64,000 bases of DNA, taken from assembly GCF_001425055.1 (NCBI RefSeq), contig NZ_LMDK01000001.1, forward strand, positions 447,845 to 511,844. Direction: 5' to 3'. A program made the position numbers and the translations under genes. This document shows positions 1 through 64,000 of this stretch, in pieces. The stretch is from Pelomonas sp. Root1237. Its GTDB lineage: Bacteria > Pseudomonadota > Gammaproteobacteria > Burkholderiales > Burkholderiaceae_C. The stretch's first letter is position 1. Each line of letters begins with the position of its first letter. The notes under the pieces were generated by a model. The model did not search any database. It saw nothing but the letters and a program-made list of their open reading frames with translations, and had not been told where the DNA came from.

Positions 1-2
1 AG

Positions 3-1091
3 GGTTTTGGCACGGCGGCGTCCAGCCTGTTGGAGGCCGAGATCGTGACGGCCGATGGGCAGGTACGCACGGTCAATGAGCGGTCAGACCCTGAGCTGTT
101 CTGGGCGCTGAAGGGCGGAGGCGGTGGCAGCTGGGGCGTGGTGACGCGCGTGACGCTGCGCACGCACGAACTGCCGCAGCACTTCGGCGCGGCATGGGGC
201 AAGTTCAAGGCCCGCGACGACGCGGCCTACCGGCGCCTCGTGGCGCGGTTCGTGGACTTCTATGCCGACTCACTCTTCAACCCGCACTGGGGCGAGCAGG
301 CGTCGTTCGGGCCGGACAACACGCTCAAGATCTCCATGGTGTGCCAGGGCCTGGAAAAGGCGCAGGCGCAGCAGGTGTGGGCGCCGTTCTTCGACTGGGT
401 GAAGGACTCGCCCGAGGACTTCAGCGTGGTGGAGGAGCCCGGCGCGTGGGCGGACGATGCGCGCGGCTGGTGGAGGATGGAGGGCAACGGCTCCATGATC
501 CCCGACACGCGCGAGGGCGCGCCCAAGCACCACGGCTGGTGGAAAGGCGACCAGGCCCAGGTGGGCGCCTGGCTACACGGCTATGAGTCCCTCTGGCTGC
601 CCGCCGCGCTGCTGCAGCCCGGCGAGCGCGCCCGCATGGTGCAGGCGCTGCTGGACAGCACACGCCACAAGCACCTGGACCTGCACTTCAACAAGGGCTT
701 GGCCGGCGCGCCGCCCGCGGCACTGGCCAGCGCCGCCAACACGGCCACCAACCCGGCGGTGTGCGAGTCGTTCGCGCTGGTCATCATGGCCGACGGCGAG
801 GCGCCCGCCTACCCGGGCCTGGCCCGCACCCCGCCCGACCTGACCAACGCGCACCGCAACGCGCGCGCCATTGATGCCACCGCCGCCGCGCTGCGCCGCG
901 TGGCGCCGAGGTCAGGCTCCTATGTGTCGGAGAGCAACTTCTTCAACGCCGACTGGCAGCGCGAGTTCTGGGGCGCCAACGCCGCGCGGCTGCGGGCCGT
1001 GAAGGCGCGGTACGACCCCGATGGTCTCTTCTTCGTGCACCACGGCGTGGGCTCGCAGGCGTGGAGCGCGGACGGGTTTGTGCGGGTTTGA
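3..1091 (+). CDS. FAD-binding oxidoreductase, C-terminal part (BBE domain)
   Basis: This is the 3' part of a gene that begins left of the window; the frame is open from base 3. It reads as the end of a PCMH-type FAD-binding domain (ELFWALKGGGGGSWGVVTR is the classic FAD-domain stretch) followed by a substrate domain. A berberine-bridge-enzyme-like C-terminus follows, with the pattern NFFNADW...FWG...RYDPDGLFFVHHGVG. Such enzymes oxidise sugars, alcohols or amines with covalently or non-covalently bound FAD. The substrate cannot be read from the sequence, and the FAD-attaching His/Cys lies outside the window. Confidence 0.85.
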   Translation, partial: GFGTAASSLLEAEIVTADGQVRTVNERSDPELFWALKGGGGGSWGVVTRVTLRTHELPQHFGAAWGKFKARDDAAYRRLVARFVDFYADSLFNPHWGEQASFGPDNTLKISMVCQGLEKAQAQQVWAPFFDWVKDSPEDFSVVEEPGAWADDARGWWRMEGNGSMIPDTREGAPKHHGWWKGDQAQVGAWLHGYESLWLPAALLQPGERARMVQALLDSTRHKHLDLHFNKGLAGAPPAALASAANTATNPAVCESFALVIMADGEAPAYPGLARTPPDLTNAHRNARAIDATAAALRRVAPRSGSYVSESNFFNADWQREFWGANAARLRAVKARYDPDGLFFVHHGVGSQAWSADGFVRV

Positions 1092-1277
1092 GGATTGAGT
1101 TCTGCGCATGGTCTGCTCACCCGCGCTAGCCCGTCGGCAGCTTGCTTCGTTTCCGATTCATACGTTGCTTGCGGCCCAAGGGCTTCGCAACTTTGGCATT
1201 GGCATTCGGTGAAGCTCGGTGGGCCGATTCGATACATTGACCTTCAGTTCGAAACTTTGTTATTAGCTTTCACCCGA

Positions 1278-1922
1278 ATGGCCCTGCAATACCTGACCGT
1301 CCCCGTCACGCCCTTTCAGCAGAACTGCTCCCTTGTCTGGTGCGACGTCACGAAAGACGCCGCCGTCATCGACCCCGGCGGTGAGCTGCCGCGTTTGCTG
1401 GCCGCCGTCAGCGAGCGCGGGCTGAACCTGAAGGCCATCTGGCTCACCCACGCGCACATCGACCACGCTGGCGGCACTGGCCAGCTGGCCCGCGAACAGG
1501 GCCTGCCCATCATCGGGCCCCACCCCGGCGATCAGTTCTGGATCGACGGTCTGGCACAGCAAAGCAAGATGTTTGGCTTCCCGCCAGCGGAAGATTTCAA
1601 GCCCGACCGCTGGCTGGACGATGGCGACACGGTGCAGATCGGCCATGAGACCCTGGCCGTGCGCCACTGCCCCGGCCACACGCCGGGTCATGTCGTCTTC
1701 CACTCCGCCTCGGCGCAGCGGGCCTTCGTCGGCGACGTGCTGTTCGCTGGCGGCATCGGCCGGACCGACTTCCCTGGCGGCAACCACCAGCAGCTGCTCG
1801 ACGCCATTCGCCAGCGCCTTTGGCCGATGGGTGACGACACCGTTTTCATTCCAGGCCATGGGCCGGAAAGCAGCATCGGAAGAGAGCGCCGCAGCAATCC
1901 CTATGTTGCCGATGTCGTTTGA
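1278..1922 (+). CDS. MBL-fold metallo-hydrolase (glyoxalase II-like)
   Basis: A metallo-beta-lactamase-fold hydrolase of 214 residues. The metal-binding signature THAHIDHAGG (HxHxDH) is at about residues 56-65. It is followed by a second histidine in CPGHTPGH, the bridging aspartate in VGDVLFAGGIGRTD, and a last histidine in PGHGPES. Length and motif order match the YcbL/glyoxalase II-like group, which hydrolyses thioesters, but the substrate is not known. The frame stays open upstream to 1095, but MALQYLTVPVTPF is the usual family start, so ATG 1278 is chosen. The 186-base gap before it is less GC-rich and shows no gene. Confidence 0.85.
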   Translation: MALQYLTVPVTPFQQNCSLVWCDVTKDAAVIDPGGELPRLLAAVSERGLNLKAIWLTHAHIDHAGGTGQLAREQGLPIIGPHPGDQFWIDGLAQQSKMFGFPPAEDFKPDRWLDDGDTVQIGHETLAVRHCPGHTPGHVVFHSASAQRAFVGDVLFAGGIGRTDFPGGNHQQLLDAIRQRLWPMGDDTVFIPGHGPESSIGRERRSNPYVADVV

Positions 1923-2039
1923 ACGGCGGTTGGAGGTAATTCGTTCACAAACACATCCAGCAACATTTACGCCCGAAGCGAAACGTGCTCTCCTACTCTT
2001 TGATGAGGGCTCGCATGGGGTGGGCCGAGGAGTGCTTCG

Positions 2040-2717
2040 ATGTGGATGTCCGAGTTTGTGCAGCCGGGGCAGGTCCCGGGCTCCCGTCCTCGCGAGCGCC
2101 GTCAGGCGGCCTCGCTTTCCAACCAATGGATGGGCCTTGTGCTGGAGGAGCTCGACCACGGCGTCGTGCTTCTCAACGGCGCGGGCCGTGTGCTTCACAG
2201 CAATCTCGCGGCGCGGGCGTCGCTGGATGACAACCACCCGCTGGAGCTCGTCGGCCAGCATCTGCGGGCCCGCCTGCTGACCGACGCGGTGCCTCTGGCC
2301 GACGCGCTGGAGGGCGCCGAGGCAAGTGGTCGGCGCTGCCTGCTGCGCCTGGGTGACGATCGCGCCGAATGCGGCCGCGCCAATGTCGTCGTCGTGCCGC
2401 TGAACCGCGATGTCAACCAGGCGGCGGTGCTGCTGATCCTGGAGCGCCGCCAGCTCTGCGGCGACCTGGCCGCGCAGTGGTTCGCGCTGCGCTACCAGCT
2501 GACGCCGGCCGAGACCGAGGTGCTGAAGGCGCTGTCCAACGGCGTCAAGCCGACCGAGGTCGCACAGCGCCAGGGCGTGGCGATCTCGACGGTGCGCAGC
2601 CAGATCCAGAGCATCCGCGCCAAGAGCGGCGCCGACAGCATCGGCGAGCTGATGCGGCAGTTGGCCTTGCTGCCGCCGCTTGTTTCGTCGCTGCGGCCGG
2701 CCAAGCTGGTCAATTGA
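2040..2717 (+). CDS. LuxR-type transcriptional regulator with PAS-like domain
   Basis: A 225-residue cytoplasmic regulator. Residues about 30-140 look like a PAS-type sensor (LDHGVVLLNGAGRVLHSN). The C-terminal 65 residues form a LuxR/GerE helix-turn-helix (LTPAETEVLKALSNGVKPTE, then VAISTVRSQIQSI). There is no receiver aspartate, so it is not a classical response regulator. The ligand is unknown. ATG 2046 is an alternative start. It is followed by an intergenic repeat and then by a Crp-type regulator on the same strand. Confidence 0.8.
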   Translation: MWMSEFVQPGQVPGSRPRERRQAASLSNQWMGLVLEELDHGVVLLNGAGRVLHSNLAARASLDDNHPLELVGQHLRARLLTDAVPLADALEGAEASGRRCLLRLGDDRAECGRANVVVVPLNRDVNQAAVLLILERRQLCGDLAAQWFALRYQLTPAETEVLKALSNGVKPTEVAQRQGVAISTVRSQIQSIRAKSGADSIGELMRQLALLPPLVSSLRPAKLVN

Positions 2718-2719
2718 AT

Positions 2720-2837
2720 CCCCTCGTCCAACGGGTACGTTGACCGGTCCCCCGAGGGGACGGCGATGCTTGCCGGATCGACCGGCAAGCACATCGCCCA
2801 AGGCGGGCCGGCTAGGGACGGCCCGGCGCTCGGCCCG
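2720..2837 (+). repeat. Structured intergenic repeat, family 1, copy A
   Basis: First of three copies in the window (others at 5584-5722 minus and 31615-31751 plus). It holds three palindromes: GTCCCC-CGA-GGGGAC (2747-2761), a long stem GCTTGCCGG/CCGGCAAGC (2768-2790) flanked by pairing GGCGATG/CATCGCC, and a GGCCGG...CGGCCC segment. It fills the gap between the LuxR and Crp-type genes. It has no coding potential of its own. Confidence 0.8.
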
Positions 2838-2890
2838 CAAGCACTAACATTCGACCGCGCTCCGGAGCCAAATGCTCAGAGCGCCGCCGG

Positions 2891-3523
2891 ATGCCTGACG
2901 ACACGCTCGACAACGAACTCCTGGCCCTGCCGCCCTCGCTGCGGCAGCTGGCCGCGCGCGGCATTGCACGCAGCTATCGCAAGGGCATCGTGCTGATCGA
3001 GGAGAGCTCGCTCGGCGACAACCTCTATCTGATCCTCTCCGGCTCGCTGCGCGCCTTCAGCAGCGACGCCCGTGGCCGCGAGATCACCTACGGCGTCTAT
3101 GGCCCCGGCGAATACGTCGGCGAGATGAGCCTGGACGGGGGGCCGCGCTCGGCCAGCGTCATCACCGAAGAAGGCAGCCGCCTGGTCATGGTCACGCGGG
3201 CCAGCCTGCTGACCCACATCAGCGAGCACCCCGAATTTGCCTTCGAGCTGCTGACCAAGGTCATCCGCCGCGCCCGCGCCGCAACGCTGTCGACCAAGCA
3301 GCTGGCGCTCAACGACGTCTATGGCCGTCTCAAGAACCTCGTCGACGAGACCACCGGCGATGGCCGCCACCTGGCGCTTACCCACCAGGGCATGGCCCAG
3401 CGCCTGGGCTGCTCGCGCGAGATGGTGTCCAAGCTCGTCAAGGACCTGGAGCTGGGCGGCTACCTGAGGCGCGTGGCGGCCGGCGAATACCAGCGACTCA
3501 AGAGCCTGCCAGCGCGCTGGTAG
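2891..3523 (+). CDS. Crp/Fnr-family transcriptional regulator
   Basis: A 210-residue regulator. The N-terminal cyclic-nucleotide-binding beta-roll (about 20-135) contains GDNLYLILSGSLRAF and PGEYVGEMSLDGGPRSASV; the latter resembles the phosphate-binding cassette with its GE...RSA pattern. A dimerisation helix follows, then a Crp-type winged helix (LTHQGMAQRLGCSREMVSKL) near 165-190. No N-terminal Fe-S cysteines are present, so it is not Fnr. A nucleotide ligand such as cAMP is possible but unproven. Its stop codon abuts the stop of the convergent M48 gene, forming TAGCTA. Confidence 0.85.
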   Translation: MPDDTLDNELLALPPSLRQLAARGIARSYRKGIVLIEESSLGDNLYLILSGSLRAFSSDARGREITYGVYGPGEYVGEMSLDGGPRSASVITEEGSRLVMVTRASLLTHISEHPEFAFELLTKVIRRARAATLSTKQLALNDVYGRLKNLVDETTGDGRHLALTHQGMAQRLGCSREMVSKLVKDLELGGYLRRVAAGEYQRLKSLPARW

Positions 3524-4492
3524 CTACCGCGACCTGACCTGCAGCGGCGGCGCAACCGGGAAGCGCTGGTCCGGCTTGGCTGCGCGCTTGTAGAGGCCCT
3601 CGACCTTGGGCAGGTTGGCCTGGATGTCGCGGATGCGCGTCGTGCTGGCCGGGTGGGTGGACAGCCATTGCGGTGGCGCGCCCTTGTTGGCCGTCATCAT
3701 CTTTTCCCACAGGCGCACGGCGGCGGCGGGGTCATAGCCCGCACGGGCGGACAGCTCGATGCCGACGAGGTCGGCCTCGCTTTCGTCGTCGCGGCTGAAG
3801 CGCAGGTTGACCAGTTGGGCCCCCATGCCGGCCAGGCCGCGGCCCACGTTGCCCAACCCCAGCAAGGCCGAGCCCAATTCCACGATGCCGTTCGTGAACG
3901 CCGACTTGCCGACGCGCTCGCGGGCATGCTCGCGCAGCGCATGCGCGACCTCATGGCCCATGATGGCGGCGACCTCGTCGTCTTCCAGCTTGAGCTTGTC
4001 GAGGATGCCGTAGAAGAACGCGATCTTGCCGCCCGGCATGCAGAAGGCGTTCAGCTGCGCGCTGGCCAGCAGGTTGACTTCCCACTTCCACTGCCGGGCG
4101 CGGTCGTTCCATTCGTAGCTGAAGGGAATGATGCGCTGGGCGATGTAGCGCAGCCTCTGGGCCTGGGGGTGGTCCATCGGCGCCAGGGCACGCTGCTGGC
4201 CGGCCTCGCGCATCATCAGCGCGTACTGCTGGCCACCGGCCTGTTCCAACTGGTCGGCCGACACGAAGCCGGTGAACTTGCTCTTGGGCCCGACCTCCAC
4301 GCCTTCGCGTGCCCAAGCTGGCATGAACGCTGCGGCACCGGTAGCGGCAAGCAGCCCGGTGAACAGGCGGCGGCCGCGCAGGGCCGGGGGCGCGCAGCGG
4401 CCGGCGGCGCAGTCGGCGCAGTCGCCGAACATGCGCGTCGGCGGGTCAGTGAACTGCAGGTCGTCGCGGACCTGGAAGTCGTCGGCATCCAT
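3524..4492 (-). CDS. M48-family metalloprotease, exported
   Basis: A zinc peptidase of about 322 residues related to LoiP/YcaL/BepA-type M48 proteases, which act on outer-membrane or envelope proteins. It shows the zinc signature HEVAHALREHARER (HExxH) near the middle and the third ligand in ESEAD. The N-terminal region contains RGRRLFTGLLAATGAAAF ending AWA, which reads as a Sec- or Tat-like signal with twin arginines. An unusual cysteine-rich stretch (CADCAAGRC) lies before the signal. The start is uncertain: ATG 4492 is used, ATG 4432 is possible, and the frame is open to 4591. It is divergent from the flavin reductase gene. Confidence 0.85.
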   Translation of the reverse strand: MDADDFQVRDDLQFTDPPTRMFGDCADCAAGRCAPPALRGRRLFTGLLAATGAAAFMPAWAREGVEVGPKSKFTGFVSADQLEQAGGQQYALMMREAGQQRALAPMDHPQAQRLRYIAQRIIPFSYEWNDRARQWKWEVNLLASAQLNAFCMPGGKIAFFYGILDKLKLEDDEVAAIMGHEVAHALREHARERVGKSAFTNGIVELGSALLGLGNVGRGLAGMGAQLVNLRFSRDDESEADLVGIELSARAGYDPAAAVRLWEKMMTANKGAPPQWLSTHPASTTRIRDIQANLPKVEGLYKRAAKPDQRFPVAPPLQVRSR

Positions 4493-4563
4493 GCCGACAT
4501 TGTGCTTGGGCGGCGATGGCGGCTTTCGTAGGACAGCGGCGCGGGACTGGCGACAATCACCCC

Positions 4564-5040
4564 ATGGACAGCCAGCAATTCCGCGCCGCACTGGGCATGT
4601 TTGCCACCGGCGTGACCATCGTCACCGTTCGCGCTGCGGACGGCGGCCTGGTCGGCCTCACCGCCAATTCCTTCAACTCCGTGTCCTTGGACCCGCCCCT
4701 GGTGCTGTGGAGCCTGGCGCGCCGCGCCGGCTCCATGCCGGTGTTCTCGCATGGCTCGCATTACGCCATCAACATCCTCGCGGCCGACCAGAAGGAGCTG
4801 GCCCAGCGCTTCGCGACGCGTGACATCGATCGCTTCGCCGGCGTGGCCTGGCACGAGGGCGCGGGCGGCGCGCCGGTGCTGGAGGGGGCTGCTGCCGTCT
4901 TCGAATGCGCCAACCGCAGCCGTTACGAGGAGGGCGACCACGTCATCTTCGTCGGCGAAGTCGAGCGTTGCTCGTCCCGGCTCGGCGCTCAGCCGCTGAT
5001 CTTCCACGGCGGCCGTTATTTCACCGAGTTGCCGATCTAG
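4564..5040 (+). CDS. Flavin reductase family protein
   Basis: A 158-residue FMN-binding protein of the flavin:NAD(P)H reductase type, the small component of two-component flavin monooxygenases. The family hallmarks are clear: MFATGVTIVT, then GLTANSFNSVSLDPPLVLW, and a C-terminal HGGRYF. The start at MDSQQFRAALG matches the family. No partner monooxygenase is adjacent, so the pathway is unknown. It may supply reduced flavin to an oxygenase elsewhere or act as a general flavin reductase. Confidence 0.9.
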   Translation: MDSQQFRAALGMFATGVTIVTVRAADGGLVGLTANSFNSVSLDPPLVLWSLARRAGSMPVFSHGSHYAINILAADQKELAQRFATRDIDRFAGVAWHEGAGGAPVLEGAAAVFECANRSRYEEGDHVIFVGEVERCSSRLGAQPLIFHGGRYFTELPI

Positions 5041-5130
5041 GGTTTTTTCCGGGTTGGCGTTGTCGATCCGGTCGGGCTCTGATCGTCGTCATGACAGAGG
5101 GCCATCCTCTGTCCAACTACGGAACCCATC

Positions 5131-5574
5131 ATGACCAACACCGTCACCCTGCACCGCGTGCTGCGCTGCCCGCCCGATCGCGTCTACCGCGCCTTCACGA
5201 CACCGGCCGCCATGGCCAAGTGGCTGCCGCCGCATGGCTTTACCGGCACCGTCCACGAGATGGACGCCAAGGTGGGCGGCACATACAAGATGTCGTTCAC
5301 CAACTTCACGACCGGCGGCGGCCACAGCTTTGGCGGCCGTTACCTGGAACTGGTGCCCGGCCAGAAGCTGCGCTACACGGCGGCTTTCGACGACCCCAAC
5401 CTGCCCGGCGAGATGACGACGACCGTCGAGCTGCGCGCCGTGTTCTGCGGCACCGAGGTGCACATCAAGCAGGAAGGCATCCCGGCCATGATCCCGGCCG
5501 AGGCCTGCTACCTGGGCTGGCAGGAGTCGCTGACCCTGCTGGCCCAGCTGGCCGAGCCGGAAATCAACCAGTAA
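5131..5574 (+). CDS. SRPBCC family protein (AHSA1/START-like)
   Basis: A 147-residue protein of the AHSA1-like branch of the SRPBCC fold. It has the typical opening (HRVLRCPPDRVYRAFTTPAAMAKWLPP), a central GGTYKMSFTN...FGGRYLELVPGQKLRYT, and the C-terminal helix with LGWQESLTLLAQLAEP. Members bind hydrophobic ligands in a deep cavity, and many have no known role. It stands alone between the flavin reductase and a repeat element. Confidence 0.88.
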   Translation: MTNTVTLHRVLRCPPDRVYRAFTTPAAMAKWLPPHGFTGTVHEMDAKVGGTYKMSFTNFTTGGGHSFGGRYLELVPGQKLRYTAAFDDPNLPGEMTTTVELRAVFCGTEVHIKQEGIPAMIPAEACYLGWQESLTLLAQLAEPEINQ

Positions 5575-5583
5575 CGTGGTGCG

Positions 5584-5722
5584 CTCGGGCCGAGCGACGG
5601 GCCGCCCCTAGCCGGCCCGCCATGGCGATGTGCTTGCGGCTCAATGCCGCCAAGCATCGCCGCCCCCTCGGGGGGGCGGTTAGGCCCGCTCGTGTTCAGC
5701 GGAGCGGGACTGGACGAGGGGT
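5584..5722 (-). repeat. Structured intergenic repeat, family 1, copy B
   Basis: Same element as 2720-2837 and 31615-31751, in reverse orientation. Read on the minus strand it has the CCCCTCGTCC start, the CCCCCGAGGGGG hairpin, the GCTTG...CAAGC stem, and GGGCCGGCTAGGGGCGGCCC, ending in CTCGGCCCG. It lies between two convergent genes (SRPBCC and the secreted protein). Confidence 0.8.
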
Positions 5723-5724
5723 CT

Positions 5725-6549
5725 TTACTTGACGCCTGGTGTCGGCACGATGGCCGCCATCGCGGCCTTGAAGGCGGGGTCGGCCATCAGTGCGTTCCAG
5801 GCCGCCATCAGGCTGCCGTAGTCACCGGTCGAGATCTTCTTGGCGTTGATCGCCGTCGTGAGGGCGGCGTTCAGGCGCACGATCTCGGCGTACTTCGCAT
5901 AGCCCTTGCCCTTGAGCTGGGTTGCCGCGTAGTTGCTGTAGCCCCAGGCGTTGTTGAGGTTGTTCCAGTCGCCCGAGCCGGGCTGGATATAGACGACCGG
6001 TGCGGGAGCGGGCGACGGGGCCGGTGCGGGCGGCGCGGCCACGGGTGCCGGAGCTGGTGCCGCGGCGGGCTTGCCGCAGGTGCCGCTCACGTTGATGCGC
6101 ACCCAGCCCGTGCTCGGCACGCCGTCGACATTGACGACGACCTTCACGTTGTTCGCGCCGGCGAAGAGATAGGGCTGGGTCCAGATCGTCTTGACGACCT
6201 TGGGCGTCAGCGCGATTTGCGTGTTCTGCGCGATCAGTGTGTCGTTGCTGTAGATGCGGTTGGTGCTGGTGGCCACGGCCGAGGCGCTGACCTCGTCGTA
6301 CTTGAAGTTGAAGGCGCAGCGGCCGAGGCTGGAGATGAAGGCATCCTTCTCGCTGACGGTGATCTGGGGCATGGCGCCCGTGGCCGTGCCGTTGGCGGCG
6401 ACGAGCATGGGCGCGGCCTGGGCGAGGACGGTCTGACCGTCGCTCTTGACGATGCGCACGAGGCCGGTGAGCTGGGCCGTCGGGTCGGCGGCGAAGCTGG
6501 CCTGGGCGAACAGGGCGAGGGCAGCGAAGGCAATGGCTTGGTACTTCAT
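5725..6549 (-). CDS. Secreted protein of unknown function with Pro/Ala linker
   Basis: A 274-residue exported protein. It begins with a clear Sec signal peptide (MKYQAIAFAALALFAQASFA, cleavage near residue 20). A domain to about residue 140, rich in predicted beta segments, follows and contains the only two cysteines (GRCAFNF and SGTCGKP). Next comes a low-complexity Pro/Ala linker (about 142-168) and a helical C-terminal segment from about 170. No known family was recognised. The frame is open to 6630, but ATG 6549 starts the signal peptide. The striking point is its leader, which carries a c-di-GMP-I riboswitch at 6645-6735. Output is therefore probably set by c-di-GMP, suggesting a surface, adhesion or matrix role (inference). 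Confidence 0.75.
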   Translation of the reverse strand: MKYQAIAFAALALFAQASFAADPTAQLTGLVRIVKSDGQTVLAQAAPMLVAANGTATGAMPQITVSEKDAFISSLGRCAFNFKYDEVSASAVATSTNRIYSNDTLIAQNTQIALTPKVVKTIWTQPYLFAGANNVKVVVNVDGVPSTGWVRINVSGTCGKPAAAPAPAPVAAPPAPAPSPAPAPVVYIQPGSGDWNNLNNAWGYSNYAATQLKGKGYAKYAEIVRLNAALTTAINAKKISTGDYGSLMAAWNALMADPAFKAAMAAIVPTPGVK

Positions 6550-6581
6550 GGCGTGGTCTTTCGGGTTGATGCAAAGGGTGG

Positions 6582-6642
6582 GGCTACTGGGCAGTAGCCG
6601 GCACCTCCCCGTGTGCCACGCTGCGGACATGTCCTTGTCCGC
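6582..6642 (-). promoter_or_regulatory. Leader hairpins, possible riboswitch expression platform
   Basis: Two perfect stems lie between the aptamer and the start codon at 6549, on the minus strand: GCGGACA/TGTCCGC (6623-6642) and GGCTACT/AGTAGCC (6582-6599). Neither is followed by a good U-tract, so a translational or mixed switch seems more likely than simple termination. The function is inferred from position only. Confidence 0.4.
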
Positions 6643-6644
6643 CC

Positions 6645-6735
6645 AGGGCGGCCCCGCTGTCTTTTGCTCCTGTCAGAGCACGAAGACCGGTGGCTTTGCG
6701 TCCCCGCCTTTCGACGGGTTTGCCGACTGCATGGG
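6645..6735 (-). ncRNA. Cyclic di-GMP-I (GEMM) riboswitch aptamer
   Basis: Read on the minus strand, the leader contains GGCAAACC, a GAAA-capped stem and GGGACGCAAAGCC in the order and spacing of the GEMM-I consensus (6690-6726). Next comes a hairpin GUCUU...UGCUC/GAGCA...AAGAC, and then AGCGGGGCCGCC, which matches the AGCnGGGnnGCC element that closes the aptamer. The G immediately before CAAACC is kept (position 20 in the Vc2 numbering); variants that prefer cyclic GMP-AMP usually have A there. c-di-GMP is therefore the predicted ligand. The controlled gene is the secreted protein starting at 6549. Confidence 0.85.
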
Positions 6736-6748
6736 ACGCAGTGTGCGG

Positions 6749-6777
6749 ATGTAAGCCGTGTTTTGTCCGTGCGTCAG
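6749..6777 (-). promoter_or_regulatory. Putative promoter for the riboswitch transcript
   Basis: On the minus strand, CTGACG (6777-6772) and TTACAT (6754-6749) are separated by 17 bases, a sigma70-like layout. The implied start point at about 6742 lies just ahead of the aptamer. The -10 match is weak, so this is only suggestive. Confidence 0.4.
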
Positions 6778-6866
6778 TTCACGAACCGAGACCCCCGCCC
6801 GGCGAGCGGCGCGAGGCCCGCGACGAGCGGTTTTTGAAGCTTGCGGCGGGCTTGCGCCGAGCGTTT

Positions 6867-8321
6867 TCAGCTCAGGCGCCCGGCCGGCAAGGCCGTTGGC
6901 GCAGCGCTCAGTGTGCGCCAGCGCCATGCGCCCAGCGCGGCGCTGAGCGCAACACTGGCGCCTGCCAGCAGAGGCAGCGGCGTGCCCAGATCCTTTTGCA
7001 GCAGGAACATGCCCCAGCCCATCAGCATGAAGGCCAGGATGGGCACGACGGTGGTCCAGGCCGTGGGCGACTTCATGCGCGAAGGCGCGCGCAGCAGCCA
7101 GCCGGTGCTCAGTGGCAGGGCGCCAAAGGCCAGGCACAGCAGTGCGGCATTGTTCGCGGCCCAGGCCAGCAGGCCCAGGCCGGCGGTCGTCAGCGCCCAG
7201 GCAACCAGGGCGTGGCGCAACTGCATCCGCGCAACCGCGCGGTTCAGCGCCTCTCCCTGCGGCAGGCCTGGCAGCAGCCGCATCAGGGCCTGTTCGCGGC
7301 GGCTGTGCCAGAGCATGTTGGGCAGGGTGAAGCAAGGGTTGAAGCCGATGCTCGCCAGGCCGATGGCCATGCCGTAGGCGCCTTTGGTCCAGTTGTCCTG
7401 CAGGCCCTGGCCGGCCAGCGCAAACGCGATGAAGAAGCTCAGCGCGGCGATGCCCACGGCCATCACGGCGCCCAGGCTCTGGTGCAGCCAGTGCTGCCGG
7501 CCATGCAGCACGATCTCGGCGCGGCGCATGGCGCTCTGGCCAGTCGGTTCGGCCTGCGCGACGACATGGCACTGCCAGGCCGACACGGCGAGCGCAAAAG
7601 GCTGGCTCAGCCATTCGCCCACGCGACCGAAGGCGGCAGCGCCGGCGTATTTGCCCTGCATGCTGTCCTCGGCGGCGCGGCGCATGCGGCCCAGGCGGGC
7701 ATAGGCCTCGGCATGGGCCGCATCGCCCCTGCCGAACAGCCGCGTGAGCGACCAGCCCAGGGCCAGCAGGCTCAGCGCGAGCACGGACAGCGGCTGGGCC
7801 AGCCACAGCTCGCGCAGCGCGGTGCTCAGAGCCGCCAGCCGCCGATCCAGTCCGGTGCCGAAGAACAGCACCGGCCCGATGGAGATCACCAGCCAGAGCT
7901 GCCATTCGCGCGTCGCCCAGCCCATGAAGGCCAGCACGGCCGCGGCGCCCAGCAGCAGCAGGGCGAAGGAGGGCATCTGCGGCAGGCAAAGCCACAGCAG
8001 GGCTGCGCTGCCCAGCGACAAGCCGGCCCAGGCTGCGAGCGCGGACTCCAGCGTCTGGCGCAGATGGCCGGGCACGAAGCGCGCGGCATGGGGATGGTTC
8101 TGCTGCATGAGGCTGCCGATGATGGCCATCCACAGCGACATCAGCACCAGTGCCGCCGAAAGGGCCAGCATGGGCATCGCCAGCTGCGGCGCCAGGTAGA
8201 CGCCCAGCGCCAGGCCCAGCACGGCCAGGGCGAACAGCGCCCGGCGGCCCCAGGGGGATTCGCGATCGCGCTGGCGCCAGAAGGCCAGCAGCAATTGGCT
8301 GTAGGGGGCGGCTTTCATCAC
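6867..8321 (-). CDS. Putative ABC transporter permease
   Basis: A 484-residue polytopic membrane protein with about 10-12 hydrophobic segments spread over its whole length. No family motif was recognised in it. Its role is inferred from context: it is the third gene of a GntR regulator-ATPase-membrane protein operon and overlaps the ATPase gene by 4 bases (ATGA, 8318-8321). The central stretch (about 225-290) is hydrophilic and probably cytoplasmic. The arrangement resembles YtrA-type operons, where the membrane protein is the exporter or sensor channel. The substrate is unknown. Confidence 0.7.
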   Translation of the reverse strand: MMKAAPYSQLLLAFWRQRDRESPWGRRALFALAVLGLALGVYLAPQLAMPMLALSAALVLMSLWMAIIGSLMQQNHPHAARFVPGHLRQTLESALAAWAGLSLGSAALLWLCLPQMPSFALLLLGAAAVLAFMGWATREWQLWLVISIGPVLFFGTGLDRRLAALSTALRELWLAQPLSVLALSLLALGWSLTRLFGRGDAAHAEAYARLGRMRRAAEDSMQGKYAGAAAFGRVGEWLSQPFALAVSAWQCHVVAQAEPTGQSAMRRAEIVLHGRQHWLHQSLGAVMAVGIAALSFFIAFALAGQGLQDNWTKGAYGMAIGLASIGFNPCFTLPNMLWHSRREQALMRLLPGLPQGEALNRAVARMQLRHALVAWALTTAGLGLLAWAANNAALLCLAFGALPLSTGWLLRAPSRMKSPTAWTTVVPILAFMLMGWGMFLLQKDLGTPLPLLAGASVALSAALGAWRWRTLSAAPTALPAGRLS

Positions 8322-9205
8322 GTCAGCTCCGCGAACAGGTCTTCGAGGTTGACGGCCTGTGCGTCCAGCGGCGCGCTCACGCCGGCCGGCAGCCGCGCCA
8401 GCACGCGCTCGCGGCCGGCCTCCAGCGGCGTGCGCTTGAGCGGCTGGGCGTTCAGCCGCGCGAACAGGCTGGCCAGTTCGGTGACGGTGCCGGTGAAGGC
8501 GCGCACCTGCTCCAGCAGCTCGTCCAGCGGCGCCTGCAGGGCGATGCGGCCGCCGCTCAGGAAAGCGAGGTTGAAGGCGACTCGCTCCAGGTCGGACAGG
8601 ATGTGGGTGGAGAACACGACGGTCGTGCCGCGGTCCAGCACCTGGTCGACCAGCTCGCGCAGGAAGTCGCGCCGGCCGACGGGGTCCAGGCTGGCAACGG
8701 GTTCGTCCAGCACCAGCAGGTCGGGGTCGTGGGCCAGCGCGCGGATGATGGACAGGCGCTGCTGCTGGCCGCCACTGAGCTTGCGGATGGGTTTGTCGCG
8801 GGCGATATCCCAGCGCGACAGCAGGCCCTCGACCCTGGACTCGTTCCAGCGCGGGTAGAAGCTCTTGAAGTAGGCCAGCAGTTGGGCCGCGGTGAAACTC
8901 TCGAACAGGTCGCTCTGCTGGGGCACATAGCCGATGCGGGCGCGCGCCGCGTCATCCAGCCGCGCGGCGTCCTGGCCGAACAGCTGCACGCGGCCCTGCT
9001 GAGGTTCACGCAGGCCCAGCAGCGTCTCCAGCAGCGTCGTCTTGCCGCAGCCGTTGCGGCCCAGCAGGCCGACCACCTGGCCCGGCTGCAACGTCCAGTC
9101 CAGCGCCTTCAGCACGGCCTCGCCCTTGGGATAGGCGAGGCTGACGCCAGCGAGTTCGGCGGTGGCGGTGTCGGAGTGGGGAAAGTGGGCGGAAGAGGCA
9201 GTCAT
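8318..9205 (-). CDS. ABC transporter ATP-binding protein
   Basis: A 295-residue ABC ATPase. Walker A GRNGCGKTT is at about 49-57, with Q-loop PQQSDLF, signature LSGGQQQR, Walker B DLLVLDEPVASLD and switch histidine STHILSD. The C-terminal 80 residues are the extension common in CcmA/YtrB-like exporters. It is translationally coupled on both sides: its start overlaps the stop of the GntR gene (9202-9205) and its stop overlaps the permease start. Confidence 0.92.
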   Translation of the reverse strand: MTASSAHFPHSDTATAELAGVSLAYPKGEAVLKALDWTLQPGQVVGLLGRNGCGKTTLLETLLGLREPQQGRVQLFGQDAARLDDAARARIGYVPQQSDLFESFTAAQLLAYFKSFYPRWNESRVEGLLSRWDIARDKPIRKLSGGQQQRLSIIRALAHDPDLLVLDEPVASLDPVGRRDFLRELVDQVLDRGTTVVFSTHILSDLERVAFNLAFLSGGRIALQAPLDELLEQVRAFTGTVTELASLFARLNAQPLKRTPLEAGRERVLARLPAGVSAPLDAQAVNLEDLFAELT

Positions 9206-9597
9206 GCTTGCGTCTCGTCGAGGATGGTTTTGAACAGCTGCAGGGCCTGGGTCTTGGGGAGCTCCAGCTGCCGCGCTTCGGCGGCCGCCTTCTCCAGCGT
9301 CGGCCGCAGCAGCTCGACGCGGTCGGCAGTGGGTTGGGCGCGCTGGTGCTGCGCCGCCACCACCATGGACAGCCCGCGGCGGCGCTCCAGCACGCCGTCG
9401 GACTCCAGCAGGGAGTAGGCCTTGGAGATGGTCATGGGGTGCACGGCCAGTGCCTGGGCCAGCTCGCGCACCGACGGGATCTCGTCGCCGGCCTTGAGCT
9501 GCCCGGCCGCGACGCGCCGCTTCACCTGCTCGATGAGCTGGCGGTAGATGGGCTCGGGCGAGCCGGTGTTGATGTGGACGAAATGGGTGGGATCCAT
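9202..9597 (-). CDS. GntR-family regulator, YtrA-like
   Basis: A short 131-residue GntR regulator. The winged helix includes PIYRQLIEQVKRRVAAGQL, then GDEIPSVRELAQALAVHP and the recognition helix MTISKAYSLLESDGVLERRRG (about 40-75). Only a short helical tail follows instead of a large effector domain, which is typical of the YtrA subfamily. YtrA proteins repress the ABC genes they are co-transcribed with. The ATG at 9597 follows the promoter and palindrome at 9611-9651, so autoregulation is likely. Confidence 0.88.
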   Translation of the reverse strand: MDPTHFVHINTGSPEPIYRQLIEQVKRRVAAGQLKAGDEIPSVRELAQALAVHPMTISKAYSLLESDGVLERRRGLSMVVAAQHQRAQPTADRVELLRPTLEKAAAEARQLELPKTQALQLFKTILDETQA

Positions 9598-9610
9598 CGT
9601 TAACTGCCTA

Positions 9611-9651
9611 CGTGTATCAGTACGATAGTACACGTGGACAGTTGATGTCAA
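9611..9651 (-). promoter_or_regulatory. Promoter and operator of the GntR-ABC operon
   Basis: On the minus strand, TTGACA (9651-9646) and TATCGT (9627-9622) are 18 bases apart. An inverted repeat, CGTGTA-N12-TACACG (9611-9634), covers the -10 box and the probable transcription start, as expected for repression by the downstream GntR protein. The inner bases (TGTATCA against TGTACTA half-sites) are imperfectly symmetrical. Confidence 0.65.
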
Positions 9652-9708
9652 GCATTTGTTGTCTGCGCGGGCGTACGATGGTTTGCGTCTCGGCCCGCGG
9701 AGACCCTC

Positions 9709-11799
9709 ATGATGCAGACACACCGTCGGCACTGGCTGGTCATCTCGATGCTCGCGGCGGCGGGTGTCGGTGCCGAACCTATCGATGAAGACCTGGCCCT
9801 GGCCTATGGCGACAAGGGCACCATCAGCATCGCGACCGGCAGCGCGCAGCCCCTGCGCCGTGCGCCGGCCGTGGCAACCGTCATCACGGCGCAGGACATC
9901 GCGGCGATAGGCGCGACCGATCTCGACGAGGCCCTGGCCACCGTGCCGGGCCTGCATGTCAGCTACGGCCCGATCATGTACACGCCGCTCTATGGCGTGC
10001 GCGGCCTGCTGAGCCAGCCGCTCAATGTGCAGGTGCTGCTGATGATCAACGGCCAGCCGATGAAGACCGCGTACACGGGCGACAAGGGCAATACCTGGGC
10101 TGGCCTGCCGCTGGAGAACGTCGCGCGCATCGAGGTCATCCGCGGCCCCGGCTCGGCGCTCTACGGTGCCGACGCCTTCGCCGGCGTGATCAATATCGTG
10201 ACCAAGGGCCCGGCCGATCTGCGCGGCACCGAGGCTGGCCTGCGCGGCGGCTCCTTCCGTAGCCGCGACGCCTGGCTCCAGCATGGCGGCAAGCTCGGGC
10301 CGCTGGCGCTCGCCGCCTACTTGCGCGTCGGCGCGACCGATGGCCATGGCGCGACGATCACGGCCGACGGCGCGACGCGGCTCGACAACCTGTTCGGCAC
10401 CCACGCCAGCCGCGCTCCCGGGCCGGCCAATCTTGGCCACGATGCCATTGATGCAGGGCTCGATCTGGGCTGGGACAAATGGCGGCTGCGCGTCAACAAG
10501 GTCGTGCGCCGCAACGCCGGCACCGGCGGCGGCGTCAACTCGGCCCTCGACCCCGACAGCGTGATCGACATGGACCGGCTGATGGCCGATCTGGGCTGGG
10601 CCGACGCGCAGCTCGCGCCCGACTGGGCCGCCGGTTTCAGCGCGGCGCTGCACAACTATCACGAGCAGACGCCGCGCGGCCTGGTGCTGTTTCCGGCCGG
10701 CGTCCGCATCGGGCCGAATCTCTTTCCCGACGGCATGATCGGCGGCCCGGCGCGTTGGGAGCGCATGTGGCGCGTGGACGCGCATGCGGTCTATGGCGGG
10801 TTCCAAGGCCACAGCCTGCGTATCGGCGTCGGCCACGACGACACCGACCTTTACCGCGCCGAGACGCACAAGAACTTCATCCTGACGCCGACCGGCGTGC
10901 CGGTGCCAACCGGGCCCGTCATCGACTACAACGCCATCCAGCCCCATATCCGGCCGGCTCGCCGCGACAGCAACTATGTCTATGGCCAGGACGAATGGCG
11001 TGTCGCGCCAGACTGGACCCTGACCGCTGGCGTCCGCCACGACCGCTACTCCGATTTCGGCGGCACCACCAATCCGCGCCTGGCCCTGGTCTGGGAGGCT
11101 GCCTACGACGTGACGGCCAAGCTGATGCATGGGCGAGCGTTCCGTGCGCCGGGCTTCAGCGAGCAGTACACGATCAACCCGGTCAGCACCGGCAACCCGG
11201 ACCTCAAGCCCGAGCGCATCAAGACGACCGAGTTCGTGCTCGCCTGGGCGCCGAGTGCCGAACTGCAGTTCAATCTGAGCCTTTACCGGCTCGACGCGGT
11301 CGACATCGTGCGCGTCGTTGCGAACCCGGCACCGGCCACCGGTGCGACCTACCGCAACGTCGGCCGGCTCAAGGGCCGCGGCGGCGAGCTCGAGCTGCGG
11401 TGGGACGCGCTGCGGCAGCTGAGCGTGACGGGTCACCTGGCCTTGCAACGCGCCACCGACCGCGCGACCGGTGCTGATGCCGGCTATGCGCCGCATCAGC
11501 ATCACTACCTGCGCGTCGACTGGCGCCTGCCTGACCAATGGCTCGTCAGCGGCCAGGCCAACCATGTCGCCGACCGCAAGCGCGCGGCCGGCGACGCGCG
11601 GCCGCCAGTGGCCGACTACACGACCGTCGACCTGACCGTGCGGCGCCTGGCCGCTACCCTCGGCTGGGAAGTCTCGGGCTCGCTGCGCAATGCGCTCAAC
11701 GCCGACGCCCGCGAGCCGACCCTGCCCGGCGGCGTGCTGCCCAACGACTTGCCGCTGGCCGGGCGTTGGTTCTGGCTGCAGGGGCTGTACCGCTTCTAG
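9709..11799 (+). CDS. TonB-dependent outer-membrane receptor
   Basis: A 696-residue receptor. A signal peptide ending near GVGA is followed by a plug domain (about 45-165) with VITAQDIAAIGATDLDEAL and RGPGSALYGADAFAGVINIV. The rest is a beta-barrel ending in aromatic FWLQGLYRF, the usual outer-membrane sorting signal. Such receptors import siderophores, cobalamin or metals using TonB energy. A GGAG ribosome site precedes ATG 9709. The next gene downstream encodes a PCu(A)C copper chaperone, so copper is one possible cargo (inference). It is divergent from the GntR operon. Confidence 0.92.
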   Translation: MMQTHRRHWLVISMLAAAGVGAEPIDEDLALAYGDKGTISIATGSAQPLRRAPAVATVITAQDIAAIGATDLDEALATVPGLHVSYGPIMYTPLYGVRGLLSQPLNVQVLLMINGQPMKTAYTGDKGNTWAGLPLENVARIEVIRGPGSALYGADAFAGVINIVTKGPADLRGTEAGLRGGSFRSRDAWLQHGGKLGPLALAAYLRVGATDGHGATITADGATRLDNLFGTHASRAPGPANLGHDAIDAGLDLGWDKWRLRVNKVVRRNAGTGGGVNSALDPDSVIDMDRLMADLGWADAQLAPDWAAGFSAALHNYHEQTPRGLVLFPAGVRIGPNLFPDGMIGGPARWERMWRVDAHAVYGGFQGHSLRIGVGHDDTDLYRAETHKNFILTPTGVPVPTGPVIDYNAIQPHIRPARRDSNYVYGQDEWRVAPDWTLTAGVRHDRYSDFGGTTNPRLALVWEAAYDVTAKLMHGRAFRAPGFSEQYTINPVSTGNPDLKPERIKTTEFVLAWAPSAELQFNLSLYRLDAVDIVRVVANPAPATGATYRNVGRLKGRGGELELRWDALRQLSVTGHLALQRATDRATGADAGYAPHQHHYLRVDWRLPDQWLVSGQANHVADRKRAAGDARPPVADYTTVDLTVRRLAATLGWEVSGSLRNALNADAREPTLPGGVLPNDLPLAGRWFWLQGLYRF

Positions 11800-11853
11800 C
11801 CCTTGCTCGAAGGACTGCGCACAATGCAGGCTTTAGCGTTCCCGCCCTTCACC

Positions 11854-12267
11854 ATGCGCCGCCTGCTGCTCGCTTCTGCCCTGCTCGCCTCTTTCGCCGC
11901 CCAGGCTCAAGTCAAGGTTGACGACCCCTGGGTGCGCGCCACCGTCGCGCCGCAGAAGGCCACCGGCGCCTTCATGCAGCTGACCTCGGCCAAGTCGGCC
12001 AAGGTCGTGGCGGCCAGCTCGCCGGTGGCGGCCATGGTCGAGATCCACGAAATGAAGATGGACGACGGCGTCATGAAGATGCGCGCCGTCGATGCGCTGC
12101 CGCTGCCCGCCGGTCAGGCCGTGGCGCTCAAGCCCGGCAGCTATCACGTCATGCTGATGGGCCTCAAGGGTCCGATCAAGGCCGGCGAGACCGTGCCGCT
12201 GACGCTGACCGTCGAGGGCGAGGACAAGCAGCGCACGACGGTCGAGATCAAGGCGCAGGCGCGCTGA
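11854..12267 (+). CDS. Copper chaperone PCu(A)C
   Basis: A 137-residue periplasmic protein. The signal peptide ends at AQAQ near residue 20. The mature part has the copper-binding pattern of the family: His and Met in EIHEMKMDDGVMKM, then HVMLMGLKGPI downstream (the HxM pair). PCu(A)C proteins carry Cu(I) to the CuA site of cytochrome oxidase with Sco. The frame opens earlier at 11803, but ATG 11854 starts the signal peptide. It follows the TonB receptor by 54 bases and may be co-transcribed with it. Confidence 0.9.
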   Translation: MRRLLLASALLASFAAQAQVKVDDPWVRATVAPQKATGAFMQLTSAKSAKVVAASSPVAAMVEIHEMKMDDGVMKMRAVDALPLPAGQAVALKPGSYHVMLMGLKGPIKAGETVPLTLTVEGEDKQRTTVEIKAQAR

Positions 12268-12270
12268 CGC

Positions 12271-12675
12271 ATGGCCAAGATGTACATCGTTGATGCCGCC
12301 GACCCCGACGGCTATGTCGCCGCGCTCGGCGGCTGGCAACAGGCCCAGGTGGTGGCGTTGCGCGCGGCCGTGCTGGAGGCGGCGCCCGGCCTGGAGGAGA
12401 AGCTCAAGTGGGGCCACCTCGTCTACTTCAGCAACGGCCCGGTGCTGCTGATCCGCGCCGAGCCCGAGCGCGTGCTGTTCGGCTTCTGGCGAGGCAAGCG
12501 GTTGCTGCATTTGGAGCCCCGCATGCGCGGTGGCGGCAAGTTCGAGCTGCGCACGCTGGAACTGCAAGAGGACACGCCGTTCGAGCGCGACACCGCGTTG
12601 GCCCTGGTGAAAGCGGCCGTCGTGCTCAATGCCGAGCTGGGCAACCCGCAGCGGGCGAGCGTCGCGGGCCAGTGA
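12271..12675 (+). CDS. DUF1801 family protein
   Basis: A 134-residue cytoplasmic protein of the DUF1801 (YdhG-like) fold. It has an N-terminal helical half (QVVALRAAVLEAAPGLEEKL), then KWGHLVYFSNGPVLLIRAEP and a C-terminal helix. The family has no firm biochemical role. It starts only 3 bases after the copper chaperone stop, so the two are probably translated from one message. Confidence 0.75.
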   Translation: MAKMYIVDAADPDGYVAALGGWQQAQVVALRAAVLEAAPGLEEKLKWGHLVYFSNGPVLLIRAEPERVLFGFWRGKRLLHLEPRMRGGGKFELRTLELQEDTPFERDTALALVKAAVVLNAELGNPQRASVAGQ

Positions 12676-12743
12676 AGCGGGCGTAAAGCCCGTTCAGTTC
12701 TGGCCAGGGTTGCCGATAGCCCATGATTACTCCGGAGTTGCCC

Positions 12744-13292
12744 ATGGTCGCCGCCGTCAACACCCAAGCCCCGGCCAGTTCCCTGACTGGCGGCGCCTCC
12801 GTCGACCGCACCGAGCAGCCCGCCAAGGAGCTGGACAGCGGCAGCCAGCGGGCCGTGGTCGTCAATATCTCGGTAGAGGGCGCGAAGCGAGCCGGCACTG
12901 TCACTCAGGCCGCCCAGGCGGCGCCCAGTGCCCAGGGCCTGCCGGCGCGGCTGGATGATGGCAGCGACGTCCAGGTGACTTCACAGCAACGCCAGGCCAG
13001 CGCGCCCAAGGCGCCCCCGGCGGATGCCAGTGGCGGCGGCGCAGGCGGTGCGGCGCCTGCCGGCGGCGAGACGCCCGCGGTCAGCACCAGCACCAGCACC
13101 ACCCAGACGTACGAGCCGGCCGATACCGACGAGGACGGCACGGTCTCCCCGATGGAGCGGCAGGCCTACGAGGCCAAGCTGGCCGACGAGAAGGCCGCCG
13201 CCCAGGCGGAGAAAAGCGCGCGCGCCGCCGAGGCCGACGCTGCGGTCAGGGCCTACGAGGCGGTTGAGCAGCTGGGCGGCGCCGAGGGCTGA
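12744..13292 (+). CDS. Hypothetical protein with EF-hand-like loop and coiled coil
   Basis: A 182-residue protein of unknown function. The first 110 residues are Ala/Gly/Ser/Gln-rich and look disordered. A single EF-hand-like calcium loop (DTDEDGTVSPME) sits near 132-143, and an Ala/Glu/Lys-rich coiled coil follows to about residue 175. There is no signal peptide. ATG 12744 is preferred over 12723 because GGAG lies 6 bases before it. The last genes on this strand are followed closely by a convergent hydrolase. Confidence 0.6.
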   Translation: MVAAVNTQAPASSLTGGASVDRTEQPAKELDSGSQRAVVVNISVEGAKRAGTVTQAAQAAPSAQGLPARLDDGSDVQVTSQQRQASAPKAPPADASGGGAGGAAPAGGETPAVSTSTSTTQTYEPADTDEDGTVSPMERQAYEAKLADEKAAAQAEKSARAAEADAAVRAYEAVEQLGGAEG

Positions 13293-13297
13293 GGCCC

Positions 13298-14194
13298 TCA
13301 GGCCCGGGCCGCATTGGCCGCGATTTCAGCGGCCAGCCGTGGCCACAGCACCTCCGGCAGGTCGTGCCCCCAGCCGGGAATGGTTTCCAGCCGCGCGCCG
13401 GGAATGCGCTTGGCCAGGTCATGCGCCGCGGCGACCGGGATCAGCGCGTCGTCCTCACCGTGGACGATGAGGGTGGGCGCCGTGATGCGTGGCAGCCGCT
13501 CGGCGCGGTGCACATCGGCGGCAACGGCCACGATCTGGCGAGCGACTGCCTGAGGCCGGAAGGACCGCTTCACGCCGCTCGCGAGGCGCTCGCGCAACTG
13601 GCTGGGTTCGGGCGGGTAGCCGGGGCTGCCGATGATGCCGTAGAGGCTGGCGTAGTGGTCGAGGACGTTCTCGAACTTCTGCTGCGGCGTCGTGGCCGGC
13701 CGCGGGCGCGACAGCAGCGCACGGCGCACCTTCAGGCTCTCCTTGGGCACGCTGCGGTCGCCGCTGGTCGTCATCATCAGCGTCAGGCTCTTCAGGCGCT
13801 GGCCATGCGAAAAACCCAGATGCTGGGCCACCATGCCGCCCATGGATGCACCGCAGACATGGGCCTTGGCAATGCCCAGTGCGTCCATCACACCAACGGT
13901 GTCGCGCGCCAGGTCGCTGAGCTGGTAGGGGGCCTTCACCGGCAGCCGCAGCGTGTGCAGCAGGGCCGCCATCGGGATATTGGGCGTGCCGAGTTCATCG
14001 AAGGGCTGGCTCAGCCCGACGTCGCGGTTGTCGAAGCGGATGACGCGAAAGCCGCGGGCCACGAGCTCGTCCACAAAGCCCTCGGGCCAGGCGATGAGCT
14101 GCATGCCCAGGCCCATGATGAGCACCAACGGCTCGCCGTTGTCCGGGCCGTGGATGTCCACTTCGATCTGCACGCCGTTGGCCGAGACACGCAT
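13298..14194 (-). CDS. Alpha/beta-fold hydrolase
   Basis: A 298-residue hydrolase. The nucleophile elbow is GASMGG (about residue 118), the acid is in HGEDDALIP and the histidine in PGWGHDLP, giving a complete triad. The oxyanion-loop region IMGLGMQLIAWP resembles the TAP/haloalkane-like branch of esterases. The substrate is unknown. The upstream ClpP-type gene ends 6 bases before its start, so the two are probably co-transcribed. Confidence 0.85.
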   Translation of the reverse strand: MRVSANGVQIEVDIHGPDNGEPLVLIMGLGMQLIAWPEGFVDELVARGFRVIRFDNRDVGLSQPFDELGTPNIPMAALLHTLRLPVKAPYQLSDLARDTVGVMDALGIAKAHVCGASMGGMVAQHLGFSHGQRLKSLTLMMTTSGDRSVPKESLKVRRALLSRPRPATTPQQKFENVLDHYASLYGIIGSPGYPPEPSQLRERLASGVKRSFRPQAVARQIVAVAADVHRAERLPRITAPTLIVHGEDDALIPVAAAHDLAKRIPGARLETIPGWGHDLPEVLWPRLAAEIAANAARA

Positions 14195-14200
14195 CGCGGG

Positions 14201-14797
14201 TCAGCCCAGGTCCACTTGGCGCTCGATGACGCGCGACACCAGGCCGTAGGCGATGGCCTCTTCGGTACTCATCCAGAAGTCGCGCTCGATGTCTGAGCGC
14301 ACGCGCTCCAGCGGCTGGCCGGTCTCGCGCGAGATCGTGGTGGCCAGGCGCTCACGCGCGCGCAGGATCTCCTTGGCCTGGATGGCGATGTCGCTGGCCT
14401 GGCCGCCAGCGCCGCCGGCAGGCTGGTGGATCATGAAACGCGTGTTGGGCAGCGCGAAGCGGCGCTCCTTGGGCACGGCCAGATAGATGTGGGTGCCGGC
14501 GCTGGCCACCCAGCCGGTACCGATCACGTTCACCGGGGCGCGCACGAAGCGGATCATGTCGTGGATGGCGTCACCGCTCTCCACATGGCCGCCAGGGGAA
14601 GAGATCAGCAGCGTGATCGGTGCATCGGAGTCCTGCGACAGGGCCAGCAGCCGGCGGCAGGTGGCGTGCGCCATCTTGTCGTCGATCTCGCCAAAGATCA
14701 TCACGAAGCGGCCCTTGAAGAGCAGCTGCTCTTCCATCTTCTCGGGAGCGTCTTTCTTGGCGGCCTTGTCTTCGGCGGCGAGGGTGTGGTGTTGCAT
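14201..14797 (-). CDS. ClpP-family serine protease (second type)
   Basis: A 198-residue ClpP-fold protease. The catalytic serine is in GWVASAGTHIYLA, the histidine in RFMIHQPAGGAGGQASD and the aspartate near ERDFWMS. The usual ClpP context is ASMGA, so this belongs to the divergent second group of ClpP-like subunits. No clpX, clpA or tig gene lies nearby. It may form its own tetradecamer or mix with the main ClpP. It is followed by the alpha/beta hydrolase gene. Confidence 0.85.
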   Translation of the reverse strand: MQHHTLAAEDKAAKKDAPEKMEEQLLFKGRFVMIFGEIDDKMAHATCRRLLALSQDSDAPITLLISSPGGHVESGDAIHDMIRFVRAPVNVIGTGWVASAGTHIYLAVPKERRFALPNTRFMIHQPAGGAGGQASDIAIQAKEILRARERLATTISRETGQPLERVRSDIERDFWMSTEEAIAYGLVSRVIERQVDLG

Positions 14798-14868
14798 GGT
14801 CGGAGGTCCGGGTTAAGGGCGATACCTTACCGCGAGATGCGGGAGCGGGTTGAATATGGGTTCAAGGG

Positions 14869-15636
14869 TCAGGCGTCGCCCAGGCGGCGCCACCAGGCGA
14901 CGCTGCCGATGACGAACAGCGTGGCGAAGCAACTGGTGCTCCAGACGACCGTGCGCACCAGCCGGCGCATCGGGTAGCCGGGCAGCGTGTCGGGCGTAAG
15001 GGCCCAGGCGGACTGTGCGCCGACCGCGAGCGCCACCGCCAGGCAGGCCCACAGCACGCGGGCGCGTCGCGGGTCCGGCGCTTCCGTGCGGTCGGGCTGC
15101 CGGCGCACCACCCGGGCGTAGGCGACGGCAAGGACCAGCGCGCCGGCCACGGTGCTCAGGTGCTGCAGCAGCCGGGCGACCGTCAGCGGCCGGCCCAGGA
15201 AGGTCAGCAGCGGCTGGGCCAGCCAGGGCAGCAGGTCGGCGAGTGGCGGCACGGGGTGGGTGAAGAGGTCCCACAGCAGGTGGGTTGCCGCGCCGAGCAG
15301 GATGGAGAGCACGGCGACCGCCCAGCGCGCGACGGCCGCTCGCGGCGGCGGCTGTAGCTCACCGCGCACCAACGACCGGTGAGGCTCGGGCAGCAGCACG
15401 GTCAGCGGGCGCGGCCACCGCAGCATGAGGCCCAACAACAGCAGGCCGGCCGGCAGACAGACGGTCAGGACCCCCATCGGCGTGTGGCAGAAGGCGCGCC
15501 AGGGGCCGTGCATGCCGACGTAGTAGCTCAGGTCGGGGGCCATGGCCCCCAGGATCAGGCCGGGAAACGAGAGCCAGCGGGGGCAGAGAGACCGCAGGGG
15601 CAGGACGGCTGCGGGGTGGGCGAAGGTCCAGGGCAT
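14869..15636 (-). CDS. DUF4184 family membrane protein
   Basis: A 255-residue integral membrane protein with five or six predicted hydrophobic segments. The start MPWTFAHPAAVLPL and the following GAMAPDLSYY are hallmarks of DUF4184, together with HLLWDLFTHP in the middle. This resembles the membrane-bound metal-dependent hydrolase LrgB/YdjM-like fold, where His/Asp residues face the membrane surface. The function is not established. The frame is open to 15813, but ATG 15636 fits the family start. Confidence 0.8.
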   Translation of the reverse strand: MPWTFAHPAAVLPLRSLCPRWLSFPGLILGAMAPDLSYYVGMHGPWRAFCHTPMGVLTVCLPAGLLLLGLMLRWPRPLTVLLPEPHRSLVRGELQPPPRAAVARWAVAVLSILLGAATHLLWDLFTHPVPPLADLLPWLAQPLLTFLGRPLTVARLLQHLSTVAGALVLAVAYARVVRRQPDRTEAPDPRRARVLWACLAVALAVGAQSAWALTPDTLPGYPMRRLVRTVVWSTSCFATLFVIGSVAWWRRLGDA

Positions 15637-15712
15637 GGTGGGGTTGTCAACAGCACACAAGAGCACCGTCGTGCATGCTGCACGATGCGTGCCCGACGGG
15701 TGGCTGGGCGTT

Positions 15713-16534
15713 CTACGGCCGCACCGGCGTCCTGTAGAACCACCGTCGCGCCCCTTTGGGCTCGAACGGCTTCCACTCGCCATCCAGCTGTGCCAAGCGG
15801 TCCGCCAGCGCATACAGCGCGATCGGGTTCACGCCCAGGCCGATGTGGCTGGCCTGCACCTCGATGTTCTCGGCCAGCGGCGAGGGCGCGTTGACGCTGC
15901 AGCGCCAGGCGACGACGCCATCGCTCTTGGAGTAGATGGAGGTCGTCGGCACAGGCGGTGCCTGGCGGATCTGTTCCATCAGCTCCGGGTCGTTGGACGC
16001 ATGGCCACTGACCATCTCGAAGAAGCGCCAGGCGTTGGTGGCGCGCGGATGGCCGGTGAAGGGCGTGCCCAGCGTGACGACGCAGCGCGCCAGTTCCGGG
16101 CATTCCTTGGCCAGCTCGCGGGCATAGATGCCGCCCAGGCTCCAGCCGATCAGGCTGACCTTGCGGCCGTGCCGCCGGTGCAGCTCGATGAGGTCGGCCT
16201 TGGTCTGCTCCAGCACGCCGGCGCGTGGGCCGAAGTTGAAGCCCTGGCCCCAACCCTGCGTGGTGTAGCCCAGCGAGTCGAGCATGGCGCGCAGTGGTGC
16301 CGTGGTGAAGTCATGCGCGCCCAGGCCGGGGAAGACGAGCACGGGATGGCCGTCGCCATGTGGCAGCTTCTTCATCCACGGCATGGTGGCCAGCAGCGCC
16401 GCGTACTCCCAGGGCGCGCGGCCCTCCAGCATCAGCAGCCAGGCGTTGGGTGCGCGCAAGTCGGACCAGTCGGGGTGAGGGGTGGTAGGGGTCTGGTGCC
16501 AGTGCGAGAAGCGTGGCGAGCGGGAGGCGGGCAT
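15713..16534 (-). CDS. Alpha/beta hydrolase, PGAP1/lipase-like
   Basis: A 273-residue hydrolase without a signal peptide. It shows PVLVFPGLGAHDFTT (oxyanion region), the nucleophile elbow GWSLGGIYAREL (about residue 132), the acid in SKSDGVVAW and the histidine in ASHIGLGVNP. The arrangement is that of the esterase/lipase group related to PGAP1. The substrate is unknown. It is on the same strand as the DUF4184 gene, but with a 76-base gap. Confidence 0.82.
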   Translation of the reverse strand: MPASRSPRFSHWHQTPTTPHPDWSDLRAPNAWLLMLEGRAPWEYAALLATMPWMKKLPHGDGHPVLVFPGLGAHDFTTAPLRAMLDSLGYTTQGWGQGFNFGPRAGVLEQTKADLIELHRRHGRKVSLIGWSLGGIYARELAKECPELARCVVTLGTPFTGHPRATNAWRFFEMVSGHASNDPELMEQIRQAPPVPTTSIYSKSDGVVAWRCSVNAPSPLAENIEVQASHIGLGVNPIALYALADRLAQLDGEWKPFEPKGARRWFYRTPVRP

Positions 16535-16659
16535 GCGTAAAGCGGGGAACGGGCAGGCCCGGCGATGTTAGCCAGCTGTCGCCTGTTTCCGGGGCGTGCT
16601 TGCCCGGGGCCGGGGTGTCGCCTAGGTGACGTTGATCGGTCGAGCGAACCTGTGCACGA

Positions 16660-18264
16660 TCAGGCCGCCGCGGCCGCACGCCGCTTGGCTGGCGCCTTCT
16701 TCGCCACCGGCTTCTTAGCCGGGGCTTTCTTGGCCGGCGCCTTCTTCACCACCGGCACCGGCTCAGGCTCGACAACCTCCGCCACCGGCAGCGCCTGGAA
16801 CTCCATGAACGCCGCCTCGACGTACGCCGACAGCTCCGCCGTCTCCGGCAAGGCCTCGCCGCAGGCCATCAGGCCGATGTCCAGCGACTGGTTGTAGGTC
16901 TGCACCGTCACGTTCAGCGCCAGGCCGTGCACGGCAATCGACGTGGGGTAGTTGGTCAGCATCTTGGCGCCGGCCAGGTACAGCGGCAGCTGCGGCCCGG
17001 GCACGTTGGAGATGACGACATTGGCGACGACGGGCAGCTTCTCGGCCACCTTGGCGCGGCCGTAGAGCATGGCGCCGGCCTGCATCAGCCATGGGATGCC
17101 CAAGGAGGGGAAGTCGGTCGGCATCAGGCTCTTGAGCTGGCTCATCTGCGCCTTCATCGCCTTGCTGGAGGCCATCACATGGGCCAGGCGCTCGCTCGGG
17201 TCGCTCAGGTGCGTGCCCAGGCTCATGAAGGTCATGGTGGCTTGGTTGTTGGACGTGGTGTCGCCGGCAGCGCGTGTGGACACGGGCACGGCGGCGATCA
17301 GGCTCTTGCGCGGCAGCGGGCCATGCTTGGCGAAGTAGCGCCGCAGCGCGCCGCCGATGACGAAGAGCACGGCGTCGTTGACGCTGGCGTGGTGGCGCTT
17401 GCGCGTGCGGTGCAGTTCGGCCAGCGGCAGGGTCACGCCCGAGAAAGAGCGGGTGTCAGACAGGCTGACGTTGAAGCGCGTGCGTGGCGCCGGCCCCAGG
17501 CTGGAGACAGCTGTCTTGCCGCGCACGACCGCCGTCGTCTGCGCGGCAACGTCGCCCAGCAGCGTGCGCAGCTTGTCGATGGAGGCGCCGGCCGCGGCGC
17601 CGCCCGCGTAGCCCATGGCCATGTTGCCGAGGATGTTGGCGGCGCTGGGCAGGGAGCGGGCCAGCTTGACGGTCTGCTTCCATTGCTGCGACACGGCGGC
17701 GCGCAGCATGCCGACGGTGCCGAGCTGGCCGCGCTTTTTACCGCGCGCGGCGATGGCGTCGATGGCACGCGGCTCCGGGCTCAGGTCGAGGATGACCTGA
17801 GCCAGCGCGACGGCGGCCTGGCCGTCCACGGCGGCGTGGTGGAGCTGGGTGTACAGGGCCACATGCTGCTGGCCGTCGGGGCCCGGCTCCAGGCCAGTGA
17901 AGACATGGAACTTCCACAGCGGCCGGCTGCGGTCCAGCAGCACGGGGTGCAGGGCACCGACCTGCGCCTCCAGGTCAGCCATGCCGCTGCCTTCAGGGAG
18001 CGGGATCTCGACGATGTGCTCCTCGAGATCGGGGTCGGCATCCACCCAGCCCGGATTGGACAGGCCCAGCGGCATCGCAACCAGGCGGCGGCGCAGGGCC
18101 GGCAGCAGCGGCATGCGCGCCCGCATGTGCTCGCGCAGGTCTTCGACGTAGTCACCGTCGTAGCCGACAGGCAGCTCCAGCAGGTGCAGGGCGCCGACAT
18201 GCATCGGCATCTGCGGCGTTTCCAGGTAGAGGAAGCTGGCGTCGAGGCCGGCGAGCTGTTTCAT
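16660..18264 (-). CDS. WS/DGAT O-acyltransferase with Lys/Ala-rich tail
   Basis: A 534-residue wax ester synthase/diacylglycerol acyltransferase. It opens with the family start (LAGLDASFLYLETPQMPMHVG) and has the catalytic HHAAVDG (HHxxxDG) near residue 141. The N-terminal transferase domain is followed by the DUF1298-type C-terminal domain with NVVISNVPGPQLPLYLAGA. These enzymes transfer acyl-CoA to alcohols or diacylglycerol to form storage lipid. The last 30 or so residues are an unusual PAKK/APAKK repeat ending in Ala, like histone H1-type or AlgP tails. ATG 18264 fits the family; the frame is open to 18321. Confidence 0.9.
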   Translation of the reverse strand: MKQLAGLDASFLYLETPQMPMHVGALHLLELPVGYDGDYVEDLREHMRARMPLLPALRRRLVAMPLGLSNPGWVDADPDLEEHIVEIPLPEGSGMADLEAQVGALHPVLLDRSRPLWKFHVFTGLEPGPDGQQHVALYTQLHHAAVDGQAAVALAQVILDLSPEPRAIDAIAARGKKRGQLGTVGMLRAAVSQQWKQTVKLARSLPSAANILGNMAMGYAGGAAAGASIDKLRTLLGDVAAQTTAVVRGKTAVSSLGPAPRTRFNVSLSDTRSFSGVTLPLAELHRTRKRHHASVNDAVLFVIGGALRRYFAKHGPLPRKSLIAAVPVSTRAAGDTTSNNQATMTFMSLGTHLSDPSERLAHVMASSKAMKAQMSQLKSLMPTDFPSLGIPWLMQAGAMLYGRAKVAEKLPVVANVVISNVPGPQLPLYLAGAKMLTNYPTSIAVHGLALNVTVQTYNQSLDIGLMACGEALPETAELSAYVEAAFMEFQALPVAEVVEPEPVPVVKKAPAKKAPAKKPVAKKAPAKRRAAAAA

Positions 18265-18288
18265 CGGGCTGTCTCCTGGTGTATTTAT

Positions 18289-18390
18289 CCCACCCCCTAC
18301 GGCCTGCGGCCGCCCCCTCAAGGGGGCACTGCCGACGGCCCGGCAAAGCCGGTTCCGTGGCAGTCACTGGAGGCGTCGGCCCAAGGGCCT
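18289..18390. repeat. GC-rich palindromic intergenic repeat, family 2
   Basis: A spacer of about 100 bases between the PspC and acyltransferase genes, made of nested palindromes: GGCC-tgc-GGCC, GCCCCCT-CA-AGGGGGC and GCCCGGC-aaa-GCCGG. It resembles 24582-24658 in its CCCCC..GGGGG core, CCCGGC block and CTTGGG-like end. It interrupts what could otherwise be a two-gene transcript. Confidence 0.55.
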
Positions 18391-18393
18391 CTT

Positions 18394-18723
18394 TCATTCC
18401 TCCGGCACGAAGATCCAGAGGAGGACGTACAGGAGTATGCCGCTGCCGAAGGCCAGGAAGAGCACCGTGAAGATCAGGCGCCAGACCCAGGAATCCAGCC
18501 CGGTCGTGCGGGCGATGCCGCCGCAGACGCCGCCGACCCAGCGGTCGATGCGGGCGCGGCGCAGGCCGTTGACGGCGCCGACGTTGGGGCCTGCCGCACT
18601 GCCTTGGCTCGCCGTGGCCTGGCCGCTGAGCAAGCGGGCCTTGGCGCGGGCGAACTCCTCGTCGTTGAGCACACCGCGTGCATGCAGATCGGCCAGCTTG
18701 TTGAGTTCTTCTGCGTCGTTCAT
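18394..18723 (-). CDS. PspC domain protein with SHOCT motif
   Basis: A 109-residue membrane protein. The N-terminus is a SHOCT-like helix pair (LADLHARGVLNDEEFARAKA). The rest is a PspC domain: RWVGGVCGGIARTTGLD, followed by one long hydrophobic segment ending LLWIFVPEE. PspC proteins sense or respond to envelope stress. No other psp gene is near, so this is a stand-alone PspC-like protein. Confidence 0.88.
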   Translation of the reverse strand: MNDAEELNKLADLHARGVLNDEEFARAKARLLSGQATASQGSAAGPNVGAVNGLRRARIDRWVGGVCGGIARTTGLDSWVWRLIFTVLFLAFGSGILLYVLLWIFVPEE

Positions 18724-18828
18724 CTTGGGGCTCCTTTCGGGGTTGATGGGACGAAGCCTAGCGGCCTGGCGCGTGCAGGCCAGCGTGTTGCGACAGTCGG
18801 TCGAATCTGCGGGACGCGCCCGCGGAAA

Positions 18829-20637
18829 TCAATGGACAGGCTGCTTTGCTGGATCGATATCCACGAACTGCCAGAAGTCCTGCCAGAACAGCGGGCGGCG
18901 GAAACCGCTCATCCAGGGCTGCTCGATGTCGGTCAGGATGCGGTGGGCATGCACCTTGTAGGGCATGTAGGTCACGGCGATGCGCTTGGCCTCCTTGAAC
19001 AGGGCCTCGCGCTCGGGGCCGTCAGGCATGGCCTGCATGCGGTCGTAGATCTCGTCGAAGCGCGCGTTCTTGAAGCGCGGCAGGTTCTGCGTGCCCGAAG
19101 CGGGGCCGTAGAGGCGCTGCATGGCCTCCTGGCCGTCCGACGAGGCCGCCGTCGAGCCCACCGGCCACATCTGGTACTTGCCGGCCTGCGCGGCCTTCAT
19201 GTTCTCGGGCCACTGCTGGATCTTGACCTGCAGCCGAATGCCAACGGCGCGCAGGGCCTTCTCCCACAGCTCGTCGATGGCGCGGTTGAGCGAGTTGGGC
19301 TCGGTGTTGCGCGTGAGGATCAGCGGGCTGCCATCGGGCAGGTCCCGCCAGCCATCGCCGTCCTTGTCGACGTAGCCATACATGTCCAGCAGCGCCTTGG
19401 CGCGCGCCGGGTCGTAGTCGCTCATCTCGCTCTTGAACGCGGGGTCGTAGCCGCTGGTGTTGGGCACGATGGGCGCCTGAGCCGGCGTCCCTTGGCCGCG
19501 GCGCGCGCTCTTGATTTCCTTGCGCACATCGAAGGCCAGCGAGATCGCCCGGCGCAGCGCGATTTTGTCGGGCGTCATGCCGCCGATGACCGGGTCTTCG
19601 AGGTTGAAGCAGGTCAGCGTCATGTCGGGCGCCAGCGTGAACACGGCCTGCATGCCGCGCTTGGCCAGGTTGGGTGCGAGCTTGCCGCCCGGCGCGGCCT
19701 GGGTGATGAACTCCTCGGGCACCTTCTCGATGAAGTCGTGCTCGTTGTTCAGGAAGGCCAGCCAGCGCGGCTGGTTCTCGACGATGACGTCGACGACGAC
19801 GCGGTCGATCATCGGGATGCGCCGGCCCTTGAACCGCGCGTAGATCGCCTGGGCTTCGGCGTCGTCCGGCGCGGGCTGGGCTTCGTAGTGGCGCTCGCGG
19901 TAGTCGGGGTTGCGCTCGAACACCATCTGCGAGCTGCGCCGCCACTCCTTGAGCATGAAGGGGCCGGTGCCGACCGGGTGCTCCATGATCTTGTCGCCGT
20001 AGAACTCGACCACCTCGCGGGCCACCGCGCCGTAGAGGTCATTGCCGGCAAAGATGGATTCGATCAGACGCGGACGCGGGCCATTGGTCTTGATCTGCAG
20101 CGTGTAGCGGTCCAGCGCGCGCACGCCAGCGATCTCGGTGTCGTAGGAGAAGGGCTGCTTGGTCTTGAGGGCTTTGTCGCGCGCCGCGCCCAGGCCGGTG
20201 ATGTCCTGGTCCTCGTAGCTCGTCCAGGCCTGGGCGTTGGTGGCCGGGTCGGCAAAGCGCTTGATGCTGTAGACGAAGTCCGCGGCCGTGACCTCGCGCT
20301 TTTTGCCCTTGAAGGCCGGGTCGTCGGCGAAGTAGATGCCCGGCTTGACCTTCATCGTGAAGGTCCGGAAGTCGGCGCTGATCTCGGGCTCGCCGACGGC
20401 GATCAGCGGCATCAGCCGCGTCGGCCTTGCCAGCGGGTCGAAGGCGTACAGCGTCTCGAAGATGTGGGCGGTGATGCTGCGCGAATAGATGTCCGCCAGG
20501 CGCGGCGGGTCGAAGCCGGTCTCGGCGATCTTGAAGGCATAGCGCAGCGTCTTGACCGGCTCGGCCGAGTGTGCCGATTGGGCCGGCACGAGCAGGGACA
20601 GGCAGGCGGCGAGGGCGGCGAGTAGTTGTTTCATCAC
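18829..20637 (-). CDS. ABC importer solute-binding protein (family 5), copy 1
   Basis: A 602-residue periplasmic binding protein with a signal peptide ending near HSA. It has the family-5 (oligopeptide/nickel type) layout: LRYAFKIAETGFDPPRLAD at the start, YSRSITAHIFETLYAFDPL, and a long alpha/beta body with VGTGPFMLKEW and YDPARAKALLDMYGY. It is closely similar in length and order to the next gene (20634-22442) and overlaps it by 4 bases. The two are thus a tandem duplication. The substrate is probably a peptide, but this is not certain. Confidence 0.9.
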   Translation of the reverse strand: MMKQLLAALAACLSLLVPAQSAHSAEPVKTLRYAFKIAETGFDPPRLADIYSRSITAHIFETLYAFDPLARPTRLMPLIAVGEPEISADFRTFTMKVKPGIYFADDPAFKGKKREVTAADFVYSIKRFADPATNAQAWTSYEDQDITGLGAARDKALKTKQPFSYDTEIAGVRALDRYTLQIKTNGPRPRLIESIFAGNDLYGAVAREVVEFYGDKIMEHPVGTGPFMLKEWRRSSQMVFERNPDYRERHYEAQPAPDDAEAQAIYARFKGRRIPMIDRVVVDVIVENQPRWLAFLNNEHDFIEKVPEEFITQAAPGGKLAPNLAKRGMQAVFTLAPDMTLTCFNLEDPVIGGMTPDKIALRRAISLAFDVRKEIKSARRGQGTPAQAPIVPNTSGYDPAFKSEMSDYDPARAKALLDMYGYVDKDGDGWRDLPDGSPLILTRNTEPNSLNRAIDELWEKALRAVGIRLQVKIQQWPENMKAAQAGKYQMWPVGSTAASSDGQEAMQRLYGPASGTQNLPRFKNARFDEIYDRMQAMPDGPEREALFKEAKRIAVTYMPYKVHAHRILTDIEQPWMSGFRRPLFWQDFWQFVDIDPAKQPVH

Positions 20638-22442
20638 TTGGCCTTGGGCGTGGCGCTACGGTCGACGTCGATGTACTTCCAGAAGTCGCGCACGAAGATG
20701 TTGCGGCTGTAGCCGCGCACCCAGGGCTGGGCCATGTCGGTCCAGATGCGGTGGACGTGGAATTTATAGGGTGCGTAGGCCACCATCAGGCGCTGGGCCT
20801 CCTGCATGGCAGCCCGGCGCTCGAGGCCGTCGGGCAGGGCCTTCTGGCGGTCGTAGAGGGCTTCGAAGGCAGGCAGATCGAAGCGGGCCTTGTTGGCATT
20901 GCCTTTGGACTTGCTGGAACCCAGCGCCAGGAAGGTATCGCCATCGGGCGTCGTGCCCACCCAGCCGACGCCCCACATCTGCAACTTGCCGGCGTTGGCG
21001 GCCTTGAGCTGCTCGGGCCATTTGGCGATCTTGAAGACCATGTGCACGCCCAGCGCCTCCATGTTTTTCTGCCACTGCTCGGCGAGCTGGCGGAAGGTGC
21101 TGTCGGGCGAAGTGGCGTACTCCAGCAACAGCTGCTTGCCGTCGGGCTGGTCGCGCCAGCCGTCGCCGTCCTTGTCGGTGTAGCCGTAGAGATCGAGCAG
21201 AGCCTTGGCCTTGGCGGGGTCGAACTCGCTCATCTCCGTCTTCATTGCCGGGTCATGGCCGAAGGCGACCGCCGGGATGCCGTTCTGGCTTTTGACGGCC
21301 TGGCCGCGGCGCACGAGACGGATCTCCTTGTCCAGGTCCACGGCCAGATTGATGGCGCGGCGCAGCGCGATCTTGTCGGGCGTATAGCCACCGACGACCG
21401 GGTCTTCCATGTTGAAGTAGGACACCGCGACGTCGGCGCGCGGGTAGCGCGTCATGGACAGGCCCTGCTTGACGAGATTGGGGGCGAGATGGTTGTTGGG
21501 CATCGCGATGCTGGCGAACTCGGGCGGCACCTCCTCGATGACGTCGAACTCACCGCGCAGGAAAGCCAGCCAGCGGGGTTGCGCCTCCTCGATGATGTCG
21601 ATTTCGACGCGGTCCACCATCGGCAGCTTGCGGCCCTGCAGCGCCGCCACCTCGCCTTTCACGCGCGGGTCGGCCTCGGGAGGGGTGGTCTCGGCGTAAC
21701 GAACGTCGCGGAAGTTCGGGTTCTTCTCCAGCACGATGCGCGAGCTGCGCCGCCATTCGGCCAGCCGGAAGGCATTGGTGCCAACCGGGTGCTCCATGAT
21801 CTTGTCGCCGTAGAACTCGACGACCTCGCGCGCCACGGCGCCGAGGAAGCCGGCATCACTGAACTGGTAGATGAAGCGCGGGTCCCCGACGCCCAGCTTG
21901 ACCTGGAAGGTGTAGCGGTCCAGCACCTTCAGGCCCTCGACCTCGCGGTCGTAGTCGAAGGGCTTCTTGGCCTTCATGAGCTCGCGGCGCAGCTCCGACA
22001 GGCCCATGATCTTGGCGTTCTCCAGCAGGTAGAGGTTGCCGCTCTTGAGCTTGGGGTCGTAGTGGCGCTTGATCGAGTAGACGTAGTCGGCGGCGACCAG
22101 TTCGCGCTTGGCGCCCTTGAAGGCCGGGTCATCGCAGAAGAGGATGCCGGGCTGGACTCGGAAGGTGAGCGTCTTGAAGTCGGCGCTGATCTCGGGCATC
22201 TCCGTCAGCGTGGCCGGGCGCAGCTTGAAGGGGCGGGCGCCGAAGTCGTACTCCAGCGGCGCGTCCAGGATGCCCGCCACGACCGCCTTGGAGTAGGTGT
22301 CGGTGATCTGGGCAGGGTCAAACCCGGTCTCGGCGGACTTGAAGGCGTAGCGCAGCACCTTTTCTTGTGCCGGACTCTGGGCCTGGGCAGCTTGGAGAGC
22401 GCAGGCCAGCAGCAGGGCGGTCAGCAGGGAGGGAAGCTTCAT
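20634..22442 (-). CDS. ABC importer solute-binding protein (family 5), copy 2
   Basis: A 602-residue paralogue of the downstream gene, first in this minus-strand pair. The signal peptide ends at QAAQA. Shared blocks with copy 1 include AETGFDP, ISADF, SIKR, EVVEFYGDKIMEHPVGT and EWRRSS, spread through the whole length. It faces away from the permease genes across a 143-base gap that holds a long inverted repeat. The pair presumably feeds the importer encoded at 22586-26347. Confidence 0.9.
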   Translation of the reverse strand: MKLPSLLTALLLACALQAAQAQSPAQEKVLRYAFKSAETGFDPAQITDTYSKAVVAGILDAPLEYDFGARPFKLRPATLTEMPEISADFKTLTFRVQPGILFCDDPAFKGAKRELVAADYVYSIKRHYDPKLKSGNLYLLENAKIMGLSELRRELMKAKKPFDYDREVEGLKVLDRYTFQVKLGVGDPRFIYQFSDAGFLGAVAREVVEFYGDKIMEHPVGTNAFRLAEWRRSSRIVLEKNPNFRDVRYAETTPPEADPRVKGEVAALQGRKLPMVDRVEIDIIEEAQPRWLAFLRGEFDVIEEVPPEFASIAMPNNHLAPNLVKQGLSMTRYPRADVAVSYFNMEDPVVGGYTPDKIALRRAINLAVDLDKEIRLVRRGQAVKSQNGIPAVAFGHDPAMKTEMSEFDPAKAKALLDLYGYTDKDGDGWRDQPDGKQLLLEYATSPDSTFRQLAEQWQKNMEALGVHMVFKIAKWPEQLKAANAGKLQMWGVGWVGTTPDGDTFLALGSSKSKGNANKARFDLPAFEALYDRQKALPDGLERRAAMQEAQRLMVAYAPYKFHVHRIWTDMAQPWVRGYSRNIFVRDFWKYIDVDRSATPKAK

Positions 22443-22471
22443 CGCAACGTGCGCGGGGTGGCAGGAAAGTC

Positions 22472-22527
22472 GCGGAGTCTAGTGAAACCGTCAACGCAAA
22501 GCCGAAGGTGACTCGCATAGACTCCGC
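22472..22527. promoter_or_regulatory. Long inverted repeat in divergent promoter region
   Basis: A perfect 10-base inverted repeat, GCGGAGTCTA (22472-22481) and TAGACTCCGC (22518-22527), frames 36 bases midway between the divergent binding-protein and permease genes. Each arm contains TAGACT, a plausible -10 box pointing outward, so the region may be a symmetrical divergent promoter or a regulator binding site. No clear -35 boxes were seen. Confidence 0.5.
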
Positions 22528-22542
22528 CCCGTTCTCTCGTGT

Positions 22543-22565
22543 AACCCCGCACCCACGGCGGGGTT
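22543..22565 (+). terminator. Leader hairpin before permease gene
   Basis: AACCCCGC-acccacg-GCGGGGTT forms an 8-bp stem, followed by TTGTGGTTT, 21 bases before the permease ATG. It could act as a weak terminator/attenuator or as a translation-blocking hairpin. The U-tract is broken. Confidence 0.4.
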
Positions 22566-22585
22566 TGTGGTTTCTGGAGCCCTGA

Positions 22586-23524
22586 ATGGCGGCCTATCTG
22601 ATCCGACGCCTGTGGCAGATGATCCCGACCCTGCTCGGTGTCGTGCTGCTGGTGTTCTTCCTCTTCAAGTACTTCGGCAGCGACCCGGCCATCATCCTCG
22701 GCGGCCTGAACGCCAGCCCGGAGCAGATCGAGTCCATCCGCGAGCAGCTCGGGCTGAACAAGCCGGTCTGGGAGCAGCTGTGGATCTTCATCAAGCAGAT
22801 CGTCAGCTTCGACTGGGGCAAGAGCTGGGCGACCAACGAATCGGTCGCCAACCTGTTCGCCACTCGGCTGCCGGCCACGCTGACGGTGACGCTGCCCATC
22901 CTCATTCTCGAGGTGATGCTGGCCATCCCCTTCGCGCTGGCCGTGGCGACCGTGCGCGGCAGCCTGACCGACCGCACGGTGATGATCTGCACGACCGTGG
23001 CCGTGTCCATCTCGCTGCTGGTCTACGTGATCCTGGCGCAGTACCTTTTCGCCTTCCGCCTGGGTTGGTTCCCCGTGCAGGGCTGGACGAGCAGCCACTG
23101 GACCAACCTGACCACCTACGCGCCGCTGCCGGTGCTGGTCGCCGTGGCCGTGTCGATGGCGCCGCAGATCCGGCTGTACCGCAGCTTCTTCCTCGACGAA
23201 ATTGGCCACGACTATGTGCGCACCGCGCGCGCCAAGGGCATGACCGAGGGCACGGTGCTGCTCAAGCATGTGCTGCGCAACGCGATGATTCCCATCCTGA
23301 CCAATGTGTCCGTGCTGCTGCCTGGCGTGCTGGTGGGCAGCTTCCTCATCGAGGTGTTCTTCTCCATTCCGGGCCTGGGCCGCGAGCTGCTGCTGGCGGT
23401 CAACCGCGGCGACTACCCGGTCATCCAGGCCTTCGCCATCTACCTCGCGGCGCTGACGATGACGGTCAATCTCGTGGTGGACCTGCTCTACAAGCTCGTT
23501 GACCCGCGAGTCGTTCTCAAATGA
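22586..23524 (+). CDS. ABC importer permease (DppB/OppB type)
   Basis: A 312-residue inner-membrane permease of the binding-protein-dependent dipeptide/oligopeptide class. It has an N-terminal TM (MAAYLIRRLWQMIPTLLGVV), an early periplasmic loop, and five further TMs. The EAA motif that contacts the ATPase is in YVRTARAKGMTEGTVLLKHV, and the end GLGRELLLAVNRGDYPVIQ is typical of the family. It overlaps the next permease by 4 bases (ATGA). The operon order is permease-permease-double ATPase. Confidence 0.93.
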   Translation: MAAYLIRRLWQMIPTLLGVVLLVFFLFKYFGSDPAIILGGLNASPEQIESIREQLGLNKPVWEQLWIFIKQIVSFDWGKSWATNESVANLFATRLPATLTVTLPILILEVMLAIPFALAVATVRGSLTDRTVMICTTVAVSISLLVYVILAQYLFAFRLGWFPVQGWTSSHWTNLTTYAPLPVLVAVAVSMAPQIRLYRSFFLDEIGHDYVRTARAKGMTEGTVLLKHVLRNAMIPILTNVSVLLPGVLVGSFLIEVFFSIPGLGRELLLAVNRGDYPVIQAFAIYLAALTMTVNLVVDLLYKLVDPRVVLK

Positions 23525-24576
23525 GCGCCGTGTCCAACTCCTCCGGCCCGGTCCTGGCCGCAAAATCTTCGAGCGGCGGCGTCTGGGCCGCCGCGTGGCG
23601 GCGCCTCAAGACCGACCGCGTCGGCGTCGTGTCGATGTGGGTCGTCGGTGCCTTCCTCGTCCTGGTGCTGCTGGCGGCCACCAAGCTGCTGGCCTCGGGC
23701 TGGCAGCAGGAGGTCGGCGTGCCCAACGCGCCGCCCACGCTGCTCGGGCCCCAGCCGCAGGAAGACACCGGCACCATCGCCACGCCCAAGGGCCCCAACG
23801 TCGACCTGTCCGACATCGACCCGCTGGCGCCGCGCTACGCCGAGTGGGCGGAGCGCGCCAAGGCCTTCAAGACCGAGGAGGCGCCCAGGGCCGAGACCCT
23901 GCCGCTGGGCGGCGACCGCCTGGGCCGCGACGTGCTGGCCAAGGTCATCAAGGGGGCCGAGGTGTCCATCGTCGTCGGCCTGGCGGCGGCCCTCGTCGCG
24001 ACGCTGATCGGCACCGTGCTGGGCGCCATCTCGGGCTTCTTCGGCGGCAAGGTCGGCGACCTGCTGGAGTGGGTCTACAACGTCTTCACCGCCATCCCCA
24101 GCATCTTGCTGATCTTCGCTTTCGCGGCCATCTTCCCGCGCGGCGTCGGCGCGGTCGTCTCGATCCTGGCGCTGACGGGCTGGACGGGCATCTACCGCCT
24201 CATCCGCGCCGAATTCATGAAGCATCGCGTGCGCGAGTACGTGCGCTCGGCCGAGGCCATCGGCGCCTCGCAGGCCTCGCGCATGTTCAAGCACATCCTG
24301 CCCAATGTGTCGCACGTGGCGCTGGTGCAGCTGTCGCTGCACGTCGTCAGCTTCATCAAGAGCGAGGTCATCCTGAGCTACCTCGGCCTGGGCGTCGGCG
24401 TCGACCAGGTGTCCTGGGGCACCATGCTGGCCGAGGCACAGAACGAAATGATCCTCGGCTATTGGTGGCAGCTGGCCGCCGTGACGGCCTGCATGGCCGT
24501 TTTCGTCACCGCGTTCGCACTGTTCACCGACGCGCTGCGCGATGCGCTGGACCCGAAGCTGCGAGGCCTGGAATGA
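23521..24576 (+). CDS. ABC importer permease (DppC/OppC type)
   Basis: A 351-residue partner permease. It has an N-terminal cytoplasmic helix (WAAAWRRLKTDRVG) and a first TM. A long periplasmic loop (about 60-145) then contains PLAPRYAEWAERAKAF and LGGDRLGRDVL, the class-C hallmark. Five TMs and the EAA loop (EYVRSAEAIGASQASRMFKH) follow. The periplasmic loop is longer than in typical DppC, resembling YejE-like and related long-loop permeases. Confidence 0.93.
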   Translation: MSAVSNSSGPVLAAKSSSGGVWAAAWRRLKTDRVGVVSMWVVGAFLVLVLLAATKLLASGWQQEVGVPNAPPTLLGPQPQEDTGTIATPKGPNVDLSDIDPLAPRYAEWAERAKAFKTEEAPRAETLPLGGDRLGRDVLAKVIKGAEVSIVVGLAAALVATLIGTVLGAISGFFGGKVGDLLEWVYNVFTAIPSILLIFAFAAIFPRGVGAVVSILALTGWTGIYRLIRAEFMKHRVREYVRSAEAIGASQASRMFKHILPNVSHVALVQLSLHVVSFIKSEVILSYLGLGVGVDQVSWGTMLAEAQNEMILGYWWQLAAVTACMAVFVTAFALFTDALRDALDPKLRGLE

Positions 24577-24581
24577 AACAG

Positions 24582-24658
24582 ATGCCCCCACGCTTCACTT
24601 TGTTCGCTGCCCCCCGAGGGGGCGCGGCCTGCCCTTGGGGCGGCCCGGCGGGAGGCCA
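24582..24658 (+). repeat. GC-rich intergenic repeat, family 2
   Basis: A repeat of about 77 bases inserted between the second permease and the double ATPase gene. Its core is GCTGCCCCCCGAGGGGGC, followed by CCTTGGGGCGGCCCGGC. It resembles the common Burkholderiales intergenic element. It sits inside an operon and ends 3 bases before the ATPase start codon, so the element supplies most of that gene's translation-initiation region, including the GGGAGG ribosome site. Confidence 0.65.
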
Positions 24659-24661
24659 GCC

Positions 24662-26347
24662 ATGCTGCTAAGCATCCAAGATCTCAAAGTCGCCTTTCGC
24701 ATGGGCAAGCAGAACGGCGCCATGCAGCGCACGCTCGCCGTCAAAGGCGTCAGCTTCGACGTGCCGGAGAACAGCACTGTGGCCCTGGTGGGCGAGTCGG
24801 GCTCGGGCAAGAGCGTCACGGCCATGTCCGTGCTCAACCTGCTGCCGAGCAATGCCGAGCGCTCGGGGTCCATCCTGTTTCAGGGCCGCGACCTGCTGCA
24901 GGCTTCCCTGCGCGATCTGCAGGCCATCCGCGGCCGCGACATCGCCTGCGTCTTCCAGGACCCGATGAGCTCGCTGAACCCGGTCTTCGACGTGGCCACG
25001 CAGATCCGCGAGCCGCTGATGAAGCACATGGGCATGAGCCGCCGCCAAGCGCTGGTGCGTGCCGAGGAGCTGCTCAACGAGGTCGGCATCCCCGAGCCCA
25101 AGCGGCGCCTGAGGGCCTATCCGCACGAGATGTCCGGCGGCCAGCAGCAGCGCGTGATGATCGCCGTGGCCCTGGCCTGCAGCCCGAAGCTGCTGATCGC
25201 CGACGAGCCGACGACGGCGCTGGACGTGACCATCCAGCGCCAGGTGATGGAGCTGATGGCTAGGCTCAAGGAATCGCACAAGATGAGCCTGCTGTTCATC
25301 TCCCACGACCTCGGCGTCGTCGGTGAGATCTCGGACCAGGTCGTCGTCATGCGCCACGGCCAGGTGCGCGAGAACGCACCGGTGGCGCAGATCTTCAACG
25401 ACCCGCAGGACGCCTACACCAAGGCCCTGCTGGCCTGCCGGCCGTCGCTGACGGAGAACCCGGCGCGGCTGATGGTCATCGACGACCACATCGCCGGCCG
25501 GGCGGCAGGCAACGACGCGAAGGTGAAGGACGACAGCGCGCCCGTCATCATGGAAGTGACCGGCCTGCAGAAAAGCTTCTGGCTCAAGGACGGCTTGTTC
25601 GGCAAGCGCGAGTTCAAGGCCGTCAAGGGCGTCAACTTCAAGCTGCGCAAGGGCCACACGCTGGGCGTGGTCGGCGAGTCGGGCTCGGGCAAGACGACCA
25701 TGGGCCTGACGCTGCTGCGCCTGCATGAGCCCACCGGCGGCCAGGTGCTGTTCGAAGGCAAGGACCTCTTGAAGATGAGCGGTGCCGACTGGCAGCAGAT
25801 GCGCCGCCGCATCCAGGTCGTGTTCCAGAACCCCTATGCCTCGCTGAACCCGCGCTTCACCATCGGCCAGACGCTGCGCGAGCCGATGGAGATCCACGGC
25901 ATCGGCACCAGCACCGCCGACCGCGAGGCCCGTGCCGTCGCCCTGTTGAAGAAGGTGGGCCTGGACGAGAGCGCAATGGCCAAGTACCCGCACGAGTTCT
26001 CGGGCGGCCAACGCCAGCGCATTGCCATCGCGCGCTGCCTGACGCTGCAGCCCGAGGTGCTGGTGCTGGACGAGGCGGTGTCGGCGCTGGACGTGTCGGT
26101 GCAGGCCCAGGTGCTCAACCTGCTGAAGGACCTGCAGGACGAATTCGGCCTGAGCTACATCTTCATCAGCCACGACCTGGCCGTCGTCAAGTTCATCTCC
26201 GACGAGGTGCTGGTGATGCAGAACGGCGACGTTGTCGAGCAGGCACCCACGCGCGAGATCATCCAGGCCCCGCGTGAGGATTACACGCGCCGCCTGCTTG
26301 GCGCGGTGCCGCGCGGATATCAGGGGCCCGGCGCCCGACCGGCCTAG
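24662..26347 (+). CDS. ABC importer double ATP-binding protein
   Basis: A 561-residue protein with two ABC ATPase domains in tandem. Domain 1 has Walker A GESGSGKSV, signature MSGGQQQR, Walker B LLIADEPT and SHDLGVV. Domain 2 has Walker A GESGSGKTT, signature FSGGQRQR, Walker B VLVLDEAV and SHDLAVV. Each domain is followed by a short oligopeptide-type tail. Fused DppD-DppF-like ATPases of this kind drive family-5 peptide, microcin or glutathione importers. The start at MLLSIQDLKVAF is used; the frame is open to 24542 through the repeat. Confidence 0.93.
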   Translation: MLLSIQDLKVAFRMGKQNGAMQRTLAVKGVSFDVPENSTVALVGESGSGKSVTAMSVLNLLPSNAERSGSILFQGRDLLQASLRDLQAIRGRDIACVFQDPMSSLNPVFDVATQIREPLMKHMGMSRRQALVRAEELLNEVGIPEPKRRLRAYPHEMSGGQQQRVMIAVALACSPKLLIADEPTTALDVTIQRQVMELMARLKESHKMSLLFISHDLGVVGEISDQVVVMRHGQVRENAPVAQIFNDPQDAYTKALLACRPSLTENPARLMVIDDHIAGRAAGNDAKVKDDSAPVIMEVTGLQKSFWLKDGLFGKREFKAVKGVNFKLRKGHTLGVVGESGSGKTTMGLTLLRLHEPTGGQVLFEGKDLLKMSGADWQQMRRRIQVVFQNPYASLNPRFTIGQTLREPMEIHGIGTSTADREARAVALLKKVGLDESAMAKYPHEFSGGQRQRIAIARCLTLQPEVLVLDEAVSALDVSVQAQVLNLLKDLQDEFGLSYIFISHDLAVVKFISDEVLVMQNGDVVEQAPTREIIQAPREDYTRRLLGAVPRGYQGPGARPA

Positions 26348-26469
26348 CCTGGCGATTCTTACGGTTGCGTGTAATTTCAACGGTCTCTGACGTGGGATCC
26401 GCAACAGCCAGGCCGAACCGCGCTGAAATCAGCAGCGCGGCCCGGCAAGCCCGGCCGCCAACCGTTTCG

Positions 26470-28569
26470 ATGCATCAATCCCTGGCTTCACGATCGACGC
26501 TGTGCGCGGCGCTGGCCGCATTGGCATTGCTGTGCGCCTGCTCGCCCAGCGAGGGTCCCGGTGCGCCCGCCTCCGCCGCATCGAACGTGCCGGACGAAGG
26601 CCTGGCCCATGACCTCGAACGCATCGAGCGCGCTGCCCGCGCCAAGCCCGCGGCGCTGGAGCAGGAGCTGCGGGTCCGCGGCGAAAAGCTGCCAGCCGGC
26701 AGCGCCGCCGAGCTGGACGTGCTGGCCCTGCGTGGCCTGCTCGCCGCCTATGCACGCGACCGCGCGCTGACCGACCAGATCACCCAGCGCCTGCGCGACT
26801 GGCCAGCCGGTGAACTGCGCGCCGCGGCCGCCGTCGCAGCCGCTAGCACCAGCGCCGAATACCTGCGCTCCCACGGCGACCTGCGCGAGGCGCGCAAGAC
26901 GCTGCTGGCCGTGGACGCCGCCCAGCTCAATGCCGCCGCGCCCGTGTTCCGCTGGCGCTACCACCACCAGCTCATGGCCATCGCCAGCGATTCGGGTGAA
27001 CTCGACCTGTCGCTGAACCAGGGCCACGCTGCCCAGCGCCTGGCCGAACAGATCGGCCGGCCCTGGCGCGTGGCGTTGACGCTGGTGGACCTGGCCTTCA
27101 CGTCCAGCCGTGCGGACACGCCGGCGCGCGCCCGCCAGCTCATCGGCCAGGCGCTCACCGAGGCCCAGAAGGACCCGGACCCGATGACGCTGAACCAGGT
27201 CTACACGATGCGTGGCATCGTCTATGCCGAGGACAGCGACTCCAGCATCACGCTACAGGCCAATTCGGATGCGCTGGAACAGGCCACGCGCGCTGGTGCC
27301 GACTCGGTGCGCGCCCTGGGCCTGGCCAACTTCGCCGACTATCACCTGCGCCAGGGCCACCCGGCGCGGGCGCTGGAACTCGCCGAGCAGGCGCTGCCGC
27401 TGGCACGTGCCACGCGCAACATCAGCGCCGAAAGCGTCGCCCGCTCCAACATCGGCCTGGCCAAGATCGCCATGGGCCGCATCGCCGAGGGCCGCGACGA
27501 CGTGCGCGCCGGCATCACGCTGGACGAACAGCAGGGCGCCATGTCCTACGCCTCCGCCGGCTGGCAGGAGCTCGCGGGTTATCTGGAACGCGCCGGCGAC
27601 CTGGCCGGCGCCATCGCCGCCTACCGCGAGCATCGCCGCATGGACGAGCGCGTGCTGCGCGACGAGACCCGCAAGCTGCTGCTGGAGGCCCAGGAGCGCC
27701 AGGACGCCGAACAGCGTGCGCGCGACATCGAGCTGCTCAACCGCGACAACGCCCTCAAGGCCGAGCAGGTCCACCAGCGCAACCTGGCGCTGACGCTGTG
27801 GTCGGCCATGGGCGGCTGCGTGCTGGTGTCGCTGGGCCTGCTCTGGCAGGCCTTCCGCCGCGTGCGTCGCACCAACGAGGCGCTGGCCCACAGCAATGCC
27901 TCGCTGAAGCGCCAGAGCGAGACCGACCCCTTGACCGGGCTGGCCAACCGCCGCCACTTCCAGGCCGCGATCAAGACCCTGGCCAGCGGCGAGGGTCTGG
28001 CGGCCAGTCTCTTCCTCATCGACATCGACCACTTCAAGCGCATCAACGACAGCTTCGGCCATGCCGCCGGTGACACCGTCCTCATCGAGATTGCCGAGCG
28101 GCTGCGCCAGGCCGTGCGCGACGACGACCTCATCGTGCGCTGGGGCGGCGAGGAATTCCTTATCGTGGCACGCAGCCACGACGGCATGCTGGCGAACCAG
28201 CTGGCCCAGCGTCTGCTCGACCTGGTCGGCAGCAAGCCTGTTCTGTATGAGGGCCGCGAGGTGACCGTCACGGCCTCCATCGGCTTCGTCAGCCTGCCGG
28301 TGGCGCCGCACGGGCTGCGCCTGTCCTGGGAGCGCGCCATCGACCTCGTCGACACCGTCATGTACCTGGCCAAGGCGCATGGCCGCAACAAGGCCTATGG
28401 CGTCGAGCGCATTCATGCCGAGGATGCCCTGGCTGCGGCGCAATTGACGGCCCGGCTGGAGGCCGCCTGGGCCGAGGGCCTGGTGGGCCTGCAGGCCCTC
28501 AGCGGTCCGGCCCGCACGGCCGACAGCGGCTTCCATCCCGACGCCGCCAGCCGGCCGGCCAACGCATGA
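26470..28569 (+). CDS. Diguanylate cyclase with periplasmic TPR-like sensor (1)
   Basis: A 699-residue membrane cyclase. The N-terminal signal ends in ALLCACS, which could be a lipobox (Cys 24). A helical TPR-like region (about 40-400) and a coiled coil (about 400-437) follow, then one TM (about 438-458) and a cytoplasmic GGDEF domain from about 484. The active-site loop is WGGEEF, and an I-site RDDD lies five residues before GGEEF. It is therefore expected to make c-di-GMP and to be product-inhibited. It is the first of two cyclases joined by an ATGA overlap. The 120 bases before it show no gene. Confidence 0.88.
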   Translation: MHQSLASRSTLCAALAALALLCACSPSEGPGAPASAASNVPDEGLAHDLERIERAARAKPAALEQELRVRGEKLPAGSAAELDVLALRGLLAAYARDRALTDQITQRLRDWPAGELRAAAAVAAASTSAEYLRSHGDLREARKTLLAVDAAQLNAAAPVFRWRYHHQLMAIASDSGELDLSLNQGHAAQRLAEQIGRPWRVALTLVDLAFTSSRADTPARARQLIGQALTEAQKDPDPMTLNQVYTMRGIVYAEDSDSSITLQANSDALEQATRAGADSVRALGLANFADYHLRQGHPARALELAEQALPLARATRNISAESVARSNIGLAKIAMGRIAEGRDDVRAGITLDEQQGAMSYASAGWQELAGYLERAGDLAGAIAAYREHRRMDERVLRDETRKLLLEAQERQDAEQRARDIELLNRDNALKAEQVHQRNLALTLWSAMGGCVLVSLGLLWQAFRRVRRTNEALAHSNASLKRQSETDPLTGLANRRHFQAAIKTLASGEGLAASLFLIDIDHFKRINDSFGHAAGDTVLIEIAERLRQAVRDDDLIVRWGGEEFLIVARSHDGMLANQLAQRLLDLVGSKPVLYEGREVTVTASIGFVSLPVAPHGLRLSWERAIDLVDTVMYLAKAHGRNKAYGVERIHAEDALAAAQLTARLEAAWAEGLVGLQALSGPARTADSGFHPDAASRPANA

Positions 28570-30608
28570 GAACCATTGCGTTGCTGCTGCTGCTGCTGAT
28601 GCTGGCTTCGGGCTTTGCGACCGCAGCACCGGTCACGGCCCCCGACCCGGTGGCCGAGGACACCCTGCTGGCCAACATCACCCGCCGCGCCTTCGATGCG
28701 CCCGAGGCCATGCTGGCCGAGCTGCAGCAGCGCTGGCCCACCCATGCCGAACCCGGTCAGCCGCGCGAGGCCGCCTGGCTGATGGCACGGGGCCGTGTGC
28801 TGCTGGCTGCCGGCCAGGCCGGGGCGGCCGATGCCGTTGCCGTGCAACTGATGGGCCGCGAGGACGGCGTCGACCGCAGCTGGGTGCTGCGTGCCCTGGC
28901 TCAGGAACGTACCGGCAGATCCGCCACGGCCCTGGCTGCCCGGGCCCTGGCGGGCCTGGACAAACGCTGCCCCGTCGGCGATGAGGTGCGTGCCGTGCGC
29001 GAGCAGGGCTGCGACTTCCGCAGCGCCTGGGAGGCCCTGCGCATCCTGCAGCGCGAGCAATACGCCCAGGGCGCCTTCGCCGTCGCCGAGGCCAGCATCA
29101 GGCGAGCCCTGGCCCTGGCCCGTGCCGGCGATGACAAGCATCTGACCGCCCTCAGCCACGGCATGCTGGCGGTGGCGCAGCAGGCCCAGGACCGCATGGA
29201 CGCCGCGCGAGCCGAGCTGCGTGCCGCCGCGGCCGAGGCCGCGGGCGACCTCGTGGCTGGCGCCCGCGTGCGCAACTACGAGGCCGCGGTCGAGCGCCGC
29301 GCCCGCGACATGGCGGCTTCGCGCAGCGCCGTCGAGGCCGCGCTGTTGCTGGCCGAGCAGGCCGATGCGCCCCACCTGGCCGCGCAACTGCGCTCCAACC
29401 TGGTCGACTCCTACATGCATCTGGGCATGGCCAAGGAGGCATTGGTCGCCGGGCAGCGTGCCATGCCGGTGCTGCAGCGCTTTGGCGACCGCTTTTACGA
29501 GCGCAGCCTGCACCACAACCTGGCCGTGGCCCACATCAAGCTGCGCCAGTTCGACCAGGCCCGCCAGGAGCTCGCCAAGGTCGGCGAGTTCGGCACCGAC
29601 CCGGCCGACCTGGTGCCGCGCGCCCGCGAGCTGCGTGAGCTGGGCGACACCTGGGGCGAAGCGGGCCAGTACAAGGAGGCGCTGGCGGCCCTGCATGCCG
29701 AGCGGGATCTCAACACCCGCGCCAACGAGCGCAACCGCGCCGCGGCGCTGGAGGAGCTGGGCCGCAAATACGACAGCGCCGCCAAGCAGCGCGACCTCGA
29801 CCTGCTGGCCCGCGACGGCCAGCTCAAGGACCAGCAGATCTCCAACCAGCAGCTCGCGCAGCAGGTCGGCTTCGCCATCGGCGCGCTGCTGCTGCTGTCC
29901 GTCGCCCTCATCGGCGTGACGCTGGTGCGCATGCGCCGCGCCCAGGCGCGCCTCACGGCCAACCAGAGCCTGTTGCGGGCCCAGAGCGAACGCGATCCGC
30001 TGACGGACCTGTCCAACCGGCGCCACTTCCTGGCCGTCATGGACCAGAGCGCCCGCGACGCCAAGGGCGAGGGCTTTGTCGGCGCGCTGATGATGATCGA
30101 CATCGACCACTTCAAGAACGTCAACGACTGGCACGGCCACGCGGCCGGCGATGCCGTCATCGTCGAGGTGGCACGCCGCATCCGCGCCGCCGTGCGCGAT
30201 ACCGATCTCGTGGTGCGCTGGGGCGGCGAGGAGTTCCTCGTCTTCGCGCCCGCGCTGCCCGGCGACGACCTCGCGCTGATGGCCGAGCGCGTCCTGCGCG
30301 GCATCGGCAGCCAGCCGATCGAGACCGCCGAGGGCCCGCTGCGCATCACGGTGTCGATCGGATTCGCGAGCTTCCCCCTCGGCGGCGCGGCCGGCGCGGG
30401 CCTGCGCCTGCATTGGGAGCAGGCCGTCAACTGGGCCGACATGGTGCTGTACCAGGCCAAGGCCGAGGGTCGCAACCGTGGTGTCGGCATCAGTGCCGTC
30501 GAGGCCCCCAACGCCCATGCGTTGGCCGCCGTGCTGCAGGACTTCGACGCCGCCTGCATGAATGGCCAGGTCAAGCTCAGGCAGCTGCCCGGACCGGTGC
30601 AGCCATGA
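28566..30608 (+). CDS. Diguanylate cyclase with periplasmic TPR-like sensor (2)
   Basis: A 680-residue cyclase with the same plan as its neighbour. The signal peptide ends near FATAA, a TPR-like helical periplasmic region spans about 30-390, a coiled coil and a TM (about 435-455) follow, and then comes a GGDEF domain. Active-site WGGEEF and I-site RDTD are intact. Similar ends (NRRHF, DIDHFK, HAAGD, SIGF, W.D..LY.AKA.GRN) point to duplication and divergence. Its stop overlaps the start of the Bug-type binding protein by 4 bases. Confidence 0.88.
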   Translation: MRTIALLLLLLMLASGFATAAPVTAPDPVAEDTLLANITRRAFDAPEAMLAELQQRWPTHAEPGQPREAAWLMARGRVLLAAGQAGAADAVAVQLMGREDGVDRSWVLRALAQERTGRSATALAARALAGLDKRCPVGDEVRAVREQGCDFRSAWEALRILQREQYAQGAFAVAEASIRRALALARAGDDKHLTALSHGMLAVAQQAQDRMDAARAELRAAAAEAAGDLVAGARVRNYEAAVERRARDMAASRSAVEAALLLAEQADAPHLAAQLRSNLVDSYMHLGMAKEALVAGQRAMPVLQRFGDRFYERSLHHNLAVAHIKLRQFDQARQELAKVGEFGTDPADLVPRARELRELGDTWGEAGQYKEALAALHAERDLNTRANERNRAAALEELGRKYDSAAKQRDLDLLARDGQLKDQQISNQQLAQQVGFAIGALLLLSVALIGVTLVRMRRAQARLTANQSLLRAQSERDPLTDLSNRRHFLAVMDQSARDAKGEGFVGALMMIDIDHFKNVNDWHGHAAGDAVIVEVARRIRAAVRDTDLVVRWGGEEFLVFAPALPGDDLALMAERVLRGIGSQPIETAEGPLRITVSIGFASFPLGGAAGAGLRLHWEQAVNWADMVLYQAKAEGRNRGVGISAVEAPNAHALAAVLQDFDAACMNGQVKLRQLPGPVQP

Positions 30609-31609
30609 GCGTCCTGATGCAAAGGCGCCACCTGCTGCTGTGGCTGGCCGCCTCATCCGCGCCATCAGCCTACGGTCAGCCCGGTGGTCCATGGCCGACG
30701 CGGCCGCTGCGCATCGTCGTGCCCTATGCAGCGGGCGGCGCGGCCGACGTCGCCGCCCGTCAGCTCGCGCCCGAGCTGCAGAAGAGCCTGGGCCAGCCGG
30801 TGACCATCGACATCAAGCCCGGCGCCGACGGCAATATCGGCACCGCCGAAGTCGCCGGCGCCAGTGATGGCCACACGCTGCTGATGGGCAGCGTTGGCAC
30901 GCATGTCATCAACCCGCTGCTGTGGCGCCGCCTTCCCTATGACGCGGTGAAGGATTTCGCGCCGATCAGCCTGGTCGCGACCGTGCCGCTGGTGCTCGTC
31001 ATCAACCCCGGTGTCGCGCAAGCCTTGGGCGTGCGCAGCGTGAGCGACCTGGTGCACGCCGCCACCACCCAGCCCGGGCGCCTGCACATCGCCTCCGGCG
31101 GCAACGGCAACCCGACGCACCTGTCCGGCGAGCTCTTCAAGCGACTGACCCAGACCTACATGCTGCACTTCCCCTACCGCAGCGCGGCCTCGGCCCAGCA
31201 GGACGTCATCGCCGGCAACATGGACCTGATGTTCGACTCCCTGCCCTCGGCCCTGCCGCAGATCAAGGCCGGCAAGCTGCTGGCCTTGGCCGTCACGAGC
31301 GCGCGGCGCAGCCCCAGCCTGCCGGAGCTGCCCACCGTCGAAGAAGCCGGCGGGCCGGCGCTCAAGGGCTATGAGGCCAGTGCCTGGATCGGCCTGTTTT
31401 CTCCCAGCGGCCAGCCGGCGGAGCAGCTTGCCCGCCTGCAGCGTGACAGCGTTGCCGCACTCGCCAGTCCCGCGCTGCGCGAGCGGCTGACCGCACGTGG
31501 CATGCTCGTGCATGGCAGCGGCGGGCCGGAGTTCGCTGCGCTGATTGCCGCCGAGACGGCCAAATGGGCGCGCGTCGTCCAGCTTTCGGGCGTCAAGGTA
31601 GACAGATAG
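30605..31609 (+). CDS. Bug-family tripartite tricarboxylate binding protein (1)
   Basis: A 334-residue periplasmic binding protein of the TctC/Bug family. The signal peptide runs to about residue 24 (LLLWLAASSAPSAYG). The family marks are present: WPTRPLRIVVPYAAGGAAD, KPGADGNIGTAEVA, HFPYRSAA, and [19 protein letters not shown]. Bug proteins bind carboxylates or amides, but most have no known ligand. It is translationally coupled to the second cyclase. No TctA/TctB membrane subunit is adjacent. Confidence 0.92.
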   Translation: MSVLMQRRHLLLWLAASSAPSAYGQPGGPWPTRPLRIVVPYAAGGAADVAARQLAPELQKSLGQPVTIDIKPGADGNIGTAEVAGASDGHTLLMGSVGTHVINPLLWRRLPYDAVKDFAPISLVATVPLVLVINPGVAQALGVRSVSDLVHAATTQPGRLHIASGGNGNPTHLSGELFKRLTQTYMLHFPYRSAASAQQDVIAGNMDLMFDSLPSALPQIKAGKLLALAVTSARRSPSLPELPTVEEAGGPALKGYEASAWIGLFSPSGQPAEQLARLQRDSVAALASPALRERLTARGMLVHGSGGPEFAALIAAETAKWARVVQLSGVKVDR

Positions 31610-31614
31610 AGTGA

Positions 31615-31751
31615 GCCCCTCGCCCGGTCTTGCTCTGCTGGACGCGGGCAAGCCCAGTCGGTCCCCCGTGGGGACGACGATGCTTGCGGCATTGAGCCGC
31701 AAGCACATCGCCAGCGCGGGCCGGCTTGGGAGCGGCCCGGCGCTCGGCCCG
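31615..31751 (+). repeat. Structured intergenic repeat, family 1, copy C
   Basis: Third copy. It starts with CCCCTCGCCCGGTC, then GTCCCCCGTGGGGAC (31661-31675), the stem GCTTGCGGC-attga-GCCGCAAGC (31682-31704), CATCGCC, and GGGCCGGCTTGGGAGCGGCCC, ending GCTCGGCCCG. It lies between the two Bug genes. Compared with copy A, the central stem has changed bases on both strands together. Confidence 0.82.
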
Positions 31752-31777
31752 AACGCGCATCACTGATGGAGATCGCC

Positions 31778-32764
31778 ATGAAGCTGAACCGTCGCCAAGT
31801 TGCGGCCCTGGCCGGCAGCCTCGCGCTGCCTGCCGCCGCCCAAGCGCCGTGGCCGAGCAAGCCCATCCGTCTCGTCGTGCCCTTCACGCCCGGTGGTACG
31901 ACCGACCTGCTGGCACGGGCGATGGCGCCCGAACTGCAGCAGCGCCTGGGGCAGGCTGTCGTCGTCGACAACAAGCCTGGCGCCGGCGGCAATATCGGTT
32001 CGGCCGAGGTCGCCAAGGCCACGGACGGCCACACGCTGCTGATGGGCACGGTCGGCACGCACGCGATCAATGCGTCCCTCTACCCCAAGCTGCCCTACGA
32101 CCCGGCGAAGGACTTCGCGCCCATCACGCTGGTCGCGGCCGTGCCCAATGTGCTGGTGCTCAACCCCGCCAACGCGGCGCGTTATGGCATTCACAGCGTG
32201 GCTGACCTGATCCGCGTCGCGCGCGCCAATCCTGGCAAGCTCAACATGGCCTCCAGCGGCAACGGCACGTCCATCCACCTGGCCGGCGAGCTGTTCAAGA
32301 GCATGACGGGCAGCTTCATGCTGCACTTCCCCTACCGCGGCTCGGGTCCCGCCCTGCTCGACCTGATCGCCGGCAACACCGACCTGATGTTCGACAACCT
32401 GCCCTCGGCGCTGCCGCAGATCAAGGCCGGCAAGCTGCTGGCCCTGGCCGTCACCAGCGCTCAGCGCAGCCCGGCCGTGCCCGACCTGCCCACGATGGCC
32501 GAGGCGGGCGGCGCGGTCCTGAAGGGCTATGAGGCCAGCTCCTGGTTCGGCCTGTTGGCGCCTGCCCACCAGCCGGCCGACCAGGTCGCCCGCCTGCAGC
32601 GCGAAGCCGCCGCGGCGCTGAATACGCCGGCGCTGCGCGAACGGATGGCAGGCCAGGGCGCAGTGGCTGGTGGGGGCTCCTCCGCGGAGTTCGCGGCGCT
32701 CATCGCCAGCGAGACCCTCAAGTGGGCCAAGGTCGTGAAGGTCTCGGGCGCCAAGGTCGATTGA
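31778..32764 (+). CDS. Bug-family tripartite tricarboxylate binding protein (2)
   Basis: A 328-residue paralogue of the preceding Bug protein, sharing [25 protein letters not shown], and [22 protein letters not shown]. The signal peptide is short ([23 protein letters not shown]) with RR, so Tat export is conceivable. ATG 31778 is preferred because GGAG lies 6 bases upstream; ATG 31766 is in frame. Its stop overlaps the SulP start by one base (TGATG). The two Bug genes are separated by a repeat, so duplication and divergence seems likely. Confidence 0.92.
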
Positions 32765-34431
32765 TGTCCCTCTTGCGCACCTGGCGCGCTGACCTGATCG
32801 CCGGCGCCGTCGTCGCCGTGCTGTTGATCCCGCAGAGCCTGGCCTACGCGATGCTGGCCGGCCTGCCGCCGCAGGTGGGGCTGTATGCCAGCCTGCTGCC
32901 GCTGCTGGCCTATGCGGCCCTGGGCTCAAGCCCGGTGCTGGGCCTGGGCCCGGTGGCGGTGCTGGCGCTGATGATCGCGCAAGCCCTGGGCGCGTTGCCG
33001 GCCAGCGTCAGTGCGACCGAAGGCGCGCTCGTGCTCGCAGCCGAGGTGGGCCTGCTGCTGGCGGTGGCCGCGCTGCTGCGCCTGGATGCGCTGTCCAGCC
33101 TGTTGTCGGTGCCGGCGCTGCGCGGCTTCGAGACCGGCGCGACGCTGATGATCGCGGCCGGCCAGCTGCCGGTGTTGCTGGGCAGTGCGGCGGCGGGCTT
33201 CACGCTGCCCGACCTGATCGCATCGGCCCCGCAGGGCGGCTTCGGCGTCGCCAGCGCGGTCTGGGGAGGCGCAGGCATCGCGCTGCTGCTGCTGTCGCGC
33301 CGGGCCGGCCCACGCCTGCTGGCGCGGCTGGCGCCGCTGCTGCTGCTGGTTGCGGCGATGGCGCTGTCGGCCTTCACGCCCGCCGCCATGGGCGTTGCCC
33401 AGGTCGGTGCGCTGCCGTCGCTGGTCTTGCCGCTCGGCTTGCCGCGGCTGGAGGCTGCGCTGTGGCTGCAGTTGCTACCGTCCGCAGCCCTGGTGGCCCT
33501 GATGGGTTTCGTTTCCAGCCTGGCGGTGTCGGAATCGCTGGCGCAGCGGCGTGGCGAAAAGCTGCTGCCGGCGGCCGAGATGCGCGGCCTGGCAGCGGCC
33601 AATCTGGTCGCGTCGGTCAGCGGCGGCATGCCGGTCGCGGGCAGCTTCTCGCGCAGCATCCTGCTGCACGAGGCCGGCTCGGCCAGCCGCTGGAGCCTGG
33701 TGTTCGTCTGCGCCTTCATGTTCGTCGCGATGCTGCTGCTGGCCGAGCCGCTGGCCCACCTGCCCAAGCCGGTGCTTGCCGCGACCATCGTCGTGGCGGT
33801 GCTGGGCGGCTTCACGCTGCGGCCCTACCGTGAGGCCTGGCGCTATGCGCGCGCCGAAGGGTTGTTGATGGTGGCCGTCACGGTGGCCGTGCTGTGCTGG
33901 AGCATCGCGGCCGCGCTGGCCATCGGCGTGGTGGGTTCTGTCGCGCTGCTGATCCAGCGCACGGCCCAGCCCCATGTCGCCCGCATCGGCCGCGTGCCGG
34001 GCACCCAGCATTACCGCAATCTCGAGCGCTACGCGGTCGAATGCCGGCCCGAGGTCGTGGGGCTGCGTGTCGACGAGAGCCTGGTGTTCACCAACGCCCG
34101 CGGCCTGGTCGACGCCGTGCTGGCCCATGTGCGCGAGCACCGCGAGAAGGTCGGCGCGCCGCAGCGCGTGCTGATGCTGATGGCGCCGGTCAACCACATC
34201 GATGTGTCGGGCCTGACCGCCCTGCAGGAGCTGCATGCGGCGCTGCGGGCCGAGGGGCTGAGGCTGGAGTTCTCCGAGGTCAAGGGCCCGGTGCTGGACA
34301 GGCTCAAGGCCGTCGGTTGGCTGGAGCGCTATGACGTTTCGCTCTACCTCAGCCACCACGAAGGCATCCAGGCCGGCGAACATGCCCTGAGGCCGAGTCT
34401 GGCTGACATGGACGCGCCTGGGCAGCTTTAG
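32764..34431 (+). CDS. SulP-family anion transporter with STAS domain
   Basis: A 555-residue inner-membrane transporter with about 10-12 TMs (residues 1-410), including the SulP entry QSLAYAMLAGLPPQVGLYAS, and a cytoplasmic STAS domain (about 425-540). The STAS loop HIDVSGLTALQEL keeps the DxSG motif that can be phosphorylated. SulP proteins carry sulfate, bicarbonate or dicarboxylates; the substrate is not clear here. It is tightly linked to the upstream Bug gene by a 1-base overlap. Confidence 0.9.
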   Translation: MSLLRTWRADLIAGAVVAVLLIPQSLAYAMLAGLPPQVGLYASLLPLLAYAALGSSPVLGLGPVAVLALMIAQALGALPASVSATEGALVLAAEVGLLLAVAALLRLDALSSLLSVPALRGFETGATLMIAAGQLPVLLGSAAAGFTLPDLIASAPQGGFGVASAVWGGAGIALLLLSRRAGPRLLARLAPLLLLVAAMALSAFTPAAMGVAQVGALPSLVLPLGLPRLEAALWLQLLPSAALVALMGFVSSLAVSESLAQRRGEKLLPAAEMRGLAAANLVASVSGGMPVAGSFSRSILLHEAGSASRWSLVFVCAFMFVAMLLLAEPLAHLPKPVLAATIVVAVLGGFTLRPYREAWRYARAEGLLMVAVTVAVLCWSIAAALAIGVVGSVALLIQRTAQPHVARIGRVPGTQHYRNLERYAVECRPEVVGLRVDESLVFTNARGLVDAVLAHVREHREKVGAPQRVLMLMAPVNHIDVSGLTALQELHAALRAEGLRLEFSEVKGPVLDRLKAVGWLERYDVSLYLSHHEGIQAGEHALRPSLADMDAPGQL

Positions 34432-34477
34432 CCTTCATCTGCTACCGTCTTGGCCCAATTCCCGGTCCCCGGACGCC

Positions 34478-35971
34478 ATGAACGACAAAGAGACATTGCT
34501 CGGCATCCGCCGTGGCATCGAGAAGGAAAGCCTGCGCGCCCTCCCCGGGGGCGGCCTGGCGTTGACACCGCATCCGGTGGCCCTCGGCGCGGCCCTGACC
34601 CATCCGCACATCACGACCGACTACAGCGAGTCGCAGCTGGAGCTCATCACCGGCGTGCATGCCGGTGTCGACGACTGCCTGCTGGAGCTGACCGAGGTCC
34701 ACCAGGCCGTCTACCGGGCCCTTGCCGACGAGCGGCTCTGGGTGGGCTCCATGCCCTGCGGCCTGCCCACGGACGAGACCATCCCGATCGGCCGCTACGG
34801 TTCGAGCAATGTCGGCCGTGCCAAGAGCGTCTACCGCATGGGCCTGGGCCAGCGCTACGGCCGGCGCATGCAGACCATCTCGGGCATTCACTACAACTGG
34901 TCGTTGCCGGGCGTGTCGACGGAGGGCTATTTCGGTGCCATCCGCAACTTCCGCCGCGAGGGCTGGCTGCTGCTCTACCTCTTCGGCGCCAGCCCGGCGC
35001 TGTGCGACAGCTTCGTGCATGACCGCGAGCATGGCCTGCAGCGCCTCTCCAATCACACCCTCTACCTGCCGCACGCCACCTCGCTGCGCATGGGCCGGCT
35101 GGGCTACCAGAGCGACGCGCAGTCCAGCATCGCCGTCACCTACAACTGCCTGGAGAGCTATGCGGCCTCGCTGCAGGAGGCGCTGAGCCGGCCTTATCCG
35201 GCCTACGAGGCCATTGGCGTGCAGACGCCAGGCGGCGACTACAACCAGCTCTCCACCAGCCTGCTGCAGATCGAGAACGAGTTCTACAGCACCATTCGCG
35301 CCAAGCGGGTGATCCGCTCCGGCGAGCGGCCGCTGCATGCGCTGCGCGAGCGCGGTGTCGAGTACATCGAGGTGCGGCTGATGGACCTCGACCCCTTCGA
35401 GCCGGTCGGCATCGGTGCCGACGCCATCCGCGTGCTGGACGCCTTCCTGCTGCACTGCCTGAAGAGCGACAGCCCCGACGACACGCCCGACGAGATCGCC
35501 GCCAACAGCCGCAACCAGCACCGCGTGGCCGCCCGCGGCCGGGAGCCGGGCCTGATGCTGGAGCATTGGCGCGGGGGTGAGCGCAGCCTCGCCGACTGGG
35601 CCGGCGAGATCCTCGCCGCCTGCGCTGTGCACGCCGCGGCCCTTGACGCGGCCCATGGCGGCGACGCCTACCGCGCGGCCCTGCGCCGCGTCGGCCAGCG
35701 CCTGCAGCAGCCCGAGCTCTGCCCATCGGCGCGCGTGCTGACTGTGATGGCCCAGGACTTCGACGACAGCTATGTCGGCTTCACCCGCCGCCAGAGCGAT
35801 GCCACGCGTGCGGCCCTGCTGGCGCTGCCGTTTCCAGACGAGCTGCAACGCCGCTTCGAGAAGATGGCGGCCGAGTCGCTGGCCGAGCAGGCCCGCATCG
35901 AGGCGGCCGACACCATGGATTTCGAGGAGTTCCGGCGTTTTTACGTCGCGCCGGCGCGGATGGCGGTTTAG
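34478..35971 (+). CDS. gshA: Glutamate-cysteine ligase
   Basis: A 497-residue enzyme that joins glutamate and cysteine with ATP, the first step of glutathione synthesis. It follows the E. coli-type GshA plan: LLGIRRGIEKESLR at the start, TTDYSESQLELIT, WVGSMPCGLP, RYGRRMQTISGIHYNWSLP, then VRLMDLDPFEPVGI. Length matches the family. It stands alone, preceded by a 46-base gap and followed by a perfect hairpin that overlaps its stop codon. Confidence 0.95.
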   Translation: MNDKETLLGIRRGIEKESLRALPGGGLALTPHPVALGAALTHPHITTDYSESQLELITGVHAGVDDCLLELTEVHQAVYRALADERLWVGSMPCGLPTDETIPIGRYGSSNVGRAKSVYRMGLGQRYGRRMQTISGIHYNWSLPGVSTEGYFGAIRNFRREGWLLLYLFGASPALCDSFVHDREHGLQRLSNHTLYLPHATSLRMGRLGYQSDAQSSIAVTYNCLESYAASLQEALSRPYPAYEAIGVQTPGGDYNQLSTSLLQIENEFYSTIRAKRVIRSGERPLHALRERGVEYIEVRLMDLDPFEPVGIGADAIRVLDAFLLHCLKSDSPDDTPDEIAANSRNQHRVAARGREPGLMLEHWRGGERSLADWAGEILAACAVHAAALDAAHGGDAYRAALRRVGQRLQQPELCPSARVLTVMAQDFDDSYVGFTRRQSDATRAALLALPFPDELQRRFEKMAAESLAEQARIEAADTMDFEEFRRFYVAPARMAV

Positions 35972-35988
35972 GGCCGTTCGGCCCTAAA
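35967..35988. terminator. Perfect hairpin over two convergent stop codons
   Basis: TTTAGGGCCG-TT-CGGCCCTAAA is a 10-bp perfect stem that contains the TAG of gshA (35969-35971) and the TAG of the convergent MHYT gene (35984-35986). It may be a compact bidirectional terminator or RNA 3'-end stabiliser. U-tracts are absent, so termination strength is uncertain. Confidence 0.5.
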
Positions 35989-38140
35989 TGCTGGGGTCCA
36001 GCGTTGCGTAGACCGACGAGCTGAAGCGCGGCCGGTCGTCCTGCGCGTCCTTCGCCCAGCGCGTCAGGTCCTCGGCCGGCATCGGGCGCGCGAACAAAAA
36101 GCCCTGCAGCTTGTCGCAGCGTTTGCCGCGCAGCACCTCGGCCTGGCCTTCGGTCTCGACCCCTTCTGCCACCACCTGCAGGCCTAGCGCATGGGCCAGT
36201 TCGATGACGGCCCTGACGATGGCGCGGGCGTCGGCGCTGCTCTCCAGGTCCTGGATGAAGCTGCGATCGATCTTGAGCTGCGACACCGGCAGGCGACGCA
36301 GATAGGCCAGGCTGGAATAGCCGGTGCCGAAATCGTCAATGGACAGGCACAGACCGAGTTCGGCCAGGCGCTGCAGTGAGCGTTCGGTGGCGGTGGCGTC
36401 GTCCATCGCGACGGACTCGGTGATCTCGCAGGTCAGTTGGCGGGCGTCGACGCCATACTGGGCCAGCGCCTCCTCGAAGCGGCGCACCAGGGCGTCGGGC
36501 TGACGCAGCTGCTGCACCGACAGGTTGATGGCCACGCGCATCTGCAGGCCCGCCTCACGCCAAAGTGCAATCTGGCGGCAGGACTCCTTGATGACCCAGT
36601 CGCCCAGCGGCACGATCAGGCCGAAGCGCTCGGCCACGGGAATGAAGACGACCGGGCTGATGGCGCCGCGCTGCGGATGCTGCCAGCGCAGCAGCGCCTC
36701 GACGCCCCTGACTTCGCCCTGGGCAGTGGCGATCTTGGGCTGGTAATGCAGGGCCAGGCGGCCGCTGCCGGTTTCGCCGGCCAGCGTGGCGCGCAGGTCG
36801 CGGGCCAACTCGACCTGCTCGCGCACGCCGGCCTGCATATGCGCCTCGAAGAACGCAAAACCGTTGCCGCCCGCACGTTTGACCGCCTGCGCAGCCGAAT
36901 CCGCCTGGGCCACCAGCGCCTCGCCGGGCCCGCTGCCGTCGTACAGCGCAATGCCGACCGAGGCCGACAGCCGCAGCGGCTGGCTGCCGGCGCCAGGCAC
37001 GCCGGTCATGGGCTCGGCCAGCGCGTCCAGCAGGCGTTGGGCGATCTGGGCCAGCGTCGTCTCGCCGACATCGCCTTCGAGCACCAGCACGAATTCATCG
37101 GCGGCCAGCCGGGCCAGGGTGTCGTGGCCACGGGCCAGGCCTTGCAGCCGCAGAGCGGTCTCGCGCAACACCTGGTCGCCGGCGGCCAGGCCGAAGCTGT
37201 CGTTGATGGGCTTGAAGCCGTCCAGGTTGACGGTCAGCAGGGCCAGACGAGCGCCCTCGCGCTGGCCGCGCGCGGCGGCATGCTGCAGGCGGTCGTCCAG
37301 CAGCTGGCGGTTGGCCAGGCCGGTCAGCGGGTCCCGCAACGCGATTTCCTGCAGCTCGGTCGTGGCGGCCTGCAGGGACTGCTGCAGCCGGTTGGTGCGG
37401 CGCTGGCCGCGGGCGTCCAGGGCCGAGGTGATCAGCGTCAGCAACAGCAGCGCGAAGGTGGCGCCGGCGACGAGATTGCCGAGGTTGTCGCCGCGCAGCG
37501 CGTCGGCGCTGAGGCAGACCGTGCCTTCGGCAATGCCGGCGGCGGCCATGCCGGTGTAGTGCATGCCGGCCACGGCCGCGCCCATGACAAGGGCGGCGAC
37601 GAGCTGACCCCAGCGCGCCCAGGCCCGTGGCAGCTGGCGCAGGCCGAAGAAGATGACGAGGGCCGCGGCGGCGGCGCCGGTGGCAACGGCGGCCGAGGCG
37701 GCCACCAGGCCCCAATGCCACTGGATGCCGGGCGCCAGCACCAGGGCGGCCATGCCGGTGTAGTGCATGGCGCAGATGCCAGCGCCCATGCTGACGGCGC
37801 CCACGGCCAGGCGGGTGGGCGTCAGCGCCTCTCCGGCCGCAACGCGCAGCGCGATAGCCGACACGCCCACGGCCGCGAGCCAGCTCAGCAGTGTGACGGC
37901 GCTGTCATAGCCGACGAGGAAGGGCAGCTTGAGGGCCAGCATGCCGACGAAATGCATGGCCCAGATGCCCGTGCCCATGGACAGCGAACCGGCAATCCAC
38001 CAGGTGCGGGCGACCAGCGCATCGGGCGTGCGCACGCGTTGGGCGAGGTCCAGCGCCACATAGGAGGCGAAGGCAGCGGTCAGGTAGGACAGCACCACGA
38101 CCGCCGGGTCGAAGCGCAGCGCGAGTACGGCAGCGGACAT
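35984..38140 (-). CDS. MHYT-GGDEF-EAL c-di-GMP signalling protein
   Basis: A 718-residue membrane protein. The N-terminal MHYT sensor (seven TMs, about 1-240) has three motif copies: MHFVGM, MHYTGM and MHYTGM. These are thought to bind metal and sense CO, O2 or NO. The GGDEF domain (about 275-440) is degenerate, reading AADEF where GGDEF is expected. The EAL domain (from about 455) is complete: VEALLRWQHP, DDFGTGYSSL, QLKIDRSF and EGVETEGQ. It is thus expected to be a phosphodiesterase, possibly GTP-regulated. ATG 38140 fits the MHYT start; the frame is open to 38464. Confidence 0.9.
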   Translation of the reverse strand: MSAAVLALRFDPAVVVLSYLTAAFASYVALDLAQRVRTPDALVARTWWIAGSLSMGTGIWAMHFVGMLALKLPFLVGYDSAVTLLSWLAAVGVSAIALRVAAGEALTPTRLAVGAVSMGAGICAMHYTGMAALVLAPGIQWHWGLVAASAAVATGAAAAALVIFFGLRQLPRAWARWGQLVAALVMGAAVAGMHYTGMAAAGIAEGTVCLSADALRGDNLGNLVAGATFALLLLTLITSALDARGQRRTNRLQQSLQAATTELQEIALRDPLTGLANRQLLDDRLQHAAARGQREGARLALLTVNLDGFKPINDSFGLAAGDQVLRETALRLQGLARGHDTLARLAADEFVLVLEGDVGETTLAQIAQRLLDALAEPMTGVPGAGSQPLRLSASVGIALYDGSGPGEALVAQADSAAQAVKRAGGNGFAFFEAHMQAGVREQVELARDLRATLAGETGSGRLALHYQPKIATAQGEVRGVEALLRWQHPQRGAISPVVFIPVAERFGLIVPLGDWVIKESCRQIALWREAGLQMRVAINLSVQQLRQPDALVRRFEEALAQYGVDARQLTCEITESVAMDDATATERSLQRLAELGLCLSIDDFGTGYSSLAYLRRLPVSQLKIDRSFIQDLESSADARAIVRAVIELAHALGLQVVAEGVETEGQAEVLRGKRCDKLQGFLFARPMPAEDLTRWAKDAQDDRPRFSSSVYATLDPSI

Positions 38141-38493
38141 GCCGCCAGTATGAAAGCCCGACGCAAGATTGGCCCGGCGCCATTCGCTTGCTGCGTGAAG
38201 GGGTGCCGGAACCCACGGCTCACGCTGGGGAGATGCGTGCAACGTGACCGGCCTCGCGCCCCACGGGGCGCGGATGGGCCTCTTGGCACAGGGCCGCAGG
38301 TCCCGGCGCACCAGCGCCGAGCGGCTCGCGCCAGCGAGCTGCGTGCCAAGTGACCAACAAAAAAAGACCCGGTCAGCAGGCTGCCGGGTCGTGAAGCCCT
38401 CAGGGTAGAGGGCGTCGTTGGGATGGAGGCACTCTAGAGCTTCGGCCGGCGCCCCGGTGGGCAATATTCACTTGCACTGCCCATAATCCCGCC
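38141..38493. other. Non-coding gap with hairpins, possible sRNA or leader
   Basis: Gap of 353 bases between the divergent MHYT-EAL and UPF0149 genes. It holds GCGCCCC/GGGGCGC and GCTCGC/GCGAGC stems and, at 38359-38390, a strong intrinsic terminator pointing left. No protein-coding region was recognised. A short minus-strand transcript (about 38490 down to 38360) ending at the terminator is possible. Confidence 0.45.
38359..38390 (-). terminator. Intrinsic terminator, minus strand
   Basis: Read on the minus strand, GACCCGG-CAG...CTG-A-CCGGGTC is followed at once by TTTTTTT (38365-38359). The stem has 10 pairs with one bulge and a 4-base loop. No minus-strand gene lies just upstream; the nearest ends at 39074. 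It therefore ends either an unannotated short RNA or the leader of the MHYT-EAL gene. Confidence 0.75.
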
Positions 38494-39162
38494 ATGTCAG
38501 CCCCCCAGCACCGCCCCACCGAAGCCCTGTCCGAAGCCGATCTGGAGCGCCTGCAGGCTCTGCTTGACGCCTTGCCGGCGCCGCTGGAACCGCTGGACGT
38601 CAGCATGGCCGACGGCTATCTCTGTGGCGTGCTGCTGCAGCCTTCAGTCGTGCCGCTGGAGCAATGGCTGCCGCCGCTGTTGGACAGCGAGGGGCGACCC
38701 ATTCCCCAGCGCATCAGCGACGAGTTGATCGGGCTGCTGCGCCGCCGCCACAAGGAGCTGAACTTGGCCATCGTCGGTCGGCAGTGGTTCGACCCCTGGG
38801 TGTTCGAGCTCGACGAGGACGCCAGCCCCAGCGAAACCGTGCTGCCGTGGGTGGCCGGCTTTGCGCATGCGCTGGATGCCCATCCAGCACTGATGAAGCT
38901 GCCCGAGGAACCGCTGCTGGAGCCGCTGGCGGCCCTCTATCTGCACCTGGACCCGGACGACCTCGAGGACGCCGATACGCTGCTCGAGGAGATCGAGTCG
39001 CTGGAGCCGCCGACCGATCTGGAAGAAGCGGTCGAGGGGCTGGTCAGCGCGGTGTTGATGCTGGCGGACGTGTCTAGGCCATTGAAGCCGCAGCCGGCCC
39101 AAAAAGCCGTCGGGCGTGCAGGCCCAGGCCGGTCGCGACCGAAGCAAAGCGGTCGCCGCTGA
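38494..39162 (+). CDS. UPF0149 (YecA/YgfB-like) family protein
   Basis: A 222-residue cytoplasmic protein. It matches the UPF0149 helical domain: LSEADLERLQALLDALP, DVSMADGYLCGVLLQPSVVP, then LPWVAGFAHALDAHPAL and the C-terminal LEEAVEGLVSAVLMLADV. The SEC-C zinc tail of YecA is missing; instead the C-terminus is a basic low-complexity stretch (RAGPGRSRPKQSGRR). The last 89 bases overlap the convergent Hsp70-like gene. The function of the family is poorly defined. Confidence 0.85.
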   Translation: MSAPQHRPTEALSEADLERLQALLDALPAPLEPLDVSMADGYLCGVLLQPSVVPLEQWLPPLLDSEGRPIPQRISDELIGLLRRRHKELNLAIVGRQWFDPWVFELDEDASPSETVLPWVAGFAHALDAHPALMKLPEEPLLEPLAALYLHLDPDDLEDADTLLEEIESLEPPTDLEEAVEGLVSAVLMLADVSRPLKPQPAQKAVGRAGPGRSRPKQSGRR

Positions 39163-40372
39163 CGCGCGCCGCGGCGGGGAAGCCGGCGGCCATGCCGTCC
39201 ACCAGCAGGCGCAGCCCGGTTGAGCCGCCGGTGAAGTAAAGGGCGTCGATCTGGCCGGCCTTCAGGCCGGCAAGCGCCACGGTTTCGTGGGCGGTCGAGA
39301 TGATGCGGTCGAGGTCGGCGCGCAGCGCGTCCACCGCGGTCTTCTCGCTCAGCGGCAGCACCAGGCCGGTCTCGATGTGACCGAGGTCCACCGTCGTGTC
39401 CTCGCCGCCCGACACGGCAATCTTGGCGCCCTCGGCGCGAGCGGCCAACTCGTGGCCCAGGCGCTCCTCCAGCACCGTCATCAGCCGGGCGTGCTGGCGC
39501 ACGTCGCTGAACCAGCTCTTCATGCCGCGCCACTCGGCCACGCGCAGCGGCGAGTAGCAGGTGTTGATCAGATGCCAGGTGGCCAGGTCGAAATAGATGC
39601 CGCTGGGCACCTCGCGTCCGCTGGGTCCCGTGGTGCGGTAGCCGAACTCCTGCAGCAGGCCGGCGAGTTCGATGTGGCGGTCGAAATCGGTGCCGGCGAT
39701 GTGGATGCCGTGGCTGGCCAGGATGTCGTCGCGGCGCGCCAGGCGCTGCATGCGCTCGGGGCCGACGCGCACGATGGAGAAGTCGCTGGTGCCGCCACCG
39801 ATGTCGGCGACCAGCACGACCTGTTCGCGCGTCGCCTGCTGCTCGAAGTCGAAGGCCGCCGCGATCGGTTCGTACTGGAAATGCACCTCGCGAAAGCCGA
39901 CCGCGCGGGCACAGGCCTCCAGCTGGGCCTGGGCGGCCGCATCGCGCTCGGGCTCACTGTCGACGAAGAACACCGGCCGGCCCAGCACGGCGCGCTCGGG
40001 TTCGCCGGCCAGGCGGCGCAGCCGCTTCAGGTAGCCGGCGACGATGTCCGAATACTTGGCGCCGCGGCCGCCGCCCACATCGGTGGTCTGGTCGATGAGG
40101 GGCGAGCCGAGGATGCTCTTCATCGAGCGCATCAGCCGGCCGTCGTGGCCCTCGACATAGGCAGCCACGGCGGCGCGGCCGAAGGCGCGCGGCGGGCCGT
40201 CGGCGTCGTGGGCGCCTTCGGTGAAGTAGAAGACCGCGGTCGGCATGGTGCGTTGAGCCGGTTCCAGCTCGATGAGATGCATCTCGCCGGCGGCCGTGCT
40301 GGCATTGGGCACCGCCACCGCGGAATTCGACGTGCCGAAGTCAATCGCGCAAAAAGGGGGAGGGGCAATCAT
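39074..40372 (-). CDS. Hsp70-like ATPase (YegD type)
   Basis: A 432-residue protein with only the Hsp70/actin ATPase domain. It has phosphate-1 CAIDFGTSNSAVAV, phosphate-2 LVADIGGGTSDFSIV and adenosine motif ALYFTGGSTGL, with no substrate-binding domain. This is the layout of YegD, an Hsp70 relative of unknown client. ATG 40372 starts MIAPPPFCAIDFG; the frame is open to 40660. Its 3' end overlaps the UPF0149 gene on the other strand. It is divergent from the TPR lipoprotein gene, with a 105-base gap. Confidence 0.88.
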   Translation of the reverse strand: MIAPPPFCAIDFGTSNSAVAVPNASTAAGEMHLIELEPAQRTMPTAVFYFTEGAHDADGPPRAFGRAAVAAYVEGHDGRLMRSMKSILGSPLIDQTTDVGGGRGAKYSDIVAGYLKRLRRLAGEPERAVLGRPVFFVDSEPERDAAAQAQLEACARAVGFREVHFQYEPIAAAFDFEQQATREQVVLVADIGGGTSDFSIVRVGPERMQRLARRDDILASHGIHIAGTDFDRHIELAGLLQEFGYRTTGPSGREVPSGIYFDLATWHLINTCYSPLRVAEWRGMKSWFSDVRQHARLMTVLEERLGHELAARAEGAKIAVSGGEDTTVDLGHIETGLVLPLSEKTAVDALRADLDRIISTAHETVALAGLKAGQIDALYFTGGSTGLRLLVDGMAAGFPAAARVSGDRFASVATGLGLHARRLFGPAAASMA

Positions 40373-40477
40373 TCGAATTACGGCCCTGGGAGGCCAGTCC
40401 TGACAAGTCCTGAAAAGTTCGGAGGAAAGGGCGCGGATTCTAGGAACACAATCGCGCGCCTGATTTGCGGAGATTCG

Positions 40478-43264
40478 ATGAAGACGCGCCATTTCGCTCC
40501 CCTCCTGCTGGCTGCCGCACTGGCGGCCTGCGGCCAACGTTCCGAGCAGGACCTGCTCGCCGCCGCGCAAAAGCGCATGGAGCAGAAGGACGTCGGCGGT
40601 GCTGTCATTGAACTGAAGAATCTGCTGCAGCAGAACCCCGAGAACGCCAAGGCCCGGCATCTACTGGGCAAGGCGCTGCTGGATGCCGGTGACGTAGCCG
40701 GCGCCGAGATCGAGTTGCGCCGGGCCTGGGAGCTGGGCGCGCCGCGCGACGAACTGGCGCCGCTGCTGGCGCAAACGCTGCTGCTGTCCGGCCAGTCGCG
40801 CAAGTTGATCGGCGAATTCTCCGACCAGACCCTGGCCGACCCCGTGGCCCAGTCGACGTTGCAGCAATACCTGGCCATGGCCTTCCTGGCTCAGGGCAAC
40901 GTGACCGAAGCGAAGGCGGCGGCCGGGCGAGCCCTGCAGCTGCAGCCCGAGTCCGAGGACGCCATCATCGTCAGCGCCCGCACCAAGGTGGCCGCCGGCT
41001 TTCCCGACGAGGCCCTCGCGGCGCTGGACCAGCTGATTCTGAAGAACCCCAAGGCGGGCAAGGCGCTGCTGCTCAAGGCCGAGGTGCTGCTGGCGCGCGG
41101 CAAGATGGATGAGGCCGAGCCGCTGCTGCGCGAAGTGCTGGTGCTGGATCCGCGCTCCTACGACGCGCGCTCGCTGCTGCTGCGCCTGGCGTTCGGTCGC
41201 CAGCAGATCGACGTGGCGACCAAGCTCGTCGACGAAATGCCGCCGGATCTCGCCAAGAAGCCGCAGGGTCGTTTCATGCAGGGCCAGCTCGCGCTGGCCA
41301 AGGGTGATGCGGCCAAGGCGAAAGAGCTGGCCGTGCCCCTGCTCAAGGTGATGCCCAACTACCTGCCGCTGCTGCGCCTGGCCTCGGGAGCCCATCAGCA
41401 GTTGGGCGAGCTTGCCGACGCGGAGAACCTGCTCAACCAGGCCCTCAAGCTCGCGCCCGAGGACCTGGCGCTGCGCCGCCAGTTCGCCGGGCTGCAGCTG
41501 CAGCGGCGCTCGCCCGCCAAGACGCTGGAGACGCTGCGCCCGATGCTTGAAAGCGGCCGCGCCGACGCCGACTCCCTGCTGATGGCCGGCAAGGCCCAGC
41601 TGATGCAGGGCAATTTCGAGGCTGCCGATCAGGCCTTCGGTGCCGCCGCCAAGCTGCGCCCTGACGACGCCAAGACCACCGCGGCCCTGGCACTGTCGGC
41701 CATCATTCGCGACAGCGCTGCGCCGGGCGGCGCCAGCCGGGCCAAAGCCGACGCGGCCATGAACCAGCTGCGCGACATTGCCGCCAAGGACAGCGGCAGC
41801 AGTTACGACCTGATGCTGATCAATGCGCTGCTGCGGCGCAATGACCTGCCTGCGGCCCTGGCAGCCCTGGACAGGCTAGCGCCCAAGATGAAGGACAGCC
41901 CGGTGCCGGACGGCCTGCGTGGGCGGATCCACCTCGTCCGCAAGGACACGGCGGCGGCGCAAGCCTCCTTCGAAGCCTCGCTGAAGGCCGATGCCGGCTA
42001 TCTGCCCGCCGTGCTGGGCCTGGTCACGCTGGACATGCAGGCCAACCGCAGCGAGGCCGCGGTCAAGCGCCTGGAGAGCTTCGTCACGACCCAGCAGCAT
42101 TCGCCGCAGGCCCGCTTGGCCCTGGCCGACCTGCTGGCGCAGACGCGTGCGCCGGTCGATCGCGTCACCGAGGTGCTCGCCGCCGGCGTGCGCGAGGAGC
42201 CGACCGAGGCCGCACTGCGCGTGTCGTTGATCGACCACTACCTGCGCAACGGCGACGCCGCCAAGGCCGCCCAGGCGGCGCAGGAGGCCGCCGCCGCTCT
42301 GCCGCTCAACGCCGACCTGCTGGAGCGCCTGGCACGCACCCAGCTGGCGTCGGGCGACAAGGCCCAGGCTGCCAAGACCTATACGCGCTTGACGGTGATG
42401 GCGCCCACGCGCGCCCAAGGCTGGCTGGGCCTGGCCCAGCTGCGCTTCATGGAGAAGGACGACGCGGGCGCCGAGCGCGAGGTCAAGCGCGCGCTGGAAG
42501 CCGAACCGGCCTCTGTGCCGGCCCAGCGCCTGCTGATCCAGCTCGCCGCCCGCCAGGGTCGCGTTGACGAGGCGCTGACCGCCCTGCGCGAGCGCCAGAA
42601 GAAGAATCCGCAAGAGGCCTTTGCGCTGATGGCCGAGGCCGAGATCGAGAGCAATCGCCAGCACTACGACGTCGCCATCGCGGCCCTGCGCAAGGCCGTC
42701 GCCCTGCGCGAGCCGGCCGACGCCGCACCGCGTCTGTTCTCGGTGTTGATGGCGGCCAAGAAGCGTGACGAGGCGCAGGCCTTCGAGACCCAGTGGGCGG
42801 CTGCGCACCCGCAGGACCAGAGCTTCCCGGCAGCCACGGCCGACATCCTGCTGGCCCGCGGCGAACTCGACCCGGCGCTCGCCCGCTATGAAGCCCTGCT
42901 CAAGCGCAACCCTGACGCGCTGCCCATCATCAACAACGTCGCCTGGCTGCGCAGCAAGACCGGCAAGCCCGGTGCGCGCGAACTGGCCGAACGTGGCCTC
43001 AAGCTCAACCCCGACTACGCGGCCTTGCGAGACACCTATGCCACCGTGCTGGCCAACGAAAAGGACTTCAGCAAGGCGATCAGCGCGCAGCGCCAGCTCA
43101 TCAGCGACCAGCCCGACCAGCCGGCCTACAAGCTCAACCTGGCACAGATCCTGATCCAGTCCGGCGACAAGCCGGCCGCCAAGGCGGAGCTTGAAGGCCT
43201 GGCCAAGCTGGGCAAGAAGTTCCCGCAGCAGGCCCAGGTCGAGGCGCTGCTGAAGACGCTCTGA
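40478..43264 (+). CDS. prsT: TPR-repeat lipoprotein, PEP-CTERM system PrsT-like
   Basis: A 928-residue exported TPR protein. The N-terminus is a lipoprotein signal with LAAC (Cys 18), and GGAG precedes the ATG by 5 bases. The rest consists of about 20 degenerate 34-residue TPR units, such as ALLDAGDVAGAEIELRRAW and LNQALKLAPEDLALRRQF. Length, start and repeat spacing match the PEP-CTERM/XrtA system TPR protein PrsT. No exosortase, prsK/prsR or EPS gene is present in the window. Its stop codon abuts dadA's, forming TGATCA. Confidence 0.8.
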   Translation: MKTRHFAPLLLAAALAACGQRSEQDLLAAAQKRMEQKDVGGAVIELKNLLQQNPENAKARHLLGKALLDAGDVAGAEIELRRAWELGAPRDELAPLLAQTLLLSGQSRKLIGEFSDQTLADPVAQSTLQQYLAMAFLAQGNVTEAKAAAGRALQLQPESEDAIIVSARTKVAAGFPDEALAALDQLILKNPKAGKALLLKAEVLLARGKMDEAEPLLREVLVLDPRSYDARSLLLRLAFGRQQIDVATKLVDEMPPDLAKKPQGRFMQGQLALAKGDAAKAKELAVPLLKVMPNYLPLLRLASGAHQQLGELADAENLLNQALKLAPEDLALRRQFAGLQLQRRSPAKTLETLRPMLESGRADADSLLMAGKAQLMQGNFEAADQAFGAAAKLRPDDAKTTAALALSAIIRDSAAPGGASRAKADAAMNQLRDIAAKDSGSSYDLMLINALLRRNDLPAALAALDRLAPKMKDSPVPDGLRGRIHLVRKDTAAAQASFEASLKADAGYLPAVLGLVTLDMQANRSEAAVKRLESFVTTQQHSPQARLALADLLAQTRAPVDRVTEVLAAGVREEPTEAALRVSLIDHYLRNGDAAKAAQAAQEAAAALPLNADLLERLARTQLASGDKAQAAKTYTRLTVMAPTRAQGWLGLAQLRFMEKDDAGAEREVKRALEAEPASVPAQRLLIQLAARQGRVDEALTALRERQKKNPQEAFALMAEAEIESNRQHYDVAIAALRKAVALREPADAAPRLFSVLMAAKKRDEAQAFETQWAAAHPQDQSFPAATADILLARGELDPALARYEALLKRNPDALPIINNVAWLRSKTGKPGARELAERGLKLNPDYAALRDTYATVLANEKDFSKAISAQRQLISDQPDQPAYKLNLAQILIQSGDKPAAKAELEGLAKLGKKFPQQAQVEALLKTL

Positions 43265-44542
43265 TCAGACCGAACCGTAGAAGCCGAAGGCCATGCCCGG
43301 CTTTCGGCCAGCGATCAACTCGGCCATCGCATGGCCCGAGCCGGCGCCATGCGTCCAGCCCAGGGTGCCGTGGCCGGCGTTGATCCACAGGTTGCGAGCC
43401 TTCCTGCTGCGGCCGATGTAGGGGATGTTGGTCGGCGTGCTGGGACGCAGGCCGGTCCAGTAGTTGGGCTCGCTGATGTCGGCCACACCGGGAAAGAGTT
43501 CCTCGTAGCGCTTGACCAGGGCGGCACAGCGCACCCGGGCCGTCGGTGAATCGAGGTTGAGGTCGAAGCCCGACAGCTCGGCCGTGCCGGCGATGCGGAT
43601 GTGGTCGCCCAGGCGCGAGATGGCGATCTTGCGGGTGTCGTCCAGCAGGCTGACAACGCTGGCGGCCTCGGGCTTCTTCAGCCGCAGCGTGGCCGAGTAG
43701 CCCTTGGCGGGATAGATGTTGAGGTGCTCGCCGAGGGGCTGAACCAGGGCCGGCGTGTAGGAGCCCATGGCGGCGACGAAGGCATCGGCTTTCAACGTCA
43801 GGCGCTCGCCGCTGCGTGTGTGGGCGACCTGCACGGACTCGATGCCGTCGCCCGCACGCTGCAGTCCGAGGATGTCGTGCTCGTACAGGAATTGCGCGCC
43901 GCGTTCGGCGCACAGCCGGGCGAGCTTCTGCGTGAAGACCTTGGCGTCACCGCTTTCGTCGCTGGGCGTGAAGGTGCCGCCGAAGATGCGGTTGCCGAAG
44001 GCCGCCAGCGCCGGCTCGACCTTCAGCACCTCCTCACGGCCCAGCACGCGGCGGTCCACGCCATGGCGTCGCATGATCTCGGCGCCGGCGGCGCCGTTGT
44101 CGAAGTCGGCCTGGCTGGAGAAGAAATGCAGGATGCCGCGCTCCAGGCGGTCATATTCGATGCCGGTGCGCGCGACAAGATCTTTCAGCGAGGCATGCGA
44201 GTAGCGGCCCAGCTGCACGAGTTCCTCGACATTGCGCTCGAAGGCGGCGTTCGTGCACTGCATCAGGAAGGCCAGGCCCCAGCGCCACTGGTTGGGGTCC
44301 AGGCGCGGACGGAACAGCAGCGGCGAGTCGTCGCGCAACAGCCACTTGGCCACCTTGAAGGGTGCGCCGGCATTGGCCCAGGGTTCGCAGAAGCTGACCG
44401 AGATCTGCGCGCCGTTGGCGAAGCTGGTCTCCAGCGCGGCGTCCGGCTGGCGGTCGACGACGATGACCTCATGCCCCTCGTCGAGCAAATACCAGGCGGT
44501 GGCGATGCCGATGATGCCGGCGCCGAGAACGACGATCTTCAT
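43265..44542 (-). CDS. dadA: D-amino acid dehydrogenase
   Basis: A 425-residue FAD-dependent dehydrogenase that converts D-amino acids to 2-oxo acids and ammonia, feeding electrons into the respiratory chain. The N-terminal dinucleotide-binding motif VVLGAGIIGIATAWYLL, the LSPG-like substrate block (PALVQPLGEHLNIYPAKGYS) and the C-terminal INAGHGTLGWTHGAGSG match DadA. It lies 18 bases downstream of a LysE exporter gene, so an amino-acid operon is likely. No alanine racemase is adjacent. Confidence 0.93.
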   Translation of the reverse strand: MKIVVLGAGIIGIATAWYLLDEGHEVIVVDRQPDAALETSFANGAQISVSFCEPWANAGAPFKVAKWLLRDDSPLLFRPRLDPNQWRWGLAFLMQCTNAAFERNVEELVQLGRYSHASLKDLVARTGIEYDRLERGILHFFSSQADFDNGAAGAEIMRRHGVDRRVLGREEVLKVEPALAAFGNRIFGGTFTPSDESGDAKVFTQKLARLCAERGAQFLYEHDILGLQRAGDGIESVQVAHTRSGERLTLKADAFVAAMGSYTPALVQPLGEHLNIYPAKGYSATLRLKKPEAASVVSLLDDTRKIAISRLGDHIRIAGTAELSGFDLNLDSPTARVRCAALVKRYEELFPGVADISEPNYWTGLRPSTPTNIPYIGRSRKARNLWINAGHGTLGWTHGAGSGHAMAELIAGRKPGMAFGFYGSV

Positions 44543-44560
44543 GGCTGTCCTTTTGAGTTC

Positions 44561-45199
44561 TTAGAGGGGTTGCAGGAGGAGTTGTAAACCCAGCGCGGCC
44601 ATCAGCACAGCGACGAGGGCATCGATGACCCGCCAGGTGTGGGCGCTGCGCAACCGCGGCGCCGCCGCCGCCGCGCCGAAACCGAGCAGGCCAAACCACA
44701 TCGCCGACGCCAGGCCGGCCCCGGCCGCGAAGGCCGCGCGCAGCTCGGCCGGCTGGCGCGCACCCAGGCCGCCGAGCAGCACGACGGTGTCCAGGTAGAC
44801 GTGGGGATTCAGATAGGTGAAGGCAAAAGCGGCCGACAAGGTGGCGCCGAGGCTGGACGCGGCTGTTGCGGCATCCAGCCCGGGGGCGGGACGCCAGGCG
44901 CGCCGGGCGGCGAGCAGCGCGTAAATGAGCAGGAAGGCGGCGCCACCGAAGCGAAACACTTCCAGCAGCAGCGGCTGGCCCTGGATCAGCACACCGAGGC
45001 CGAAGACGCCCAGCGCAATCAGCAGCCAGTCCGACAGCGTGCAGACCGCGACGACGGCGCCGACGTGTTCCCGCTTGAGGCCTTGGCGCAGCACCAGCGC
45101 GTTCTGGGCACCGATGGCCAGGATGAGGCCGGCGCCCATGGCCCAGCCCTGCGCAAAGACGGCGGGCGCGGTTGCAGAGGCCAGAGCGGAAGCGGGCAT
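44561..45199 (-). CDS. LysE/ArgO-type amino acid exporter
   Basis: A 212-residue inner-membrane exporter with about six TMs. The family marks are GLILAIGAQNALVLRQGL and the helical FAFTYLNPHVYLDT block. These proteins export lysine, arginine or similar basic amino acids. ATG 45199 is preferred over 45241 because the likely promoter would start transcription near 45237. Its partner, the ArgP-type regulator, is transcribed divergently, the same arrangement as lysE-lysG and argO-argP. dadA follows on the same strand. Confidence 0.9.
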   Translation of the reverse strand: MPASALASATAPAVFAQGWAMGAGLILAIGAQNALVLRQGLKREHVGAVVAVCTLSDWLLIALGVFGLGVLIQGQPLLLEVFRFGGAAFLLIYALLAARRAWRPAPGLDAATAASSLGATLSAAFAFTYLNPHVYLDTVVLLGGLGARQPAELRAAFAAGAGLASAMWFGLLGFGAAAAAPRLRSAHTWRVIDALVAVLMAALGLQLLLQPL

Positions 45200-45243
45200 C
45201 GGCGGATTCTCTGCATCGGCAGGCAATTCAAGAAGTGTCATTC

Positions 45244-45273
45244 ATATTATTGGCCATACATTAGCAGTGCTAA
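45244..45273. promoter_or_regulatory. lysE promoter and LysR-type operator
   Basis: On the minus strand, TTAGCA (45273-45268) and TAATAT (45249-45244) lie 18 bases apart and drive the exporter gene. A perfect palindrome, TTAGCA-G-TGCTAA (45261-45273), overlaps this -35 and also reaches the regulator's start codon at 45273. This fits a LysR-type T-N11-A site that controls both directions. Confidence 0.6.
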
Positions 45274-46178
45274 TGAATGACTTCGATCACGCCGCGCTGG
45301 ACTGCCTGGCCGCCCTGGCCGACGAGCAGGGCTTCGAGCGTGCCGCCCAGCGCCTGTCGATCACGCAGAGCGCCGTGTCGCAACGCTTGCGGTCGCTGGA
45401 GGCCCAGGTCGGCCAGCCGCTGGTGGTGCGCTCGCGGCCGCTGCGGCTGACGGAGGCGGGCAAGGTGCTGCTGCGCTTTGCCCGGCAGTTGCAGGCGCTG
45501 CGCGTGGATGTGGCACGAGAACTGGGCGAGCGCGTCGCGCCGCAATCGCGCCTGGCCATTGCCGTCAACGCCGACAGCCTGGCGACCTGGGTGCCCCTGG
45601 CACTCGACGCTCTCGTGCAGCGGGGCCTGCATGAGGGCTATGGGCTGGAACTCGTTGTCGACGACCAGGACTTCACCCACGACAGCCTGCGCCAGGGCGC
45701 GGTGCTCGGCTGCATGTCCACGGTGGCCGAGGCGCTGCAGGGCTGCCGGGTGCAGGCCCTGGGCGTCATGCGTTATGTGGCAGTGGCCAGCCCGGGTTTC
45801 CTTGCGAGCCAGTTGCCCGAAGGTTTGCACGCCGGCAACTTCGCCGACACACCGTTTCTCGTCTTCAACCGCAAGGACGACACGCAGGTGCAATGGGTGT
45901 CACAGGCCTTCGGCGTGCGCGGACCAAGGCTGCGCGAACGCTTTGTGCCGTCCAGCGAAGCCTATGTGCGCGCCGCCGCCATGGGTTGGGGCGTGGGTGT
46001 GGCGCCCGAGATCCAGGTCCGCGCCCTTGTCGAAGCCGGCCAGCTCGTCGTGCTCAGGCCGGAGATCGGCGTCGACGTGGCGCTGTACTGGCACCAATGG
46101 CAGTTGCAGGGGCGGGGCGCCCTGCTGGATCAGATCGGCCAGGCCCTGGCGGACGGCGCCAAGCTTGCGCTGGGCTGA
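45273..46178 (+). CDS. argP: ArgP/LysG-type LysR regulator
   Basis: A 301-residue LysR regulator. The N-terminal winged helix is typical: FDHAALDCLAALADEQGFER, then AAQRLSITQSAVSQRLRSLE. The C-terminal two-lobed effector domain (about 90-300) has the ArgP-type LAIAVNADSLATWVPLAL. ArgP and LysG respond to lysine and arginine and switch on the neighbouring exporter. No ribosome site is visible before ATG 45273; translation may start on a leaderless message or at low rate. Its stop abuts the stop of a small minus-strand ORF (TGATCA). Confidence 0.88.
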   Translation: MNDFDHAALDCLAALADEQGFERAAQRLSITQSAVSQRLRSLEAQVGQPLVVRSRPLRLTEAGKVLLRFARQLQALRVDVARELGERVAPQSRLAIAVNADSLATWVPLALDALVQRGLHEGYGLELVVDDQDFTHDSLRQGAVLGCMSTVAEALQGCRVQALGVMRYVAVASPGFLASQLPEGLHAGNFADTPFLVFNRKDDTQVQWVSQAFGVRGPRLRERFVPSSEAYVRAAAMGWGVGVAPEIQVRALVEAGQLVVLRPEIGVDVALYWHQWQLQGRGALLDQIGQALADGAKLALG

Positions 46179-46352
46179 TCAGCGAGTGGCCGTCACTGGA
46201 GCCGATGCGGCCGTTGTCGGTGCTGCCACCTGGGCGAGCATCAAGTTGGTGCCGCCCTGTTCGGGATGTATGGCACTCGCCATCCACAACGTACAGACGA
46301 GCACGGTGGCAATCAGGCCGCTGGCGACCCACTTCAACAGTTCTGAACTCAT
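46179..46352 (-). CDS. Small single-pass membrane protein, hypothetical
   Basis: A 57-residue ORF too short for usual gene finding. It starts MSSELLKWVASGLIATVLV and has one hydrophobic segment (about 6-27) and an Ala/Thr/Pro-rich tail ending in PVTATR. Its stop TGA directly abuts the stop of argP on the other strand (TGATCA), a spacing seen at two other convergent pairs here. Codon choice looks normal for the genome, but no clear ribosome site was found. The function is unknown. Confidence 0.45.
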   Translation of the reverse strand: MSSELLKWVASGLIATVLVCTLWMASAIHPEQGGTNLMLAQVAAPTTAASAPVTATR

Positions 46353-46648
46353 GCAAAAAGCCGGGGGGCTTGGAGGTGGGGCAGCTTAAGCGCCGGACCC
46401 TGCGAACCTATCCTGAGCTCTAGGGAGGCGCAGAAAAGAATTGCAAAAGCGCAACGCTCCCCTCGGATCGGGGGCATCGGCCCGCAGACCCCATCAACAC
46501 TGGGAAAAACAGGGGTTGCCCCTGTGCGGAAATGCCTGCCGAGGCAATATTTACTCACAGATGGGGGGTTCGGTTGTCACATGAATCCCGCACACTGGGT
46601 TCACGGTGCTGATGTTGTTGTCGGCCCGTCAAGCCAATGAGGTCTGCC
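46353..46648. other. Intergenic region with hairpins
   Basis: About 296 bases between two small genes. It contains a perfect hairpin ACAGGGG-TTG-CCCCTGT (46509-46525), the smaller TGCC...GGCA, and an A/T-richer stretch before 46560. A minus-strand ORF of 69 codons exists at 46349-46558 but has no supporting features. No known RNA family was recognised. Confidence 0.4.
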
Positions 46649-46870
46649 ATGCGATTCGTTCCAGCGCTGCGCTTCTTCCGCCGAGACGTCGCTGCGCGCA
46701 GCGAGCCGGATCCCGCCGACCTCGGCACCGCCTTCGGCCTGGATGCCTGCTTGGACGGCGTGGGCGTCAGCGAATATCGCAGCCAGCCGCCCAGTGATTT
46801 CCTCGAATCCCAGTCGTCTGTCGCGATTCAGGAATCGCCGCTGAGCTGGTTGTCGCGCCGAACGGCTTAG
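46649..46870 (+). CDS. Small hypothetical protein
   Basis: A 73-residue ORF starting MRFVPALRFFRRDV, with GAGG 7 bases before ATG 46649. It has a short amphipathic N-terminus, then the acidic DPADLGTAFGLDACLDGVG, and ends in LSWLSRRTA. There is no signal peptide or TM. Its stop overlaps the stop of the convergent pssA-like gene (TTAG). The family is not recognised, and whether it belongs functionally to the adjacent cassette is unknown. Confidence 0.5.
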   Translation: MRFVPALRFFRRDVAARSEPDPADLGTAFGLDACLDGVGVSEYRSQPPSDFLESQSSVAIQESPLSWLSRRTA

Positions 46871-47484
46871 AGTTTCGGAATCCGAATCCGGCTCACCATC
46901 AACGAGCCGGATAGCGCGAACATCAGCACCAGCGGGTGCAACTTGAAGCCCGCCAGCCACCAGACGCCACCCCATAGCGCGTCACCGATGGCCCCCTGAA
47001 CCGCGGCCACCCACAGCACAGCCACAAGCAGCATGGACGTCGGAATCGGCGTGCCCTCGAAATACGCCACCTTGTCCGAGCCTGCGCTGAGTTTTTCCGC
47101 CGTCACGTTGTAGCGCGCCAGCCGGCTGACGCCGCAGGCGACGAAGAACACCAGCACGATGCGGTCATACAGCCCCTGCATGCCGCAGCCGTAGGCGATC
47201 GCCGCGGGCGCGACGCCGAAGGAGATCACGTCGGCCAGGGAATCCAGCTCGCGGCCCAGGGCCGAGCTCTTCTGGCGCCAGCGCGCAATGCGGCCGTCCA
47301 GCACGTCGAAGGCCAGCGCCAGCGGAATCAACGCACAGGCGTATTGCAGATGTTGGCGCTCGCCGGTCTGCAGGAAGCTCATCACGGCGAACAGGGCGCC
47401 CATGCCGGCGCAGGCATTGCCGAGGGTGAACCAATCGGCGAGATGGAACTCGCGGATCATCGAAAAGGGCTTGGGTTTTTCCAT
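46867..47484 (-). CDS. pssA: CDP-alcohol phosphatidyltransferase (PssA-like)
   Basis: A 205-residue inner-membrane enzyme with about six TMs. The catalytic signature D-x2-DG-x2-AR-x8-G-x3-D-x3-D is complete in DVLDGRIARW...ALGRELDSLAD. It resembles bacterial phosphatidylserine synthase, which transfers a phosphatidyl group from CDP-diacylglycerol, but other alcohol acceptors are possible. A very strong ribosome site (GAGGAGGAGG) precedes the ATG. It follows the nucleotidyltransferase gene by 13 bases, so it is probably the last gene of the HPr-rel-A cassette transcript. Confidence 0.85.
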   Translation of the reverse strand: MEKPKPFSMIREFHLADWFTLGNACAGMGALFAVMSFLQTGERQHLQYACALIPLALAFDVLDGRIARWRQKSSALGRELDSLADVISFGVAPAAIAYGCGMQGLYDRIVLVFFVACGVSRLARYNVTAEKLSAGSDKVAYFEGTPIPTSMLLVAVLWVAAVQGAIGDALWGGVWWLAGFKLHPLVLMFALSGSLMVSRIRIPKL

Positions 47485-47497
47485 CAGGACCTCCTCC

Positions 47498-48613
47498 TCA
47501 ACGCTGCTCCAGCGGATCGATGTCGTCGCGCCGGGACGGGCTCGCAGGCGGCCGGCTGACCGCTTTCACGACGAGATGAGGCACGAGCAGATGCAGTGGC
47601 ATGCGAAGGTAATGGCTGCGAACGAAGAGCGCAAACTCGGCAACGCGCGTGCCCGGCGCCATCGAGCCGCGGTGGGCGCTGGTCAGGGCCCGCCTCAGCA
47701 AGCCCTGCATCAGCCAGCGCAACAGGGGGCCGGGGCGGGCAGGGCAGCGCTCCAGCACATCCTCGGGGACGGGTGTGTGCAGATGGCGCCGGCACAGGCA
47801 AAGGGCATAGAACAGCGGCCGGCCCAGCGACAGGGTTGCGGCGCGCGCCAGCAAGGTGTTCCAGAAGCCAGGCTCGACAGCATGGCGGCGCAACAGGCTG
47901 TCGAGATCACTGAGGTCGCGCAGGCCGTGCCCCCATTCGCCCTCGTGCATCAGATGCGTCGCGCTGTGCAGGATCTGGTCCGGCGCCGACGGCAGGCTGA
48001 AACGCGGGAATTCCGTGACCGGCTGGGCGGCCGCCAGAAGCGGTGCGCTGTGGGTTTTGATGCGCGCCGTCAATGGCAGGATGTTGTGGTGCAGGTCCAG
48101 GTTGGTCTGGCGGCGCAGGTGCACCATCGGCGGTAGCTCGTGCATCCACCGTCGGTAGTAGCGTTCATCGTAGGCTGTCCCCGCAGCACTGGCCCAGCCA
48201 CCGAGCATCAGCGCCGCCTCCGCCTCGTCGAGCTGCTCACGCGGCACCAGGATGTCGATGTCCGAGAACAGCCGGCCCGGGGCTGGCGGCAGGTCGCCGG
48301 CGACATAGGCCGCGCCCTTGAGCAGCATCACGGGGCCGGGGAGGCTTGCCAGATCGCGGGACAGCAGCACCAGCTCCCAGCGCACGGCGCGCCGCTGTTC
48401 CTGGGAAACGGCCAGCAGCGCGCGCATCTGGCGGCGCACGGGCAAGGGCAGTGAGCGCTCGACGCCCGCCTCACGGGCCAGCGCACCCAACCGGGCCAAC
48501 AAGCCGGCCGACACGGCCTGGCGCAGCAGCAGGTCCCAGGTCGCTTCGCCATGGGAAGCCATGAAAGCCGGCTCGCGCAAGGAGCGCAGCAGCGGTTCCC
48601 ATGCCGGCGTCAT
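47498..48613 (-). CDS. Nucleotidyltransferase family protein (HPr-rel-A cassette)
   Basis: A 371-residue protein of the NTP_transf_5-like nucleotidyltransferase group. The fold core is MLLKGAAYVAGDL (about 96-108) and the metal-binding FSDIDILVP (about 116-124). A large helical domain with many Arg/Leu and conserved HDL/HLMHEGEW-like motifs follows. Such enzymes may add nucleotides or move phosphate onto proteins or peptides; the real target is unknown. It overlaps the upstream kinase gene by 4 bases and lies in the same transcript. Confidence 0.8.
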   Translation of the reverse strand: MTPAWEPLLRSLREPAFMASHGEATWDLLLRQAVSAGLLARLGALAREAGVERSLPLPVRRQMRALLAVSQEQRRAVRWELVLLSRDLASLPGPVMLLKGAAYVAGDLPPAPGRLFSDIDILVPREQLDEAEAALMLGGWASAAGTAYDERYYRRWMHELPPMVHLRRQTNLDLHHNILPLTARIKTHSAPLLAAAQPVTEFPRFSLPSAPDQILHSATHLMHEGEWGHGLRDLSDLDSLLRRHAVEPGFWNTLLARAATLSLGRPLFYALCLCRRHLHTPVPEDVLERCPARPGPLLRWLMQGLLRRALTSAHRGSMAPGTRVAEFALFVRSHYLRMPLHLLVPHLVVKAVSRPPASPSRRDDIDPLEQR

Positions 48614-49515
48614 GACTTCAGCCCGTCAAGCGTGGCCAGCCCTTCCGCCAGGTCGGAGTAGCAGAAATCCCAGCACCCGCACGAATCGATCAACGCCGCC
48701 GTCAGCTCGAAGCCCACCCGGCCCAGCATGCTGTAGTTGAACGCATGGCCGGCAAGCCGTTCGAAGGCCTGGGCCTTGGGCACCGGCGCCAGCTGCGTCG
48801 GCGCGCCGGCGTGCCAGCGCGGAAAGATCAGCTGCGTAGGCCGCGCCTGCTGTTGCTGGCCGGTCACGCTGGCGGCCGACGCGCGCAAATGGGAGACCGT
48901 GCCCTTGTGCGTGTCGCGGGCCGCCTCACCCAAGACGGCCTGCGGGGAGAAGCGGCGGATGATGGCGATCGACTGGTTCTTCAGGCTGACCGGACGGGCC
49001 AGCGGTGCGACCTGCCCGTCATCGCGGTCGATCATGGCCATCTCGTCAGAGAGCAACCGCCAGCCCGACAGCATCAGCGCGGCCGTCAGCGTGCTTTTGC
49101 CGGCACCGGGGTCGCCCGGCATGACGAGGCATTGGCCGTCTTTCTCGAGTACCGCCGCGTGGAAGAGCAGGTAGTGATTCGCCTGGCTGGCCAGGCACCA
49201 GTTCATGCCCCATTCCAGCAGAGCGAAGGCGTGGTTGGCAGGCAGCGGCAGAAAGGGGCTGTGCTGATCCAGCCGGAATTCCACCTGGGCGCCAAGCCAG
49301 CGCCGCAGCCCGGTGACAGGCTGCACATGCACGTGGAAGTCGGCGATGCCGCCCTCGGGTTCCAGCTCGAAATCCGCGTACAGCGCTGCCAGGCCCGCCG
49401 CCACGGGCGGGCAGCTGCTGTGGATGCGGTAGGCGAAGGGGCCAGTCCTGAGCGTCAGGCCGTCGTGCAGCCGTTGGCCAAGTTCCGCCGGGGCCAGCAT
49501 GCCCAGCGTCAGCAT
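48610..49515 (-). CDS. HprK-related kinase A
   Basis: A 301-residue protein related to the catalytic domain of HPr kinase/phosphorylase. The P-loop GDPGAGKSTL is at about 134-143, followed by LSDEMAMIDRDDGQ, corresponding to the HprK DE/D catalytic region. The N-terminal 120 residues are a separate domain (FAYRIHSSCPPVA, HVHVQPVTGL). No HPr/PTS gene is nearby. It is the hallmark of the HPr-rel-A cassette: a PqqD protein immediately upstream (7-base overlap) and a nucleotidyltransferase immediately downstream (4-base overlap). Its target is unknown. Confidence 0.85.
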   Translation of the reverse strand: MLTLGMLAPAELGQRLHDGLTLRTGPFAYRIHSSCPPVAAGLAALYADFELEPEGGIADFHVHVQPVTGLRRWLGAQVEFRLDQHSPFLPLPANHAFALLEWGMNWCLASQANHYLLFHAAVLEKDGQCLVMPGDPGAGKSTLTAALMLSGWRLLSDEMAMIDRDDGQVAPLARPVSLKNQSIAIIRRFSPQAVLGEAARDTHKGTVSHLRASAASVTGQQQQARPTQLIFPRWHAGAPTQLAPVPKAQAFERLAGHAFNYSMLGRVGFELTAALIDSCGCWDFCYSDLAEGLATLDGLKS

Positions 49516-49784
49516 CGCTGGACCAACAACAGCTGTTCGAGCTGTTGCAGCACATCGGCGGTCATTTCCGAATCGGCATCCATCAGCGCAGCCAGTTCGT
49601 CGAACTCCGCAGGCGGCTGCTCGGCGAGGCGTCGTAGGGCGGGTACCAGCCAGGCGGCGAGGCGATGGGTGTCGTTGGACAGCGCGTGATGCACGAGGCA
49701 ATCGTCACCCCAGACCCTGATCGACAGATCGGCCCCGTAAGTGAGCGCCCATCGAGGCGTTGACACTGGATCGGTGGTGGTCAC
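49509..49784 (-). CDS. PqqD-family peptide chaperone, HPr-rel-A system
   Basis: A 91-residue PqqD-like protein. It has the winged-helix RiPP-recognition fold pattern: RVWGDDCLVHHALSNDTHRL (about 23-42), then helices with LAEQPPAEFDELAALMD and VLQQLEQLLLVQR. PqqD domains bind leader segments of ribosomal peptide substrates and present them to modifying enzymes. It is encoded just before the HprK-related kinase A and 70 bases after a secreted protein, so a peptide/protein substrate delivered to the kinase is the simplest reading (inference). Confidence 0.85.
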   Translation of the reverse strand: MTTTDPVSTPRWALTYGADLSIRVWGDDCLVHHALSNDTHRLAAWLVPALRRLAEQPPAEFDELAALMDADSEMTADVLQQLEQLLLVQRC

Positions 49785-49801
49785 GGAGTGGCTGCAGAAA
49801 G

Positions 49802-49831
49802 ACTTCGGGCGTCGCTACGGACGCCCGAAGT
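49802..49831 (-). terminator. Intercistronic hairpin before PqqD gene
   Basis: ACTTCGGGCGTC-gctacg-GACGCCCGAAGT is a perfect 12-bp stem in the 70-base gap between the secreted protein and the PqqD gene. On the minus strand it is followed by CTTTCT, an imperfect U-tract. It probably acts as a partial terminator or 3'-end stabiliser, raising the first gene's output above the maturation genes. Confidence 0.6.
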
Positions 49832-49854
49832 GTCACACCGACGGTGCCGGCCGC

Positions 49855-50592
49855 TCAGGAGTACAGGCTCTGGAAGTAAGCCATGACCTGGTTGGCGTCC
49901 CAGGAGACCGTCGTATTGACCTGGTATTTGCCGCCCAGCGGGCAGACGGCATTGAACATCTTGATGGCTTGGGCGACCGTGATCGGATAGTCGGTACCGA
50001 CGTTCAGCGCATTCAGGATGGTCGCCGCGGTGGCGCGGCCCAGCGCGTAGATCATCGTGTCGTTCTGGCCGCCGGGCGTATTCAGCACCTGCAGCAGGGT
50101 GGCCTTGCTCGTGCACAACCCGAACGCCGAATCGCGGTAGCCATAAACATTGCAGGCCGAGGACTCAGCCTTGTAGCGGAAGGCGTCCATCAGTGTCTGG
50201 CCACCGCTGATGAAACCTCCGAAGACGGTGCCCTTGTTGCCGCCGAAGCTGCAACTCGCCGTGGGCAGAGTGCCCTTCAGCGTGCCGGCCGGCCAGGTGC
50301 TTGCGTTCTTCCAGTAGCCGGGCGACTTGCCGAGGAGCTTGCAGTCCGCCTTGCCAGGCCGCGGCGACGCATTGCCGGACATCTGGCCCGACACGGTGCA
50401 GTTGTAGGCCTGGCTCGCCAGCGCCGGTTTGCTCAACAGGCTGCCCAGCACGACCGGCGTGGCCGCGCCCGCTTGGGCAAAGCGTCGGCGGGACGCGTTC
50501 ATCCGGGTCGAGGTCGGCCGGCCGGCGGACGCGTCGACGGAGGCCGGCACCTTGGGCGTCGACTGCGGGTCGTTGATTTGGCGTTCGCTCAT
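49855..50592 (-). CDS. Tat-exported six-Cys protein, putative cassette substrate
   Basis: A 245-residue protein of unknown function. An N-terminal hydrophilic extension (1-31) precedes a Tat signal (NASRRRFAQAGAATP, RR near 35-37, cleavage after ALA at 59). The mature part has six cysteines (about 65, 84, 114, 147, 160, 217) and a motif KSPGYWKNASTWPAG, found in many secreted proteins, then helical C-terminal repeats ending FQSLYS. A six-Cys exported protein next to PqqD and HprK-related kinase is likely the processed target (inference). GAGG lies 9 bases before ATG 50592. The 178-base upstream region has no clear promoter consensus. Confidence 0.75.
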   Translation of the reverse strand: MSERQINDPQSTPKVPASVDASAGRPTSTRMNASRRRFAQAGAATPVVLGSLLSKPALASQAYNCTVSGQMSGNASPRPGKADCKLLGKSPGYWKNASTWPAGTLKGTLPTASCSFGGNKGTVFGGFISGGQTLMDAFRYKAESSACNVYGYRDSAFGLCTSKATLLQVLNTPGGQNDTMIYALGRATAATILNALNVGTDYPITVAQAIKMFNAVCPLGGKYQVNTTVSWDANQVMAYFQSLYS

Positions 50593-50770
50593 GACAGTGT
50601 GCCTCGTGGATCCGTTTTTGGGTTGCACCAGACTAGGGCACAACTCGCTCTGGGCGTCAGAGCGGGCCGATGCTAATAGGGGGCTCGGCGGTTTGGATGG
50701 CAGTGTTTCACACAAAGCCTTTTGGGGGTCATCTGGCGCCCCCTTGATTGGGTGGGCCTGAATCAGGGAC

Positions 50771-51649
50771 TTAGAGGGCGGCTGACGAAAACGTGTCACA
50801 TGTCTTCAGATCGCCCGCTTCCAGGCCGCGCTTGAACCAGCGAACACGCTGCGCGCTGCTGCCGTGGGTGAAGCTTTCGGGCACGACGGCGCCCCGGGAG
50901 CGCTTTTGCAGGGTGTCGTCGCCGATCTGGGAGGCGGCGTTCAGCGCCTCCTCGATGTCGCCTTGCTCCAGCCAGCCTTTGCTGCGCTGCGACAGATTCG
51001 CCCAGACACCGGCAAAGCAGTCAGCCTGCAGCTCCAGCTTGACGCTCATGGCGTTCGCCTCGCGCTCGGAGACGCGGCCGCGGGCGCGATCCAGCTTTTC
51101 GGTCGTGCCCATCAGGTTCTGCAGGTGGTGGCCGACCTCGTGGGCGATGACATAGGCCTGGGCGAAGTCGCCCGGCGCGCCCAGGCGCTGTCGCAAGGTG
51201 TCGTAGAAGCCCAGGTCGATGTAGACCTTGCGGTCGGCGGGGCAGTAGAACGGGCCCATGGCGGCCTCGCCGGTGCCGCAGCCGGTGGGCCAGCGGTCGC
51301 GGAAGATGACAAGCTTGGGAGCGGGGTATTGCTGGCCTGCGCGTTGGAAGTAGGCGCCCCAGACGTCTTCGGTATCCGCCAGTACCTTGCTGACGAATAC
51401 CGCACCCGGATCCTTGGGGTGTTGCTCGGCCGGCGCGCCCGGCTGGACCTGCGGCGCAGCGCCGCCCCCGCCGTCGAGCAGCCCGAGCACCGTCAGCGGG
51501 TTGATGCCGAAGGCCCAGGATGCCAGCAGGGCGATGACGACACCGCCCAGGCTCAGGCCGCGCCCGCCGATGGGCAGGCCGCCACCCCCGCTGCTGCTGC
51601 CACGGACATCTTCGACGTTGTCGCTCTCACGCTGGCCATCCAACTTCAT
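50771..51649 (-). CDS. Neutral zinc metallopeptidase (YpfJ type)
   Basis: A 292-residue membrane-anchored peptidase. It has a Gly/Ser-rich N-terminus, one TM (about 33-57), and a periplasmic catalytic domain with the zinc motif [14 protein letters not shown] (HExxH). This is followed by [16 protein letters not shown], where the glutamate/aspartate third ligand sits. It matches the YpfJ/zinc metallopeptidase family, whose substrate is unknown. It is transcribed toward the HPr-rel-A cassette's secreted gene, separated by 178 bases. Confidence 0.92.
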
Positions 51650-51776
51650 GCTGTCTCTCCTGCTGATCGGGCAATCCTACGGCCCATGACCGCCAAAACG
51701 CAGTCCGTCGCCTCTCGCGGGCGTCGCACCGGCCGGCTGGACACACTGCCGCCGCATCGCCGAACCAGGAGCCCCC

Positions 51777-52571
51777 ATGAAACGCCTCGCCCTGCTGACC
51801 CTTGCCGCCGCCCTTGCCACCAGCAGCTTTGCCGGCGACAACGACTGGCATCTGCGCATCAAGAAGGAGTCCGACGGCTGGACGGCCCACTTCAGCGGTC
51901 CCATCGACTACGGCAGCGGCAAGAACCGCATCAAGGGCTCGGGCGTCAAGGTCGAGAAGGCGCGCGCCCTCGGCAGCTTCAGCAAGCTGCGCATCGACGG
52001 CCCCTTCGACGTCAAGCTGACCCAGGCGGGCAGCGACCAGGCCACGGTGGTTGCCGACGACAACATCGAGCCGCTGGTGGAGACCGTTGTCGAGGGCGAT
52101 GCCCTGGTGGTGCGCATGAGACGCGACGCCGGCTTCACGACGCGTTCCGCGCCAACGGTGCGCGTCGACGCCCGGGCCCTGCAGTCCATCGCCATCAATG
52201 GCTCGGGAGACCTGGCCGTGGAGCGCTTCAAGGCCGACAGCCTCAGCCTGAACGTCATCGGCTCGGGGGATGTGCATTTCGGTGCCGTCGAGCTGAAGGA
52301 CCTGAGCGTCAGCATCAGCGGCTCGGGCGATGTGCGCCTGGCCGGTCGGGCGGACCAGCAGAGCTGGACGGTCAGCGGTTCGGGCGATGTTGACGCGCGT
52401 TCCCTTGCCGGCCGCGCAGCCCGAGTCAACATCAACGGTTCGGGCGACGTGTCTGTCGGGGTGACGGAACAGCTGGACGTCCAACTGAGCGGTTCCGGCG
52501 ACCTGAGCTACGCCGGACGGCCGCAGTTGCGCCAAAGCGTCAGCGGCTCGGGCGAGATCAGCCGCCGCTAG
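51777..52571 (+). CDS. GIN domain (DUF2807) secreted protein
   Basis: A 264-residue exported protein with a signal peptide ending at SFA-GD. The mature region is a DUF2807/GIN-type beta-helix: ALGSFSKLRIDGPFDVKLTQ, then six NGSGD/IGSGD/SGSGD repeats spaced 20-25 residues apart (about 141-256). These are GSG-type turn repeats. The role of GIN domains is unsettled. It is divergent from the zinc peptidase gene across 127 bases. Confidence 0.85.
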   Translation: MKRLALLTLAAALATSSFAGDNDWHLRIKKESDGWTAHFSGPIDYGSGKNRIKGSGVKVEKARALGSFSKLRIDGPFDVKLTQAGSDQATVVADDNIEPLVETVVEGDALVVRMRRDAGFTTRSAPTVRVDARALQSIAINGSGDLAVERFKADSLSLNVIGSGDVHFGAVELKDLSVSISGSGDVRLAGRADQQSWTVSGSGDVDARSLAGRAARVNINGSGDVSVGVTEQLDVQLSGSGDLSYAGRPQLRQSVSGSGEISRR

Positions 52572-52604
52572 AGCGCGACGGCCCAGGCCCCTCAGAATGG
52601 GGCC

Positions 52605-53246
52605 GTGAACCCCAACGACCTCTGGTGGCAGACGCTGGCCGATGGCCCGCTGCTGCTGGCCCTGTTTGATGCGGGCGAATGCCTGCGGCAAGCCAATGCG
52701 GCCTATCGACAGGCCTGGGGGCTGGCTGCCGATGCATCGCCGGGCTGGCTCGAGATGGTCGAGGCCGCCCAGCGGGCCGGCGTCGGCCCGGTCGACGTGC
52801 CGGAGCGCCGCAGCCGCATGGCGCAGCGAGGCTATGAACAGGCCTGGCGCGACGGCCGGCGCCTCTGGTGGGTGGAGCAGCGCATGCCAGACGGCGGCCT
52901 GGCGCTGACCGGCGTGGACATCAGCGCGCTGGCGGGGCCGCGGCCTTTGACGGGCCAGTTGCTGTCGGCTCAGGCCGGCCGCGAACTGCTGCAGGCTCTG
53001 CTGGCCGACCCGCGCGCCTGGCCCTTGTCCGTGGCGACGTTGGCACCCGAGGCCGATCCGGCCGAGCTGCTGGCGCGCACCCGTGGCGAGGATGGCTGCA
53101 TGCGCCTGGACGACGGGCGGCTGCTCGTCATGCTGCCGTCCACTGGGCCAGCCCAGGCCGCGGCGCTGGGCGAGCGCCTCGGGGCATTGACGCTCACCGA
53201 GGCCATCTGGGGCGAATCGGCAGCGGCACTGATCGTCAGGGCTTGA
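52605..53246 (+). CDS. PAS-domain protein with degenerate C-terminus
   Basis: A 213-residue protein starting at GTG 52605. Residues about 10-110 look like a PAS domain (GPLLLALFDAGECLRQANAAYRQ, WLEMVEAAQ). The C-terminal half (about 120-213) resembles a shrunken GGDEF fold: LARTRGEDGCMRLDDGRLLVMLP, where the GGDEF motif is lost. It is thus likely a signalling protein without cyclase activity. The last 11 bases overlap the convergent phosphatase gene. Confidence 0.6.
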   Translation: MNPNDLWWQTLADGPLLLALFDAGECLRQANAAYRQAWGLAADASPGWLEMVEAAQRAGVGPVDVPERRSRMAQRGYEQAWRDGRRLWWVEQRMPDGGLALTGVDISALAGPRPLTGQLLSAQAGRELLQALLADPRAWPLSVATLAPEADPAELLARTRGEDGCMRLDDGRLLVMLPSTGPAQAAALGERLGALTLTEAIWGESAAALIVRA

Positions 53247-54888
53247 GCTTCAGGTCCCGGCCTTGAGCCTGGGCCGGCGCGGGCAAGCCGGCGATGGCGG
53301 CCAGCGTGGGCGCCAGATCGGCAATTTCGACGCGTTCTTTCACCTCGCCCTGGCCGACATAGCCCGGACCCCAGAACAGCAGGGGCACATGGGTGTCGTA
53401 GTCGTAAGGGCTGCCGTGGGTGCTGCCACCAGGCCGGTAGCTGAAGATCCAGTTGCGCTTCAGCACGATCTGCAACTGCGCGGCGCGCGTCGGATCGAAG
53501 GACTTGCGCATGGCTTCCAGGTAGGGGGTGGTGCGGTCGTCACCCAGCAACTGCTCGCGGGTGAAGACGGTGGCCACGCCGGGCAGCTTCAGCAGTTCCT
53601 CGCGGGCGGCAGCCTGGACGTCAGCGAACTTCAGGCCCTTGTCGGCGGCCAGCTTCTCGTCCAGCAACAGACCGGAAGCGGAAAAGTCGCGCGCCAGCCT
53701 GTCGACGCCAAAGCGTGCCGACAGGGCGGTATTGACGACCGCCAGTGACGGCGAGCTGTTGAAGCGGCCGGCATCGCGGCCCTGGGTGGCCGCCCATTCC
53801 GGCGTATCGGTGAAGCCGTGGTCCGCCGTCAGCGCGAGTACATAGTTGCCGGCACCGACTTCCTTGTCGAGGAATTGGAAGAAGGCCTGCAGATGGCGGT
53901 CCAGATGCAGGGTGTGGTCGTGCGACAGCCGCGACTCGGGGCCGAAGGCATGGTTGATGTAGTCGTGGCTGGACAGGCTGACGGACAGGATGTCCTGCAC
54001 ACCGCGCTGGCCGAGCTTCTCGTTCGTGATGGCGGCGCGCGCGAAGGCCAGCGTTAGCTCGTCGCCGAAGGGCGAGGCCAGCAGGCCGCCGTAGAAGCGC
54101 GGGCCGGGGCCGTCCATCTTGTCGCCGATGACGGCCGGCAGCTTGTTGCCGTTGCCGCTGGCGATCTGCCAGGACTGGCCGTCAGGCACGGAGCGGGCGT
54201 AGGCCGCCTCCGGGAGAAGGGGAGCCCAGGTCTTCTTGAAGAAGGCGTCGGCCGGGTTGGTGGCGTTGAAATCCTTCACCCATTGCGGATGGGCCTGCAT
54301 GTAATAGGTGCTGGAGGCGAAGCGGCCCGTCTCCGTCATGTACATATACGCCGTGCCCTTGTGGCCGGCCGGCAGGATGGCGCCGCGATCCTTGCCCGAG
54401 ATGCCGATGACCTTGGACGCCGGCGAACCCGTGCGCAGCACGTCGCCCAGGGTCTCGACCTTGAGGTTGCGCGGGCTGGTGCCGGCCAGCGGCGCGGTCG
54501 GGCTGTCGATGTACTGGTAAGCCACGTCGCCGGTGTTGTAGACCTGGGCGCCGGTGGCGGGGTCGCGCCATTCGTTGCTGATGATGCCGCTGCGCTGTGG
54601 ATAGGCGCCGGAAAGCATCACCGAGTGGCCGGCTGCCGTCACCGTGTGGCCATGGCCGTAGTGGGCCTGCGAAAACCAGCGCCCATGGTCGAGGAAGCGG
54701 GCGAAGCCGTCAGGTGCCAGCTGGTCCCGGTAGCCCGTCACCTGGCGCATCGGCAGGCCGTCGATGACGACCAGGACGAGGAGCTTGGGGTTTTTTTGCG
54801 GCGCCACGGCCGGCGGCGCCGTCGTTGCGCAGGCGGACAGGGCAGCGGCGAAGGCCAGGCTCAGCAGGCGACGGCGAGTGTGCAACAT
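53236..54888 (-). CDS. PafA-like alkaline phosphatase family protein
   Basis: A 550-residue exported enzyme. The lipoprotein-type signal ends LSAC (about residue 18). The alkaline-phosphatase fold is shown by LVLVVIDGLPMRQ (metal Asp), HGHTVTAAGHSVMLSG with a threonine nucleophile as in PafA, SSHDYINHAFGPES, ALTADHGF, and GGSTHGSPYDYDTHVPLLFWG. Substrates are phosphomonoesters or phosphonates; the exact one cannot be read. ATG 54888 starts the signal; the frame is open to 54915. Confidence 0.88.
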   Translation of the reverse strand: MLHTRRRLLSLAFAAALSACATTAPPAVAPQKNPKLLVLVVIDGLPMRQVTGYRDQLAPDGFARFLDHGRWFSQAHYGHGHTVTAAGHSVMLSGAYPQRSGIISNEWRDPATGAQVYNTGDVAYQYIDSPTAPLAGTSPRNLKVETLGDVLRTGSPASKVIGISGKDRGAILPAGHKGTAYMYMTETGRFASSTYYMQAHPQWVKDFNATNPADAFFKKTWAPLLPEAAYARSVPDGQSWQIASGNGNKLPAVIGDKMDGPGPRFYGGLLASPFGDELTLAFARAAITNEKLGQRGVQDILSVSLSSHDYINHAFGPESRLSHDHTLHLDRHLQAFFQFLDKEVGAGNYVLALTADHGFTDTPEWAATQGRDAGRFNSSPSLAVVNTALSARFGVDRLARDFSASGLLLDEKLAADKGLKFADVQAAAREELLKLPGVATVFTREQLLGDDRTTPYLEAMRKSFDPTRAAQLQIVLKRNWIFSYRPGGSTHGSPYDYDTHVPLLFWGPGYVGQGEVKERVEIADLAPTLAAIAGLPAPAQAQGRDLKLKP

Positions 54889-54950
54889 GACGTTTTCGTG
54901 ACAGTGGGTCCGCAAGCTTACGTCGTCACAATGTCTGGCTTGTAAACGCC

Positions 54951-56723
54951 ATGGCCGAACCGGACACCTTCGACCCCACCCATGCGCTGGACGGCTGGCG
55001 TCCGCCCGCGCCTGTGCCCGTGCCGCTGCAGGATCTGGCGCTCGGCGCGTTGCTGCGGGGCGACGGCAATGGGCAGGGCAGTGAGCCGCTGCTTCCTCTC
55101 GTCAGGGCTGAAACCGTCAACTTCGACCCCACGCATCTGCTGGACGGCTGGCGCCCGCCCGCTCCGGCGCCCTTGGACCTGGAACTCAGGTCCCTGGTGC
55201 GCGCGGGCCGCAGCGGGCCCGACGAGGCCAAGAAGGCGCGACTGAAGGCGCGTGGCTACGAGATGCTGGACGTTGAGGACATCGAGTTGCCCGAGGCGCC
55301 GCCGCCGCGCATCACCGTCGAGCTCCTGGTTCGGGAAGTCTCGCCCGCGCCACCGCTTGCCGAGGCCGAGTTCGTGCCGCCGCCTGTGAGCGAGGTGCCG
55401 CCTGCGCCGCCGGTCGAGGGGCCATGGCCCCTCTTCGAAGCCGAAGCACAGGTCCTTGAGGAAATGGCCTCGGCGCCCGCCGAGCCCGACGCTGTCGACT
55501 CGCCTGGAGCGCCGCCGCTTTTCGCCGCCGAAGCGGCATGGCTTGATCTCCGGTTCGAGCCGCCTCAGATCGTTGAGGACGATGAAGCGTTGGCGGAGCC
55601 GCCACCCGCAACTGCGGTCATGCATGGCGGCGAAGCGCTCGCAGCGCCCTCGTCGGACGTGGGCGCCGCCGCGCTGATGGCAGACGTTGAAGCGCCCGAA
55701 GTGTTCGCGCCGGAGCCAACGCCGTTCATCGACATCGCCGAGTCGATCGACGAGCCGCTGCAGCCCGCTGCCGCGCAGGCGCCTGAGTCGTTGAGCGCGC
55801 CGCTGCCAACAGCGCCTGCCCTTGTGGAGGACGCTGAGCCGCTCGAAATTCCGCCACCTGCTGCGGTCGAAGCGGCAGTGTTGGATCCGGAGCCGCCGAC
55901 GGTCGAGCCCGAGCCCGAACCGCTCATCGAACCCGTCGAGCTGCCCGACGAGCCGCTGCAGCCCGCAGTCGCGCAAATGCCTGAACCGCCACCCGCGCCG
56001 CCGCTGTCCACGCCCGCCGTCGCGGAAGACGCCGGGTCGCTCGACACGCCGCCGGCCACCGTCGAAACGCCGGTACTGGATTTCCGCGCACCGCCCCCTG
56101 CCGTCGTCGAAGCGCCGGTGCTGGACTTCCGGGCCCCGCCGCCACCGCCCGAGCCGGACCCGCAGCAGGTCCTCGACGACATCGAGCTGCCCAAGGTGGT
56201 GCCCCTGCCCACGGCCGTCGAGGCACCGGTGCTGGACATGCAGGCCCTTGCCTCGCGCAGCGAACCCGACCCGCGGCTGGTTGCTGAGTGGCAGCCGCAG
56301 GCCTGGACGGCGTTGACGCAGCACGTGGCCGATGCCAGTACCGAGGTGTCGCAGACGGCGCATGGCCTGCACGTGGAAAACCATGCAACGCAGTGGCTCT
56401 GCGCCCTGTGGCCGCCCCAGGACAAGCAGCCGGCACTGCTGGCGCGCTGGCCTGAGATGGTCACTCTCGTCGGCGCGGCGACGAGAGTCGATGCCTTGGC
56501 GTCCTTGCTGGAGGCACTGCCCACCGAGGCGGCGTTGTGGCCGGCCGAGTTGGAGGCGGACTGGGGGCTGGTGGCGGAACTCGTGCTGCACCAGGACAGG
56601 GACCTGCGGCCCAACCACGCCCAGGTGCTGCGCGAGTTCGTGGAAGCGGAGCGCCGCGCCAATCTGGCGCGCTTGAACGCCGGCTACCAGTCCCAGGGCC
56701 GCGTCGCCCGGCGCAAGCCATGA
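54951..56723 (+). CDS. Proline-rich repeat protein of unknown function
   Basis: A 590-residue protein. Two copies of DPTHxLDGWRPPAP occur at about 8-21 and 58-72. The middle (about 115-440) is Pro/Glu/Ala-rich and repeats a block of roughly 60-70 residues built around DEPLQPA-AQ-PE...VEDA...PP...VE-PVLDF. The C-terminal 150 residues are a compact helical domain (WTALTQHVADASTEVSQTAHG to ANLARLNAGYQSQGR). There is no signal peptide. No family was recognised. Its stop overlaps the start of the enoyl-CoA hydratase (ATGA), so the two are cotranslated. Confidence 0.7.
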   Translation: MAEPDTFDPTHALDGWRPPAPVPVPLQDLALGALLRGDGNGQGSEPLLPLVRAETVNFDPTHLLDGWRPPAPAPLDLELRSLVRAGRSGPDEAKKARLKARGYEMLDVEDIELPEAPPPRITVELLVREVSPAPPLAEAEFVPPPVSEVPPAPPVEGPWPLFEAEAQVLEEMASAPAEPDAVDSPGAPPLFAAEAAWLDLRFEPPQIVEDDEALAEPPPATAVMHGGEALAAPSSDVGAAALMADVEAPEVFAPEPTPFIDIAESIDEPLQPAAAQAPESLSAPLPTAPALVEDAEPLEIPPPAAVEAAVLDPEPPTVEPEPEPLIEPVELPDEPLQPAVAQMPEPPPAPPLSTPAVAEDAGSLDTPPATVETPVLDFRAPPPAVVEAPVLDFRAPPPPPEPDPQQVLDDIELPKVVPLPTAVEAPVLDMQALASRSEPDPRLVAEWQPQAWTALTQHVADASTEVSQTAHGLHVENHATQWLCALWPPQDKQPALLARWPEMVTLVGAATRVDALASLLEALPTEAALWPAELEADWGLVAELVLHQDRDLRPNHAQVLREFVEAERRANLARLNAGYQSQGRVARRKP

Positions 56724-57481
56724 CGAGCGGCCAGGCGCCGTTGCTGGAGGTGGCCGATGGCGTGGCGCTCATCACGCTGCGCCGGCCGCGCCAGGCCAAT
56801 CGCCTGGCTGTGGACGACCTCGACACCCTCGGCGGCTTCATCGAGGCGGTGCATGCGAACGATGCCGTGCGTGTGCTGGTCCTGGCCGGCGAAGGCAGGC
56901 ATTTTTGTAGTGGCTTCGACCTCGGCGCCCTGGGCGCCGTCGATGCGGGCGCGCGCTTCGGGGAACTGGCCGATGCACTGGAGGCCGCGCGGCCCATCAC
57001 GATTGCGCGCCTGCATGGCGGTGTCTATGGCGGCGCCGCCGATCTGGCCCTGGCCTGCGACTTCCGCCTCGGCGTGCCGGCCGTCGAGATGTTCGTGCCG
57101 GCGGCGCGCATCGGGCTGCATTTCTATGCCGGTGGCCTGCAGCGCTTCGTCGACCGACTGGGTCTCGCCACCGCCAAGCAGGTGCTGCTGGCCGGGCGCA
57201 CGCTGGACGCCGCCGCCCTTCTTGGCTGCGGCTATCTGGACCAGTTGCTGCCCGACGTCGCAACGCTGGACGCCGCGCTGCAGGCTCTGGCCGACGAACT
57301 GCAGGGGATGGCGCCCCTGGCCCTGCTGCCGATGAAGCAGCACCTGAACGCGATCGCCGCTGGGCGGCTCGACGCGAAACAGCTGGCGGCCGACATCGTC
57401 AAGGCGCGCGATTCGGCCGATCTTGCCGAGGGTCAGGCGGCCTGGGCGGGCAAAAGACCAGCGCGATTCAAGGGGGGTTGA
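56720..57481 (+). CDS. Enoyl-CoA hydratase/isomerase family protein
   Basis: A 253-residue crotonase-fold enzyme. The first oxyanion-hole segment GEGRHFCSGFDLGAL and the second HGGVYGGAADLALACDFRLG are intact, followed by PAARIGLHFYAGGLQRF. Catalytic glutamates usual in ECH are not obvious, so isomerase, thioesterase or lyase activity cannot be excluded. It is translationally coupled to the proline-rich protein. A short AAAGCCC/GGGCTTT hairpin lies at its stop codon. Confidence 0.88.
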   Translation: MTSGQAPLLEVADGVALITLRRPRQANRLAVDDLDTLGGFIEAVHANDAVRVLVLAGEGRHFCSGFDLGALGAVDAGARFGELADALEAARPITIARLHGGVYGGAADLALACDFRLGVPAVEMFVPAARIGLHFYAGGLQRFVDRLGLATAKQVLLAGRTLDAAALLGCGYLDQLLPDVATLDAALQALADELQGMAPLALLPMKQHLNAIAAGRLDAKQLAADIVKARDSADLAEGQAAWAGKRPARFKGG

Positions 57482-57501
57482 AAGCCCTAGGCCGGGGCTT
57501 T
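57481..57501 (+). terminator. Weak intrinsic terminator
   Basis: AAAGCCC-taggccg-GGGCTTT forms a 7-bp stem directly at the stop of the hydratase gene. The T-run is only the TTT in the stem. Weak, but in the expected place. Confidence 0.35.
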
Positions 57502-57576
57502 CGCCACATCGTGGAAAATACGGGGCCTGCGCGCCTGCCTGGCGCCCCTCTTTACACACTCTTCGACAGGACCAGC

Positions 57577-57813
57577 GTGGCCAAAGAAACCACCAAGACC
57601 ACCATCGAAGCGGATGGTCTGCGCTACCGCTCCAAAGCTCCCGGTTCGCCCTTCGCGGCAACCTCGTCTTTCGGCGCAGCAACGATGTCTTGCTTCCTTT
57701 GCGGCAAGCACCGCCCCCGAGCCATGCTCAAGTCCAAGAAGCTGTTGGGCAAGTCGCAGCCCGTCTGCTCGCCTTCTTGCAAGGAACTCGATGCGCAAAT
57801 AGCAGCCAAATAG
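57577..57813 (+). CDS. Small Cys-rich zinc-binding-like protein (paralogue 1)
   Basis: A 78-residue basic protein starting at GTG 57577, with AGGA 6 bases upstream. It contains DGLRYRSKAPGSPF, then MSCFLCGKHRPRAML, LLGKSQPVCSPSCKELD: a CxxC plus CxxxC zinc-ribbon-like pattern. It is clearly homologous to the protein at 58637-58840 across the thymidine kinase gene. The function is unknown. A strong intrinsic terminator follows. Confidence 0.75.
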   Translation: MAKETTKTTIEADGLRYRSKAPGSPFAATSSFGAATMSCFLCGKHRPRAMLKSKKLLGKSQPVCSPSCKELDAQIAAK

Positions 57814-57855
57814 GGCTGTCAGCCCCTCACCTCGCGTGAGGGCCATGAACGACCC

Positions 57856-57895
57856 AGCGCCGCCACGGCCTCGACCGCCGTGGCGGCGCTTTTTT
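57856..57895 (+). terminator. Strong intrinsic terminator
   Basis: AGCGCCGCCACGGC-ctcgacc-GCCGTGGCGGCGCT, a perfect 14-bp stem, is followed at once by a T-run (57890-57895). It ends the small-protein transcript and lies 5 bases before the stop of the convergent tdk gene, so it separates the two. Confidence 0.85.
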
Positions 57896-57899
57896 GCAT

Positions 57900-58469
57900 T
57901 CAGCCTTGGCGGAAGCAGCGGCCGCAGACGGAACGGTAGCGCGCGTTGCCGCCGATCTCGACCTGGGCGCCCTCGGTGACCTTGCGGTTGTTGGCGTCCA
58001 CGCGCATGTTCATCGTCGCCTTGCGGCCGCAGTCGCAGATGGTCTTCATCTCGTCCATCTCGTCGGCCAGCGCCAGCAACGTGGCCGAACCGGGGAAGAG
58101 TTCGCCCTGGAAATCCGTGCGCAGGCCGTAGCAGATGGCCGGCAGATTGCGCAGATGCGCCAATTCGTGCAGTTGCTGCACCTGGTGCTTGGACAGGAAC
58201 TGCGCCTCGTCGACCAGCAGGCAGGCGATGCCCGGCCCGTCTTCGTTCTGGCCGACCAGGGCCAGGAAATCGGTGGTCTCGTCGAATTGCTCGGCCTCAC
58301 GCTTCGGGCCGAGGCGCGACGTGACGAAGCCGTGGCCATAGCGGTCGTCCAGGCGAGCCGTGAAGATGCGCACCCGATGGCCGCGTTCCTCGTAGTTGTG
58401 TGCCACCTGCAGCAAGGCGGTGGATTTGCCGGCATTCATCGCGGCGTAGCGGAAAAAAAGCTTGGCCAT
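57900..58469 (-). CDS. tdk: Thymidine kinase
   Basis: A 189-residue type II thymidine kinase that phosphorylates thymidine to dTMP. It has Walker A FRYAAMNAGKSTALLQ, Walker B CLLVDEAQFLSKHQV, and the zinc-binding lid with four cysteines (CDCGRKATMNM and SVCGRCF). The C-terminus is short. ATG 58469 starts MAKLFFRYAAMNAGKS; the frame is open to 58607. It is flanked by the two paralogous small Cys proteins. Confidence 0.95.
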   Translation of the reverse strand: MAKLFFRYAAMNAGKSTALLQVAHNYEERGHRVRIFTARLDDRYGHGFVTSRLGPKREAEQFDETTDFLALVGQNEDGPGIACLLVDEAQFLSKHQVQQLHELAHLRNLPAICYGLRTDFQGELFPGSATLLALADEMDEMKTICDCGRKATMNMRVDANNRKVTEGAQVEIGGNARYRSVCGRCFRQG

Positions 58470-58636
58470 GTCGTCTTCTGGAGCGGACCGGCATTGTCCT
58501 CGCTCGCTTACCCCGCAGATCGGGGTAGGGAAAGCCCGCGATTTCGGCCTTTGCTGGCGGCAACCGCGGGCTTGCGAGATGGCGTTGTCATCTTCGCCGT
58601 GCGTCAATTCACGTTTCGTCCCGACCTGTCTGAAGA

Positions 58637-58840
58637 ATGAGCAAAGACACCGTCACCGCGGTCCGCCAGGATGGCTTGCGCTACCAGTCGAAAATCGGCG
58701 GTTCGCCTTTCCTTGGAAGCGGCCACACCCGCTCCTGCTTCAAATGCGGCAAGCATCGTGCGCCGGCCAGCCTGCAGTCCATCCGACTGCTTGGCCGCAA
58801 CGAGGTAGTCTGCAAGCCCAACTGCAAGGCCGAGCCCTAA
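58637..58840 (+). CDS. Small Cys-rich zinc-binding-like protein (paralogue 2)
   Basis: A 67-residue protein with the same plan as 57577-57813: DGLRYQSKIGGSPF, SCFKCGKHRAPASL, LLGRNEVVCKPNCKAEP. The CxxC...CxxxC cysteines are kept. It follows the divergent tdk gene by 167 bases. The function is unknown; a nucleic-acid- or zinc-binding role is plausible. Confidence 0.75.
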   Translation: MSKDTVTAVRQDGLRYQSKIGGSPFLGSGHTRSCFKCGKHRAPASLQSIRLLGRNEVVCKPNCKAEP

Positions 58841-58889
58841 GGGGCCTCTGTCGGCTGGGTGCGCTTGCCGCACCCTATGACGCCCGCCA

Positions 58890-58929
58890 TTGACGGCGCT
58901 GGACCTGTTGCATAGCATGATATGCATAT
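58890..58929 (+). promoter_or_regulatory. MarR gene promoter and operator
   Basis: TTGACG (58890-58895) and TAGCAT (58913-58918) are 17 bases apart. The -10 is overlapped by TGCATA-N6-TATGCA (58909-58926), and the 3' part forms the perfect palindrome ATATGCATAT (58920-58929). This is a typical MarR-type operator placed for autorepression of the downstream gene. Confidence 0.65.
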
Positions 58930-58948
58930 CGGTTGAGCGGAGCTCGTC

Positions 58949-59425
58949 ATGGTCGAAGATGTCGTCAAGGAACTGGGCCACCTGAGCCTGGGCACTCGCC
59001 TCAAGCGCATCGGCGAGACGCTGCAGGCGCAGACCCAGGCCGTGCTGGTGGCGCATGGCTTTGAGCAGCCGGCCGCATGGTTTCCGCTGCTGGCGGCGCT
59101 GGACCGGCTGGGGCCGCTGAGCGTCGGCGAGCTGAGCCAGGCCGTGGGTGTCAGCCAGCCCGTCATCACGCGTTCGCTGCGCGGGCTGGAAGACGAAGGC
59201 CTCATCGGCTCGGAGGCGTCGGAGCAGGACCGGCGGGTACGCCGCATCGCGCTGAGCAGGAAGGGGCAGGGTCTCGTCGAGCGGTCGCAGCGCGAGGCCT
59301 GGCCGGCCATCGAAACGGCCGTCGCGCAGGCCTGCGCGGGGCTGGAAGGCGACCTGCTGGCCCAGCTCGCGGCGCTGGAAGACGCGCTGATCGAAGCGCC
59401 GCTGATGCAGCGAGGGCCGGCATGA
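58949..59425 (+). CDS. MarR-family transcriptional regulator
   Basis: A 158-residue MarR regulator. The winged helix-turn-helix includes LGPLSVGELSQAVGVSQPVI and the recognition helix TRSLRGLEDEGLI, then the wing SEQDRRVRRIALSRKG (about 60-110). Terminal helices form the dimer. The ligand is unknown. The stop overlaps the start of the acetyltransferase gene by 4 bases (ATGA), so the regulator controls or shares a transcript with it. Confidence 0.9.
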   Translation: MVEDVVKELGHLSLGTRLKRIGETLQAQTQAVLVAHGFEQPAAWFPLLAALDRLGPLSVGELSQAVGVSQPVITRSLRGLEDEGLIGSEASEQDRRVRRIALSRKGQGLVERSQREAWPAIETAVAQACAGLEGDLLAQLAALEDALIEAPLMQRGPA

Positions 59426-60096
59426 ACGAACTCGACCGACCCGTCTGGGCCAGCCTGCAGCACCAGCCGCATTGGGGCACGGGTGACGAGAAGGCGCGAC
59501 GCTTCAAGGCCGACATCAACCGCTTTGCTGCGACACCCGACGAAAGCGCCGCCAGCCTGGCCGCGCTCGCCGCCCTCGTGCAGCCGGGCGATGACGCCGT
59601 CTTCCTGGCCCAGGTGCCACCCATCGTCGTGCCGCCGGGCTTGATCGCAGTGAAGGAAGCGCTGGGCGTGCAGATGGTGGCGACGCAACCTTTGACGGCA
59701 GACGGAGACTTGCAAGTCCTCGGCGATGCCGATGCCGCCGAGATGCTGGCCCTGGCCACGTTGACCGAGCCCGGGCCCTTTCTGCCGCGAACCCACACCA
59801 TGGGCCGCTTCATCGGCATCCGCATCGACGGCCGGCTGGCGGCCATGGCCGGCGAGCGCATGCGCTTTGCCGGCCATGTCGAGGTCAGCGGTGTCTGCAC
59901 CCACCCCGACTTCCGCGGTCGGGGCCTGGCGCGCCGGCTGTCGGCCGCGGTGACGGCCGACATCCAGCGTCGCGGCGAGCAGGCTTTCCTGCACGCCTGG
60001 ACGAGCAACACCGCCGCGATTGCGCTCTACGAAAGCCTGGGCTTCGTCACGCGTGCCACCGTGAACATCGCTGTGCTCAAGCGCCAGCCAGCTTGA
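59422..60096 (+). CDS. GNAT-family N-acetyltransferase
   Basis: A 224-residue acetyltransferase of the FR47-like GNAT group. The N-terminal half is a divergent domain; the C-terminal GNAT core has EVSGVCTHPDFRGRGLARRL, the acetyl-CoA loop (R/Q-x-x-G-x-G/A as RGRGLA), and NTAAIALYESLGFV. The acceptor is unknown. It is translationally coupled to the MarR gene, a combination often used against toxic amines or antibiotics. The last 20 bases overlap the convergent efflux gene. Confidence 0.9.
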   Translation: MNELDRPVWASLQHQPHWGTGDEKARRFKADINRFAATPDESAASLAALAALVQPGDDAVFLAQVPPIVVPPGLIAVKEALGVQMVATQPLTADGDLQVLGDADAAEMLALATLTEPGPFLPRTHTMGRFIGIRIDGRLAAMAGERMRFAGHVEVSGVCTHPDFRGRGLARRLSAAVTADIQRRGEQAFLHAWTSNTAAIALYESLGFVTRATVNIAVLKRQPA

Positions 60097-61465
60097 CCGG
60101 GGCCGTCTCGCTCCAGCCGCCACCCAGGGCCCGGATCAGCCCGACCGTGGCCTGGTACTGAGCCGAGCGCACCTGCAGCGCGGCCCGCTTGTTGGCGAGC
60201 TCACTGCGGCGCGCGTCCAGCAGTTCCAGCTGGCTGACCAGGCCGTTGCGGTAGCGCGTGTCCGACAGCTTCAGCGCCTGGCCGGCCGCGCTGACCGCAC
60301 GCGCATTGGCCTCGCCCTGCTGCTGCAGCAGCGTCAGCGCGCCGAGTTGGTCCTCGACGTCCTTCAGCGCCAGCAGGAACTGCTCGCGGAAGGCAATCGC
60401 CGAGCCATCGAGCTGGGTCTTGGCCGCGTTGACACCCGCCTCGCGGCGGCCGCCGTCAAAGATGGGCAGCGCGGCCAGCAGGCCGACGCCCCAGGTGCTG
60501 GCGCCACTCTTGAGCAGGTTGGACAGCTCGCTCGACACGCCGCCGCCCTGCGCCGTCAGCGCCAGGCTCGGCCACCACGCAGCCTGGGCGACGCCAACCC
60601 GCGCTTGCGCGGCCTGCAACTGGCTGCGTGCGGCGGCGAGGTCGGGGCGTCGTTGCAGCAGCTCGCTCGGCAAGCCGGCGGGTACTGTGGGCAGGGCAGT
60701 GGCCCACGCGGTGGGCGCGAGTCGGAAGTTGGAGGCCGGCTCGCCCAGCAGCACGGCCAACGCCGTTTCAAGCTCCAGGCGGCGGCGGTCCAGGGCCAGC
60801 GCCTCGGCCTCGTTGGCGGCCAGCTCGGCGCGCACGCGAGCCAGGTCCAGGTCGGCGACGTCGCCAGCGCGGGCGCGCTTCTCGGTCAGCGACAGCGTCT
60901 CGCCATAGGCCGCAACGGTACCCCTGACGATCTCGCGCTCGGCATCCAGGGCACGCAGCGCCAGATAGCCGCGGGCAACATTGGCCTGCACCAGCAGGCG
61001 GGCATCGGCCAGCAGCTGTTCGCGGGCGAGCACGTCCAGCGCGCTGGCATTGCGTTCGTGCAGCAGGCGGCCGCCCAGGTCCAGTTCATAGGCCAGGTTC
61101 AGGCCGGCGTTGTATTGCGTGATGCCGCGCGCGCCGGGGTCGGCAGCGCGGCCAGCACCGGCGGCGACGCCGAGCTGCGGCAGACGCGCCGCCTCGGTGC
61201 TGCCCAGTGCCGCACGCGCCTGCGCCAGGCGGTTGGCTGCGGCTTGCACGCTGGTGTTGGCCGCCATCGCACGGCCGACGAGGTCGTCCAGCACCGGGTC
61301 GGCAAAGGGCTGCCACCAGCTGGCGGTCAGCGCAGGTGCGTCGTTCGCAACCTGGGCCTTGTAGGCGGCGGGCGCCTGCGGCAGCTGGGACGGGTCGACC
61401 GTGCCGACCGACGCGCAGCCGGCCAGCAGCAGCGCTGCAAAAAGTGGGGTCAGGTTCAATTTCAT
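60077..61465 (-). CDS. RND efflux outer-membrane factor (NodT/OprM type)
   Basis: A 462-residue outer-membrane lipoprotein. The signal ends LLAGC (Cys 17). Two OEP-type repeats form the TolC-like channel: WWQPFADPVLDDLVGRAM and LAQARAALGSTEAARLPQLG in the first half, RPDLAAARSQLQAAQARVGVA and YRNGLVSQLELLDARR in the second. It forms the exit duct of the RND pump encoded immediately upstream. ATG 61465 is chosen; GTG 61477 is in frame and would overlap the RND stop. Confidence 0.92.
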   Translation of the reverse strand: MKLNLTPLFAALLLAGCASVGTVDPSQLPQAPAAYKAQVANDAPALTASWWQPFADPVLDDLVGRAMAANTSVQAAANRLAQARAALGSTEAARLPQLGVAAGAGRAADPGARGITQYNAGLNLAYELDLGGRLLHERNASALDVLAREQLLADARLLVQANVARGYLALRALDAEREIVRGTVAAYGETLSLTEKRARAGDVADLDLARVRAELAANEAEALALDRRRLELETALAVLLGEPASNFRLAPTAWATALPTVPAGLPSELLQRRPDLAAARSQLQAAQARVGVAQAAWWPSLALTAQGGGVSSELSNLLKSGASTWGVGLLAALPIFDGGRREAGVNAAKTQLDGSAIAFREQFLLALKDVEDQLGALTLLQQQGEANARAVSAAGQALKLSDTRYRNGLVSQLELLDARRSELANKRAALQVRSAQYQATVGLIRALGGGWSETAPVKLAGA

Positions 61466-61473
61466 GATGTTGA

Positions 61474-64000
61474 TCACTTTCCTCGTTGCGGCAGGGCGTC
61501 GATGACGGGCTGCGTGGGTGCGGCAGGAGCGGCGACCTGGCCACCGTGGTGGCGCAGCGGTGCATTGCCGGTGACACGGCGCACGATGACGTAGAACAGC
61601 GGCGTCAGGAACAGGCCGAACAGCGTCACGCCGATCATTCCGGCGAACACCGCGATGCCCATGGCCTGGCGCATCTCGGCGCCGGCGCCGGTGGACAGCA
61701 CCAGGGGCAGCACGCCCATGACGAAGGCCATTGACGTCATCAGGATGGGACGCAGTCTGAGCCGCGCCGCCTCCAGCGCGGCCTGCATCGGCGTTCTGCC
61801 GGCGAACTCCAGCTCACGGGCGAACTCGACGATCAGGATGGCGTTCTTCGCACTCAGGCCCACCAGCACGATGAGGCCGATCTGCGTGAACACGTTGTTG
61901 TCGCCATGGCTGAGGTACACGCCCGTCATCGCCGCCAACAGGCCCATGGGCACGATGAGCAGGATGGCGATGGGCAGCGTCAGGCTTTCGTACTGCGCGG
62001 CCAGCACCAGGAACACCAGCAGGATGGCCAGCGGGAAGACCCACGCACCCGAGTTGCCGGCAATCTTTTCCTGGTAGGTCAGGTCGGTCCACTCGTAGCC
62101 GATGCCCGGGGGCAGGGTCTCGGCGGCGATGCGTTCTACCGCGGCCTGGGCCTGGCCCGACGAGAAGCCGGGTGCGGCGCCGCCATTGATGTCGGCGGCC
62201 AGGAAGCCGTTGTAGCGCAGCGCGCGCTCCGGCCCGAAACTGGGCGTGACCTTCATCAGCGCGGCCAGCGGCACCATCTCGCCGGTGTTGGAGCGCACCT
62301 TCAGCGCGCCGATGTCCTCGGCACGGGCGCGGTAGGCGGCGTCCGCCTGCACGCGGACCGAGTAGGTGCGGCCGAACTTGTTGAAGTCGTTCACATACAG
62401 GCTGCCGAGGTAGATCTGCATGGTGTCGAACACGTCCGTCACGGCCACGCCGAGCTGGCGCGCCTTGGTACGGTCGAGGTCGGCGAACAGCTGCGGCACA
62501 TTGACCTGGTAGCTCGAGAACAGGCCGGCAAGCTCGGGCGTCTTGTAGGCCTTGGCCATGAAGCCCTTCAGCGCCTGGTCCATGGCCTCGTAGCCGAGGC
62601 CGCCGCGATCCTGCAGCTGCAGCTTGAAACCACCCGTCGTGCCCAGGCCCTGCACGGGCGGCGGCGGGAACATGACGATGAAGGCATCCTCGATGGCGCC
62701 GTATTGCGCGTTCAGCTTGCCGGCGATGGCGCCCGCGGACAGATCCTTGCTCTTGCGCTCGTCAAAGGGCTTGAGCGTTGCAAACACGATGCCCGAGCTG
62801 GAGCTGTTGGTGAAGCCGTTGATCGACAGGCCGGGGAAGGCTACCGCGTGCTCCACACCCGGCGTCTTCAGCGTGATGTCGGTCATGCGGCGGATGACGT
62901 CCTCGGTGCGGTCCAGCGTCGCGCCGTCGGGCAGCTGGGCGAAGCCGATCAGGTACTGCTTGTCCTGGCCCGGCACGAAGCCACCGGGCACGGCCTTGAA
63001 CAGGCCGGCCGTGGCTGCAACGAGCACGAGGTAGACGACCATCATGAAGGCCTTGCGCGACATCAGCGTCTTCACGCCACTGCCGTACTTGGCGGAGCCG
63101 CTCGAGAACAGCCGGTTGAAGCCGCCGAAGAAACGGCCCAGCACGGCGTCCATGCCGCGGGTCAGTGCGTCCTTGGGCGCGTCGTGGCTCTTCAGCAGCA
63201 AGGCGGCCAGGGCCGGCGACAGGGTCAGCGAGTTGATCGCCGAGATCACCGTCGAGATGGCGATGGTCAGCGCGAACTGCTTGTAGAACTGGCCGGTCAG
63301 GCCGCTGATGAAGGCCAGCGGCACGAACACCGAGATCAGCGTCAGCGCGATGGCGATGATGGGGCCCGACACCTCACGCATGGCGCGGTAGGTGGCGTCG
63401 CGGGGCGACAGGCCCGAGGCGATATTGCGCTCCACGTTCTCGACCACCACGATGGCGTCGTCGACGACGATGCCGATGGCCAGCACCAGCCCAAAGAGGC
63501 TCAGCGCATTGATCGAGAAGCCGAAGCCGTGCATGACGGCGAAGGTGCCGATGATGGACACCGGCACGGCCAGCAGCGGGATGATGGAGGCGCGCCAGGT
63601 CTGCAGGAACAGGATGACGACCAGCACCACCAGTGCCACGGCTTCGAGCAGCGTGTGGATGACCGACTCGATGGACGCGCGCACGAACTGCGTCGGGTCG
63701 TAGACGATGGTGTATTCCACGCCTTCGGGCATGGCCGTCTTCAGGTCTTCCATCGCGGCGCGCACATTGGCCGAGATGTCCAGCGCATTGCCGCCCGGAG
63801 CCTGGAAGATGGGCACGGCGACGGCGGACTTGTTGTCCAGCAGCGAGCGCAGCGCGTATTCGCTGGCGCCGAGCTCGATGCGGCCGAGGTCGCGCAGCCG
63901 CGTCACGGCCCCATTGGCGCCACTCTTGACGATGATGTCGCCGAATTCCTCAGCGGTCTGCAGCCGGCCCTGCGCGTTGACGGACAACTGCAGGTCGATG
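61474..64000 (-). CDS. RND efflux transporter, inner-membrane subunit (partial)
   Basis: The C-terminal 840 or so residues of an HAE1-type (AcrB/MexB-like) RND pump; the N-terminus lies right of the window. Visible are the proton-relay Asp pair in GIVVDDAIVVVENVER (TM4), the pore-domain halves with FPPPPVQGLGTTGGF, and TM clusters at both repeats. The end has GLSAKNAILIVEFARE and PLVLSTGAGAEMRQAMG. It uses the proton gradient to expel drugs or lipophilic compounds with the NodT-type duct gene downstream. The membrane-fusion protein gene is expected upstream, outside the window. Confidence 0.95.
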   Translation of the reverse strand, partial: IDLQLSVNAQGRLQTAEEFGDIIVKSGANGAVTRLRDLGRIELGASEYALRSLLDNKSAVAVPIFQAPGGNALDISANVRAAMEDLKTAMPEGVEYTIVYDPTQFVRASIESVIHTLLEAVALVVLVVILFLQTWRASIIPLLAVPVSIIGTFAVMHGFGFSINALSLFGLVLAIGIVVDDAIVVVENVERNIASGLSPRDATYRAMREVSGPIIAIALTLISVFVPLAFISGLTGQFYKQFALTIAISTVISAINSLTLSPALAALLLKSHDAPKDALTRGMDAVLGRFFGGFNRLFSSGSAKYGSGVKTLMSRKAFMMVVYLVLVAATAGLFKAVPGGFVPGQDKQYLIGFAQLPDGATLDRTEDVIRRMTDITLKTPGVEHAVAFPGLSINGFTNSSSSGIVFATLKPFDERKSKDLSAGAIAGKLNAQYGAIEDAFIVMFPPPPVQGLGTTGGFKLQLQDRGGLGYEAMDQALKGFMAKAYKTPELAGLFSSYQVNVPQLFADLDRTKARQLGVAVTDVFDTMQIYLGSLYVNDFNKFGRTYSVRVQADAAYRARAEDIGALKVRSNTGEMVPLAALMKVTPSFGPERALRYNGFLAADINGGAAPGFSSGQAQAAVERIAAETLPPGIGYEWTDLTYQEKIAGNSGAWVFPLAILLVFLVLAAQYESLTLPIAILLIVPMGLLAAMTGVYLSHGDNNVFTQIGLIVLVGLSAKNAILIVEFARELEFAGRTPMQAALEAARLRLRPILMTSMAFVMGVLPLVLSTGAGAEMRQAMGIAVFAGMIGVTLFGLFLTPLFYVIVRRVTGNAPLRHHGGQVAAPAAPTQPVIDALPQRGK

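Follow-up and report, generated by a model that had tools for sequence, protein, structure and literature searches.

A tightly packed gene cluster combines an exported protein with putative modification enzymes. We checked the ORFs of the window, the whole 64,000-nucleotide stretch of Pelomonas sp. Root1237 DNA analyzed here, and found, as the preliminary description had it, five adjoining minus-strand genes. These encode a twin-arginine (Tat) signal protein with six cysteines, a PqqD-like protein, an HprK-related kinase A, a PF14907 nucleotidyltransferase (NTase) and a PssA-like phosphatidyltransferase (Table 1). The PqqD and kinase ORFs overlap by 7 bases and the kinase and NTase ORFs by 4, while gaps of 70 and 13 bases separate the exported protein gene from PqqD and the NTase from PssA, respectively. 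Scores well over cut-off make the kinase an HPr-rel-A family member and assign the NTase to PF14907; the PssA-like ORF just exceeds its model's cut-off. The PqqD-like protein falls below that of TIGR04353, and both its position and its alignment with other PqqD proteins agree with the assignment. Elsewhere in the window lies an ORF for the XrtA/PEP-CTERM protein PrsT, whose coding part starts at residue 406.

Table 1. Features of the cassette and its surroundings in the window.
Feature	Position	Strand	Basis
Candidate substrate with Tat signal (class A, GYW type), 245 aa	49855..50592	-	Translation; leader ORF near cassette at 128/130 loci
Twin-Arg signal peptide and presumed leader SRRRF..LLSKPALA, residues 34-59	50416..50493	-	Leader profiles; cleavage after A59 by eye
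C65-x2-S68-G-x2-S72 motif shortly after the signal, proposed acceptor serines	50377..50400	-	Invariant in 42 selected substrates
PqqD-like protein (PqqD_rel_X), 91 aa, presumed substrate-presenting	49509..49784	-	TIGR04353, 27.4 bits (cut-off 35); alignment with 26 others
HprK-related kinase A, 301 aa	48610..49515	-	TIGR04352, 383.5 bits (cut-off 200)
PF14907 nucleotidyltransferase, 371 aa	47498..48613	-	PF14907, 174.5 bits (cut-off 31.2)
PssA-like CDP-alcohol phosphatidyltransferase, flank gene outside the exchange unit	46867..47484	-	TIGR00473 (pssA), 112.2 bits (cut-off 107); 1/50 order loci, 10/20 genus genomes
YpfJ zinc metallopeptidase, flank gene	50771..51649	-	NF050010, 368 bits; 1/50 order loci
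XrtA/PEP-CTERM TPR protein PrsT, neighbor	39287..43264	+	TIGR02917, 582.5 bits (cut-off 312.2), residues 406-1306

The cassette recurs across the order as a unit of four genes, not five. Of 300 genomes surveyed in the order, 50, among them the window's own, have a kinase scoring over the TIGR04352 cut-off, and iterated profiles recovered both PqqD and, as expected of an HPr-rel-A system, a nearby NTase at all 50 loci, so the assembly is not a chance one. The gene for the signal-bearing protein is the fourth member. YpfJ was rejected as a member on its single occurrence among these loci; PssA is treated below.

The signal-bearing ORF accompanies the cassette nearly everywhere. We found a twin-Arg-signal ORF at 128 of 130 loci (121 by profile at E<0.05, six by eye and one on the opposite strand), and the two loci lacking it, L114 and L152, end at contig edges. 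Collapsing the 121 left 115 distinct loci, whose proteins span 123–282 aa. The substrate profile A2 was built from 41 of the loci numbered L081 and up: 38 chosen by a GYW-like pattern, and L081–L083. Within the order, it matched 43 of the 50 genomes with the kinase and 3 of the 250 without it (Fisher 6e-41). Two of those three matches are giant proteins containing the core domain alone and the third is a chance-like twin-Arg match; none is a whole substrate. In the window's own genome, the leader profile A5 (58 listed leaders minus L076, L103, L119, L136 and L138) ranked the cassette ORF best (E 4e-10; next match 0.098). Association extends to 18 of 20 divergent loci, with no leader ORF found at L266 and L281, and to 22 of 26 short phylum loci, with no leader-profile match at L251, L253, L254 and L260; one genome, G569, contributes a locus to each of these distant sets (L252 and L283). 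Vibrio and Sphingomonas plasmid records also carry a leader-bearing "hypothetical protein" at the equivalent position. The preliminary description had named the exported protein as the natural candidate substrate, to be abandoned if it failed to co-occur with the cassette. Its co-occurrence is clear, and the case that it is the cassette's substrate is strong.

Conservation in the exported protein concentrates on its signal and on two serines. The protein has no Pfam or NCBIfam match at E<=1, and its weak AF2 model (pLDDT 64.2) has no PDB match at E<=0.001. By pattern and by eye it carries a twin-Arg pair, a hydrophobic stretch and an A-x-A type cleavage site. R35 and R36 are invariant in the A2 alignment, the RR pair recurs in 114 of 115 loci, and pN/pS is 0.21 in the signal versus 0.74 in the stretch preceding RR. 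Among 42 aligned class A substrates, selected by a GYW-like pattern, C65, S68 and S72 are invariant while mean column identity is 19%. The six cysteines highlighted earlier are indeed present, but they are not the key feature: Cys84 is nearly invariant and Cys65 alone fully so, and cysteines were rejected as the modification target on that count. From this alignment we propose Ser68 and Ser72 as candidate acceptor residues. Nor did we see positive selection on the core: pN/pS stays below 1 throughout (0.31 in the core among five alleles).

Substrates share a signal and diverge in their cores, as RiPP precursors do. Across 98 class A loci, mean identity is 0.43 for the leader, 0.28 for the core and 0.51 for the kinase, a RiPP-like arrangement of a conserved leader and variable core beside enzymes. 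Using patterns formulated after reading the sequences, we found C-x2-4-S-x3-S following the signal in 89 of 99 class A proteins and a C-terminal [ST]C[WFY]xS in 38 of 49 distinct short-core proteins, leaving 10 and 11 members, respectively, without the exact pattern. No protein has both motifs, and the strict C-terminal motif, with its putative PadeK-type Ser acceptor, occurs in 0 of 99 members of the window's class. The short cores were 50 proteins hand-picked from three sets, of which L159 and L242 are the same; L261 (an 82-aa frame), L035, L145 (counted among the 99) and two plasmid proteins were excluded. Core class follows kinase clade. The class A core matched 0 of 16 clade I loci and 95 of 99 with other kinases, using a profile trained on that non-clade-I group itself, and short-core L145 and L035 pair with kinases outside clade I. 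Kinase distance and core distance correlate (rho 0.44, p 0.005; 199 permutations, 98 loci).

Judged from alignments, kinase and NTase both keep catalytic-type residues. H119, G137-x-G139-K140 and D157-E158 of the kinase are invariant in 28 sequences, aligned from 28 of the 50 order loci, and D118-x-D120 and D173 of the NTase are invariant in 35 (34 of 39 listed NTases were aligned, leaving out L087, L116, L120, L128 and L153). In the PqqD-like protein, aligned with 26 others (L113, L117, L147 and L160 left out), T39 is invariant and H40 nearly so. Locus L051 combines PqqD and kinase within a single ORF.

We favor, with moderate confidence, a reading in which the four genes form one protein-modification module acting on the Tat-exported protein through PqqD, kinase and NTase. 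The cassette most likely decorates this protein before it leaves the cell. The protein would carry a twin-Arg signal serving also as its leader; the PqqD-like protein would hold the signal region in the cytoplasm and present the substrate to the kinase, which would phosphorylate conserved serines, Ser68/Ser72 in the window's class and that of [ST]C[WFY]xS in the short-core class. The NTase may then add a nucleotidyl or sugar group onto the phosphate, a chemistry we infer by analogy with PsmK/PsmN. Tat would export the finished protein, the signal would be cut off, and the product would act extracellularly, possibly within the exopolysaccharide matrix of XrtA-type bacteria or close to it.

At one fixed chromosomal place, related species hold widely differing versions of the module. 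All 20 genomes of the window's genus keep the kinase family, at the same site wherever flanks are readable, and six kinase types occupy that site. While the flanks are conserved, the cassette varies as one block: median identity is 90% for flanking dadA versus 45% for the kinases (L200, a kinase fragment, is kept in identity counts and omitted from the kinase tree). Such allelic variety at a single site points to a product on which between-strain selection may act.

The cassette also associates with exopolysaccharide genes, which lends something to an alternative in which the exported protein is co-inherited cargo. In this alternative, the PqqD-like protein would serve as a proofreading chaperone for Tat, while kinase and NTase act elsewhere, for instance on another protein or on a sugar of the matrix. 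Of the 50 kinase-positive genomes of the order, 47 have XrtA, as do 26 of the 250 others, and 67 of 122 loci have one or more of six XrtA families close by. As a strict requirement XrtA was rejected at phylum level, where it passes cut-off in 25 of 61 kinase-positive genomes and not in the other 36. The window's exported protein itself, lacking any Pfam match at E<=1, shows no C-terminal PEP-CTERM sorting signal. We consider cargo unlikely, given how consistently the signal-bearing ORF is present, the tracking of core class by kinase clade, the replacement of the cassette as a block, and two invariant serines within an otherwise variable protein.

Still less probable is an antagonism system in which the modified protein serves as an antibacterial or kin-recognition factor. 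It would explain six kinase types at one site between conserved flanks in 20 genomes of one genus, but matrix-type variation would yield the identical pattern. The four-gene unit contains no fifth, immunity-like gene, and selection is purifying. PADLOC matched none of the four cassette proteins and PHROGs none of three, and we rejected a defense or phage origin on these searches.

We give very little credence to an NTase acting as a MenT-like toxin restrained by the kinase, in effect a toxin–antitoxin pair that has captured a passenger. For some MenT toxins a partner kinase exerts such control, and MenT1 is, with ANT(2'') nucleotidyltransferases, among the nearest folds of the NTase's AF2 model (pLDDT 92.6). 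The fold match is nevertheless weak, with none at E<=0.001 and no PDB sequence relative at E<=1; a Tat ORF and PqqD at nearly every locus do not fit, nor does a kinase family kept in all 20 genus genomes, at one site wherever flanks are readable.

PssA behaves as a flank gene, and we rejected it as a cassette member. Among the 50 order-wide loci, only the window's has a homologue, and in the genus the gene is present in 10 of 20 genomes, where it always adjoins the cassette and stays 90–98% conserved beside three different cassette types; other PssA copies in those ten genomes are only 34–37% identical. Homology breaks off between PssA and NTase in L184, L187 and L200. The earlier idea, in which the exported protein receives a phospholipid head group provided or attached by PssA, was encouraged by the closeness of this gene to the NTase and to the cassette in every genus genome having it; it is now largely refuted.

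Returning to the four-gene modification module, we tentatively entertain a broader possibility. Proteobacteria may widely make phosphoglyco- or phosphonucleotidyl-proteins for Tat export, with the Tat signal acting as a RiPP-type leader for the PqqD-like protein and export coupled to completion of the modification by kinase and NTase. Exchanged at its fixed locus as an allele of four genes, the module might help type the extracellular matrix of XrtA bearers.

The cassette resembles several known systems without coinciding with them. It shares genomes, and often neighborhoods, with the XrtA/PEP-CTERM exopolysaccharide system, yet many lineages carry it without XrtA; a search of the open-access literature found no paper linking exosortase, PEP-CTERM and HPr kinase. 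Like HPr kinase/phosphorylase (1jb1, 2qmh), the kinase has a P-loop with a His before and an acidic pair after it, but only this short stretch aligns (E 0.0014–0.0015), the N-terminal part is unlike, and no HPr occurs among the cassette genes. The NCBIfam HPr-rel-A system has kinase, PqqD and PF14907 NTase in identical order. Its two models (TIGR04352, TIGR04353) are named for the kinase and for PqqD alone; the substrate is labeled "hypothetical protein" in two public records, and we found no open-access paper on the system, TIGR04352, TIGR04353 or PF14907. We delineate from sequence a substrate family whose conserved Ser motifs fall into two classes, making this orphan cassette directly testable.

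Bufferins and other MNIO RiPPs offer a precedent for the leader. The published account describes a signal peptide that replaces the ordinary leader and is possibly part of recognition, and some very long precursors (PMC12452194). Bufferins use Sec signals and MNIO/DUF2063 enzymes, and the main text of that account does not contain the word Tat; the cassette proteins include no MNIO family member and the signal is of the twin-Arg type.

Lasso-peptide tailoring offers a precedent for the chemistry. In lasso-peptide clusters, the PqqD protein is B1. The tailoring systems PadeK, SyanK and PsmK/PsmN combine an HPr-kinase homologue, a PqqD protein and an "uncharacterized nucleotidyltransferase," and the reports describe a C-terminal Ser that receives phosphate and then hexose (PMC9266682, PMC8498205, PMC7533575). 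To call the cassette's chemistry unknown, as was done at first, was too pessimistic, given that clusters with like enzymes are described there as phosphorylating and glycosylating a Ser. The differences are substantial: no B2 protease or C cyclase gene is among the eight window genes scanned, the substrate is a full-size Tat-signal protein rather than a lasso peptide, and serines of the window's class lie near the signal rather than, as those accounts have it, at the C-terminus. If our reading is correct, the Tat signal becomes a modification leader, and the phosphorylate-then-extend logic of lasso peptides extends to full-size exported proteins.

The cassette pairs two enzymes, both apparently active, with an exported protein. 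Re-reading the sequence bore out the five genes of the preliminary description. Profile searches place the kinase clearly in HprK-related kinase A and the nucleotidyltransferase (NTase) clearly in PF14907; the PqqD protein matched PqqD_rel_X under threshold, and the last gene scored barely above cut-off as a PssA-type enzyme. The kinase aligns with HPr kinase around the P-loop, and its His119, G-x-G-K and Asp157-Glu158 are invariant in 28 sequences. Asp118, Asp120 and Asp173 of the NTase are invariant in 35; its model is confident (pLDDT 92.6), with weak likeness to MenT1 and ANT(2''). Judged from sequence, both enzymes look active. The 245-aa exported protein has six Cys and, by eye, a twin-Arg signal (SRRRF...LLSKPALA), and searches of Pfam and NCBIfam gave zero matches at E<=1.

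Substrate, PqqD, kinase and NTase genes travel together. A kinase search of 300 genomes of the order put 50 over cut-off, the window's included, and we fetched the loci of the other 49 beside the window's. Iterated profiles found PqqD and NTase at 50/50 loci and a relative of the exported protein at 45/50. These relatives have the signal region in common and little beyond it. We built a signal-region profile from the 45 and ran it on the 50 loci plus 80 named loci, kept from 235 relatives in one genome-collection scan. A same-strand ORF less than 4 kb from the kinase matched in 121/130 loci (E<0.05), representing 115 distinct loci as some organisms occur twice. Among the rest, six have a leader ORF in the expected place by eye (L035, L039, L050, L051, L118, L146), L130 carries its leader ORF directly beyond the NTase in the opposite orientation, and two without one stop at a contig edge (L114, L152). 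Gene order is substrate-PqqD-kinase-NTase in 102 of the 115 distinct loci; the substrate lies past the NTase in eight. Around more distant kinases, 18 of the 20 loci retrieved contain a leader ORF, several of them recognised by eye or by pattern, as do 22/26 short loci. Two of four plasmid matches were examined, in Vibrio alfacsensis and Sphingomonas parapaucimobilis, and both have a leader protein, annotated hypothetical, at the cassette. The Vibrio cassette (L236) adjoins 2-aminoethylphosphonate transport genes.

The exported protein also follows the kinase across genomes. Profile A2, built from 42 substrates of the window's class (class A), matched 46 of the same 300 genomes: 43/50 kinase-positive versus 3/250 others (Fisher's exact p = 6e-41, inflated by shared ancestry). 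It missed the kinase-positive G092, G118, G157, G210, G224, G240 and G254. The kinase-negative matches are the core domain alone inside 1,046- and 1,301-aa frames (G108, G184) and, in G132, a twin-Arg match of short length within a 785-aa frame. In the genus, leader profile A5 matched the cassette ORF in 18/20 genomes (E 3e-12 to 0.001), missing G312, where a contig end cuts the ORF, and G318, a weak case that another leader profile finds at E 0.0093. The next A5 match in the window's genome has E 0.098; G308 has one match outside the cassette at E 5e-4. The exported protein's proposed role as the cassette's partner and candidate substrate held up, and we consider it very probably the substrate.

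PssA is a resident of the site rather than part of the exchanged unit. PssA and YpfJ, the window's flanking genes, each occur at one of the 50 order loci, the window itself. Relatives 90-98% identical to the window's PssA occur in nine other genus genomes, always adjoining the cassette; two Paucibacter loci carry it too, at 80-83%, and the other copy in the window's genome is 34% identical. PssA adjoins three different cassette types, which places it outside the exchanged unit. With this distribution, the suggestion that it supplies or attaches a lipid head group is to be dropped.

Coordinates of PssA in the window and of features at compared loci
Locus	Feature	Coordinates	Strand	Remark
Window	PssA-type gene	46867-47484	minus	second paralogue in genome; genus presence 10/20
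L034	trypsin/HtrA-like serine protease gene	5935-6729		frequent close neighbour; could process exported protein
L051	single ORF, PqqD match (residues 10-48) and kinase (141-433)	4162-5487		possible natural fusion
L044	second, partial NTase match	10864-11220		close to cassette
L065	second, partial NTase match	10892-11053		close to cassette
L035	leader-like ORF	9294-9737		core rich in Ser, Gly, Asn, Ala

Divergent cassettes occupy one site in the genus. The kinase matched in 20/20 genomes, 19 over cut-off, and falls into six types (single linkage at 65%). Median pairwise identities are 90 for dadA (minimum 78), 87 for lysR (79) and 83 for alkP (66) in the flanks, and 45 for the NTase (37), 45 for the kinase (29; one fragment row included) and 28 for the exported protein (19). 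One type, in five genomes (L190, L191, L193, L196, L198), is inverted relative to the flanks, as is L182, on a short contig, relative to alkP. The left side was readable at 14 loci belonging to other types. Three of these stop matching the window's nucleotide sequence at 47,475-47,489 and nine at 46,860-46,911; in L192 and L197 the match continues into the NTase or the kinase. On the right, homology restarts at 50,504-50,804 in ten of the 14 and farther out in four; short islands of 63-72% identity persist inside the replaced stretch. Five changes are needed for the 19 rows from the genus in a FastTree phylogeny of 142 kinases; starred branches force four of them. Selection within the window's type is purifying: pN/pS is 0.31 for the core, 0.21 for the signal, 0.74 for the stretch preceding the twin Arg, 0.23 for the kinase, 0.27 for the NTase and 0.14 for dadA.

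XrtA is a frequent companion of the cassette, not a requirement. In the fetched flanks, 67/122 distinct loci have one or more of six XrtA/PEP-CTERM families and 38/122 an S1C-type protease, 33 of them within 2.5 kb; one representative per family was checked against NCBIfam. PrsT lies ~3.6 kb past PssA in the window, and the genome has an XrtA on a different contig. XrtA scored above cut-off in 47/50 kinase-positive versus 26/250 other order genomes, and in 25/61 versus 10/337 of a phylum sample, shared ancestry inflating both comparisons.

Substrates fall into two core classes with distinct Ser motifs. Across 42 selected window-class proteins, R35, R36, C65, S68 and S72 are invariant at a mean column identity of 19%. 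C-x2-4-S-x3-S follows the signal in 89/99 class A proteins (40/41 A2 rows, 49/58 others) and 0/50 short-core ones, and C-terminal [ST]C[WFY]xS[FLIV] marks 39/50 short-core (38/49 distinct) and 0/99 class A, both patterns having been composed after inspecting these sequences. In all nine proteins of one set (L271-L279), similar to the plasmid protein of Sphingomonas, GFTC[FY]ASLQ lies near the C-terminus. Of the first 130 loci, those with a short core, save L145 and L035, fall in clade I of the kinase tree (20 rows). The class A core profile matches 0/16 within the clade and 95/99 outside it, the group from which it was built. Some large proteins that lack the leader contain the class A GYW domain too; three that we scanned have SdrD_B, DUF11/DUF7507 or cadherin/Big_9 repeats. 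At L231, L232, L233 and L235 it sits inside large adhesin-like proteins; the window's protein itself has no Pfam match.

Known systems suggest what the cassette may do. In lasso-peptide clusters, a Ser at the C-terminus is phosphorylated by a homologue of HPr kinase, and PsmN, a nucleotidyltransferase, puts a hexose on the phosphate; PqqD is reported with both enzymes in rumen genomes (PMC9266682, PMC8498205, PMC7533575). Because our cassette has the same three parts, we propose that the kinase would phosphorylate a conserved Ser of the exported protein, that the NTase would then extend the phospho-Ser, and that the Tat signal would act as leader. We judge phosphorylation of this protein somewhat more likely than not, and extension of that phosphate by the NTase slightly less likely than not. 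Outside the cell, our first guess is a matrix protein, our second a strain-recognition factor. Unlike lasso-peptide clusters, the cassette has no cyclase. Bufferins are known to use a signal peptide as leader (PMC12452194), but theirs is of the Sec type, whereas the cassette's is twin-Arg.
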